Source: Actinomycetota bacterium
GTDB lineage: Bacteria; Actinomycetota; Thermoleophilia; Gaiellales; Gaiellaceae
Length of the DNA stretch: 33,979 nucleotides
Reading direction: 5' to 3'
Assembly: GCA_004366385.1 (NCBI GenBank)
Contig: SIRU01000002.1
Location: 1 to 33,979, forward strand
In this document: in pieces, positions 1 to 33,979 of the stretch
Position numbering within the stretch: the stretch's first letter is position 1
How the letters are laid out: the number at the start of each line of letters is the position of its first letter
Translations under genes and position numbers: made by a program
Notes under the pieces: model-generated
The model's input: only the letters and a program-made list of their open reading frames with translations
Databases searched by the model: none
Told to the model about the DNA's origin: nothing

Positions 1-486
1 CGGGAGGTGCAGCGGGTCGCCGTCGGGCGGCACGACCGCCCCCTTCGCCTCGAGCGTGGCCCGGTAGCGGACGGCGCCGGAGCCGACGCAGAGCGTCCCC
101 GGCTCGACCTCGAGGTCGTCGGGCGCGAGCGCGAGCGGACCCGGCACGAAGACCTCGCGCCGGCGCGCGTCGACGACCGGGACGGCGCGCTCGGCGCCGG
201 CCGCGAGCGCGTCGAGCGTGGAGACGCCCGCGACCGGGAGGTCGAGCGCGAGCGCGAGCCCGCGCGCGGTGGCGAGGCCGATGCGTGTGCTCGTGAAGCT
301 CCCCGGGCCGGTGCCGGTGACGAGCGCGTCGAGGTCGCGCGGCGTGACGCCTGCCCCCTCGAGCAGCGCGTCGACGTCCTCGAGCAGCGCGCGCGCCTCT
401 CCCACACGCTCGCCGAGCACGCGCCCGTCCTCGAGCAGCGCCGAGGTGGCGACGTCGGTGGCGGTGTCGAACGCGAGCACGAGCAT
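1..486 (-). CDS. tsaB: TsaB, t6A tRNA modification (3' end outside window)
   Basis: Partner of TsaD and TsaE in making threonylcarbamoyladenosine (t6A) at position 37 of ANN-decoding tRNAs. TsaB is the non-catalytic ASKHA-fold subunit that binds TsaD. Reading from ATG at 486, the first 162 codons are open to base 1 with no stop. The N-terminus has the family's FDTAT strand (residues 6-10) and the conserved GPGSFT block at 60-65, followed by RIGLATARGLALAL. The usual length is about 200-230 residues, so roughly a quarter is missing beyond the edge. Its ATG overlaps the tsaE stop (TGATG), which implies translational coupling in a UDG-tsaE-tsaB operon. The block GPGSFTSTRIG departs from the common GPGSFTGLRIG. 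Family assignment is firm; completeness cannot be judged. Confidence 0.88.
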   Translation of the reverse strand, partial: MLVLAFDTATDVATSALLEDGRVLGERVGEARALLEDVDALLEGAGVTPRDLDALVTGTGPGSFTSTRIGLATARGLALALDLPVAGVSTLDALAAGAERAVPVVDARRREVFVPGPLALAPDDLEVEPGTLCVGSGAVRYRATLEAKGAVVPPDGDPLHLP

Positions 487-929
487 CAGCCGATCCCTTC
501 TAGCAAGGCGTCGTCGGCCGAGACGAGCTGGAGCGCACGCCGGTCGCCCCCCGCGTGCTCGAGCCGGACGGCGACGCGAGCCTCGGGCAGCGCTCCGGCC
601 CCCGCCTCGGGCCACTCGACGAAGACGATCGCGTCGTCGAAGTACGGCTCCAGGTCGCCCCACTCCGCGGGCGAGAGCCCGGTGAAGCGGTAGAGGTCGA
701 GGTGCGACACGTCCACACGCCCTTCGTAGCGGTGGCCGATCGTGAACGTCGGGCTGGTCACGGGTGCGGTGACCCCGAGCGCGCGGCAGGCGCCGCGGAC
801 GAACGTCGTCTTCCCGCTGCCGAGCTCGCCCGAGACGGTGACGACGTCGCCCGGCCGGAGCCTGGCCGCCAGCCGCGCGGCGACCTCCTCGGTCTCCTCC
901 GCGGAGGCCGTCGCGAGCGTGATGCGCAC
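486..929 (-). CDS. tsaE: TsaE, P-loop ATPase for t6A biosynthesis
   Basis: A 147-residue P-loop ATPase (YjeE family) that supports turnover of the TsaB-TsaD complex in t6A synthesis. The Walker A motif GELGSGKT is at residues 34-41. The family's SPTFTI segment (59-64), HLDLYR (76-81) and FVEWPE (103-108, Walker B-like) are all present. I chose GTG at 929 because the protein then begins a few residues before the conserved first strand, and it lies 8 bases after the UDG stop (938). The frame stays open upstream through the UDG gene, but that extension is not family-like. The stop overlaps the tsaB ATG by one base. Length fits the family (about 140-160 residues). Confidence 0.9.
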   Translation of the reverse strand: MRITLATASAEETEEVAARLAARLRPGDVVTVSGELGSGKTTFVRGACRALGVTAPVTSPTFTIGHRYEGRVDVSHLDLYRFTGLSPAEWGDLEPYFDDAIVFVEWPEAGAGALPEARVAVRLEHAGGDRRALQLVSADDALLEGIG

Positions 930-937
930 CGCTGCGC

Positions 938-1597
938 TCAGAAGAGGCCGAGCTGGACGGGCTCCGGCTCGGGCTCGGCCTGCGCGTCCGGCTCCGGCGC
1001 CGCGACCGGCTCCGCGAGCGTGCGCTCGAGCAGCGCCGGGATGCGCGCGAAGTCCTCCTCGAGCACCTTCAGCATCGACGGCGTGTAGAGCGCCGCGGCC
1101 GGGTGGTAGAGCGGGTACAGCGAGACCGTCCGCGACCCGAGCGTGACCTCCTGCTCGTGCCCGTGGACGCGCGTGATCCCGGCTGGCCTGCCGGAGAGGA
1201 GCTTCGTCGCGAAGTTCCCGAGCGTCGCGACGAGCGTCGGCTGGATCAGCTCGATCTTCCGGAACAAGTGCTGCTCGCACGCGCTGATCTCATCGGGGAG
1301 CGGATCGCGGTTCCCGGGCGGTCGGCACATGAGGACATTCGCGACGAAGACGTCCGCCCGGGTCAGGCCGATTCCCGCGAGCAGCTGGTCGAGGAGCTTC
1401 CCCGCCTGCCCGACGAAGGGGACGCCCTGCTGGTCCTCGTGGAAGCCCGGCGCCTCGCCGACGAACATGAGGTCCGCATCCGGGCTCCCGGAACCGAAGA
1501 CGACCTGCGTGCGCCCCTTCGCGAGGGCACAGCGCGTGCACGAGCTCGTCTGCTCCGCGTACTCCCGGAGCGCCGCTGCGCGCTCGACGGCATCCAT
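938..1597 (-). CDS. Family-4 (4Fe-4S) uracil-DNA glycosylase with C-terminal clamp-like motif
   Basis: Removes uracil from DNA at the first step of base excision repair. A 219-residue family-4 enzyme. Cys20-x2-Cys23 together with Cys91 and Cys107 (15 residues apart) match the iron-sulfur ligand pattern. Motif A is GEAPG at 47-51 in the active site, followed by VPFVGQAGKLLD, and the YHP motif is at 164-166. Residues about 197-214 form an E/P/A-rich linker, and the protein ends in QLGLF, close to the bacterial beta-clamp consensus QL(S/D)LF. ATG at 1597 is preferred over upstream in-frame starts because those would add a low-complexity Ala/Arg leader, and because a -10-like TAGACT lies 8 bases upstream. 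First gene of the tsaE-tsaB operon. Confidence 0.92.
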   Translation of the reverse strand: MDAVERAAALREYAEQTSSCTRCALAKGRTQVVFGSGSPDADLMFVGEAPGFHEDQQGVPFVGQAGKLLDQLLAGIGLTRADVFVANVLMCRPPGNRDPLPDEISACEQHLFRKIELIQPTLVATLGNFATKLLSGRPAGITRVHGHEQEVTLGSRTVSLYPLYHPAAALYTPSMLKVLEEDFARIPALLERTLAEPVAAPEPDAQAEPEPEPVQLGLF

Positions 1598-1605
1598 CGG
1601 GGGCC

Positions 1606-1611
1606 AGTCTA
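1606..1611 (-). promoter_or_regulatory. -10 element (TAGACT) of the UDG-tsaE-tsaB operon
   Basis: TAGACT on the minus strand ends 8 bases before the ATG at 1597, fitting a leaderless or nearly leaderless transcript. There is no Shine-Dalgarno sequence before that ATG. No convincing -35 element was identified. Confidence 0.5.
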
Positions 1612-1670
1612 CGCCGCCGCCCGGATGCGCCCGCGAGCGCCCGGGCCGGCTCCTCCGTCCGGCGCGTGCG

Positions 1671-1892
1671 TCAGTGGCCGCAGCCGCACGAGCCGCCGCA
1701 GCAGCCGCCGCCCGCACCGGTGGGCCCGGCGAAGGACGGCTTCGACTGCGACCCGACGACTGCGAATGTCGAGAGCTGCTTCAGCACCTTGGCCGCGCCG
1801 CACTCGGGGCAGGTGACCGCCTGCTCGGAGCTCCGGACGAGCTCCTCGAAGTGCGACTCGCACTCCATGCACGCGTACTCGTAGATCGGCAT
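1671..1892 (-). CDS. FmdB-family zinc ribbon protein
   Basis: A 73-residue protein that opens with the family signature MPIYEYAC and has a four-Cys zinc ribbon (Cys8, Cys11, Cys28, Cys31). A Gly/Ser-rich tail follows and ends in a Cys/His cluster (Cys64, Cys65, Cys69, Cys71, His73), which could bind a second metal. FmdB-type proteins are called putative regulatory proteins after a methylotroph locus, but their function is not settled. ATG at 1892 gives the exact family N-terminus and has a -10 element TACACT six bases upstream, so the message is probably leaderless. It is divergent from the acetyltransferase gene with only 23 bases between start codons. Confidence 0.87.
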   Translation of the reverse strand: MPIYEYACMECESHFEELVRSSEQAVTCPECGAAKVLKQLSTFAVVGSQSKPSFAGPTGAGGGCCGGSCGCGH

Positions 1893-1915
1893 CACCCGAG
1901 TGTACTGTCGCCGCC
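1893..1915. promoter_or_regulatory. Bidirectional promoter with overlapping -10 elements
   Basis: The whole 23-base gap between two divergent genes. Minus-strand TACACT (1904-1899) lies 6 bases from the ATG at 1892. Plus-strand TACTGT (1903-1908) lies 7 bases from the GTG at 1916. The two hexamers share the TA at 1903-1904 and read outward. Neither gene has a Shine-Dalgarno sequence, and no room remains for one. Each -35 region would lie in the opposite coding region. Confidence 0.62.
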
Positions 1916-2503
1916 GTGGAGCGGTGGACCGTCCCCGTGCTCGAAGGCCGGATCGTCCGGCTGGAGCCGCTCGCGCCCAGGCACGAGGAGGGGCTCTGGG
2001 AGGCGTCTCGGGACGAGCGCACGTGGCGCTGGTTGAGCGTCGTCCAGCCGCGCACGCGAGAGGAGTGGCACGCGTTCGTCGGGCCGGCGCTCGCCGCCGC
2101 GGCGGCCGGCACGGAGCTCCCACTCGTGACGCTCCACCGCGGACGGGTCGTCGGCTCGACGCGGTTCCTCGCCCTGCGCCCCGAGCACCACTCAGTCGAG
2201 ATCGGCTGGACGTGGCTCCACCCTTCCGCGTGGGGGACAGGCGCGAACGTCGAGGCCAAGCTGCTCCAGCTCCGGCACGCGTTCGAGACCTGGGGCTGCC
2301 GGCGGGTCGAGCTGAAGACGGACGCGCTGAACGAGCGCTCGCGCGGAGCGCTCCACGCGCTCGGCGCCACCTTCGAAGGGATCCACCGGAAGCACATGCT
2401 CGTCCGCGGCGGCGAGAACCGCGACAGCGCCTGGTACAGCGTCACCGACGACGACTGGCCCCAGGTGCGCGCGCGGCTCGAGGCGCGGCTGCCGGCAGCC
2501 TGA
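1916..2503 (+). CDS. GNAT-family N-acetyltransferase (RimJ/RimL type)
   Basis: A 195-residue acetyl-CoA-dependent N-acetyltransferase. The start has the RimJ/RimL pattern LEGRIVRLEPLAPRHEEGLW. The central strand VVGSTRFLAL is followed by the conserved EIGWTWLHPSAWGTGANVEA region (about residues 100-119), which forms the pyrophosphate-binding loop. VELKTDALNERSRGALHALG matches the C-terminal half of the fold, and GATFEG continues the usual signature. The acceptor substrate (protein N-terminus, small molecule or antibiotic) cannot be told from sequence. GTG at 1916 is chosen because it begins just before the family N-terminus and has TACTGT seven bases upstream. Divergent from the FmdB-family gene. 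Confidence 0.87.
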   Translation: MERWTVPVLEGRIVRLEPLAPRHEEGLWEASRDERTWRWLSVVQPRTREEWHAFVGPALAAAAAGTELPLVTLHRGRVVGSTRFLALRPEHHSVEIGWTWLHPSAWGTGANVEAKLLQLRHAFETWGCRRVELKTDALNERSRGALHALGATFEGIHRKHMLVRGGENRDSAWYSVTDDDWPQVRARLEARLPAA

Positions 2504-2513
2504 AGCCCGGTGC

Positions 2514-2551
2514 TACCCTCCAGGCGCCCGGTATCCCCGAGGGAACTGGAG
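2514..2551 (+). promoter_or_regulatory. Putative -10 and Shine-Dalgarno for the pantothenate operon
   Basis: TACCCT at 2514-2519 resembles the TANNNT -10 elements elsewhere in the window. It lies 40 bases before the ATG at 2560, leaving a short leader. GGAG at 2548-2551 is a Shine-Dalgarno with an 8-base spacer. The assignment rests on position and motif only, and read-through from the acetyltransferase gene is also possible. Confidence 0.4.
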
Positions 2552-2559
2552 CCAGAGGA

Positions 2560-3291
2560 ATGATCGACAGCATTCAGGTCATCGGCGCGCGCGGGCGCGT
2601 CGGCTCGACGGTGAGCGCGCGGCTCGCGGAGCGAGGCGTGCCCATGGTCGAAGACGGCGCCGGCCTCGTCCTCCTCTGCGTTCCGGACCGCGCGATCGCG
2701 GAGGTCGCCGCGGAGATCGCGCCCGGCCCGTGGATCGCGCACGTCAGCGGCGCGACACCGCTCTCCGCCCTCGACCCGCACGAGCGGCGTTTCGGGCTGC
2801 ACCCGCTGCAGTCGTTCTCGACCGCCCGCGGCCCCGAGCAGCTCGACGGCGCCTGGGCGGCCGTGACCGCGGAGACGGACGAGGCGCGCGAGGCGGGCGT
2901 CTGGCTCGCCGGGATCCTCGGCTTGCGCCCCTTCCTCCTCGACGACGCGGGCCGCGCCGCGTACCACGCAGGCGCGGCGATCGCGTCGAACTACCTGGTG
3001 ACGCTGCGCCGTGCCGCGGGCTCGCTGCTCGAGGCCGCCGGCGCGCCCCCCGAGGCGCTCGACGCGCTCATGCGCGGCGTCATCGACGGCGGCTTCGAGC
3101 TGACCGGCCCGATCGCACGCGGCGACTGGGAGACGCTCGAACGGCACCTCGAGGTCATCCGCGCCGAGCGGCCCGAGCTCGAGGGGCTCTACCTCGTCCT
3201 CGCCGAGGCGACCGCGGAGATCGCCGGCCGCGAGCTGCCGAAGGCACTTTGTGGCTCTGAGCCACAAAGTGTCGGGAGCCGCGGCCGATGA
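2560..3291 (+). CDS. Rossmann-like / DUF2520 oxidoreductase, first gene of pan operon
   Basis: A 243-residue protein with an N-terminal nucleotide-binding fold: strand IQVIGARGRVGS (residues 5-16) carries a GxxGxxG-type loop, followed by the second strand VLLCVPDRAI. The all-helical DUF2520 half begins near GLHPLQSFS and includes the AYHAGAAIASNYLV segment. This resembles 6-phosphogluconate dehydrogenase-like or ketopantoate reductase-like dehydrogenases. A DUF2520 gene directly before panC is also known in mycobacteria, so a reductase role in pantothenate synthesis is a fair hypothesis, not a demonstrated function. Its stop overlaps the panC start (ATGA). The last 14 residues (from LCGSEP) are encoded by a perfect DNA palindrome plus flank and look like an add-on. 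Confidence 0.85.
   Translation: MIDSIQVIGARGRVGSTVSARLAERGVPMVEDGAGLVLLCVPDRAIAEVAAEIAPGPWIAHVSGATPLSALDPHERRFGLHPLQSFSTARGPEQLDGAWAAVTAETDEAREAGVWLAGILGLRPFLLDDAGRAAYHAGAAIASNYLVTLRRAAGSLLEAAGAPPEALDALMRGVIDGGFELTGPIARGDWETLERHLEVIRAERPELEGLYLVLAEATAEIAGRELPKALCGSEPQSVGSRGR
3245..3271. repeat. Perfect 13-bp palindrome, REP-like, inside 3' end of DUF2520 gene
   Basis: Arms CACTTTGTGGCTC (3245-3257) and GAGCCACAAAGTG (3259-3271) are exact reverse complements around one base. The element is noticeably richer in A/T than its surroundings. It is translated as the C-terminal tail of the DUF2520 protein and stops just before the panC Shine-Dalgarno-like GGGAG (3274-3278). Such a hairpin could tune panC translation or be a mobile REP-type remnant. 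Confidence 0.7.
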
Positions 3292-4067
3292 AGGTCTGCC
3301 GCACCGTCGCGGAGATCCGCGCGGCGTCGACCTCGCACTCCCGCGGCTCGGTCGGGCTCGTCCCGACCATGGGCTCACTGCACGAGGGGCACCTCTCGCT
3401 CTTGCGTGCGGCGCGCGAGGAATGCGACACGGTGGTGATGAGCCTGTTCGTGAACCCAGCGCAGTTCGCCGAGGACGGCGACCTGGAGCGCTACCCGCGC
3501 GACGAGGCCCGCGACCTCGAGCTCGCGCGCGCGACCGGTGTCGACCTCGTCTTCGCCCCCTCCGCCGACGAGATGTACCCGCCCGGCTTCCAGACGTGGG
3601 TCGAGGTGGCGGAGCTCGGCTCGATCCTCGAGGGCGAGCACCGGCCGGGTCACTTCCGCGGCGTCGCGACCGTCGTCCTCAAGCTGTTCACGATCGTGCG
3701 GCCCGACCGCGCGTACTTCGGCCAGAAGGACGCGCAGCAGGTCGAGGTGCTGCGGCGGATGATCCGCGACCTCGCGCTCGAGGTGGAGCTGCGCGTGCTG
3801 CCGACCGTGCGCGACGCCGACGGCCTCGCGCTCTCCTCGCGCAACGCCTTCCTGACGCCGGAGGAGCGCGAGCGCGCCCTCGCCCTCCCCCGCGCCCTCT
3901 CGACCCGCGACCCGGTCGCCGCGAGGGCCGCGCTCGCAGAGAGCAACGGCCTCGTCGTCGACTACGTCGAGGTCGCCGACTTCGACCCGCCCGTCCTCGC
4001 CGGCGCCGTGCGCGTCGGCTCCACCCGCCTGGTCGACAACGTCCCGCTCGAAGGAGACGACGAATGA
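3288..4067 (+). CDS. panC: Pantothenate synthetase
   Basis: ATP-dependent condensation of pantoate with beta-alanine to pantothenate, in the cytosol. The 259-residue protein has the nucleotidyltransferase signature PTMGSLHEGH (26-35, HxGH type), FVNPAQF (54-60), GQKDAQQ (145-151) and SSRN (183-186, KMSKS-like position). The C-terminal domain is shorter than usual: only about 40 residues lie between the end of SSRNAFLTPEER and the closing DYVEVADFDP and TRLVDN motifs, so the protein falls about 20 residues below the typical 280. The conserved closing motifs remain, so this looks like an in-family deletion and not a truncation. ATG overlaps the upstream stop (ATGA), and its own stop overlaps the panB start the same way. 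Confidence 0.96.
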   Translation: MKVCRTVAEIRAASTSHSRGSVGLVPTMGSLHEGHLSLLRAAREECDTVVMSLFVNPAQFAEDGDLERYPRDEARDLELARATGVDLVFAPSADEMYPPGFQTWVEVAELGSILEGEHRPGHFRGVATVVLKLFTIVRPDRAYFGQKDAQQVEVLRRMIRDLALEVELRVLPTVRDADGLALSSRNAFLTPEERERALALPRALSTRDPVAARAALAESNGLVVDYVEVADFDPPVLAGAVRVGSTRLVDNVPLEGDDE

Positions 4068-4972
4068 GCATCCGCCCGCAGAAGCCCGCGCCCGCGACCC
4101 CTGCCCCTGGCAAGCTCCCCATCACCGAGCTCGCCGAGATGAAGGCGCGGCGGCAGCCGATCGTCATGGTCACGGCCTACGACGCCCCCGGAGGCCGTCT
4201 CGCCGACCAGGCAGGCGTCGACCTGGTTCTCGTCGGCGACTCGGCCGCGATGACCGTGCTCGGCCACGACTCGACCGTCCCCGCGACGATGGAGGAGATG
4301 CTGATCCTCACGCGCGCGGTCACGCGCGGCGCACGCAGGCCGCTCGTCGTCGCCGACATGCCGTTCGGCTCGTTCCAGGTGACCGACGAGGACGCCGTCC
4401 GCAACGCGATCCGCTTCGTGAAGGAGGCAGGGGCCGACGCCGTCAAGCTCGAGGGCGCGGGGCCGATGCTCTCGCGCGTGCGCGCGCTCGTCGGCGCGGG
4501 GATCCCGGTGATGGGCCACCTCGGCCTCACGCCGCAGTCGGCGACGATGCTCGGCGGCTTCAAGGCGCAGGGCCGCTCCGCAGAGAAGGCGCTCGCGCTG
4601 CTCGCGGACGCGCGCGCGCTCGAGGCTGCCGGCTGCTTCTCGCTCGTGCTCGAGGCGGTGCCGGAGCCGGTCGCGCGGCGCGTCTCCGAGGAGCTCGCGA
4701 TCCCGACGGTCGGGATCGGCGCGGGCGCGGCGACGGACGGGCAGGTGCTCGTGTGGCACGACCTGCTCGGGCTCTACGACGGCCGGGCCGCGCGCTTCGT
4801 CAAGCGCTACGCCGATGTGGGCGCGACGATCCGCGAGGCGCTGGAGGCGTACGCGGCCGACGTGCGCGAAGGGCACTTCCCCACCGAGGAGCACACGTAC
4901 GCGATGCCGGCGGAGGAGCTCGCGCTCTTCGAGCAGGCGGCGGGCACGGTCGACGCGAGGCGCGCCGGCTAG
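4064..4972 (+). CDS. panB: Ketopantoate hydroxymethyltransferase
   Basis: Transfers a hydroxymethyl group from methylenetetrahydrofolate to alpha-ketoisovalerate, the first committed step to pantothenate. A 302-residue TIM-barrel enzyme. MVTAYD is at 35-40, Mg-binding Asp59 in VGDS, Asp98 in VVADMPFGSF, Lys128 in AVKLEG, GHLGLTPQ at 151-158, Glu197 in VLEAVP and VGIGAGAATDGQ at 216-227. Residues 1-17 form a Pro/Ala-rich extension before the conserved core. A clear Shine-Dalgarno AAGGAG (4051-4056) lies inside the panC end with a 7-base spacer. The stop codon overlaps that of the convergent Yip1-family gene in the tetranucleotide CTAG. No panD or panE is in the window. Confidence 0.96.
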   Translation: MSIRPQKPAPATPAPGKLPITELAEMKARRQPIVMVTAYDAPGGRLADQAGVDLVLVGDSAAMTVLGHDSTVPATMEEMLILTRAVTRGARRPLVVADMPFGSFQVTDEDAVRNAIRFVKEAGADAVKLEGAGPMLSRVRALVGAGIPVMGHLGLTPQSATMLGGFKAQGRSAEKALALLADARALEAAGCFSLVLEAVPEPVARRVSEELAIPTVGIGAGAATDGQVLVWHDLLGLYDGRAARFVKRYADVGATIREALEAYAADVREGHFPTEEHTYAMPAEELALFEQAAGTVDARRAG

Positions 4973-5625
4973 GCGAGCAGGAACACGCCGACGATCCCGG
5001 CGAGCAACGCGCCGGCCGCGGCGACCGCTCCGAGCGAGCGCGGCCACGTCCAGCCGTGCACGACCTTGACGCCGAGGACGAGCAGCCCGAGCGACCACAC
5101 GGCGAAGCCGACCTGGAGCGCGACCAGCACGCTCTCCCCCGCTCCCTCGTCCGTCCCGCCCGCGCGGAAGGTGTCGCCGCCGAAGAGCGCGAGCCGGAGC
5201 GGCAGCAGCAGGAGGAACGATGCGGCGAGCGGGACCGCCGCGAACGCGACGATCTGCCGCTCGCGCCGGAACGCCCCCTGGCTCCCGAGCAGGCGCGTGC
5301 CGAAGTGGAGCGCGAAGCCGAGCACGAAGTACCCGACGGCGCCGTAGATCCCACCCGCGACGAACGTCCAGACCGCGAGCAGCAGCGGGTCGTACTCGGG
5401 GTTGTCGAGGAGCCCGCTCGCTGTCGGGCTCGCGAGCACGCCCGCCGCCCCGGCAAGCAGGACGAGGAGCAGGATCGGCTCCGAGCGCGCGCCGACGTCC
5501 TCAGGGTCGTCCTCGCGGAGCGCGACGAACACGGGCCGCGGGCTCAGCAGGGTCGCGGGGACCCGGAGCCACCACGCGCGCTCGGGCGTGAGCTCGTCGT
5601 GCGGGCCGGCCGTCTCGCGGAGCAC
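4969..5625 (-). CDS. Yip1-family membrane protein
   Basis: A 218-residue integral membrane protein of the Yip1/YIP1-like type. After about 45 N-terminal cytosolic residues (WWLRVPATLLSPRPVFVALRED resembles the family opening) there are five hydrophobic segments, at roughly residues 50-70, 83-112, 122-147, 160-187 and 195-218. The protein ends inside the last helix. Function in bacteria is unknown. GTG at 5625 is selected because TACGCT lies exactly 6 bases upstream, the same spacing seen at other leaderless genes here, and no Shine-Dalgarno is present. It converges with panB, their stops overlapping in CTAG. Confidence 0.75.
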   Translation of the reverse strand: MLRETAGPHDELTPERAWWLRVPATLLSPRPVFVALREDDPEDVGARSEPILLLVLLAGAAGVLASPTASGLLDNPEYDPLLLAVWTFVAGGIYGAVGYFVLGFALHFGTRLLGSQGAFRRERQIVAFAAVPLAASFLLLLPLRLALFGGDTFRAGGTDEGAGESVLVALQVGFAVWSLGLLVLGVKVVHGWTWPRSLGAVAAAGALLAGIVGVFLLA

Positions 5626-5631
5626 GCCGGG

Positions 5632-5637
5632 AGCGTA
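5632..5637 (-). promoter_or_regulatory. -10 element (TACGCT) of the Yip1-family gene
   Basis: TACGCT on the minus strand, 6 bases before the GTG at 5625. It supports this start and a leaderless transcript. Confidence 0.55.
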
Positions 5638-5660
5638 GCCCCCGGCGGTCGGGAGCGCGG

Positions 5661-7115
5661 TCAGCCGGCGACGTGCGGGCCGCCGAGCACGATGCGGTCG
5701 AGGTCGCCGAGCGCGTCCACGTGCTCCTCGATCGGGACCGCGGAGAGCCCTCCGACCGTCACCTTCACGACCCGGCCGTCGCTCCGGACGTACCGCACGC
5801 GCTCTCCCGGCGACGCGAAGCCCGTGACGTCCACGATGCGCAGCGTGTCGGCGTCCTCGACCTCGAGCTTCCCCGTCGCGACCGTCGGGTCCGGCTGGCT
5901 CGGGCGCACCAGCCGCAGCCGGCCGCCGAGGTCGACGACGTCGGTCACGCCCCAGAGCGCGGCGAACCGCCCCGTGAACGACGCGAGGTCCGCCGCCGGC
6001 TCCGCCGCCGGCTTCTCGGCGTTCTCGAGCGCCAGGTCGATCAGCTTGACGGCGCCCTGTACGAGCTCGCGCGCGGGGCCGTCGATCGCGTTCGTGAGCA
6101 CGACGACGGTGAGGCCGTCCTGCGGGTCGACGACCGTGCGCGTGATGTGGCCGGGGAAGCCGCCGCCGTGGCCGATCGTCCGCCGCTCCGCGATCGTCAC
6201 GATGTCGAAGCCGAGCCCGTACCGGTCGTCCGTGCCCTCGATCTCCCACTCGCCGCGCTGCATCCGCCGCTTGCTCGCGTCGCTGAGCAGCCGCTCGTCG
6301 CCGAGCACGTGAGCCGCCGCGTACCGGCAGAGATCCTCGGCGGTGGAGAAGAAACCGGTCGCTGCCGCGAGCGCGCGCGTGTCGACCGGGTCGATCGGCA
6401 GCCGCCGGTCGAGCGCCTCCAGGCCCGTGTAGCCCGTGGCGTACTCGCCCGAGCGGGCCTGGTCGAGCTCGGGGCCGGTGCTCTCCAGGGCGAGCCGGCC
6501 GACGACGTGCTCCTGCACGTACTCGGCGTACGGCAGGCCGCTGGCGGACTCGATCACGAGCCCGAGCACGCCGTAGCCGATGTTCGAGTACTTGAAGCGC
6601 TCGTTCCGCTCGAGGACGTCGGGCTCGTCGAGGCAGGCGGCGACGAGCGCGTCCGCATCGGGGAACTCGCGCCGGAGCTGCCAGAAGTCCGCCTCGTGGC
6701 TGTCGCGCACGACCCCGCCGCCGTGCGCGAGGAGCTCCGCGAGCGTGCGGTCGGCGATCGGCGAGCCCGCGAGCGCGGCGACGTGCTCGCCGGCGGTGTC
6801 GTCCAGCCGCAGCGCCGCCGCCTCGACGAGCTGCAGGACCGCAGTCGCCGTGAACGTCTTCGAGTGCGACGCGATCCGGAACAGGTGCGCCGTGGTCAGC
6901 TCCTCGCCGGGATCGTCGGCGCCGTCCGTCCCCGGGAGCCTGGCGAAACCGTGCGCGGACGAGAGCAGCACGTCGCCGGTGACCGCGACGGCGACCTGGA
7001 CGCCGGGGACTCGCTGCGTGCGCGCGCGAAGCGCGATCCACGTGTCCGCGTAGCGCGCCGCCGCGCGGACGACCTCCCGCTGCTCGGAGGTCAGAGGCTC
7101 GCGTCGGGTCGCCAC
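5661..7115 (-). CDS. Serine hydrolase, beta-lactamase/esterase class C family
   Basis: A 484-residue serine hydrolase of the penicillin-binding-protein-like fold. The catalytic SxxK is S83-H-S-K86, the YxN motif is Y176-S-N178, and HGG at 316-318 stands in the KTG position (GHGGGFPGH). A C-terminal beta-rich region of about 120 residues (from about 370) resembles the lipocalin-like extension found in this family. There is no signal peptide, so a cytosolic peptidase, esterase or amidohydrolase is more likely than a true beta-lactamase; the substrate is unknown. GTG at 7115 has TAGGGT six bases upstream and no Shine-Dalgarno. It is divergent from the thioesterase gene. Confidence 0.88.
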   Translation of the reverse strand: MATRREPLTSEQREVVRAAARYADTWIALRARTQRVPGVQVAVAVTGDVLLSSAHGFARLPGTDGADDPGEELTTAHLFRIASHSKTFTATAVLQLVEAAALRLDDTAGEHVAALAGSPIADRTLAELLAHGGGVVRDSHEADFWQLRREFPDADALVAACLDEPDVLERNERFKYSNIGYGVLGLVIESASGLPYAEYVQEHVVGRLALESTGPELDQARSGEYATGYTGLEALDRRLPIDPVDTRALAAATGFFSTAEDLCRYAAAHVLGDERLLSDASKRRMQRGEWEIEGTDDRYGLGFDIVTIAERRTIGHGGGFPGHITRTVVDPQDGLTVVVLTNAIDGPARELVQGAVKLIDLALENAEKPAAEPAADLASFTGRFAALWGVTDVVDLGGRLRLVRPSQPDPTVATGKLEVEDADTLRIVDVTGFASPGERVRYVRSDGRVVKVTVGGLSAVPIEEHVDALGDLDRIVLGGPHVAG

Positions 7116-7146
7116 GGCCGAACCCTAGTGTGAGAGGCTTGCGGCC
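7116..7146. promoter_or_regulatory. Second bidirectional promoter with shared TA
   Basis: Minus-strand TAGGGT (7127-7122) lies 6 bases from the GTG at 7115. Plus-strand TAGTGT (7126-7131) lies 15 bases from the GTG at 7147. The hexamers share TA at 7126-7127 and read outward, the same geometry as at 1893-1915. The minus gene would be leaderless; the plus gene would have a leader of only about 8 bases. Confidence 0.55.
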
Positions 7147-7560
7147 GTGACCGAGGCCGACGCCGCTCTCACCGCGACCGCCCGCGAGTCGATGCCGCTG
7201 GCGGACACGCTCGGGCTGGAGATGCTCGCCGCCTCGGCGGAGGAGGTGCGCGCGCGGCTTCCCTTCCAGGAGCGGCTCTGCACCGCCGGCGGGATCCTGC
7301 ACGGCGGCGCGCTCATGTCGCTCGCGGACGCGGCGGGCGCCTACTGCGCGTTCCTCAACCTGCCCGACGGCGCGACCGGCACGGCCACGATCGAGTCGAA
7401 GACGAACTTCTTCCGCGCCGTGCGCGACGGCCACCTGGACGCGGTCTCGCGACCGCTCCACCGCGGCCGGACGACGATCGTGGTCGAGACCGACCTACGC
7501 GACGCCGCCGGCAAGCACGTCGCCCGCGTGACGCAGACGCAGGCCGTGCTCATGGGCTGA
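7147..7560 (+). CDS. PaaI-family hotdog thioesterase
   Basis: A 137-residue single-hotdog-fold acyl-CoA thioesterase. The diagnostic segment GGILHGGALMSLAD (residues 48-61) contains the HGG turn and central-helix Asp of the PaaI subfamily. The later IESKTNFFRAV and GRTTIVVETDLRD strands complete the fold. These enzymes hydrolyse aryl- or acyl-CoA esters as homotetramers, and the precise acyl group cannot be deduced. GTG at 7147 begins the domain. Divergent from the serine hydrolase with overlapping -10 elements, so the two may be co-regulated. Confidence 0.88.
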   Translation: MTEADAALTATARESMPLADTLGLEMLAASAEEVRARLPFQERLCTAGGILHGGALMSLADAAGAYCAFLNLPDGATGTATIESKTNFFRAVRDGHLDAVSRPLHRGRTTIVVETDLRDAAGKHVARVTQTQAVLMG

Positions 7561-7590
7561 GCGAACGCCGCCGCCCCAGCCGGTTCTCGC

Positions 7591-7619
7591 TTGACATACG
7601 CCCGCGGCCACGAAAGGAT
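7591..7619 (+). promoter_or_regulatory. Promoter of S8 protease 1 (TTGACA-17-AAGGAT)
   Basis: A perfect -35 TTGACA (7591-7596), a 17-base spacer and a weaker -10 AAGGAT (7614-7619). The predicted transcript has a leader of about 145 bases before the ATG at 7772. Within it CACGT-AC-ACGTG forms a small inverted repeat near 7651-7662. The 7561-7771 gap has no other feature that I can support. Confidence 0.55.
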
Positions 7620-7771
7620 CGCCCCGCACCGGGCCGGTGCGCCTGGGTGCACGTACACGTGGGGGAATGCTTTCCGCACCTGACGGTGTTTCGAGGGGCC
7701 ATCGCCCCGCGAGGCCGCCTGCGCGCGACAGCCGCCGCCCCCACCGCTCACTCGATGGAGGGAGAGACTCG

Positions 7772-10423
7772 ATGAGTCGATTCAGAATGCGCGGCGTAGC
7801 GCTTGCCGCGGTCGCCGTCCTAGCGGCGTTCGCGGCAACCGTTGCGTTCGCGGGAGCTTCCGGCGTTCAGGAGCTCCATCCCCTCGAGCCGATGGCATCG
7901 GCCGGGGACGGCACGATGACGAACGAGACGCCCAGCTACTGGCTGGTCGAGTTCCCAACCGCCCCGCTCGCCGACGGAAGTCGCGCGGCAGACGTCGCCG
8001 CGGACGCCACGGCCTTCCGTAGCGAGGCCAAGGCGCAGGGCGCAAAGTACTCGGAGCGCATGCGCTTCCAGACCCTCTGGAACGGCGTCACGGTCGAGGC
8101 GTCGGGCGCGGACATCTCGAAGATCCAGGGGCTGTCGTCGGTCGCCGCGGTGTACCCGGGCGCCACGTACACCCTGCCCCCCCGCGCCGAGATCTCACCC
8201 GAGCTCTCGACCGCGCTCGCCATGACGGGTGCCGACGTCGCCCAGAACACGCTCGGCTACACGGGCAAGGGCATCAACGTCGCCGTCATGGACTCCGGCA
8301 TCGACTACCACCATCCGGATCTCGGGGGCGGCTTCGGCAAGGGCAAGCGCGTCTTCACCGGCTGGGACTTCGTCGGCGAGGACTTCGTCGGCGACAACAC
8401 TCCCGTCCCCGACCCCGATCCGGACGACTGCAGACGGCCGAGCGGCGGCAACGCTGCCGGCCACGGCACGCACGTCGCCGGGATCATCGGCGCGAACGGC
8501 GCCGTCAAGGGCGTCGCGCCCGGCATCCGCTTCGGCGCCTACCGCGTCTTCGGGTGCCAGGGCTTCACGACCGCGGAGATCATGATGGCGGCGATGGAGC
8601 GGGCGCTGAAGGACAAGATGGACATCCTCAACATGTCCATCGGCTCGGCGTTCAACACCTGGCCCGGCTACCCGACCGCCGCCGCGAGCGACCGCCTCGC
8701 GAAGAAGGGCGTCGTCGTCGTGGCGTCGATCGGAAACAGCGGTGTCAACGGCATCTACTCCGCCGGCGCCCCTGGCGTCGGCAACAGGGTGATCGGCACG
8801 GCGTCGTTCGACAACACGCACGTCGCGCTGACGACGTTCACGGTGACTCCGGCCGGTCTCACCATCGGCTACGCAGACGCCGCAGCGGCTCCGCTTGCCC
8901 CGACGACGGGCAGCCTGCCGCTCGCGAAGACGGGCACACCGGCGACGACCGACGACGGGTGCGCGCCATTGCCCGCCGGGAGCATGGCCGGCAAGGCCGT
9001 CCTCATTCGGCGCGGCACGTGCACGTTCCACCTCAAGGCGCTGAACGCCCAGGACGCAGGAGCGGCGGCTGTCGTTCTCTACAACAACGCCGCCGGGCGC
9101 TTCAGCCCGACCGTCGCCGGCACTCCGGCGATCACCATCCCCGTCGTCGCGATCTCCGACACGGAGGGCGTCGCCATCAACAACGCGATCGACGGTGGGG
9201 CCCAGACGCTGAACTGGACGGCCAACACCGGCACGTTCCCGAACCCGACCGCCGGGCTGATCTCGTCGTTCAGCTCGTTCGGCCTCGCGGCCGAGCTCCA
9301 GCTGAAGCCCGACATCGGCGCGCCGGGTGGGCTCATTCGCTCGACGTACCCGATCGAATACGGGTCGTACGCCACGATCAGCGGCACGTCGATGTCCTCG
9401 CCGCACGTCGCGGGGGCCGCGGCTCTGCTGCTCCAGTCGTGGAAGGGCAAGGGCAAGGACGACGACGACGACGATGACGACCGCGACAACCGCTCGGAGC
9501 TCGTTCGGGACATCCTCCAGAACAGCGCCGATCCGCGGCCGTGGTTCGGAAATCCCGGTCTCGGCTTCCTGGACAACGTGCATCGCCAGGGCGCCGGGAT
9601 GCTCGACATCGACGACGCGATCCTGGCGACGACGCTCGTGACGCCGGGCAAGCTCTCGCTCGGCGAGGGCACGACGGCGATCAAGAAGCGTCTGAAGGTC
9701 AGGAACAACAGCAAGAAGTCCGTGACGTACGCGATCTCGCACGCACCCGCGCTGAGCACCGGCCCGAACACGTTCGTGCCGGCGTTCTTCACCGGGTTCG
9801 CCGAGGTCACGTTCAGCACGACGTCGCTGACCGTCGGCAAGAGGGCGAACAAGCACCTCGACGTCACGATCACGCCGAACGCGGGGCTCCCCGACCGGAG
9901 CGTCTACGGCGGCTACATCGTGCTCGTCCCGAACGACGGCTCGCCGCCGCTGCGGGTCCCGTACGCCGGGTTCAAGGGCGACTACCAGTCGATCCAGATC
10001 CTGACCCCGACGTCCTTCGGATTCCCGCTGCTCGGGCGGACGGCGGACGGCCTGAACTTCTCGATCGTCCCGCCGGGCGGGGTCTTCAACCTCGTCGGCA
10101 CCCTCGGCCAGCCGAACATCCTCTTCCACATGGATCACCAGGCACGTCGCGCGACCCTGTGGATCGTGAGGGCGTCGGACGGCAAGGTGCTGGGCCGGGC
10201 GACCGAGCTCGAGTTCCTGCCGCGGAACAGCACGGCCACGGGCTTCTTCGCCCTTCCCTGGGACGGCACGTACCTCGCCGGCGAGAAGGGGAAGAAGAAG
10301 GTCACCGTGCCGGACGGCGAGTACCGCTTCACGCTGACCGCGGAGAAGCCGCTCGCCGAGAAGAAGAACCCCGCGCACATCGAGAGCATCACCACGGGGA
10401 ACTTCGTCATCGACCGCCCGTAG
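7772..10423 (+). CDS. Secreted S8 (subtilisin-type) serine protease 1 with PA domain
   Basis: An 883-residue exported protease. A signal peptide (positive start, hydrophobic 8-27) is followed by an I9-like propeptide (about 55-137). The catalytic triad is Asp174 (AVMDSGIDYHHPDL), His231 (GHGTHVAG) and Ser540 (SGTSMSSPHVAG), with Asn322 (SIGNSG) as the oxyanion residue. A protease-associated (PA) domain is inserted between Asn and Ser at about 365-475. Just after the Ser helix is a run of K/G then eight Asp (563-570), an odd charged block. The 300-residue C-terminal part is beta-rich, resembling Fn3-like domains of C5a-peptidase-type subtilases. ATG at 7772 follows the strong Shine-Dalgarno GGAGGGAGAG (7757-7766). 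It probably degrades extracellular protein. Confidence 0.94.
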   Translation: MSRFRMRGVALAAVAVLAAFAATVAFAGASGVQELHPLEPMASAGDGTMTNETPSYWLVEFPTAPLADGSRAADVAADATAFRSEAKAQGAKYSERMRFQTLWNGVTVEASGADISKIQGLSSVAAVYPGATYTLPPRAEISPELSTALAMTGADVAQNTLGYTGKGINVAVMDSGIDYHHPDLGGGFGKGKRVFTGWDFVGEDFVGDNTPVPDPDPDDCRRPSGGNAAGHGTHVAGIIGANGAVKGVAPGIRFGAYRVFGCQGFTTAEIMMAAMERALKDKMDILNMSIGSAFNTWPGYPTAAASDRLAKKGVVVVASIGNSGVNGIYSAGAPGVGNRVIGTASFDNTHVALTTFTVTPAGLTIGYADAAAAPLAPTTGSLPLAKTGTPATTDDGCAPLPAGSMAGKAVLIRRGTCTFHLKALNAQDAGAAAVVLYNNAAGRFSPTVAGTPAITIPVVAISDTEGVAINNAIDGGAQTLNWTANTGTFPNPTAGLISSFSSFGLAAELQLKPDIGAPGGLIRSTYPIEYGSYATISGTSMSSPHVAGAAALLLQSWKGKGKDDDDDDDDRDNRSELVRDILQNSADPRPWFGNPGLGFLDNVHRQGAGMLDIDDAILATTLVTPGKLSLGEGTTAIKKRLKVRNNSKKSVTYAISHAPALSTGPNTFVPAFFTGFAEVTFSTTSLTVGKRANKHLDVTITPNAGLPDRSVYGGYIVLVPNDGSPPLRVPYAGFKGDYQSIQILTPTSFGFPLLGRTADGLNFSIVPPGGVFNLVGTLGQPNILFHMDHQARRATLWIVRASDGKVLGRATELEFLPRNSTATGFFALPWDGTYLAGEKGKKKVTVPDGEYRFTLTAEKPLAEKKNPAHIESITTGNFVIDRP

Positions 10424-10447
10424 GGCGCGTCGACAACCGCTTCATCC

Positions 10448-10474
10448 GAGAGGGCCGGCACCGCCGGCCCTCTC
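10448..10474 (+). terminator. Hairpin terminator of S8 protease 1
   Basis: GAGAGGGCCGGC (10448-10459) and GCCGGCCCTCTC (10463-10474) form a perfect 12-bp stem with loop ACC, 25 bases past the stop. There is no T-run. It could also serve the convergent gene ending at 10572. Confidence 0.75.
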
Positions 10475-10571
10475 GCTTATCTCGCGTTCGGTCTTCAGAC
10501 GCGTGCTGCGGCCCGGCGCTGCAAGGCCGCGGCGCCTCTGTGTGCGCCGCCGCTCGACGGCTACCGCTCGG

Positions 10572-10973
10572 TCAACGTGTCGCGCGCGAGTCGGGGTAGT
10601 GGCGGTCGAGGAGCTCGGCCTGGAGGGCCGGCTTGCAGTCGGCGTCCGAGACCGGGGGCACGACCAAGGCGCGGCTGCCCTTCCCGCCGAGCGCCTGCAC
10701 CGAGGACACGGCGCATGCCGTGACCGGCAGCTCAAACCTGATCGTGAACGTGCCCGTCTTCGACGCGATCCTCGTGCGAACCTGGACGGCGCCGGTGGAC
10801 GAGTAGCGCACGCGAACGCGCTCATACGGCTTGAAGCCCGTGCCCCTGACGGCGAGCGGCCGGGTGTCGAGGACCTTCAGCGACGCTCGCTTCGCCTGCT
10901 TCGCGGGCGCGGCGCTCGCGACGCCCGCGGCCAGGAAGAGGGAGAGACCGACGACGAGCCCCTTACTCGTCAT
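10572..10973 (-). CDS. Small exported GFKPxERV protein, copy 1
   Basis: A 133-residue exported protein of unrecognised family. The N-terminus MTSKGLVVGLSLFLAAGVASAA is a typical signal peptide. The mature part has the core LAVRGTGFKPYERVRVRY (about residues 40-57) and GTFTIRFELPV, like an IPT/TIG or other Ig-like beta-sandwich repeat. Cys86 and Cys112 (estimated) could form a disulfide. The protein at 17065-17424 is a clear paralog (VNGVGFKPRERVTV) with the same layout and the same promoter arrangement. Both sit immediately 3' of an S8 protease, so a role such as protease partner, inhibitor or anchoring factor is a guess. ATG at 10973 has CATACT six bases upstream and no Shine-Dalgarno. Confidence 0.75.
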   Translation of the reverse strand: MTSKGLVVGLSLFLAAGVASAAPAKQAKRASLKVLDTRPLAVRGTGFKPYERVRVRYSSTGAVQVRTRIASKTGTFTIRFELPVTACAVSSVQALGGKGSRALVVPPVSDADCKPALQAELLDRHYPDSRATR

Positions 10974-10979
10974 GCGGCG

Positions 10980-10985
10980 AGTATG
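10980..10985 (-). promoter_or_regulatory. -10 element (CATACT) of GFKPxERV copy 1
   Basis: CATACT on the minus strand, exactly 6 bases from the ATG at 10973. The identical hexamer and spacing occur before the paralog at 17424. It supports leaderless expression. Confidence 0.5.
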
Positions 10986-11022
10986 CCACCCGTGCTCCCG
11001 GCGCCGCCGTGGGCGCACGCGA

Positions 11023-11042
11023 TTCTCACGAAGTTCTCACGA
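11023..11042 (-). promoter_or_regulatory. Direct repeat with 11-bp period, possible response-regulator site
   Basis: TTCTCACGA occurs twice (11023-11031 and 11034-11042) with an 11-base period, the spacing used by OmpR/PhoB-family regulators. It lies about 50-70 bases upstream of the predicted transcription start of the gene at 10572-10973, a usual activator position. No regulator gene is in the window. Confidence 0.4.
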
Positions 11043-11085
11043 CCGGCCGCCGCCGCAGCCGGCGGCAACAGTCGAGCACCGCCGC

Positions 11086-11490
11086 CTACGCGACGAGCTC
11101 GAACTCGACCCCGACGCGCTCGTAGATTGCGAGGGCGCGCGTGTCGAGTGTCGTCAACCTCGCGTCCGCCGCGGCTGCGGTGATCGCGATCAGGCCGTCG
11201 TACGTCGCTCCACCTGCGACGCCGAGCTGCTGAAGCCGCGCGAGCGCCGTGCGGAGCGCATCGGCCGGCAGCCCGAGCCAGCGCTCCCCGAACTCGAGCT
11301 CCAGCCACTCGCGCACGACCTCGGCAGCCATTCGATGAGGCTCGGGCAGACGGGTGAGGACCGAGTACGTCTCATACGCGGCATGCGCGACGATGCTCGG
11401 ACGCCGCCCGAGGGCGGAGCGGGCGTCGAGGTGACGCGGATGCCACTCGGCGAACGCCGCGACAGCGATGCTCGCGTCGACGGCGTTCAG
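11086..11490 (-). CDS. vapC: VapC-type PIN-domain toxin, probable CTG start
   Basis: A 134-residue PIN-domain ribonuclease, toxin of a type II pair. All four acidic active-site positions are in place: Asp5 (NAVDAS), Glu48 region (AAYETYSVL), the Asp in GATYDGLIA and the Asp in TTLDTRA. Length matches full VapC proteins only if translation begins at CTG 11490. That codon overlaps the antitoxin stop as CTGA, mimicking the usual ATGA coupling. No ATG, GTG or TTG lies in frame within the last 15 antitoxin codons. The first in-frame ATG (11331) would remove the first Asp and Glu. It is either a rare CTG start under translational coupling or a start-codon mutation that silences the toxin. Confidence 0.82.
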   Translation of the reverse strand: MNAVDASIAVAAFAEWHPRHLDARSALGRRPSIVAHAAYETYSVLTRLPEPHRMAAEVVREWLELEFGERWLGLPADALRTALARLQQLGVAGGATYDGLIAITAAAADARLTTLDTRALAIYERVGVEFELVA

Positions 11491-11732
11491 CGGCGGATCT
11501 TCTCGAGCGTCTCGCGAACGAGCTCGTGGGTGAGCGGCGGTAGCTCGCGCTCGGGAACCGCGACCCAGTGGCCGTCTCGCTGCTCCAGTCGGACCGCGGT
11601 GACGACGGGCTCGATCTCGATCCGGCCGTCCGCAAGCGTCACCTCGATCTCCTCGCCCCCACGGAGACCGAGCTCATCCCTCATCGCCTTCGGCACGACG
11701 ACCCGACCTGCCTTGTCAATGGTAGTTCTCAT
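11487..11732 (-). CDS. vapB: AbrB/SpoVT-type antitoxin
   Basis: An 81-residue antitoxin with an N-terminal swapped-hairpin AbrB DNA-binding domain: TTIDKAGRVVVPKAMRDEL (residues 3-21) is the classic signature, followed by GGEEIEVTLADGRIEIEP. The C-terminal 35 residues are Glu/Arg-rich and would wrap the PIN toxin. Antitoxins of this kind repress their own operon by binding a palindrome at the start. Here a TGCCAT-CAGC-ATGGCA inverted repeat touches the ATG. The gene begins 44 bases after the uvrA stop on the same strand, so read-through from the SOS-controlled uvrA promoter is possible. Confidence 0.9.
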   Translation of the reverse strand: MRTTIDKAGRVVVPKAMRDELGLRGGEEIEVTLADGRIEIEPVVTAVRLEQRDGHWVAVPERELPPLTHELVRETLEKIRR

Positions 11733-11747
11733 GCCATCAGCATGGCA
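11732..11747. promoter_or_regulatory. Candidate operator of vapBC
   Basis: TGCCAT (11732-11737) and ATGGCA (11742-11747) form an inverted repeat with 4-base centre CAGC. It abuts and overlaps the vapB start by one base, as expected for autorepression by the AbrB-type antitoxin. In RNA it could also form a small hairpin that hides the start. Confidence 0.5.
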
Positions 11748-11776
11748 CAGGAAGTACCATCTCGCCAGCTCCGAGC

Positions 11777-14617
11777 TCAGGCCGCCGCTGCCGCCGGCTC
11801 CGCGAGCACGCCGCGCAGGAACGCGCCCGTCGCGGACGCCTCCACCTCCGCCACGTCCTCCGGCGTGCCGGTTGCGATCACCTCTCCCCCGGCCTCGCCG
11901 CCCTCGGGGCCGAGGTCGACGATCCAGTCGGCCTGCTTGATCACGTCCAGGTTGTGCTCGATCACGAGCACCGTGTTGCCGTTGTCCACGAGCCGCTGCA
12001 GCACCTCGAGCAGCTTCTCGATGTCCGCGAAGTGGAGCCCTGTCGTCGGCTCGTCGAGGATGTAGAGCGTCTTCCCGGTCGCGACCTTCGAGAGCTCGGC
12101 GGCGAGCTTCACGCGCTGCGCCTCGCCTCCGGAGAGCGTCGTCGCGGGCTGCCCGAGCTTGACGTAGTCGAGGCCCACGTCGTGCAGGGTCTGGAGCCTG
12201 CGCCGGATCTTCGGGATCTTCGCGAAGAACTCGAGCGCCTCCTCGACCGACATCTCCAGCACGTCCGCGATCGACCTCCCCTTGAACCGGACCTCGAGCG
12301 TCTCCTTGTTGTACCGCCGCCCGTGGCAGGTCTCGCACGGCACGTACACGTCCGGGAGGAAGTGCATCTCGATCTTGATCGTCCCGTCCCCCTTGCACGC
12401 CTCGCAGCGCCCGCCGCGCACGTTGAACGAGAACCGCCCGGGCTTGTAGCCGCGGATCTTCGCCTCCGGGGTGAGCGAGTACAGCTCGCGCACGTGCGTG
12501 AAGAGGTCGGTGTAGGTCGCCGGGTTCGACCTGGGGGTTCGACCGATCGGGCTCTGGTCGATGTCGATGACCTTGTCGAAGCACTCGATCCCCTCGACCG
12601 ACTCGTGGTCGCCCGGCTTCACGCGCATCCGGTTGAGCCGGTTCGCGAGCGCCTTGTACAACACCTCGTTCACGAGCGTGGACTTCCCCGAGCCGGAGAC
12701 GCCGGTCACCGCGACGAAGCGGCCGACGGGGAAGTCGACGTCGATCGACTTCAGGTTGTGCATCGAGGCGCCGCGCACCGAGAACCAGCCGCGGCCGTTC
12801 TCCCCGCGCCGCACAGGGATCGCGATCCGCCGCTCGCCGCTCAGGAACTGGCCCGTGACCGAGCCCTCCGTGGCCGCCACCCCCTCGGCCGTGCCCTCGG
12901 CGACGACCTCGCCGCCGTGCTCGCCCGCGCCCGGGCCCATGTCCACGATCCAGTCGGCCGAGCGCATCATCTGCTCGTCGTGCTCGACGACGAGGACGGT
13001 GTTGCCGAGGTCGCGCAGCCGCTCGAGCGTCGCGATCAGCTTCCCGTTGTCGCGCTGGTGCAGCCCGATCGAGGGCTCGTCGAGGATGTAGAGGACACCG
13101 ACGAGCTGCGATCCGATCTGGGTCGCGAGCCGGAGCCGCTGCGCCTCGCCGCCGGAGAGCGTCTTCGCCGCGCGGTCGAGCTGGAGGTAGCCGACGCCGA
13201 CGTTGTCGAGGAAGGTCAGCCGCTCGCGCACCTCCTTCACGATCCGCTGCCCGATCAGCTCCTCGGTCGTCGTCAGCTCCAGCCCGCCGAGGAACTCGAG
13301 CGCGCGCGTCACCGACATCTGCGTGAAGCCGTGGATGGAGAGCCCGCCGATCGTGACCGCGAGCACCTCCGGCTTGAGCCGCGCGCCGCCGCACTCGGGG
13401 CACGCCCGGAAGCTCATGTACTCCTCGATCCGCTCGCGCGCGTGCGAGGAGTCGGTCTCCTTGTAGCGGCGCTGGAGGTTCGACAGGAGGCCCTCGAACG
13501 CCATCGTGTACTGCCGCCGCCGCCCCATGCGGTTGCGGTACGTGACGAAGATCTTGTCGCCGCCGGTGCCGTGCAGGAACTTGCCCTGCTGTTCCGGGGT
13601 GAGCTCGCGCCACGGGACGTGGAGCGGGATCTCGTAGCGATCGGCGATCGCCTCGACGACCGAGTCGTAGAAGCTCTGGCTGCCGACCGTCCACGGGACG
13701 AGCGCGCCCTCCTCTATCGAGAGCGAGCTGTCGGGAACGAGCAAATCGGGGTCGATCTCGAGCTGCGAGCCGAGGCCGGTGCAGCGCGGGCAGGCGCCGT
13801 GCGGGGAGTTGAACGAGAAGACGCGCGGCTCGAGCTCCGGGAGCGAGACGCCGTGCTCCGGGCACGCGAAGTTCTCCGAGAACGTGAGCTCCTCGCCGTC
13901 GACGACGTCGATCACGACCAGCCCCTCTGCGAGCGACGTGGCCGTCTCGATGGACTGCGTCAGGCGCTGCCGGAGATCCGGCTTCATGACGAGCCGGTCG
14001 ACGACGACCTCGATCGTGTGCTTGAGCTTCTTGTCGAGCTCGATCTCCTCCTCGAGCAGCCGTTGCTCGCCGTCGACCTTGACGCGCGTGAAGCCGTCGC
14101 GGCGGAGCTCCTCCAGCACCTCGCGGTACTCGCCCTTGCGGTCGCGGACGACCGGCGCGTTCACCGTGAAGCGCGTGCCCTCGTCGAGCCGCAGCACCTG
14201 CTCGACGATCTGGTCGAGCGACTGGCCGGCGATCGGGCGTCCGCAGACCGGGCAGTGCGGCCGGCCGACGCGCGCGTACAGCAGGCGCAGGTAGTCGTAG
14301 ATCTCCGTGACCGTCCCGACGGTGGAACGGGGGTTCCGGGACGTCGTCTTCTGGTCGATCGAGATCGCCGGCGAGAGCCCGTCGATCGAGTCCACGTCCG
14401 GCTTCTCCATCATCTGCAGGAACTGGCGCGCGTACGCCGAGAGCGACTCGACGTAGCGACGCTGACCCTCGGCGTAGATGGTGTCGAACGCGAGCGAGGA
14501 CTTGCCGGAGCCGGAGAGCCCGGTCACGCACACGAGCGCGTTCCGCGGGATGCGGACGGTGACGTTCTTCAGGTTGTGCTCGCGCGCCCCGTGGACGATC
14601 AGCTGCTCGGCGCTCAT
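11777..14617 (-). CDS. uvrA: Excinuclease ABC subunit A
   Basis: Damage-recognition ATPase of nucleotide excision repair; it loads UvrB at lesions. The 946-residue protein has two ABC ATPase modules: Walker A GLSGSGKS at 33-40 and GVSGSGKS in the second half, and signature LSGGEAQR twice. It has the UvrA zinc modules (CPVCGRPI with a later CPEHG region, [13 protein letters not shown], and CEACKGDG paired with [10 protein letters not shown]). Length and order are typical. ATG at 14617 is the family start, and TACAAT lies nine bases upstream with a LexA box just beyond. The C-terminus ends in an Ala-rich tail (LAEPAAAAA). Confidence 0.97.
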
Positions 14618-14626
14618 CGGCGCGCC

Positions 14627-14632
14627 ATTGTA
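14627..14632 (-). promoter_or_regulatory. -10 element (TACAAT) of uvrA
   Basis: TACAAT on the minus strand, 9 bases before the ATG at 14617, so the leader is at most 2-3 bases. The LexA box at 14639-14652 occupies the spacer and -35 side, ideal for repression. Confidence 0.65.
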
Positions 14633-14638
14633 CCCGGA

Positions 14639-14652
14639 CGAACAGACGTTCG
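14639..14652. promoter_or_regulatory. LexA (SOS) box of uvrA
   Basis: CGAAC-AGAC-GTTCG is a perfect match to the Gram-positive/actinobacterial LexA box CGAAC-N4-GTTCG. It lies 6 bases upstream of the uvrA -10 element. uvrA is a classical SOS gene, so damage-induced control is strongly supported. Confidence 0.88.
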
Positions 14653-14726
14653 CCTCCGGCGGGGGATGCGCCGCGGCCGGGGCTCGGCGTCGATGTGACG
14701 GTCAGCCGTCGACGAAGGAGGAACAC

Positions 14727-15281
14727 ATGAAGCGATCCGCGATCGCTCTCGCCGCCGCCGGGCTCGGTGTCACGCTCGTGGCGGCGGGCGTCGGGCTCGC
14801 AGGCCCGGGCGCAGCCGCCCAGGACTCCGCCTACGGCGGAGGCCGCCACGCCGGAGCCGGCACGTGCACCGACGGAGCCACTCCGTTCTGCCCCGCGAAC
14901 TCGCGCGAGTTCAGCCTCGACGCGCACGCCGCGCCGTCTGGGCGGGGCGCGAGCGGGACGCTCGAGTACGCCGTCCCGGAGACGGAGCAGATCCTCGTGA
15001 GCGGAGACGTCACGTGCCTGCGCGTGACCGGGAACCGCGCGGTGGTCGGCGGACGGATCACCGAAGGGCCGTCCACGGGCGCGGGGTTCGCGATGCGGCT
15101 CGAGGACGTCGGGCGGCCAGGCGCGAGCAAGCGCGACCGCGTCAGCCCCGTCTACCTGCTGTTCTCGTCCGAGGAGCCGCCGGGCTTCCCGCGCACCTGC
15201 CCTCCGTTCGACTGGGATGCGTTCGGGGACATCGGCTTCTTCACGCAGACGTTCGGCGACGTCTCGGTCCACGACCGCTGA
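14727..15281 (+). CDS. Secreted protein of unknown function
   Basis: A 184-residue exported protein. The signal peptide spans about residues 1-32 ([21 protein letters not shown] core, cleavage near AAAQ). The mature part has Cys residues in TCTDG, PFCPA, VTCLRV and RTCPP, and a beta-rich segment [20 protein letters not shown]. That segment recurs in uncharacterised actinobacterial exported proteins, as far as I recall. No catalytic motif was found. Expression signals are strong: Shine-Dalgarno AAGGAGG at 14715-14721, five bases before the ATG, and a perfect GC hairpin at 15292-15319 after the stop. It is convergent with the Cys-pair repeat protein and lies in a run of exported-protein genes. 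Confidence 0.72.
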
Positions 15282-15291
15282 GCCGGCGCAC

Positions 15292-15319
15292 GCCCGGGCC
15301 GGCGACCGCCGGCCCGGGC
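15292..15319. terminator. Bidirectional hairpin terminator
   Basis: GCCCGGGCCGGC (15292-15303) and GCCGGCCCGGGC (15308-15319) form a perfect 12-bp stem with loop GACC. It sits between two convergent genes. Its last base is the last base of the minus-strand gene's stop codon, so one hairpin may end both transcripts. Confidence 0.7.
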
Positions 15320-16530
15320 TACCGCCTCTCGCTGCGCGGGAGCCCCGCGCTCGTCCCGCGGACGCACCCGGCGCGATCGGCCGCGACGGGAGCGATCGCG
15401 GCGCAGGCCCGCCTTCGGGCCGTGGCCGTCGTCGAGAAGCGGCCCATGATCGTCCCGATCGCCCCGAAGCACGGCTCGCGCAGTCCGTCGTCCAGGTCCG
15501 AGCAGAGCACGGCCGCTTCCTCCCCGCCCGTGAAGTTGGCGGTCATGTCCATGGCCGCGAACCTGATGCAGTCGCGCTCGCCGCCGAACGGGCGCGCGGC
15601 GGCGCACGCCTCGGCGATCTCCTGGGGATCGCGATGCGACTGACCGGACACGTCCCGGCCCATCGACTCGAAGCACGACGCGACCCAGCCGGCCTCGACG
15701 CCCGCGCACGCCTCGGCGACCCGCTCCCAGTCGGGGCCGACGACCTGGAGCACCCGCGACGTGACGAGCTGGTAGCAGACCGCCTTGTCCCTCGGAGCGA
15801 CCGCGGAGCACGGGTAGACGGGGTCGTCGTCGCGCAGCCAGCGCGAGCGGAAGCCGTACGACGTCGAGATGTTCTCCATGAAGACCCCGCCCTTGCAGGA
15901 CTCTCGGTCCCAGCTCCCGCCGAGGCGGTTGCAGACGCGGAGCGAGCGCGGGAGGTCGTAGCCGGTCGTGATCATCAGGCCGTGCCCGAGCCCGTGCAGG
16001 CACTGGTACGCGAGCCAGGCCACGGTGCGCACCTCGCGGTCGTCGCACAGGTCCCTCGCGACCGCTGCGAGCCGCTCGGGCTGGTAGCCGCGCACGTCGA
16101 GCAGCGCCCGCTCGAGGACGCCGTGGTAGTAGCCGGACCAGCACGTCGCCGAGCCGTTCGCGAACGTCCGCGCGACGTTCCCGCGGTTCCGCGCGAACGC
16201 CGCTGAGCCGATGGTGTGCGCCACGCGGTGGCAGGCGGGGTCGGACTCGTCGGCGTACTGGGCGTCGAACCGGCGCAGCGCCGCCTTCGCTCCCTGACGG
16301 TAGGCGATGTTCCCGTAGGCCTGTTCCACGCAGCGCTGATCCGAGCACTCGTCGAGGGTCGTGTCGTCGGGTCTGAAGGAGCCCGCGACCGGATGGAGCG
16401 GAACCGCCGCTGTCGGCGTCTGCCCTCCACCGTCGGTCAAGACCACCGCGGCCACGGCCAACTCGACCCCGGCCGCAGCGACGATGAGGGCGACGACGGC
16501 TCGAAGCCGGGCTCGGCGATCCCCGCGCAT
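15319..16530 (-). CDS. Exported Cys-pair repeat protein with His-rich motifs (unknown family)
   Basis: A 403-residue exported or membrane-anchored protein I cannot assign. An N-terminal hydrophobic segment (about 10-31) is a signal or anchor. Eighteen Cys occur, at 62, 67, 100, 130, 162, 177, 200, 212, 241, 252, 275, 286, 309, 321, 343, 354, 376 and 389. From residue 162 they fall into seven units of about 34-40 residues, each with two Cys 11-15 apart, the second followed by an aromatic or aliphatic residue and a helix. This suggests disulfide-stapled helical hairpins, as in Sel1-like or Hcp-type repeats. The N-terminal half carries CHRVAH (100-105), YYHG (134-137) and CLHGLGHG (177-184), a possible metal site. 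ATG at 16530 has GATACT eight bases upstream. Divergent from the lipoprotein gene. Confidence 0.72.
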   Translation of the reverse strand: MRGDRRARLRAVVALIVAAAGVELAVAAVVLTDGGGQTPTAAVPLHPVAGSFRPDDTTLDECSDQRCVEQAYGNIAYRQGAKAALRRFDAQYADESDPACHRVAHTIGSAAFARNRGNVARTFANGSATCWSGYYHGVLERALLDVRGYQPERLAAVARDLCDDREVRTVAWLAYQCLHGLGHGLMITTGYDLPRSLRVCNRLGGSWDRESCKGGVFMENISTSYGFRSRWLRDDDPVYPCSAVAPRDKAVCYQLVTSRVLQVVGPDWERVAEACAGVEAGWVASCFESMGRDVSGQSHRDPQEIAEACAAARPFGGERDCIRFAAMDMTANFTGGEEAAVLCSDLDDGLREPCFGAIGTIMGRFSTTATARRRACAAIAPVAADRAGCVRGTSAGLPRSERR

Positions 16531-16538
16531 CCTGCAGA

Positions 16539-16544
16539 AGTATC
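16539..16544 (-). promoter_or_regulatory. -10-like element (GATACT) of the Cys-pair repeat gene
   Basis: GATACT on the minus strand, 8 bases before the ATG at 16530. It lacks the initial T of TANNNT but keeps the key A and final T. Confidence 0.35.
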
Positions 16545-16604
16545 GGCACGGCGCGGACGACCGCCAAGGGGCTGCTCACGCAACCCCTCGTCTGCACGGG
16601 GCGA

Positions 16605-16610
16605 TACCCT
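16605..16610 (+). promoter_or_regulatory. -10 element (TACCCT) of the lipoprotein gene
   Basis: TACCCT is exactly 6 bases before the GTG at 16617. There is no Shine-Dalgarno sequence, and the arrangement fixes the start. Confidence 0.55.
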
Positions 16611-16616
16611 CGAGCG

Positions 16617-17057
16617 GTGCGGACGCTCGCGTGCATCGGTGTCGCGCTCGCGGCCTTCGCCTCCGGGTGCAGCGGGAACGACGAGCGGGTCTGGTCTGGC
16701 CCTCCGCAGCCGGCCGCGGACGGCAGCGTCTCCGTGGCGGAGTTCGCCGCGTACCAGGAGGCAGTCGACGAAGCGTGGGAGCGTTCCGCCGTGCTCGTGG
16801 CGGCGCAGTTCACGGCCGTCGGCGAGACCAGGGCCACCAGCAAAGGCATCCGTGCCTCGAGCTCGGAGGAGGGCACCGGCCCCGAGACGGTGACGGTGAC
16901 GTTCGACGGGCTCCTCGACGACTCCGTGCGCGCCGAGCGCTGGACGCTCGAGCTCGAGCCCTCGGGCAGCGTCTACCGGCTCGTCTCGGCCCGCCTCGAG
17001 CGGCGTTGCCAGCCGGGCCGGGGGCACGAGGAGTTCTCGCCCGAGCCCTGCGCGTAG
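16617..17057 (+). CDS. Small lipoprotein
   Basis: A 146-residue protein with a lipoprotein signal: MRTLACIGVALAAFASGC, where the lipobox FASGC makes Cys18 the likely lipidated residue. The rest is polar, with an Ala/Glu-rich helix (about 40-70) and a beta segment ETVTVTFDGLLDD. There are two more Cys near the C-terminus. No family was recognised. GTG at 16617 is chosen because it starts the signal peptide and has TACCCT six bases upstream. Convergent with GFKPxERV copy 2, with 7 bases between their stops, and divergent from the Cys-pair repeat gene. Confidence 0.72.
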   Translation: MRTLACIGVALAAFASGCSGNDERVWSGPPQPAADGSVSVAEFAAYQEAVDEAWERSAVLVAAQFTAVGETRATSKGIRASSSEEGTGPETVTVTFDGLLDDSVRAERWTLELEPSGSVYRLVSARLERRCQPGRGHEEFSPEPCA

Positions 17058-17064
17058 GGATGTT

Positions 17065-17424
17065 CTAGGGCTCGCGGCAGTCGGGGCGCGGCACCTGGTA
17101 CACGACCCTGCTTCCCCGGGAGCCGATCGCACGCACCGTGACCGTCGCGCAGCGCCCCAGCCGGACCGGGAAGCGGACGGTGAACCGGCCCTGGCGACTC
17201 GCCTGCACGCGCCTCGTGCCGCGCTTGCCCCCGTCGAGGGTCACGGTTACCCGCTCGCGCGGCTTGAAGCCCACGCCGTTCACGGTCAGCGGATACAGCT
17301 CCGCGACCAGCAGGCGCGGCTTGAGGACGACTTGCGTCGACCCTCCGTCGGCGCCTGAGCCGGTCCCGCACCCCAGCCCGAACACGACCACCGACGACAG
17401 CACGGCGAGCATACGCCGGCGCAT
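17065..17424 (-). CDS. Small exported GFKPxERV protein, copy 2
   Basis: A 119-residue exported protein, paralog of the one at 10572-10973. Shared features are an N-terminal signal, LTVNGVGFKPRERVTVTL (copy 1: LAVRGTGFKPYERVRVRY), a GRFTVRFPV strand and two late Cys separated by about 25 residues. The signal ends VVFGLGCGTG, so Cys19 may be lipidated, although the -3 residue is not the usual Leu. The Ig-like (IPT/TIG) fold is an inference. It lies 75 bases downstream of S8 protease 2 on the same strand, after a hairpin. CATACT lies 6 bases before the ATG, identical to copy 1, so it is probably transcribed separately and leaderless. Confidence 0.73.
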   Translation of the reverse strand: MRRRMLAVLSSVVVFGLGCGTGSGADGGSTQVVLKPRLLVAELYPLTVNGVGFKPRERVTVTLDGGKRGTRRVQASRQGRFTVRFPVRLGRCATVTVRAIGSRGSRVVYQVPRPDCREP

Positions 17425-17430
17425 GACGGC

Positions 17431-17436
17431 AGTATG
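17431..17436 (-). promoter_or_regulatory. -10 element (CATACT) of GFKPxERV copy 2
   Basis: CATACT on the minus strand, exactly 6 bases before the ATG at 17424. Its -35 region would fall within the hairpin at 17449-17480. Confidence 0.5.
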
Positions 17437-17448
17437 CCGTGCCTCGAA

Positions 17449-17480
17449 GGCGAGGGCCGCCCCTGAGGGCGACCCTCGCC
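17449..17480 (-). terminator. Hairpin terminator of S8 protease 2
   Basis: GGCGAGGG (17449-17456) pairs with CCCTCGCC (17473-17480), and inside it CGCCC (17458-17462) pairs with GGGCG (17467-17471) around loop CTGA, with one C-A mismatch between the two stems. It starts 19 bases after the stop at 17500. Confidence 0.7.
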
Positions 17481-17499
17481 GCGTACGCGACCCGGGACA

Positions 17500-20400
17500 T
17501 TACGGTGCGGTCTTCGTCACCGTGATCGGCACGGAGATCGCAGCAGGTGCTGACGGCGGCCCGAGCATGAGCAGGCCGAAGTAGTCCTGCCCGTCGACCA
17601 TGTCGAGCTTCGAGTAGTCGACTGTGACGGTCACCGGCGTCCCGGCCGGAACCGGCCCCGAGGGAGCAGTCACCGTCAGGTCGTTCCCCTGGATCGGGTC
17701 GATGGTGAGCTCCGCGGTCGGCGTCCCGGTGACAGCCCAGCCCTGCACCCACACCTGGTAGTTGCCGTCCGGCGGGAGGTTGAGCTGCACGAACTCGTCG
17801 CCCGTCGGCGTCGTGGACGCACCGACGATCTCCGCGTTCGTGAAGTTCCCGTCGCCGTTGGCGTCACGCACGACGAAGAGATCGATGTCGTCTCCGGTCG
17901 TCATGCGCGTTCTCACGGTGAGCCGCCCGGCATGACTCAGCGTGAGGTTCCGCTTCACGCTCGCCGAGCTCGGGTCGTTCGGGTCGTCCTGCTGCACCGT
18001 GACGTTCTCCAGCGTCGGCTGCGAGAGGCCGAACGCGTGGGCGGCCAGCCCGTCGAGCGCAAAGCCCGACGTGAAGGTCACGTCGAACGTGCCCGTGCCA
18101 TCGATGGTCGTCTCGACGACCGAGGACGGGGCGACCGACGCGCCGGCGACCTCGCTCAGGAACGGCGCGTGGAACTTCCCGCCATGCCAGCCGACCTGGT
18201 GCAGGACCACGGCGTGCAGCCCGTCCTGCGCAGGTGCAGTGACGAAGTCGGCCGCACCCCCGGTCGCGGTGTCGAACAGCCAGACGCCCCCGCCGAGGTT
18301 CGCGTTGGGGCTCCCGCCGACGGTGTCGAGGATGTACGGCGCCCCGAACACGGTGTCGGGAAAGAGCTGGAAGTGGTTCACGGCAGGACCGAAGAGCAGC
18401 GTGTCGAGGTCCGTGAACGGAGCCGTGTCGTCCCAGGTCGTCCGGGTCAGGAAGAGCGATCCGGGCGGCGGCTCCTGCCCGACGTCGAAGTAGAAGAACC
18501 GCCAGTCGCCGGACTCGGCGCGCCAGGTCCAGTCGTTCGCGCCGAAGACGGACCCGTTGTTGTAGAGGAGGTCCTTCTGCGCCTCGGCCACTGCCGGCCC
18601 GCCGAACGTCAGCGCGCCGGTGAGGTTGCCGGCGGCGTCCTGCGTCGCAGTCGCCGCGACCGCCACCGACACCGGGATCACCATCGAGTCGCCGCTCCGC
18701 GACAGCTCGATCGCGCCTGCGTACATGCCGTACGGCGTCCCGGGCGGCACGCTGATCGACGCCGCGAACGAGCCGCTCGCCGTCGCCGGCGTCGACATCC
18801 ACGCCCAGTCGACGTTCTCGTAGAAGTCGATCTGGACCTGGAAGTCGGTGATCGGGATGGCGTTGCTCCTGAGCGAGTGCTGGAGGCCCATGAAGATCCC
18901 GTCCGCCTCCTTCAGGCGCCTCGCCGGTTCCCGGAGAAACGACATGAGCGCGTTGGAGCCCGCCCGGTGGTACATGTTGCGGACGTACTCGCCCTCGTCG
19001 ATCTCCGACTTCTTGAAGTCGATGTCGAGGAAGCCGTCGATGTTGCTGCTCGTCGTGTGGATGACCTTGTCGACGACCCCGTCGCCGTCCTTGTCCCGCC
19101 ACAGCCGGCCGTCACGGTCGATGTCGGTCCAGCTGTAGGTGAGCAGCCGCCAGTCCTGGTTCTGGCTGTAGTTCCCGTCGGGGTCGAACTGCTCCCGTGG
19201 GTAGTTCAGCCGGATGACCATGAGGTCGGCGTTCTTGTGCGACCTGATCAGCGGCGAGAGGTCGCGCAGGTAGTCGGGCGCGTTGAAGTTGTACGGGCTC
19301 TCGTTCGACACGTGCTTGCTCGAGAACGAGAACGACTTGGTCCCGGTCCGCTTCAGCATCCGGTCGGACACGTTCCACGTACCCGCGCCGGTCAGCGTGA
19401 ACGTCTGAGTATCGGAGCCGCCGGGCGCGATGACGTGCGCGAACACGTCGTACTCGGTCCCGCGATAGTCGCCGGCGCGCCACTGGCTCGGCGAGACACG
19501 CGCACGCTGCCCGAGCGCCGTCTTGACCGCCTTTCCGGCATCGATCGAGCCCGCACCCTGAATCGTCGACTCGTACCCGAGGTCCTGCGCCGACGACTTC
19601 AGGATGTCCTCGACCGTGGTGTAGAAGCCCAGCGGCAGCGGGCCGGGGTTCGCCTGCCGGTACGCCTGGTACACGAGAGCAGCAGCCGCTCCGGCCACGG
19701 GCGCGGAACGGCTCGTCCCGCCCCAGGTCGCCCACGCCTCGTTGCCGTGGAGCACCGCGTTCAGCGTGACGTCGCCTGCCGAGAACGCACCGTCGGCGAC
19801 GACGTCGACGCCCGGCCGGCCCGTCGCCCCGAACCCGCGGTTCGACCAGACCATCACCTCGTTGTCGACGACCTGGCCGATCCTGTCGATCGAGTCCCAG
19901 CCCGTGCCGCCGAACTGCGTGGAGGCGCCGACCTCGATACCTGCGGCCGGTGCCGGCGGCGCGGTCGTCCCGAAGCCGGGCGCACCGTTCCCAGTGGAGA
20001 AGAGCGCCGTCGTCCGGCGCCCTGCGTGGATGACGTCGGCCTCCTGGCTCGCCGCGTCGTAGCCGTCGTTGTCGACCGCCGAGTCGCCGTACGAGTTCGT
20101 CGTCACGTCGACACCGAGGCGCGTCGCGAGGAAGTACCCGAACTGCGTGGAGAAGTCGAACGAGAAGTAGATGTCCCCGAACGGGGCGAGCTTGGCGTGC
20201 GGGGCGCCGCCGATGACCGCGCCCGGGTACGTCTTGCCGCCCCCGTCGTCGCCGTGCCCCTTGCCGCGGCACGGAACGGCGCCGGTCTTCTTGCGGAGAT
20301 CGGAGAAGCACGGCGCCTTGCCGTTGATGACGCCCTGGCCGACGACGTTGGACGCGGTCAGCGTGCCGTGACCGCCGATGGCCGGGTCGTAGTCTCCCGT

Positions 20401-21696
20401 CCAGGCGAGGAGCTGCCCGGGTGCGAAGGCGCTCCCGGGTATCCCGCCGAACGCGAACACGCCGCCGGGGACGCTCGTCACCCCGTCCGAGATGTAGTAC
20501 AGGAGCCCGCCCGAGATGTCGGTGTAGCCGTCGCCGTCCATGTCCCTGTACGAGACGGGCGAGGACTTGGACGCGGGCTTCTCGTCGGCGAAGTCGTAGT
20601 CGCCGTCGAGATCCACGTAGACGGTGTCGTAGATGCCCGCCGTCTTCGGATCGGTGACGAGGAACGCGGGCCGCTCGCCGAAGATCGCGAGCAGGTGGTC
20701 GTCGGGATGGCTCCCGAGCCGCACGTTCCCGGACTTCGACCACTCCGCGGGGAACGTGTAGTCGTGCGTGACGGTGCCGCTCGGTGCGTTGAAGTTGCGC
20801 GCCGGCCCCGTGCGCGTGGCGAAGTTGACGGTGCACGTCTTGTTCTTGCCGTGGCCCTTCTTGCCCGGGCCAGTGAGCGAGCAGGTCTTCGCCTGGGTCA
20901 GCGTGTACCAGCTGAGACCCTGGGGGATGAAGCTCGGCGCGGCGAGCCAGACGAGCGTCCCGTACGGATCGAACGCCTTCGGCCAGCCGTCCCAGCCGGG
21001 ATCCGGAGCGCCCGACCACGTCTGCCAGGTGCCGATCAGGTCGGGGTGGCCGAAGTCGGTGCCGCCGTCGAGGACGCCGACGGTCGTGCCGGCGCCGGTG
21101 AACCCGGCCTTCCACGCCTCGACGAAGTTGTGCGTCTTCGCGTCGAGAACGGCGAGCTTCTTGAGTTGCTCGAAGTTCGAGCCCTTGAGCTTGGGCGCCT
21201 TCGAGAACGGGACCTCGCGCTTGTAGAGGCCCTTGAGCACCGCGTTCACCTTCTGCTTGTCGAAGGGCTTCGCGAGCTCCGGCTCGGGGCTCCCGAGCGG
21301 CGCACCCGTCTGCTCGAAGTCGATGGGGCCGACGCTGACCACGCCCCTGGCGCCGGCCAGCTTCGGCAGGGCCTGCACCGTGGTCTCGCCGACGACGAGC
21401 GCGGCGCCGCCGGAGGCGGCCACCTTGTCGTCGTCCAGGAGCGCGCGCACGGGTGCCGCGCTGCCCTCCACGGTGACGAACACCTTGACGTCCTCGGTCG
21501 AGCCGCTCTCCACCTTCTCGACGAGCGCGGGATGCAGCTTCGAAAGCGCCCCGGATGACGCGGTCTCCACCGATCCCGGCCCCTTCGCCGCGTCGCTCGA
21601 GTCGGCGACGACGCTCGCGGGCACCGCGAGCACCACGGCCGCGGCGGCGACCACGAGAGCGGCGCGCCTGGCAAACCGATCGTAGAAAAGGCTCAT
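17500..21696 (-). CDS. Large secreted S8 serine protease 2 with Ca-binding-like insert
   Basis: A 1398-residue exported subtilase. A signal peptide (hydrophobic 12-30) is followed by a propeptide-like region to about 190. The triad is Asp210 (VGVLDGGTDFGHPDL), His443 (GGHGTLTAS) and Ser662 (GGTSRSAPVAG), with Asn570 (STGNG) as the oxyanion residue. About 230 residues separate Asp and His, far more than usual. This insert contains Asp-rich loops DLDGDYDFADE (362-372) and DMDGDGYTDISG (385-396), like Ca-binding repeats. More such loops occur near 865-885 (DIDRDGR, DKDGDGVVDK) and 1275-1290 (DANGDGNF). The last 200 residues are beta-rich and pre-peptidase-C-like. ATG at 21696 follows AGGGGGAGG; in-frame upstream codons are not signal-like. 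Confidence 0.93.
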   Translation of the reverse strand: MSLFYDRFARRAALVVAAAAVVLAVPASVVADSSDAAKGPGSVETASSGALSKLHPALVEKVESGSTEDVKVFVTVEGSAAPVRALLDDDKVAASGGAALVVGETTVQALPKLAGARGVVSVGPIDFEQTGAPLGSPEPELAKPFDKQKVNAVLKGLYKREVPFSKAPKLKGSNFEQLKKLAVLDAKTHNFVEAWKAGFTGAGTTVGVLDGGTDFGHPDLIGTWQTWSGAPDPGWDGWPKAFDPYGTLVWLAAPSFIPQGLSWYTLTQAKTCSLTGPGKKGHGKNKTCTVNFATRTGPARNFNAPSGTVTHDYTFPAEWSKSGNVRLGSHPDDHLLAIFGERPAFLVTDPKTAGIYDTVYVDLDGDYDFADEKPASKSSPVSYRDMDGDGYTDISGGLLYYISDGVTSVPGGVFAFGGIPGSAFAPGQLLAWTGDYDPAIGGHGTLTASNVVGQGVINGKAPCFSDLRKKTGAVPCRGKGHGDDGGGKTYPGAVIGGAPHAKLAPFGDIYFSFDFSTQFGYFLATRLGVDVTTNSYGDSAVDNDGYDAASQEADVIHAGRRTTALFSTGNGAPGFGTTAPPAPAAGIEVGASTQFGGTGWDSIDRIGQVVDNEVMVWSNRGFGATGRPGVDVVADGAFSAGDVTLNAVLHGNEAWATWGGTSRSAPVAGAAAALVYQAYRQANPGPLPLGFYTTVEDILKSSAQDLGYESTIQGAGSIDAGKAVKTALGQRARVSPSQWRAGDYRGTEYDVFAHVIAPGGSDTQTFTLTGAGTWNVSDRMLKRTGTKSFSFSSKHVSNESPYNFNAPDYLRDLSPLIRSHKNADLMVIRLNYPREQFDPDGNYSQNQDWRLLTYSWTDIDRDGRLWRDKDGDGVVDKVIHTTSSNIDGFLDIDFKKSEIDEGEYVRNMYHRAGSNALMSFLREPARRLKEADGIFMGLQHSLRSNAIPITDFQVQIDFYENVDWAWMSTPATASGSFAASISVPPGTPYGMYAGAIELSRSGDSMVIPVSVAVAATATQDAAGNLTGALTFGGPAVAEAQKDLLYNNGSVFGANDWTWRAESGDWRFFYFDVGQEPPPGSLFLTRTTWDDTAPFTDLDTLLFGPAVNHFQLFPDTVFGAPYILDTVGGSPNANLGGGVWLFDTATGGAADFVTAPAQDGLHAVVLHQVGWHGGKFHAPFLSEVAGASVAPSSVVETTIDGTGTFDVTFTSGFALDGLAAHAFGLSQPTLENVTVQQDDPNDPSSASVKRNLTLSHAGRLTVRTRMTTGDDIDLFVVRDANGDGNFTNAEIVGASTTPTGDEFVQLNLPPDGNYQVWVQGWAVTGTPTAELTIDPIQGNDLTVTAPSGPVPAGTPVTVTVDYSKLDMVDGQDYFGLLMLGPPSAPAAISVPITVTKTAP

Positions 21697-21729
21697 TGGG
21701 CCTCCCCCTATGTGATGTGCGCAATCCCC

Positions 21730-21747
21730 CCGGCCATGGGAGGCCGG
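21730..21747 (-). other. Hairpin in the leader of S8 protease 2
   Basis: CCGGCC (21730-21735) and GGCCGG (21742-21747) with a 6-base loop, between the predicted transcription start and the Shine-Dalgarno. It could stabilise the mRNA 5' end or tune translation. Confidence 0.35.
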
Positions 21748-21757
21748 ACGCGGCGGC

Positions 21758-21786
21758 ATCATGCGACGCCTACACCTCGAAGTCAA
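21758..21786 (-). promoter_or_regulatory. Promoter of S8 protease 2 (TTGACT-17-CATGAT)
   Basis: On the minus strand, TTGACT (21786-21781), a 17-base spacer and CATGAT (21763-21758). It predicts a leader of about 55 bases with a strong Shine-Dalgarno. Like S8 protease 1, this gene has a -35 near TTGACA, unlike most genes here. The rest of the 21697-21860 gap holds nothing else I can support. Confidence 0.55.
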
Positions 21787-21860
21787 GTCGATCGCTCCGG
21801 CCGGGGCCGTCGGGGCCGCGAACCTGCGACGCCGGGGCTACCGGCGCCTTCTAGGAGAGA

Positions 21861-22106
21861 TCAGCGCTTGGCGGTGCGCCAGCGGCCGAAGATGAGGCCG
21901 CCGACCGTGAGGCCGAGACCGAACGTCCCGAGGGCGAACGCACCGATGGCGATCGTCTTCCGCCACAGGGAGAGCCGCCGCCAGCGGCCGATCGCCTCCA
22001 CCTCCTCGGACGTCAGCGGCTCGCCGCGGCGTTGCTTCCGCACGGCCCCGCCGGCCCGCAGCCCGAGGTAGATGTCGTCGAAGAGCTCCGGCGCTTCGTT
22101 CGCCAC
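21861..22106 (-). CDS. Small membrane protein
   Basis: An 81-residue protein of unknown function. Residues 1-45 are polar (VANEAPELFDDIYLGLRAG, then a basic stretch with QRRGEPLTSEEVEAIGRWRR). A hydrophobic segment of about 23 residues (IAIGAFALGTFGLGLTVGGLIFG) and a basic end RWRTAKR follow, so a single-pass membrane protein with N-in or N-out topology is expected. GTG at 22106 is selected because TACACT lies exactly 6 bases upstream and there is no Shine-Dalgarno. Divergent from the M32 carboxypeptidase gene. Confidence 0.68.
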   Translation of the reverse strand: MANEAPELFDDIYLGLRAGGAVRKQRRGEPLTSEEVEAIGRWRRLSLWRKTIAIGAFALGTFGLGLTVGGLIFGRWRTAKR

Positions 22107-22112
22107 GCTGCG

Positions 22113-22118
22113 AGTGTA
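22113..22118 (-). promoter_or_regulatory. -10 element (TACACT) of the small membrane protein gene
   Basis: TACACT on the minus strand, 6 bases before the GTG at 22106. It is the same hexamer and spacing as at the FmdB-family gene. Confidence 0.55.
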
Positions 22119-22190
22119 ACGCCTGCCCCGGCCGTGACCGCGGTGTTCACGAGCTCGCAAAGCTCCCGCACCTGGGCCGGTTCCCGTGGA

Positions 22191-22196
22191 TAGAGT
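22191..22196 (+). promoter_or_regulatory. -10 element (TAGAGT) of the M32 carboxypeptidase gene
   Basis: TAGAGT is 12 bases before the GTG at 22209, predicting a leader of about 5 bases. No Shine-Dalgarno is visible. Confidence 0.45.
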
Positions 22197-22208
22197 TCGC
22201 GACCGCCC

Positions 22209-23699
22209 GTGGAGCCCGCCCTCGCCGAGCTGAAGCAGCGCCTGGCCGAGATCACCGATCTCGCGCGCGTCGGCAGCCTGCTCGCCTGGGACCTGGAGGT
22301 GTACATGCCGCCGACGGGCGCGGATGCGCGCGGCACGCAGCTCTCCACGCTCACCTCGCTGATCCACCGGCAGGCGACCGACGACCGGGTAGGCGAGCTC
22401 CTGGACGAGCTCGAGCCCTACGCCGCCTCGCTCCCCTACGACGCCGACGACGCCTGCCTCGTGCGCGTGGCGCGACGGCGCTTCGAGAAGCTGCGCAGGA
22501 TCCCGACCGAGCTCGCGGCCGAGTTCACGAAGGCCCAGGCCGACGGCTACACCGCCTGGGTGCCGGCGCGCGAGGAGAACGACTTCGCCGCGTTCCGCCC
22601 CGCCCTCGAGCGCCTGGTCGACGTGAAGCTGCGCATGGTCGAGTGCTTCGCCCCGTACGACGACGCGTACGACGTCCTCATGGACGACTTCGAGGAAGGG
22701 CTGCGCTCGGAGGACGTGACCCGGATCTTCGAGACGCTCCAGCCGGAGCTGACCGCCCTCGTCGACGAGTACGCAGGCGAGCTCGACGAGGTCCTGCGCG
22801 GGCCGTTCCCCGTCGACCGGCAGGACGCGCTCTCTCGCGAGGTCGCCACGGCCTTCGGCGTCGACTGGGGCTCGTTCCGGCTCGACCTGGCCGTGCACCC
22901 GTTCGCGACCTCGCCGAGCCTCACCGACATCAGGCTCACCACCCGCTACGACGAGGGCGACCTGAACTCGCTCTTCACCGCGATGCACGAGACCGGCCAC
23001 GGCCTGTACGAGTTCGGCTCCAGCCCGTCGCTCGACCGCACGCCGCTCTGCGGGTGCTCCTCCTCGATCCTCCACGAGTCGCAGAGCCGGCTGTGGGAGA
23101 ACGTCGTCGGACGCTCCCTGCCGTTCTGGCGCTGGTTCTACCCGCGTGTCCAGGAGGCGTTCCCGGAGCGGCTGGGGGCGGTGCCGCTGGAGCGGTTCCA
23201 CCGCGCGATCAACCAGCCCATGCGGTCGTTCATCCGGGTGGACGCAGACGAGACGAGCTACGGGCTGCACGTGATCCTCCGCTACGAGCTCGAGCGGCGG
23301 CTCGTCGCCGGGACGCTCGCCGTCGCCGACCTCCCCGAGGCCTGGAACGCGCGCTTCGAGGAGCTGCTCGGGCTCGAGGTGCCCGAGGACCGGCTGGGCG
23401 TACTCCAGGACAGCCACTGGTCGACCGGCTACTTCGGGTACTTCCCGACGTACCTGCTCGGCACCGTGCTCTCCGTCCAGATCTGGCAGTGCGCGGTGGA
23501 GGCGGTGCCGGACGTCGAGGAGAAGATGGAGCGCGGGGACCTCGCCGACCTCCACGCGTGGCTGCGCGAGAGCCTGTACGCACTCGGGAACAAGTTCCCG
23601 CCGGAGGAGACGATCGCGCGCGTGGTGGGCGGGCCGCTGGAGCCCGGGCCGTACCTCGCGTACCTGCGCGACAAGCTCGGCGCTCTGTCGGCGGCGTAG
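22209..23699 (+). CDS. M32-family metallocarboxypeptidase
   Basis: A 496-residue zinc carboxypeptidase (Taq/Pfu type) that removes C-terminal amino acids from peptides in the cytosol. The zinc motif HETGH is at 260-264 (the family usually has HEAGH or HETGH), and the third ligand is Glu290 in HESQSRLWEN (289-298). Other family blocks are present: HPF (230-232), DIRLTTRY (240-247) and RVDADETSYGLHVILRYELE. Length is typical (about 500). There is no signal peptide. GTG at 22209 begins the family N-terminus. It converges with the DUF2277 gene, with 8 bases between their stops. Confidence 0.94.
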   Translation: MEPALAELKQRLAEITDLARVGSLLAWDLEVYMPPTGADARGTQLSTLTSLIHRQATDDRVGELLDELEPYAASLPYDADDACLVRVARRRFEKLRRIPTELAAEFTKAQADGYTAWVPAREENDFAAFRPALERLVDVKLRMVECFAPYDDAYDVLMDDFEEGLRSEDVTRIFETLQPELTALVDEYAGELDEVLRGPFPVDRQDALSREVATAFGVDWGSFRLDLAVHPFATSPSLTDIRLTTRYDEGDLNSLFTAMHETGHGLYEFGSSPSLDRTPLCGCSSSILHESQSRLWENVVGRSLPFWRWFYPRVQEAFPERLGAVPLERFHRAINQPMRSFIRVDADETSYGLHVILRYELERRLVAGTLAVADLPEAWNARFEELLGLEVPEDRLGVLQDSHWSTGYFGYFPTYLLGTVLSVQIWQCAVEAVPDVEEKMERGDLADLHAWLRESLYALGNKFPPEETIARVVGGPLEPGPYLAYLRDKLGALSAA

Positions 23700-23707
23700 C
23701 CGAGCGG

Positions 23708-23986
23708 TCAGGCCGCGGCGCGGCCGAAGCGCTTCTCGGCGCGCGCCTTCGCACGGGCGGCCTCGACCTCGCGGTCGCGCGGCGCGGCGCTCGTGACGAG
23801 CGTGCCCAGGAGGCGGCTCGTCGACTCGGCGACCTCGTCCACCGCCCGCGCGAACGCGGCCTCGTTCGCCTGCGACGGCTTCTGCGAGCCCGAGACCTTG
23901 CGCACGTACTGGAGCGCCGCGGCGCGGATCTCCTCGTCGGTCGCCGGCGGCTCGAAGTTGTGGAGCGTCTTGATGTTCCTGCACAT
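23708..23986 (-). CDS. DUF2277 protein
   Basis: A 92-residue protein matching the small conserved DUF2277 family: the N-terminus MCRNIKTLHNFEPPATDEEI is nearly invariant in the family, and ANEAAFARAVDEV and APRDREVE follow. Function is unknown; it is predicted to be cytosolic and helical with a charged C-terminal tail. An upstream in-frame ATG at 24004 would add six residues, but it falls at the -10 element TAGGCT (minus strand, 7 bases before the ATG at 23986). The shorter start is therefore preferred and the message is probably leaderless. Confidence 0.88.
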   Translation of the reverse strand: MCRNIKTLHNFEPPATDEEIRAAALQYVRKVSGSQKPSQANEAAFARAVDEVAESTSRLLGTLVTSAAPRDREVEAARAKARAEKRFGRAAA

Positions 23987-23993
23987 GGCCGCC

Positions 23994-23999
23994 AGCCTA
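23994..23999 (-). promoter_or_regulatory. -10 element (TAGGCT) of the DUF2277 gene
   Basis: TAGGCT on the minus strand, 7 bases before the ATG at 23986. It rules against the alternative start at 24004. Confidence 0.55.
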
Positions 24000-24035
24000 G
24001 CCACGTCCGTCTCGGGTTGAGCTCTTCGAGTAGCC

Positions 24036-24065
24036 GCCGCGGGGCCGCGCGTGCGGCCCCGCGGC
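24036..24065 (-). terminator. Hairpin terminator of the IgGFc-binding-like gene
   Basis: GCCGCGGGGCCGC (24036-24048) and GCGGCCCCGCGGC (24053-24065) form a perfect 13-bp stem with loop GCGT, beginning 8 bases after the stop at 24074. No T-run follows. Confidence 0.75.
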
Positions 24066-24073
24066 AGGTCGGA

Positions 24074-26884
24074 TCAGAAGAAGAGCTCCCTGAGCGGCCA
24101 CGTGCGGAGCTGGAGGTAGCCCTTGCTCCCCACACCGGCCGGCTTGTCCGCGCGCGTGTCGCTCGGCTCGGACGAGCTCCGCGGCACGGGGGCGTTGAAC
24201 AGCAGCCAGCCGCCGCAGGCCGACGGGTCGAGGATGGTGACCGTGACCTCCGGAAGCGTGCTGCTCGATGCCTTCGCGTTCGTCACCGCGTCCACGCGGA
24301 AGGCCACGAGCCCGTGCGTCTTGCCCTGGAGGTTCGCGCTCGTGAACGGGAAGCGGGTCGAGTCGTAGTTCAGGCTGACGTCGCTGTCGTAGACGGTCGC
24401 GCAGACGTCCCGGCCGACGAGCGATGTGAGCCCGAGCGCGCGCAGCGGCATCACCGCGGGCACCTTGTCGAGCCTGCTGTCCTTCGGAATCGCGCCCTTG
24501 CCCCTGCGCCCGGTGACGTTGTCGATCGCGGTCGCGCGCTCGGCGCCCTCGAGACACTCGTTGCTCGAGCCGCTGCCGAGCCACTTGCGCGGGATGCACG
24601 TCGGCGCGAACCAGCCCTCGTCGCCCGTCTGGCCGCTCGCGACGGTCAGCTTGTCACCCGGCCTGACGGCCGCCCACAGCGGCTTGCCCTTGCCGCGCGT
24701 CTCCTCGTCGAGGACGAGGTAGACCGTCCCCTCGGCCGACGGCGGTTGCGTCCAGGTCTTCGCCGCCGTCGCAGTCAGCGAGCCGACGGTGGCCGTGATC
24801 GTGTCCGGCCCCGGGCTCGTGCCCGTGTAGCAGAACTGGGCCTGGCCGCTTCCGTTCGTCGTGCCCGTCCCGCCGATCGTGTGCGTGCCCGTCACCGCGA
24901 ACGCCACGCTCGCGCCCGGGAACGGGTCACCTCGCTGGTCGCGCAGCGTGGCGGTGACGCAGTGCTGCGTGCCGACCTCGTTCGTCGCCGTCGGCGGCGC
25001 CAGCGTGAGCGTGTGCGGCCGCGCGGGCTCCTGGATCCACGTCTTCGACGCGGTGTCGGAAGCCGTGCCGGACGTGGCGGTGATCGTGTCGCCGCCGAGG
25101 CTCGAGCCCGTGTAGCAGAACTCGGCCTGGCCGCTTCCGTTCGTCGTGCGCGTGCCCGACGCCGTGTTCGCCCCGCTCACCACGAACGCGACCTCCGCGC
25201 CCGGCAGCGGGTCGCTGCGCTGGTCCTTCACGAGCGCGGTGACACAGTGCTGCGTGTTCACGACGTTCTCGGCCGTCTTGGGAGTCAGCGTCAACGTCGT
25301 CGCGACCGCCGGCTCGAGGGTCCACTTCTTGGCCGCGGTGTCCTGGAGCGCGCCCACGGACGCGGTGATGGTGTCGTCCCCGGTGCTCTCGCCCAGGTAG
25401 CAGAAGACGGCCTCGCCGTCGGCGTCTGTGAACCCGAAGCCCGTGGCGGTGTTGGCGCCGCCCACCGTGAAGTCGACGCGCACGCCGGCGAGCGGCGAGC
25501 CGTTCTGGTCGGTCACCGTCGCAGTCACGCAGTGCTGCGTCCCGACGACGTTCGTGGCCGTCTTCGGCGCCAGTGCGACGTCGGCGACGGCGGCCACCGG
25601 CGCGAACGAGGCGCCCCCCGGGTAGCCGTACGAGTCGAAGTCCGCAAACCCGTACGAGAAGACGCCGAACGGCAGCGCCCCCTGGAGGCGGTGCGAGCCG
25701 ACGGTCACGGAGAGCTGCGCGCCCGAGAAGCCGCTCGAGCCGATGGGCGTGAAGGCGCCCGTCGGGACCGGCAGGCCGTCGAGCGTGATCGAGCCCACGG
25801 CCGCGGTGGGCGCGACCACGTTGACGAAGTTGGTCGGGATGCCCGCGGCCGGCGTCGTGATCGTGTACTCGGCGAGGAACTGCTCGGAGGGCGGGATCAG
25901 CATCATGAACGGATCGGAGGTGACGCCGTCGAACGTTGAGCTGTTCGAGTGCTGCGCGACGAGGATCGGGTTGCTCGCCTGGATGACGGCGGCGCCGGCG
26001 ACGATCTGCTCGTGCACCTGCCCGCGGTCGAGCGTGGCCACGGTCGTGCCGTTCACGCTCACGGTCGTGTCGTCGGTGGACGCGAGGAAGCGGAACGTGT
26101 CCCCGCCGACGCGCGTGGCGAGGGGAACCGTCACGAAGCTCTGGCCCCACGTGTCCGTGGACGGGAGCTGCTCGACGAGGTGGTCGCAGGCGAAGACGCC
26201 CGCCGGCACGTTCGCGCAGTGGTGCCCGCCGAAGACCGCCACCGGCTTGTCGGACGTGATGACGGTCCCGGTGAGATCGCCCGGGAACGACGTGTTGCGA
26301 AGCTGGTACGTCTGCCCGGCATTCATCGTCAGCTCGTAGGGAACGCCGGCCGCGCGCCCGCCGGTCGTCACGGAGGGCGTGATCGTCACCGTGGTGCCGT
26401 TCTCGGTGGCGACGACGCCGAACTGCGTGCCGTTGACGACGTTCACGTTGGGGTAGCTGAGAACGATGTGCTCGGTGCCGAGGACATCGGTCGGGAGCCC
26501 GAGGAACGCGTCCGTCGTGAACTGCGCCTGGCTGAGGCCGTAGACCGTGACCTCGTTAGCCGCCGTGACGTGAACCCCCTTCGAACCGACCGTGGCGTCC
26601 GCGGGCATCGGGAGCGTGACCGTCGTCACTCCGCCAGCGGCCACGGCGAAGGTCGTCGCGGAGCCGATCCCCGGCACGGCGACCGTCCCCGTGGTGGGAA
26701 CGTCGGACGTGATGAACAGCGACAACGCGGGCGGGTTGAGATTCTCCGTGAACATCAGCCAGTAGTCCGTGCCCTTGCTGTCGGGCGCGGCTACCGCCGC
26801 GCCGCCGAGCGCGAGGACGCTCGCGCACAGGGCGACCGCCAGGGTGGCGAGCGCATGCCGTCTTCCGAGGTGTCTGACTCTCAC
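24074..26884 (-). CDS. Secreted IgGFc-binding-like protein with three Ig-like repeats
   Basis: A 936-residue exported protein. The signal peptide covers residues 1-32 (cleavage at AVA-AP). Residues about 39-430 resemble the IgGFc-binding N-terminal domain: KGTDYWLMF at the start, TVTITPS in the middle, PVAVFGGHHC and GDTFRFLASTDDTTVSVNG later. Three tandem Ig-like (Big_1-like) units of 95 residues follow at about 435-720, each with TQHCVTA near the start and FCY near the end, suggesting one disulfide each. The last 210 residues (from EGTVYLVLDEETRGKGKPLW) are unrecognised. A surface adhesin or matrix protein is likely, but its ligand is unknown. GTG at 26884 follows GGAGGGGG. The upstream open frame belongs to trpB2 shadow sequence. 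Confidence 0.83.
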   Translation of the reverse strand: MRVRHLGRRHALATLAVALCASVLALGGAAVAAPDSKGTDYWLMFTENLNPPALSLFITSDVPTTGTVAVPGIGSATTFAVAAGGVTTVTLPMPADATVGSKGVHVTAANEVTVYGLSQAQFTTDAFLGLPTDVLGTEHIVLSYPNVNVVNGTQFGVVATENGTTVTITPSVTTGGRAAGVPYELTMNAGQTYQLRNTSFPGDLTGTVITSDKPVAVFGGHHCANVPAGVFACDHLVEQLPSTDTWGQSFVTVPLATRVGGDTFRFLASTDDTTVSVNGTTVATLDRGQVHEQIVAGAAVIQASNPILVAQHSNSSTFDGVTSDPFMMLIPPSEQFLAEYTITTPAAGIPTNFVNVVAPTAAVGSITLDGLPVPTGAFTPIGSSGFSGAQLSVTVGSHRLQGALPFGVFSYGFADFDSYGYPGGASFAPVAAVADVALAPKTATNVVGTQHCVTATVTDQNGSPLAGVRVDFTVGGANTATGFGFTDADGEAVFCYLGESTGDDTITASVGALQDTAAKKWTLEPAVATTLTLTPKTAENVVNTQHCVTALVKDQRSDPLPGAEVAFVVSGANTASGTRTTNGSGQAEFCYTGSSLGGDTITATSGTASDTASKTWIQEPARPHTLTLAPPTATNEVGTQHCVTATLRDQRGDPFPGASVAFAVTGTHTIGGTGTTNGSGQAQFCYTGTSPGPDTITATVGSLTATAAKTWTQPPSAEGTVYLVLDEETRGKGKPLWAAVRPGDKLTVASGQTGDEGWFAPTCIPRKWLGSGSSNECLEGAERATAIDNVTGRRGKGAIPKDSRLDKVPAVMPLRALGLTSLVGRDVCATVYDSDVSLNYDSTRFPFTSANLQGKTHGLVAFRVDAVTNAKASSSTLPEVTVTILDPSACGGWLLFNAPVPRSSSEPSDTRADKPAGVGSKGYLQLRTWPLRELFF
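24740..25585. repeat. Three direct repeats of 285 bp inside the IgGFc-binding-like gene
   Basis: Repeat landmarks recur at exactly 285-bp spacing (the GTAG of the FCY codons at 24827, 25112 and 25397). The two units nearest the C-terminus are nearly identical across CAGAACT(G/C)GGCCTGGCC and the next 20 bases, while the third is more diverged, suggesting recent duplication of the last two. Outer limits are approximate. Confidence 0.8.
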
Positions 26885-26932
26885 TGCGAATTCCCCCTCC
26901 GGTCGGTGCCGCCTGCCCCACCCGCAGGAGGC

Positions 26933-26948
26933 GAGGCCGTCCGGCCTC
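26933..26948 (-). other. Leader hairpin upstream of the IgGFc-binding-like gene
   Basis: GAGGCC (26933-26938), loop GTCC and GGCCTC (26943-26948). It lies between trpB2 and the next start codon, 48 bases before the latter. It may be a leader stem or a second weak terminator. No clear promoter was found in this 149-base gap. Confidence 0.3.
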
Positions 26949-27008
26949 TCGTACCAAATCGTGGGGGCGCAGACGCTCCTCGCCCCCCTCGGAGGAGCCA
27001 ATTTGCGG

Positions 27009-27036
27009 AAAAAACGTGACCCGTTCGGGGGAGTCA
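27009..27036 (-). terminator. Intrinsic terminator of trpB2, overlapping its stop codon
   Basis: On the minus strand the stop TGA begins a stem (TGAC with GTCA, and inner CCCG with CGGG as an alternative pairing), followed by CG and then six T. This is the only terminator in the window with a clear T-run. Confidence 0.6.
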
Positions 27037-28398
27037 GGCGGCCACGGTGGGGAGCCCGGCGAGCGCCATCGCCACCTCGTCCTCCGAGTACGCGTGATCC
27101 TCGAGCTTCCCGGCGAAGAAGTCCGTGTACGCCTGCATGTCGAAGTGACCATGCCCGCAGAGGTTGAAGAGGATCGACTGCGAGACGCCCTCCTCGCGGC
27201 AGCGCACCGCCTCGTCGATCGTGGCCTTCACCGCGTGGTTCGCCTCCGGGGCGGGCACGATGCCCTCGACCTGCGCGAACTCGACACCGGCGGCGAAAAC
27301 CTCGGTCTGCGTGTACGCGCGCGCCTCGATCAGCCCGAGCTCCTTGAGGTGGCTGACGAGCGGCGCCATGCCGTGGTAGCGCAGGCCACCAGCATGGAAC
27401 GGCGGCGGCACGAACGTCGACCCGAGCGTGTGCATCTTCACGAGCGGCGTCAGGTGGCCGGTGTCGCCGAAGTCGAACGCGTACTGCCCCTTCGTCAGGC
27501 TCGGGCACGCGGCCGGCTCGACCGCGATCACGCGGATCGACGCCTCCTCGCGCAGCGCCCGGCCGATGAACGGGTTCACGAGACCCGAGAAGTTCGAGCC
27601 GCCGCCGGTGCAGCCGATGAGGACGTCCGGGTAGTCCTCGGCCTGCTCGAGCTGCTGCTGCGCCTCCTCGCCGATCACGGTCTGGTGCATGAGCACGTGG
27701 TTGAGGACGGAGCCGAGCGAGTACTTCGTGTCCTCGCGCGGCGCTGCGGCCTCGACCGCCTCGGAGATCGCGATCCCGAGGCTTCCTGTCGAGTCGGGGT
27801 GCTCCGCGAGGATCGCGCGACCGGCGTTCGTCTCCTCCGACGGGCTCGGGACGCAGCGCGCGCCGAACGTCTCCATGAGCGCGCGCCGGTACGGCTTCTG
27901 CTCGTACGAGACCCGGACCATGAAGACGTCGACCTCGAGGCCGAAGACGCGGCCGGCGAACGCGAGCGACGAGCCCCACTGGCCGGCGCCCGTCTCGGTC
28001 GTGAGGCGCTTCGCGCCCTCGGCCTTGTTGTAGTAGGCCTGCGCGACGGCCGTGTTCGGCTTGTGGGAGCCGGTCGGCGAGACGCCCTCGTACTTGTAGT
28101 AGATGCGCGCCGGGGTATCGAGGTGTCGCTCCAGGCGGCGTGCGCGGAAGAGCGGGGTCGGGCGCCACTGACGGTAGACCGAGCGCACCTCCTCCGGGAT
28201 CGCGACGAAGCGGTCGGTCGAGACCTCCTGCAGGATGATCTGCATCGGGAAGAGCGGCGCCAGGTCGTCGGGGCCGACGGGCTGCCCGGTTCCGGGATGC
28301 AGTACCGGCGGCGGCGGGGACGGCAGGTCGGCCGCGATGTTGTACCAGGCCTCCGGGAGCCTGCTCTCGTCGAGGACGTACTTGACCTGGTCGTTCAT
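27034..28398 (-). CDS. trpB: TrpB2-type tryptophan synthase beta-like enzyme
   Basis: A 454-residue PLP enzyme of the TrpB2 subfamily, longer than canonical TrpB. The N-terminus [16 protein letters not shown] (6-21) is typical of TrpB2. The PLP lysine is Lys113 in GSHKPN, GAGQWG follows, and GCTGGGSNF binds the cofactor phosphate. The C-terminal [12 protein letters not shown] and LCGHGHFD are conserved. TrpB2 enzymes act on indole and L-serine (or phosphoserine), often without TrpA. No other trp gene lies in the window, so an indole-salvage role is plausible. ATG at 28398 fits the family, but no Shine-Dalgarno or TANNNT precedes it. A REP-like palindrome starts 5 bases upstream, with TTGACA (28429-28424) beyond it. 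Confidence 0.93.
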
Positions 28399-28403
28399 AA
28401 AAA

Positions 28404-28419
28404 CCGGTGTCAGACACCG
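28404..28419. repeat. REP-like palindrome, left copy
   Basis: CCGGTGTCAGACACCG contains the palindrome GGTGTC-A-GACACC. It sits 5 bases before the trpB2 ATG, where a Shine-Dalgarno would be. With the right copy it forms an inverted pair. Confidence 0.75.
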
Positions 28420-28557
28420 CGCTTGTCAAGAGCGCTTCGTGCCAGATGTGTGCCAATCGTTCCACAGATGAGCGTGCGGCGGAAGCAGGCACTTTCGTCT
28501 GAGAGAGCCTCGACCACCGACCGCTCCGGGCATGTCTGCTCCAGACGGCATGAAATT

Positions 28558-28573
28558 CGGTGTCTGACACCGG
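28558..28573. repeat. REP-like palindrome, right copy
   Basis: CGGTGTCTGACACCGG is the exact reverse complement of the left copy, 138 bases away. It ends 7 bases before the -10 element of the carboxylase gene. The space between holds small inverted repeats (GCGCT/AGCGC near 28420) but no gene. Confidence 0.75.
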
Positions 28574-28580
28574 GGGTCGG

Positions 28581-28586
28581 TAGGCT
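28581..28586 (+). promoter_or_regulatory. -10 element (TAGGCT) of the MCC beta-subunit gene
   Basis: TAGGCT lies 8 bases before the ATG at 28595. The -35 region of this promoter would fall on the right REP-like palindrome. Confidence 0.5.
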
Positions 28587-28594
28587 CGCCGCCG

Positions 28595-30151
28595 ATGGCC
28601 GTACTCACGACCCAGCTCCAGCGAGACGACACCTTCGAGCGCCGGCGTGCGCGGATGGAGGAGCTCGTCCGAGAGCTCCGCGAGCGCACGGCACAGATCG
28701 CGCAAGGAGGCGGGGAGAAGGCCACCGAGCGCCACCGCTCCCGCGGCAAGCTCACCGCGCGCGAGCGGATCGACCGCCTCGTCGACCCCGGCAGCGCCTT
28801 CCTCGAGCTGAACGCGCTCGCCGCGTACGACCTGTACGACGGCGACGCGCCGTCCGCCGGCATCGTCACCGGGATCGGCGTCGTCGAGGGCCGCCAGGTC
28901 GCAATCGTCGCGAACGACGCGACGGTGAAGGGCGGCTCGTACTACCCGCTGACCGTGAAGAAGCACCTGCGCGCCCAGGAGGTCGCCCGCCAGAACTGCC
29001 TCCCGTGCATCTACCTCGTCGACTCCGGCGGCGCCTTCCTGCCGCTCCAGGCCGAGGTCTTCCCCGACCGCGACCACTTCGGCCGCATCTTCTTCAACCA
29101 GGCGCGGCTCTCGGCGGAGGGCATCCCGCAGATCGCGGTCGTGATGGGCTCCTGCACCGCCGGCGGCGCGTACGTCCCCGCGATGAGCGACGAGACCGTG
29201 ATCGTCAGAGGAACCGGGACGATCTTCATCGGCGGCCCGCCGCTCGTGAAGGCTGCGACCGGCCAGGACGTCACCGCGGAGGAGCTCGGCGGCGCCGACG
29301 TCCACACGCGCCGCAGCGGAGTCGCCGACCACTTCGCGACCTCCGACGAGCACGCGCTCGCGATCGCGCGCTCGATCATCCGCCACCTCGACCCGCCGCC
29401 GCCGACACCCTGGGAGCGAACCCCGCCCGTACCACCGGCGCTCGACCCGGCCGACCTCTACGGCCTCGTCCCCGAGGACTTCCGCCACGAGCAGGACGCG
29501 CGCGAGATCATCGCGCGCATCGTCGACGGCTCGCGCTTCCACGAGTTCAAGGAGCTGTACGGGGAGACGCTCGTCTGCGGCTTCGCCCGCATCGAGGGCC
29601 ACCCGGTCGGGATCCTCGCGAACCAGGGCGTCCTCTTCGCCGAGTCCTCGCAGAAGGGCGCGCATTTCATCGAGCTCGCCTGCAAGCGCCGGATCCCGCT
29701 CGTCTTCCTCCAGAACATCACGGGCTTCATGGTCGGGAAGGAGTACGAGGAGGGCGGGATCGCCCGCGACGGCGCGAAGCTCGTGCTGGCGGTCGCGTGC
29801 GCGGACGTGCCGAAGTTCACGGTCGTCACCGGCGGCTCGTTCGGCGCCGGGAACTACGCGATGTGCGGCCGCGCGTACGAGCCGCGCCAGCTCTGGATGT
29901 GGCCGAACGCGAGGATCTCGGTCATGGGCGGCGAGCAGGCCGCGACCGTGCTGACGATGGTCGGCGACGCCGACCCCGAGGAGATACGGGCGACCTACGA
30001 GGCCGAGGGCAACGCGTACTACTCGACCGCGCGCCTCTGGGACGACGGGATCATCGACCCGCTCGACACACGCCGCGTGCTCGCGCTCGGCCTGGCCGCA
30101 GCTGCGAACGCCCCCGTGCCGGAGACGACGTTCGGCATCTTCCGCATGTAG
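28595..30151 (+). CDS. Methylcrotonyl-CoA carboxylase beta (carboxyltransferase) subunit
   Basis: A 518-residue biotin-dependent carboxyltransferase. It most resembles the methylcrotonyl-CoA carboxylase beta subunit (leucine breakdown): [19 protein letters not shown] (residues about 111-129), [48 protein letters not shown] and [17 protein letters not shown] are the family blocks. Propionyl-CoA carboxylase beta is the main alternative, but the [18 protein letters not shown] block favours MCC. The biotin-carrier alpha subunit is not in the window. An enoyl-CoA hydratase resembling methylglutaconyl-CoA hydratase, the next enzyme of the pathway, lies 2.3 kb downstream. ATG at 28595 has TAGGCT eight bases upstream. 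Divergent from trpB2. Confidence 0.9.
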
Positions 30152-30207
30152 CGAGGAAAATGTCGCCGCGACCCGTTTGGGGCAGGACCGCTCGCCGTTC
30201 GCCGCAC

Positions 30208-30213
30208 TAGGAT
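30208..30213 (+). promoter_or_regulatory. -10-like element (TAGGAT) before the collagen-like gene
   Basis: TAGGAT lies 39 bases before the ATG at 30253, with a Shine-Dalgarno-like GAAAGGGG between (30239-30246). No good -35 match was found. Confidence 0.35.
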
Positions 30214-30252
30214 TCGAGCTTCTGTCGAGGGGATCGTTCGAAAGGGGTATCA

Positions 30253-30855
30253 ATGCGCTTGCTCAGGGGGGCCAGGCCCTCGCCGGCGATGGTGATCGCC
30301 TGCCTCGCACTCGTTTTCAGCCTCACCGGCACGGCCGTCGCAACCGTCACCACGGTCGGCAAGAACAGCGTCGGCACGCCGCAGCTCAAGAACAACGCGG
30401 TCACGACGAAGAAGGTCAAGAACGGCTCCTTGCTCAGGGCCGACTTCAAGGCCGGTCAGGTCCCGGCCGGCCCGCAAGGGCCGCAAGGCCCGGCAGGGCC
30501 GGCAGGTCCGGCAGGGCCGGCAGGGCCGGCGGGTGCAGCAGGCACCGCCGTCGCCTATGCGCACGTACTCGCGAACGGCACGGTGGACGCGACCAACTCG
30601 AAGAACATCACGAGTGCCAACGTCACTCGTACGGGAGCGGGCGTCTATTGCTTCTCGTTGGGGTTCACCGTCCGCTCGGTGGTCACCACCCCGGACGCCT
30701 ACGGTCCTAACGACGGAATCCTCGTGAACCCGACGTTCCACGGGGCTCCGCCGTACGGTGGCTGCGCCTCTGGCGTGTCGGGGCGTGTTCGGACGACCTC
30801 CGCCGCGGCGCCGGCGACGCCGGCCGACCACCCGTTCTACATCTGGTTCGAGTAG
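30253..30855 (+). CDS. Exported collagen-like protein
   Basis: A 200-residue exported protein. The signal peptide covers about residues 1-30 (MVIACLALVFSLTGTAVA core). A polar segment with short repeats (SVGTPQLKNNAVTTKKVKNGSLLRADF, 39-65) resembles the N-terminal region of many actinobacterial collagen-like proteins. Eight Gly-X-Y triplets (GPQ GPQ GPA x5 GAA, 73-96) follow, and then a globular C-terminal domain with Cys133 and Cys169 (estimated). Eight triplets are short for a stable triple helix, so the domain may act as a linker or trimerisation aid. ATG at 30253 follows GAAAGGGG. A 14-15 bp hairpin lies after the stop. Confidence 0.83.
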   Translation: MRLLRGARPSPAMVIACLALVFSLTGTAVATVTTVGKNSVGTPQLKNNAVTTKKVKNGSLLRADFKAGQVPAGPQGPQGPAGPAGPAGPAGPAGAAGTAVAYAHVLANGTVDATNSKNITSANVTRTGAGVYCFSLGFTVRSVVTTPDAYGPNDGILVNPTFHGAPPYGGCASGVSGRVRTTSAAAPATPADHPFYIWFE

Positions 30856-30933
30856 ACGAATGGGTCGGCCTCGCGACCAAGCGCCACACGGCTGACCAGC
30901 ACTTCGTCCAGACCGCACTGCCGGTGAATCCAA

Positions 30934-30973
30934 GAGGTCAGGTCTCGCGTCGAAGCATGCGAGGCCTGACCTC
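30934..30973 (+). terminator. Hairpin terminator of the collagen-like gene
   Basis: GAGGTCAGG (30934-30942) pairs with CCTGACCTC (30965-30973) and CTCGC (30944-30948) pairs with GCGAG (30959-30963), joined by a T-G wobble, with a 10-base loop. It ends 20 bases before the next start codon. Confidence 0.7.
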
Positions 30974-30993
30974 GTTGTGAACGCGGGATCTGC

Positions 30994-31224
30994 ATGATCG
31001 TTCGCCTCCTCATCTGGAACCTGTTCGACTCGAAGACGACGTTCGACGAGCTCCGGGACTCGCTCCCGGAGCTCGAGCCGCCGAGCGGATGGATCTGGAA
31101 CGAGGCGACGGAGCGCTTCGGCGCCGTCCTCCACGGCGAGCAGCTCCCCGAGGCCGCCGGCTGGGCGACCGACCTCATCGGCGCGGACGCCGACGTGTAC
31201 GAGGAGTTTGACCTCCTCGACTGA
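30994..31224 (+). CDS. Small conserved-looking hypothetical protein
   Basis: A 76-residue acidic protein: MIVRLLIWNLFDSKTTFDELRDSL at the start and a C-terminal DVYEEFDLLD. It has no signal peptide or membrane segment. Codon use is like its neighbours (GC-rich third positions) and the reading frame fills the gap between two other genes, which supports it being real. Function is unknown. ATG at 30994 is the only good start; GCGGGAT upstream is a weak Shine-Dalgarno. It converges with the small membrane protein gene, with one base between their stops. Confidence 0.62.
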   Translation: MIVRLLIWNLFDSKTTFDELRDSLPELEPPSGWIWNEATERFGAVLHGEQLPEAAGWATDLIGADADVYEEFDLLD

Positions 31225-31225
31225 G

Positions 31226-31513
31226 CTACGCGCCGCCGCCGAGCTCGGCGACCACGAACGCGACCGCGATCACGACGGGCAGGAACGTCGCCAGCACGAG
31301 CACCGCGCGTTCACCGTCCCGGAGGATCGCCGTCAACCCGGCGATCCCACCCGCGAGGCCGAGCAGGAAGCCGAGCCCCGCTCCCCGCGGCACGATCGTC
31401 GCGGTCAGGATCAGCCCCCCGAACGCCGCGCTGAGACCGACGGCCCACCAGCCGAGCGTCGTGGCCGGAAGCGTCGAGATCGGGGCACCCGGATGCCGTG
31501 CACCGATGTTCAT
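31226..31513 (-). CDS. Small three-helix membrane protein
   Basis: A 95-residue membrane protein of unknown function with three hydrophobic segments (TTLGWWAVGLSAAFGGLILTA, GLGFLLGLAGGIAGLTAI and VLVLATFLPVVIAVAFVVA) joined by short polar loops. ATG at 31513 is selected because the purine-rich GGAGGGGGGAG lies directly upstream and the N-terminus MNIGARHPG is sensible. An in-frame ATG at 31618 would add a Cys/Arg-rich leader and overlap the DapA-family gene end. It is downstream of the DapA-family gene on the same strand. Confidence 0.65.
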   Translation of the reverse strand: MNIGARHPGAPISTLPATTLGWWAVGLSAAFGGLILTATIVPRGAGLGFLLGLAGGIAGLTAILRDGERAVLVLATFLPVVIAVAFVVAELGGGA

Positions 31514-31587
31514 CTCCCCCCTCCTCTCGAGCGCAGCGTCGCATGCGGCCGCGCCGCGAGGCATCGGGGCATTCGCGGACGCGTCGC

Positions 31588-32448
31588 TCAGACCGCGGCA
31601 GCCAGCGAGTCGTGCCACGCGTCGAGCTCGGCTCGCTCATCGTCCGTGAGGCCGCGGAGGGGCGCGCGGACGTCCTCGCGCACCGGGACTCCCTGACGCC
31701 CGAGCAGCCGCTTCAGCGCCGCCTGCCGCGGGAAGCGCTCGACGAACGCGCGGAGCTCGGCCAGGCGTGCGGCGCCCTCGGCCGTGGGAGAGCGCACGAC
31801 CGCGGCCACCTCCGCCGGGAACGCGGACGCGAGCGCGGACACGGCGCCGATCGCCCCGGCCTGCATCCCCTCGTGGATCAGCGCCTCGGGCCCGACGAAG
31901 ATGTCGAAGCCGTCGAGGAGGTAGCGGGAGAAGCGGTCGAACGGCGTGTCCGAGACCTTGAGGCCGACGACGTTCGGCGCGTCCTCGCGCAGGCGCTCGA
32001 GCACCGCGGGCGCGACTGCGTACCCGCTCGTCTTCTCGAACTCGTAGACGTAGAACGGCAGCGGAGCGCAGGCGAGCGCGGCGGCGAGGAAGTGCGCGTG
32101 CTGCGCGTGCTCGTCGAGCGGGAAGTACGGAGGGCCGATGACGACGGCCGCGTCCGCGCCCACCTCGGCCGCGTGCGCTGCAAGCCGCGCCGTCTCGGCG
32201 GTGGACTGCGCGCCGCAGTGAACCGCGACTTGGAGCCGGTGCTCGGAGGCCTGGAGGAACAGGTTCGCGGCGAGCCGGCGCTCGGTCTCCTCCAGCAGGA
32301 TCCCCTCCCCCGCGGTGCCGAGCGCGAGGATCCCGTCGAGCCTCGCCGCGGCGAAGAAGTCGACGAGCGGCCCGAACGCCTCCTCGTCGAGCGCTGCCCC
32401 GTGGCCCGCGAGCGGGGTGACCGAGGCGGCGAGGGCTCCGCGCAGCAT
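31588..32448 (-). CDS. DapA-family (dihydrodipicolinate synthase/N-acetylneuraminate lyase) aldolase
   Basis: A 286-residue class I aldolase of the DHDPS/NAL superfamily. The Schiff-base lysine is Lys164 in VVGLKVSD, GTAGEG (44-49) is the substrate-carboxylate loop (usually GTTGE), and the catalytic Tyr lies in PFYVYEF (132-137). Real DapA usually has a Tyr-Asn pair there, so the substrate may differ, for example a 2-keto-3-deoxy sugar acid or another pyruvate aldol. Start ATG at 32448 matches the family (ALAASVTPL). TAGAGT is 8 bases upstream. Divergent from the enoyl-CoA hydratase, 30 bases apart. Confidence 0.87.
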   Translation of the reverse strand: MLRGALAASVTPLAGHGAALDEEAFGPLVDFFAAARLDGILALGTAGEGILLEETERRLAANLFLQASEHRLQVAVHCGAQSTAETARLAAHAAEVGADAAVVIGPPYFPLDEHAQHAHFLAAALACAPLPFYVYEFEKTSGYAVAPAVLERLREDAPNVVGLKVSDTPFDRFSRYLLDGFDIFVGPEALIHEGMQAGAIGAVSALASAFPAEVAAVVRSPTAEGAARLAELRAFVERFPRQAALKRLLGRQGVPVREDVRAPLRGLTDDERAELDAWHDSLAAAV

Positions 32449-32456
32449 CGCGGCGG

Positions 32457-32462
32457 ACTCTA
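32457..32462 (-). promoter_or_regulatory. -10 element (TAGAGT) of the DapA-family gene
   Basis: TAGAGT on the minus strand, 8 bases before the ATG at 32448. Its upstream edge is 4 bases from the opposing -10 element at 32467. Confidence 0.5.
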
Positions 32463-32466
32463 CGCC

Positions 32467-32472
32467 TAAGCT
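32467..32472 (+). promoter_or_regulatory. -10 element (TAAGCT) of the enoyl-CoA hydratase gene
   Basis: TAAGCT lies exactly 6 bases before the GTG at 32479. It supports a leaderless transcript. Confidence 0.55.
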
Positions 32473-32478
32473 GCGGCG

Positions 32479-33228
32479 GTGAGCGCGCTGAGGGTGGAGC
32501 GGGACGGGCACGTGCTCCGGGTGACGCTCGCGCGGCCGGAGCGTCGGAACGCGTTCGACGCCGCGCTCATCGCCGAGCTCGCCGACGCGTTCGCGGACGT
32601 AGGCGACGCACGCGCGGTCGTCCTGACCGGCGACGGCCCGAGCTTCTCCGCCGGCGCCGACGTCGAGTGGCAGCACGCGTCGATCGACCTCACCTACGAC
32701 GAGAACGTCGAGGACGCGCTGCGGCTCTACAAGATGCTGAACGCGATCCACTCGTGCCCCGCCCCGGTCGTCTGCGCGGTGCAGGGATACGCACTCGGAG
32801 GCGGCTCGGGGCTGGTGGCGGCAGCCGACGTCGCGGTCGCGCACCCGGACGCGACGTTCGGTTTCACGGAGGTGCGGCTCGGGATCATCCCGGCGGTCAT
32901 CTCACCGTTCGTGCTGCCGAAGATCGGAGCGGCCGCGCGGCGCTACTTCGTCACCGGCGAGCGGTTCGGCGCCCAGGTCGCGCTGCGGATCGGGCTCGTC
33001 TCCGAGGTCGCCGAGGACGAGGCCGAGGCCGTGGAGGAGATCGTCGCGGCGATCCTCGCCGGCGGGCCGGAGGCCGTGCGCGCGGCGAAGCGGCTCGCGC
33101 TCGACGGCCCGGGCGCGCCCGACGTGGCGCAGATCGCAGCCGTGCGACGAACGAGCGCGGAGGGCCAGGACGGCCTGCGCGCGTTCCTCGAGCGCCGCGC
33201 GCCCGGGTGGGTGGAGGACGCGGGCTAG
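32479..33228 (+). CDS. Enoyl-CoA hydratase, methylglutaconyl-CoA hydratase-like
   Basis: A 249-residue crotonase-fold enzyme. FSAGAD (56-61) and ALGGGSGL (105-112) form the oxyanion hole, and Glu131 in FTEVRLGIIPAVISPFVL is the single catalytic acid at the second position. The Glu at the first crotonase position is replaced by Gly, as in methylglutaconyl-CoA hydratases (GGGVGLVAA type). The long DVEWQHASIDLTYDENVEDALRL stretch also fits that group. With the methylcrotonyl-CoA carboxylase beta subunit 2.3 kb upstream, a leucine-degradation role is likely, but a generic hydratase cannot be excluded. The GTG start has TAAGCT 6 bases upstream. Its stop overlaps that of the holin-family gene in CTAG. 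Confidence 0.86.
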   Translation: MSALRVERDGHVLRVTLARPERRNAFDAALIAELADAFADVGDARAVVLTGDGPSFSAGADVEWQHASIDLTYDENVEDALRLYKMLNAIHSCPAPVVCAVQGYALGGGSGLVAAADVAVAHPDATFGFTEVRLGIIPAVISPFVLPKIGAAARRYFVTGERFGAQVALRIGLVSEVAEDEAEAVEEIVAAILAGGPEAVRAAKRLALDGPGAPDVAQIAAVRRTSAEGQDGLRAFLERRAPGWVEDAG

Positions 33229-33611
33229 GCCCGCTTGTCCTCGAGGTACTTCTTCAGCCCCAGCGCGGGCAGGATGAAGCCCGCGAGGACGGCGCCGAGC
33301 CAGACGATCACGGTCGCGGCGACCCAAGTTCCGATCCCGCTGATCGAGAGGCCGTCCGTGAGAAGCGTCGTGACGATCAGCGAGACGAGCGTGGCGATCA
33401 GCGCGACGCCGCCGAGGACGCCGGCGCGACTCCCGCGCAGCTGGGCGAACAGGAACGGCTGCATCAGCGCGAAGACGACGGTGAAGATCACGACGGCGAC
33501 GACGAAGCCGGTCGCGTTCAGCGTCATCCCGTCGAGCAGCGCCGCCGCGATCACCAGGCCGACCGCGTTCGAGACCAGGGCGACGAGCGTGCGGACGAGG
33601 AGCCGGATCAC
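33225..33611 (-). CDS. Four-helix phage-holin-family membrane protein
   Basis: A 128-residue integral membrane protein with four hydrophobic segments (about 8-30, 35-60, 65-90 and 95-120) and a charged tail KKYLEDKRA. It resembles the actinobacterial phage-holin-4 family (four-helix proteins often found in ordinary chromosomes). Nothing else here looks phage-derived, so lysis is not implied. GTG at 33611 has TAGGCT exactly 6 bases upstream and no Shine-Dalgarno. Convergent with the hydratase gene, stops overlapping in CTAG. Confidence 0.78.
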   Translation of the reverse strand: MIRLLVRTLVALVSNAVGLVIAAALLDGMTLNATGFVVAVVIFTVVFALMQPFLFAQLRGSRAGVLGGVALIATLVSLIVTTLLTDGLSISGIGTWVAATVIVWLGAVLAGFILPALGLKKYLEDKRA

Positions 33612-33617
33612 GCGCGG

Positions 33618-33623
33618 AGCCTA
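33618..33623 (-). promoter_or_regulatory. -10 element (TAGGCT) of the holin-family gene
   Basis: TAGGCT on the minus strand, 6 bases before the GTG at 33611. Confidence 0.55.
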
Positions 33624-33637
33624 ATCGCGCGGGCCGC

Positions 33638-33931
33638 TCAGCGCTTGCCCATGAAGACGACGAGCCCGATCCCGATTGCGATGAGCGCCGTGATCCACCA
33701 CCAGGGCACGGCTCCGGCGATCAGGAGCCCCAGCGCCACGAGGCCGATCAGGAGTGCAGGGATGTACGGGGCGAGGCGCAGCGAGCGCCCGGCGACTGTC
33801 GCGTTGGCGGTGATCACGATTGCGAGGCCGGCCGCGACGAGGCCCGTGATCCACCATGCGGGGTCGACGTCGCCGATCCAGAGGCCGAGGGCGACGAGCC
33901 CGACGATCGCGACCGGGATGTAACGCGCCAT
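33638..33931 (-). CDS. Membrane protein with internal duplication
   Basis: A 97-residue membrane protein made of two tandem copies of about 40 residues. The first runs from RYIPVAIVGLVALGLWIG to about residue 43, the second from PYIPALLIGLVALGLLIAG to the end. Each copy has YIP, the IGLVALGL-type helix, a P-x-WWIT turn and a second helix, giving four hydrophobic segments with a Trp-rich turn in each half. Function is unknown. ATG at 33931 has TAGGGT eight bases upstream. It is preceded by another gene start on the opposite strand at 33965. Confidence 0.7.
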   Translation of the reverse strand: MARYIPVAIVGLVALGLWIGDVDPAWWITGLVAAGLAIVITANATVAGRSLRLAPYIPALLIGLVALGLLIAGAVPWWWITALIAIGIGLVVFMGKR

Positions 33932-33939
33932 CGAGGACG

Positions 33940-33945
33940 ACCCTA
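33940..33945 (-). promoter_or_regulatory. -10 element (TAGGGT) of the duplicated membrane protein gene
   Basis: TAGGGT on the minus strand, 8 bases before the ATG at 33931. Confidence 0.45.
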
Positions 33946-33950
33946 GCTCC

Positions 33951-33956
33951 TAGAGT
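33951..33956 (+). promoter_or_regulatory. -10 element (TAGAGT) of the right-edge gene
   Basis: TAGAGT lies 8 bases before GTG 33965, the spacing used by several genes here. Confidence 0.45.
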
Positions 33957-33964
33957 TTGCGCTC

Positions 33965-33979
33965 GTGGCGATCGAGAAG
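33965..33979 (+). CDS. Probable start of a gene leaving the window
   Basis: GTG GCG ATC GAG AAG (V-A-I-E-K) runs to the right edge. It is called only because TAGAGT lies 8 bases upstream and the divergent arrangement matches other gene pairs here. No product can be inferred from five codons. Confidence 0.4.

Follow-up and report, generated by a model that had tools for sequence, protein, structure and literature searches.

Why do two S8 protease (subtilase) genes in one stretch of DNA each stand beside a gene for a small exported protein of the same kind, here called GFKPxERV? The stretch, referred to below as the window, is 33,979 nucleotides long and makes up an entire 34-kb contig (G000:C2) of a 2.73-Mb genome in 63 contigs, which has ten S8 genes and two GFKPxERV small genes. 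A preliminary description, made from the letters of the window, had considered that the small proteins may be partners of the proteases, such as inhibitors, chaperones, activators or surface anchors. In the open-access part of the literature that was searched, we found nothing on this protein family or its pairing. Our main finding is that the small genes are indeed linked to S8 proteases, but as one case of a broader association with large exported proteins.

Two pairs of protease and small genes in the window

The observation of two S8 genes each paired with a small exported-protein gene is confirmed, open reading frames and coordinates included (Table 1). The Pfam model Peptidase_S8 (cutoff 21.8) matches both proteases, P0003 with 162.4 bits (2e-47) and P0004 with 66.2 bits (3.9e-18). 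P0003 has an S8 domain with an inserted PA domain, an fn3_5 domain (Pfam) and a signal peptide recognized by eye; P0004 has the S8 domain and a weak PPC-like C-terminal Pfam match below cutoff. Asp-His-Ser catalytic motifs can be read directly in both predicted proteases, as VMDSG, GHGTHVAG and GTSMSSPH in P0003 and as VLDGG, GHGT and GTSRSAP in P0004, where the Asp motif is atypical. Short S8 motifs are the sole part that the two have in common when aligned. A near-full-length relative of P0003, 47.5% identical, is encoded in genome G001 (L051:3127-5685), about 3.6 kb away from the small gene of that genome. A search of the order's 128 other genomes found no relative of P0004 at E<=1e-30, so this protease looks acquired.

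The small proteins are true paralogs (BLASTP, 38% identity over 109 aa, E 2e-15), and a signal-peptide-like N-terminal stretch can be seen by eye in both. As had been described, pair 1 converges, with a gap of 148 nt, and pair 2 runs in line, with a gap of 75 nt. Among the best 20 of 23 direct repeat families found at 7000-22200, one repeat is common to both small genes, a 51-nt coding match of 73%; together with the differing protease architectures, this leaves a recent operon or segmental duplication unsupported. A candidate third family member in the window genome (contig C12, E 0.03) was rejected, as the frames there cannot be read as small exported proteins.

Two other frames of the window may be mentioned. 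Behind small gene 1, an open frame on the minus strand (11086-11550) looks PIN-domain-like by eye, and its first listed start (11331) seems too late. On the plus strand, the product of the frame at 30253-30852 looks by eye as if it begins with a signal sequence, and it matches collagen repeats weakly (E 3.7e-4, below cutoff).

Table 1. Positions of the paired genes and CATACT boxes in the window, and of the TGIR genes at other loci
Feature	Location	Strand	Basis or remark
S8 subtilase 1 (P0003, 883 aa)	7772..10423	+	Pfam
Small exported GFKPxERV protein 1 (P0001, 133 aa)	10572..10973	-	
CATACT -10-like box, 6 nt before small 1 ATG	10980..10985	-	putative leaderless start
Small exported GFKPxERV protein 2 (P0002, 119 aa)	17065..17424	-	
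CATACT -10-like box, 6 nt before small 2 ATG	17431..17436	-	
S8 subtilase 2 (P0004, 1398 aa counted from ATG at 21696)	17500..21696	-	
Stand-alone TGIR	L064:9223-9885		by lipA
Stand-alone TGIR	L072:16540-17076		by lipA
Stand-alone TGIR	L074:16611-17039		by lipA
Stand-alone TGIR, first copy	L070:16033-16473		by lipA
Stand-alone TGIR, second copy	L070:17318-17854		by lipA; split over two frames
TGIR	L063:9132-9563		overlaps or passes far end of lipA

A lineage-restricted family with a predicted Ig-like fold

The small-protein family is lineage-restricted. A search of all 129 genomes of the order (E<=1e-6) gave matches in 24 genomes, at 30 places. Stand-alone small genes number 29, in 23 genomes of the order; G255 and G013 were left out of this set, as the domain there sits in a large frame. 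All copies but one (28 of 29) belong to the window's own family (22 of 103 genomes), and the remaining one to a sister family (G221). Beyond the order, 199 genomes sampled from the class yielded two weak matches only, both in larger frames. In a 27-row alignment, Gly44, Phe47, Gly74 and Cys87 are invariant, and Pro39, Phe76, Ala94, Gly99 and Cys113 nearly so. The tree drawn from this alignment is weak, with stars on 2 of its 24 inner branches; it groups small protein 2, and not small protein 1, with the copy at L041, another neighbour of an S8 gene (90/75).

AlphaFold2, run on P0002 and four relatives, predicts a seven-strand sandwich (mean pLDDT 79.1, core about 90) with strands between residues 37 and 110 of P0002, a model that has the features of an Ig-like beta-sandwich. 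Structural comparison matches it to Ig-like and FN3 folds of a generic kind, to adhesin repeats and to macromomycin/neocarzinostatin; VIA-align gives Z-scores of 9.2 for an adhesin repeat protein and of 7.6-8.3 for FN3 scaffolds, and Foldseek returned no match at E<=0.001. Sequence searches of the PDB gave nothing convincing (best E 0.1), and scans with Pfam and NCBIfam no model above its cutoff. The nearest named Ig-like models, GxPGS_dom, CoaZ_rpt_PGGG and Ca_tandemer (NCBIfam), all stayed below, the best score seen being 22.4 bits for CoaZ_rpt_PGGG against a cutoff of 30; Big_6 (Pfam) reached 14.9 against 27.6.

The small-protein profile also finds domains within larger proteins of the class (1e-7 in G172, 2e-7 in G255, 1.6e-6 in G167 and 8.5e-6 in G013). 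Such domains (L084, L098, L099, L100) look Ig-like and lie directly behind a signal-peptide-like stretch; an hhalign match of 97% to L088-L090 is weakened by the choice of these loci by motif. With bacterial Ig-like surface domains of the 'GxGFxPGExVxV' type, the small protein shares the motif, the predicted beta-sandwich and export, but here the domain is the whole protein, has a C-terminal cysteine and is encoded beside large exported proteins. The small protein is probably best seen as a free-standing Ig-like domain.

Neighbouring genes and the fumC-lipA interval

Fetched stretches around the matches were annotated with profiles for S8, BNR3, BNR6, S1, M36 and the flanking housekeeping genes. 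BNR6 genes were identified from Pfam matches below cutoff and BNR3 genes from repeats seen by eye; judging from their sequences, these BNR-type proteins may adopt a beta-propeller fold. A gene of the S8 or BNR type is in view at 23 of the 29 copies and lies within 500 nt of 20 of them, for about 0.5 expected (about 0.38 S8 and 0.16 BNR, from 208 S8, 66 BNR6 and 24 BNR3 matches counted over 61.5 Mb of whole genomes). Naive p-values overstate this excess, because the loci have common ancestry and because the BNR profiles, which were derived from neighbours of the small gene, favour such neighbours. Taken by themselves, S8 genes are direct neighbours (within 500 nt) of 5 of the 29 copies, for 0.38 expected, and are in view at 8, for 1.27 expected within 5 kb. 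BNR-type genes are in view at 18 copies, including a BNR6 fragment (second copy of L047) and a BNR3 remnant (L048). Four other copies have an M36 gene (L062), an S1 gene (L059) or a gene of exported family c18 (L042, L060), and two, at the ends of short contigs (L044, L054), have no large exported gene in sight. The association with S8 genes goes beyond chance in related genomes, but it is not specific for proteases, S8 being just one type of neighbour beside BNR-type, M36, S1 and c18. Some gene starts used here are ORF starts, so that short gaps (for example at L061 and L065) are minimum estimates. The orientation of the small gene to its neighbour is mixed, and co-transcription is therefore not general.

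Tentatively, with a probability of roughly 0.4, we favour the reading that the small protein works, on its own, as an Ig-like accessory for large exported proteins. The members of the family are exported, predicted single-domain Ig-like proteins that share one conserved cysteine pair, and several are encoded behind a common CATACT box that would be their own leaderless promoter; their genes keep company with those of large exported proteins (S8, M36 and S1 proteases, BNR-type proteins). Outside the cell, the Ig-like module would be a general accessory, for example one that docks, stabilises or tethers these proteins at the surface, rather than inhibiting any single protease. This reading draws on the 20 of 29 copies with a close neighbour and on two comparisons given below, involving copies outside the fumC-lipA interval and complete intervals with and without the small gene; it draws also on the Ig-like core with its pLDDT of about 90, on the similar domains in larger proteins, and on a gene fusion at L060. 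If it is true, one small partner serving exported enzymes of unrelated kinds would be an accessory of a new sort that is easy to test; each of the 23 genomes that have the small gene has 2 to 21 S8 genes, and other exported proteins. Several facts speak against it, among them the mixed orientation and the exported cargo of intervals that lack the small gene (below). Moreover, the gene was found in just 22 of the 103 family genomes, many of which are incomplete, and neighbour type partly clusters by descent. On the small-protein tree, all neighbour labels taken together are clustered (6 of 200 shuffles as low) and the BNR6 label somewhat so (14 of 500), which is what descent at one locus would give.

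Either fumC or lipA is found in the same fetched stretch as 22 of the 29 copies; six copies were judged to lie outside the interval between these genes, and one (L046) is undecided. This interval swaps exported-protein cargo with or without the small gene. Exported enzymes or BNR-type genes, recognized by model match or by eye, occur in 9 of 11 complete intervals that lack the small gene: BNR3 (L071), BNR6 and S8 (L072), S8 (L080), S1 (L070, L073, L074, L077, L079), a pro-kumamolisin-type protein (L074:11672-13672), an M6 immune-inhibitor-A-type metallopeptidase (L079:3134-5578) and, recognized by eye alone, an exported protein resembling glycoside hydrolases in the fumC-lipA interval of the window genome (L076). 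None was seen in L078 and L082. These 11 intervals are a hand-picked set, for which 17 genomes were searched for lipA (no match in G052; G029 and G255 left out around lipA); one comes from the sister family, and two (L076, L082) from genomes that have a small gene elsewhere.

Since the interval has exported genes even in the absence of the small gene, the shared location may be a hot-spot effect, and the small protein may be an independent exported protein carried as a passenger in recombination hot spots, with neighbours that are common by location and not by function. We consider this second reading slightly less probable, and the two are close. Besides the changing cargo, it is favoured by the variation of strand and partner among the copies, by P0004, which looks acquired, and by L051, where the small gene and a BNR6 gene stand between lipA copies as if inserted by recombination. 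There, a truncated (8495-9178) and a full lipA (12059-12997), 97.9% identical over 575 nt, bracket the two genes, which suggests that homologous recombination exchanged this segment, or that the assembly is at fault. Were the small gene a mere passenger, the fumC-lipA interval would still be a clear housekeeping slot that exchanges exported proteins.

Two observations tell against the passenger and for the accessory. At several different sites outside the interval, the small gene keeps a large exported neighbour in all six cases (both window copies, L055, L061, L062 and L083, one of which belongs to another family, G221), namely two S8, one BNR3, two BNR6 and one M36 gene, at gaps of 13-271 nt. 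The window and L083 were called outside as the fumC-lipA intervals of their genomes are elsewhere (L076, L082), L055 and L062 as their genome, G074, has the interval at L063, and L061 as an 18-kb stretch with neither fumC nor lipA. Presence of the small gene also tracks S8/BNR content: of the complete intervals, 7 of the 8 that contain the small gene have such genes, versus 3 of the 11 that lack it (Fisher p 0.015), a comparison that leaves out L075, which is truncated, L081, where no fumC was seen, and all one-anchor loci.

A second small family bears on the same locus. At L060:5692-6351, a GFKPxERV domain is fused to a second small exported domain ending in DTGIR, and genes for this 'TGIR' domain are also found at lipA (Table 1), together with a GFKPxERV small gene at L063 and L064 and without one at L070, L072 and L074. 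Sequences from L060, L070, L072 and L074 served as seeds of the TGIR profile, and its independent finds are those of L063, L064 and the second copy of L070; it does not match the GFKPxERV domain of L060 (domain E 67). Together this suggests that GFKPxERV and TGIR proteins may be related in role. It is a further, rather unlikely step to see both as interchangeable extracellular adaptors of a recombining cassette of exported proteins, which would serve many unrelated hydrolases and BNR-type proteins, the partner being swapped while the adaptor stays.

A dedicated partner of the adjacent S8 protease, be it an inhibitor, an immunity protein or an activator, now appears improbable. The distances are suggestive, as the window copies lie 75-148 nt from the 3' ends of the S8 genes and those of L041, L050 and L052 lie at similar gaps of 45-82 nt, and Ig-fold protease inhibitors exist. 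But the BNR-type proteins encoded in view of 18 of the 29 copies are not proteases by any match seen. The S8 proteins encoded directly alongside range in length from 578 to 1398 aa; in other genomes they are mostly 23-34% identical to P0003, the 47.5% relative excepted. The copies with a direct S8 neighbour do not form a clade, their label being unclustered on the tree (164 of 500 shuffles as low), and S8 genes occur in fumC-lipA intervals without any small gene (L072, L080). This lack of protease specificity makes a dedicated inhibitor unlikely. Like SSI, I9 and chagasin-type I42 inhibitors, the small proteins are small and exported, and 8 of the 29 loci have an S8 gene in view; they differ in that most neighbours are not proteases, and none of these inhibitor models is among the 8 Pfam families matched by the 27 members at E<=0.1.

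The least probable reading is that of a neocarzinostatin-like carrier, a small secreted Ig-fold protein binding a small lipophilic ligand. The neocarzinostatin and macromomycin apoproteins are small secreted actinobacterial Ig-fold proteins too, and the cysteine pattern of neocarzinostatin is a different one. Macromomycin (Z 8.9) and neocarzinostatin (Z 8.6) are among the top structural matches, but other Ig-like and FN3 folds score about equally. The NCBIfam enediyne chromoprotein model (NF040680) finds weak matches in 7 of the 27 members, the best with E 0.0026, but the scores seen are 11.6-17.6 bits, where the cutoff is 86, and the match extends over the first half of the protein, mostly the signal peptide and first strands; the Pfam neocarzinostatin family is absent among the matches.

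The CATACT box

An identical CATACT-N6-ATG in front of both small genes had been noted from the start, and the window indeed contains exactly two such sites, both there, where shuffles give 0.01. The box is found at 7 of the 29 small genes and is conserved in the family; the 8 CATACT-N6-RTG sites in 530 kb (the window and 39 fetched regions) include 7 at which a small gene starts. That it is private to the small family was rejected, since five of the seven CATACT-N6-RTG sites in the whole window genome precede unrelated frames. lipA and fumC are among other genes that start at the same distance behind TACACT or TACCAT, and leaderless initiation may be common in these bacteria. These data suggest that the CATACT box is a leaderless promoter of the small genes' own.

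Elsewhere in the window genome (contig C51), an unrelated exported-looking protein of 135 aa (L091:3650-4054) has the same start, CATACTCGCCGCATG, as small gene 1. It lies beside a gene for a 769-aa tannase-like DUF6351 protein (L091:4215-6521), and the two form another pair of a small and a large gene.

Follow-up and report, generated by a model that had tools for sequence, protein, structure and literature searches.

What could be the function of a bacterial protein that combines a regular series of cysteine pairs with a cluster of histidines? We have addressed this question for one gene in the window, that is, the whole stretch of 33,979 nucleotides of contig SIRU01000002.1 (Actinomycetota, Gaiellaceae), by following its relatives across genomes, their fused domains and the predicted fold of the protein.

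Gene, Topology, and Surroundings

The features of the gene are collected in table 1. Its translation reproduces exactly the reading frame, the cysteine positions, the period of 33–41 residues and the distances of 11–15 residues within pairs that had been read from the DNA in the original prediction, as well as its three histidine-bearing motifs. A spurious reading frame in high-GC DNA is ruled out, since relatives with as little as about 19% identity keep the cysteines and histidines. The basic residues 1–11 precede the only transmembrane helix found by hydropathy and, following the positive-inside rule and given its cysteine content, the remaining Cys/His domain of about 370 residues, which contains 18 cysteines, would face the outside. 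The protein had been considered exported; the location of the domain outside the membrane agrees with this, but the single helix anchors it, so that it is not freely exported. Inspection of the sequence revealed no CxxCH heme motif.

Table 1. Positions of the features of the gene in the window and of short related genes on other contigs
Feature	Position	Strand	Basis
Whole gene: membrane-anchored Cys-pair/His repeat protein, 403 residues, ATG start	15319..16530 (including stop)	minus	ORF, translation, 68 relatives
Single N-terminal transmembrane helix, residues 12–30	16441..16497	minus	hydropathy scan
HPVAG motif, residues 46–50	16381..16395	minus	sequence listing of relatives
CHRVAH (100–105): Cys100, His101, His105; long helix B1	16216..16233	minus	conservation and predicted helix
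YYHG (134–137): His136; helix B2	16120..16131	minus	His in 58, Met in 10 relatives
CLHGLGHG (177–184): Cys177, His179, His183; helix B3	15979..16002	minus	both His in 68/68
CKGGVFMEN: Cys212, Met218; helix B4	15871..15897	minus	Met in 48, His in 18 relatives
Seven Cys pairs, 162/177 to 376/389, predicted helical hairpins	15364..16047	minus	AlphaFold2 and Cys listing
Short first-hairpin gene directly upstream of a group B member, L117	2163-2471		
Same, L125	3696-3998		
Same, L126	1646-1951		

A secreted-protein gene flanks the gene on one side and a divergent lipoprotein-like gene on the other, with uvrA upstream; in the orthologue L002 (64% identity) uvrA also adjoins the gene and a similar lipoprotein gene lies close by. 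No copper genes were seen adjoining the gene in the window. Two small secreted proteins encoded around it (10575-10973 and 17068-17412, both minus) share a GFKPxERV motif and are apparently paralogues, with no Pfam family above cut-off. The region 11089-11732 (minus) carries a gene for a MazE/AbrB-type antitoxin (PF04014, 1.8e-10) and then a short ORF resembling the end of a PIN-type toxin, which is possibly frameshifted or annotated short. Two large secreted proteases are encoded further out, a subtilase with PA and Fn3-like domains (7787-10420, plus) and another that looks subtilase-like by eye (17503-21696, minus).

Distribution and Novelty of the Family

Genome searches retrieved relatives in 14 of 61 close genomes, 27 of 396 in the phylum and 48 of 349 in the class, and beyond these in one Deinococcales MAG, a plasmid of Gemmatirosa (Gemmatimonadota) and a plasmid of Kitasatospora. 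Since a single genome among 111 of the Deinococcota contains a relative, we rejected this phylum as a real second home of the family, and the Deinococcales copy is likely due to transfer or mis-binning. Our alignment comprises 68 sequences, of which 47 form group A (E<1e-40) and 21 are the more distant members of group B; identity among distant relatives is about 19–25%.

The protein of the window has no match in PHROGs and no sequence match in the PDB, where a profile search also found no solved relative, and its repeat and histidine region has no convincing match in Pfam or NCBIfam. Two candidates, Pfam DUF998 (E=0.05) and NCBIfam CU044_5270 (17.6 bits against a cut-off of 100), were dismissed because they reach only the N-terminal transmembrane region. 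When all 68 members were scanned with Pfam and NCBIfam, attached N-terminal modules were matched, the other matches being weak or scattered. A viral origin is ruled out, as neither a relative in viral contigs nor a PHROG was found, and searching the literature by motif returned nothing relevant. The earlier impression that no described family shows this combination thus withstood comparison with these four resources: judged against them, the family is undescribed, its role probably being of a known kind, and an unnamed cluster may exist elsewhere. As there is apparently no Pfam or NCBIfam model, its members are likely annotated as hypothetical proteins, as is the Kitasatospora copy.

Shorter relatives were also encountered. 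Homologues of about 150 residues matching the first part of the domain (L077-L085) occur in one genus (g74 of family f27), and the two that we read, L077 and L078, have lost the ligand histidines and may represent a degenerate or repurposed offshoot. Upstream of some group B members, a short gene apparently encodes only the first cysteine hairpin, in the manner of a truncated tandem copy (table 1).

Cysteine Pairs and Predicted Fold

The 18 cysteines form nine pairs: 62/67, 100/130, 162/177, 200/212, 241/252, 275/286, 309/321, 343/354, and 376/389. In the last seven, the first cysteines follow each other at spacings of 38, 41, 34, 34, 34, and 33 residues. Distances of 33–35 residues between cysteines occur 10 times, compared with 2.3 expected under random placement (p ~1e-4), a result that rejects chance periodicity. 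The pairs from 162/177 to 343/354 are kept in 63–67 of the 68 relatives; Cys100 and Cys130 are both missing in L121 and L090, while 376/389 are jointly absent in 26 sequences. This tendency of the two members of a pair to vanish together, not singly, supports the proposed pairing.

AlphaFold2, run with an alignment of only three sequences (the protein of the window, L002 and L003), predicts a protein made of helices only (pLDDT 79.6, pTM 0.73), arranged as a series of hairpins with a short A helix and a long B helix. In most of the later pairs the short A helix carries one cysteine at its end and the long B helix the other near its start, as expected from the suggestion of helical hairpin repeats in the original prediction; the putative disulfides would bridge the two arms of one hairpin in most cases. 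The histidine region had been thought to precede the repeats, but in the model the first hairpins carry it on their long helices. Four successive B helices carry His101 and His105, His136, His179 and His183, and Met218; counted from the B-helix cysteine, positions 136, 183 and 218 lie at +6 and position 179 at +2, with 101 and 105 one residue off this register. Residues 88–225 predicted separately gave the same helices with lower confidence (pLDDT 69.8).

Fold searches against the PDB returned only generic alpha-repeat proteins, with best Z scores of 7.2 and 6.5; proteasome, spliceosome, and designed repeat proteins are examples. None of the matches stands out, and such generic matches are no evidence of kinship.

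Positions Restricted to Histidine or Methionine

Across the 296 well-filled columns of the alignment (66–68 sequences per position), exactly six contain nothing but His or Met, namely positions 101, 105, 136, 179, 183, and 218. Four of them are invariant histidines (His101 in 67/67 and His105, His179 and His183 each in 68/68 sequences), which are also the only residues, Cys and Gly aside, with a conservation of 93% or more. The two remaining positions vary in a linked manner: in group A the combination is His136/Met218 in 45 members, two more lacking data, and in group B it is Met/His in 10, His/His in eight and His/Met in three, Met at both positions never being observed. The five histidines whose conservation was to be checked are all conserved, four of them in every sequence and the fifth with replacement by Met alone, and the sixth ligand-like position, Met218, had been overlooked when the putative metal-binding region was first delineated.

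Restriction to His and Met is typical of metal ligands, especially those of copper, although heme ligands can show the same pattern. It is likely that the family binds a metal, and this metal would probably be copper, not another metal or heme; the conservation of the six positions is compatible with copper being bound through them.

Association with Copper and Redox Modules

The main new result, which goes beyond what could be seen in the window, is the copper and redox context of the relatives. N-terminal modules of the 68 members include Cytochrome_CBB3/Cytochrom_C in 14, CopC, accompanied by CopD-type membrane segments, in eight, a CopD match in five, and cupredoxin in four; none of the 21 group B members has a fused copper or redox module, and the Pfam scan found neither CopC nor CopD in the protein of the window. 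In a quick tree of the domain alone, in which long branches were noted, the cytochrome c, CopC/CopD and cupredoxin fusions fall in different clades. The standalone proteins that group with that of the window branch from inside the clade of cytochrome fusions and therefore have probably lost the cytochrome domain; they also carry the HPVAG motif, which is absent from their cytochrome-fused relatives. In L027 and L032 the order is CopC, eight transmembrane segments by hydropathy, and then the domain.

Gene neighbourhoods of relatives reveal no operon partner shared across the family. A member gene of L121 overlaps the gene of a cupredoxin lipoprotein and adjoins a cytochrome-fused member; the Kitasatospora copy is followed by the oxidase assembly factor Caa3_CtaG (7e-74), with a CcsB gene nearby; and the L052 member is followed by a gene with weak, below cut-off similarity to cytochrome b5. 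Combining the kept His/Met positions with the many fusions to copper or electron carriers, we consider the family to be probably copper-handling. An apparent Ser/Thr protein kinase gene precedes the CopC-CopD-fused members of L056, L057 and L058 on the same strand, the gap being 2 bp in L058 and larger in the other two, and apparent iron-sulfur cluster assembly (Suf) genes lie beside the cytochrome-fused members of L045, L048 and L121.

Co-occurrence with COX2 and Sco1

We then considered 103 genomes of the taxonomic family to which the window belongs, 21 of which contain a group A member. Of these 21, 20 have COX2 and only four have Sco1, the latter compared with 51 of the 82 others (p=5e-4, uncorrected for relatedness). 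Among genomes that are at least 90% complete, Sco1 was found in one of nine with a member and 17 of 26 without (p=0.007), the difference being weaker by genus (4/13 vs 14/21, p=0.08). Sco1 in genome G013 was scored in one scan and not in another, and counting it gives p=0.003. The test is post hoc, having been made after the idea arose. In the genome of the window we found two COX2 genes and one YtkA-like gene, and did not detect Sco1. The rarity of Sco1 in genomes with a member is consistent with the idea that the protein substitutes for Sco.

Possible Function and Alternative Explanations

How could these properties be combined? The reading that fits the data best, to which we give roughly even chances, is that the family is an undescribed extracytoplasmic copper-binding module for delivering copper, or transferring electrons, to copper enzymes. 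The disulfide-locked repeat of helical hairpins would serve as the scaffold for a metal site, with four successive B helices presenting six putative ligands (HxxxH, His or Met, HxxxH, Met or His) in nearly the same register. On the outer side of the membrane, this site would most likely bind one or two copper ions. Copper or electrons may be received from a CopC-CopD, cupredoxin or cytochrome c, either tethered or separate, and the copper, or electrons destined for it, could be handed to heme-copper oxidases (CuA oxidase) or other exported copper enzymes; we infer this direction of transfer and this target. In fused relatives the source (CopC-CopD copper importer, cupredoxin, or cytochrome c) would be built in, and in the lineage of the window the domain would act alone on its membrane anchor with separate partners. 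A role specifically in CuA/oxidase metallation is possible and on balance doubtful. The boldest version is unlikely: a disulfide-stapled solenoid would carry, on consecutive helices, a new class of copper site, His4(His/Met)2, and would serve as a CuA/oxidase metallochaperone that replaces Sco in Sco-less actinobacteria, its fusions to copper importers, cupredoxins, and cytochromes c having arisen independently.

The same fusions could instead be read as those of a redox enzyme, in which a catalytic mono- or dicopper His/Met centre would reduce or oxidise a small substrate and cytochrome c, cupredoxin and the cytochrome b5-like protein would be interchangeable carriers. Among the fused domains and neighbours, three kinds are indeed electron carriers, and the HxxxH pairs on helices recall coupled dicopper sites; however, CopC-CopD is a module of copper transport and not of electron transport, beyond the six ligands neither a catalytic residue nor a substrate pocket can be recognised, and no common operon names a substrate, so that we regard this explanation as rather unlikely. 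The exchange of His and Met is equally known among heme ligands, and the cytochrome c fusions, the weak cytochrome b5-like neighbour and CcsB near the Kitasatospora copy would suit a b-type heme protein, a cytochrome for electron transfer built on a helical scaffold, with two of the conserved His/Met residues as axial ligands. Yet one heme needs fewer than six conserved positions, and the CopC-CopD, cupredoxin and CtaG partners indicate copper, which renders this possibility very unlikely.

The only fold matches are generic solenoids, and binding proteins is the usual role of alpha-solenoids; the domain might thus be a protein-binding scaffold devoid of copper or redox role, its conserved histidines being structural or zinc-binding. 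Four histidines invariant at about 19–25% identity, together with two further positions restricted to His or Met, are nevertheless unusual for helical-repeat adaptors, and we find this interpretation highly improbable.

Comparison with Known Copper Proteins

A close parallel to the copper module proposed here is offered by Bacillus YcnJ, a CopC-CopD-YtkA protein whose function depends on copper-binding residues of CopC and CopD and whose YtkA domain acts as a backup for CtaK during CuA assembly (PMC13344008). YtkA occupies the same slot after CopC and a CopD-type membrane region as our domain does in L027 and L032. Both YtkA/CtaK and the family are extracytoplasmic and linked to copper, CuA assembly being the known role of YtkA (PMC13344008), but none of the 68 members matches PF13115, and the family is predicted to form an all-helical repeat, with 18 cysteines in the protein of the window. 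Sco1/SenC proteins are likewise membrane-anchored and outward-facing, and tend to exclude the family in its home taxon; Sco1 is, however, thioredoxin-like with the motif CXXXC...H (PMC9145763), in contrast to the predicted all-alpha repeat of the family, and PF02630 matches 0/68 members. The lack of Sco and YtkA profile matches and the different predicted fold argue that the protein of the window is neither of these. PCuAC shares the set of His and Met ligands; its fold, however, resembles that of cupredoxins and its motif is H(M)X10MX21HXM (PMC9145763), the family having other motifs and being all-helical by prediction. Judged from its context, the family may act in the manner of YtkA/CtaK, Sco, and PCuAC.

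With regard to the repeats themselves, they had been likened in length to TPR or Sel1, a resemblance that stands at the level of generic helical repeats and does not extend to profiles: no Sel1/TPR Pfam match was obtained for the protein of the window at E<=10, nor for the 68 members at E<=0.01. The Helicobacter Hcp proteins are exported Sel1-like proteins with helical hairpin repeats of about 34–36 residues and one disulfide per repeat. The repeat length and the tandem hairpins are alike, which is no proof of kinship as hairpins are general, and the family differs in its invariant His/Met set, its cysteines 11–15 residues apart, and the lack of PDB sequence matches. Type 3 coupled dicopper proteins such as hemocyanin and tyrosinase have HxxxH pairs and further histidines on neighbouring helices, with six ligands in total; the family resembles them in its HxxxH pairs and six ligands but has no profile match, exchanges His with Met, and has a predicted repeat fold.

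Implications

Corynebacterium glutamicum apparently lacks a homologue of Sco (PMC9145763), and some Actinomycetota possess CuA oxidases without the usual CuA chaperone. If the copper-binding module proposed here were real, it would place a metal site on a repeat scaffold, an arrangement for which we found no precedent, with six positions that can each be mutated individually. The family may provide these bacteria with a part of copper trafficking or copper redox chemistry, for which it is a testable candidate.
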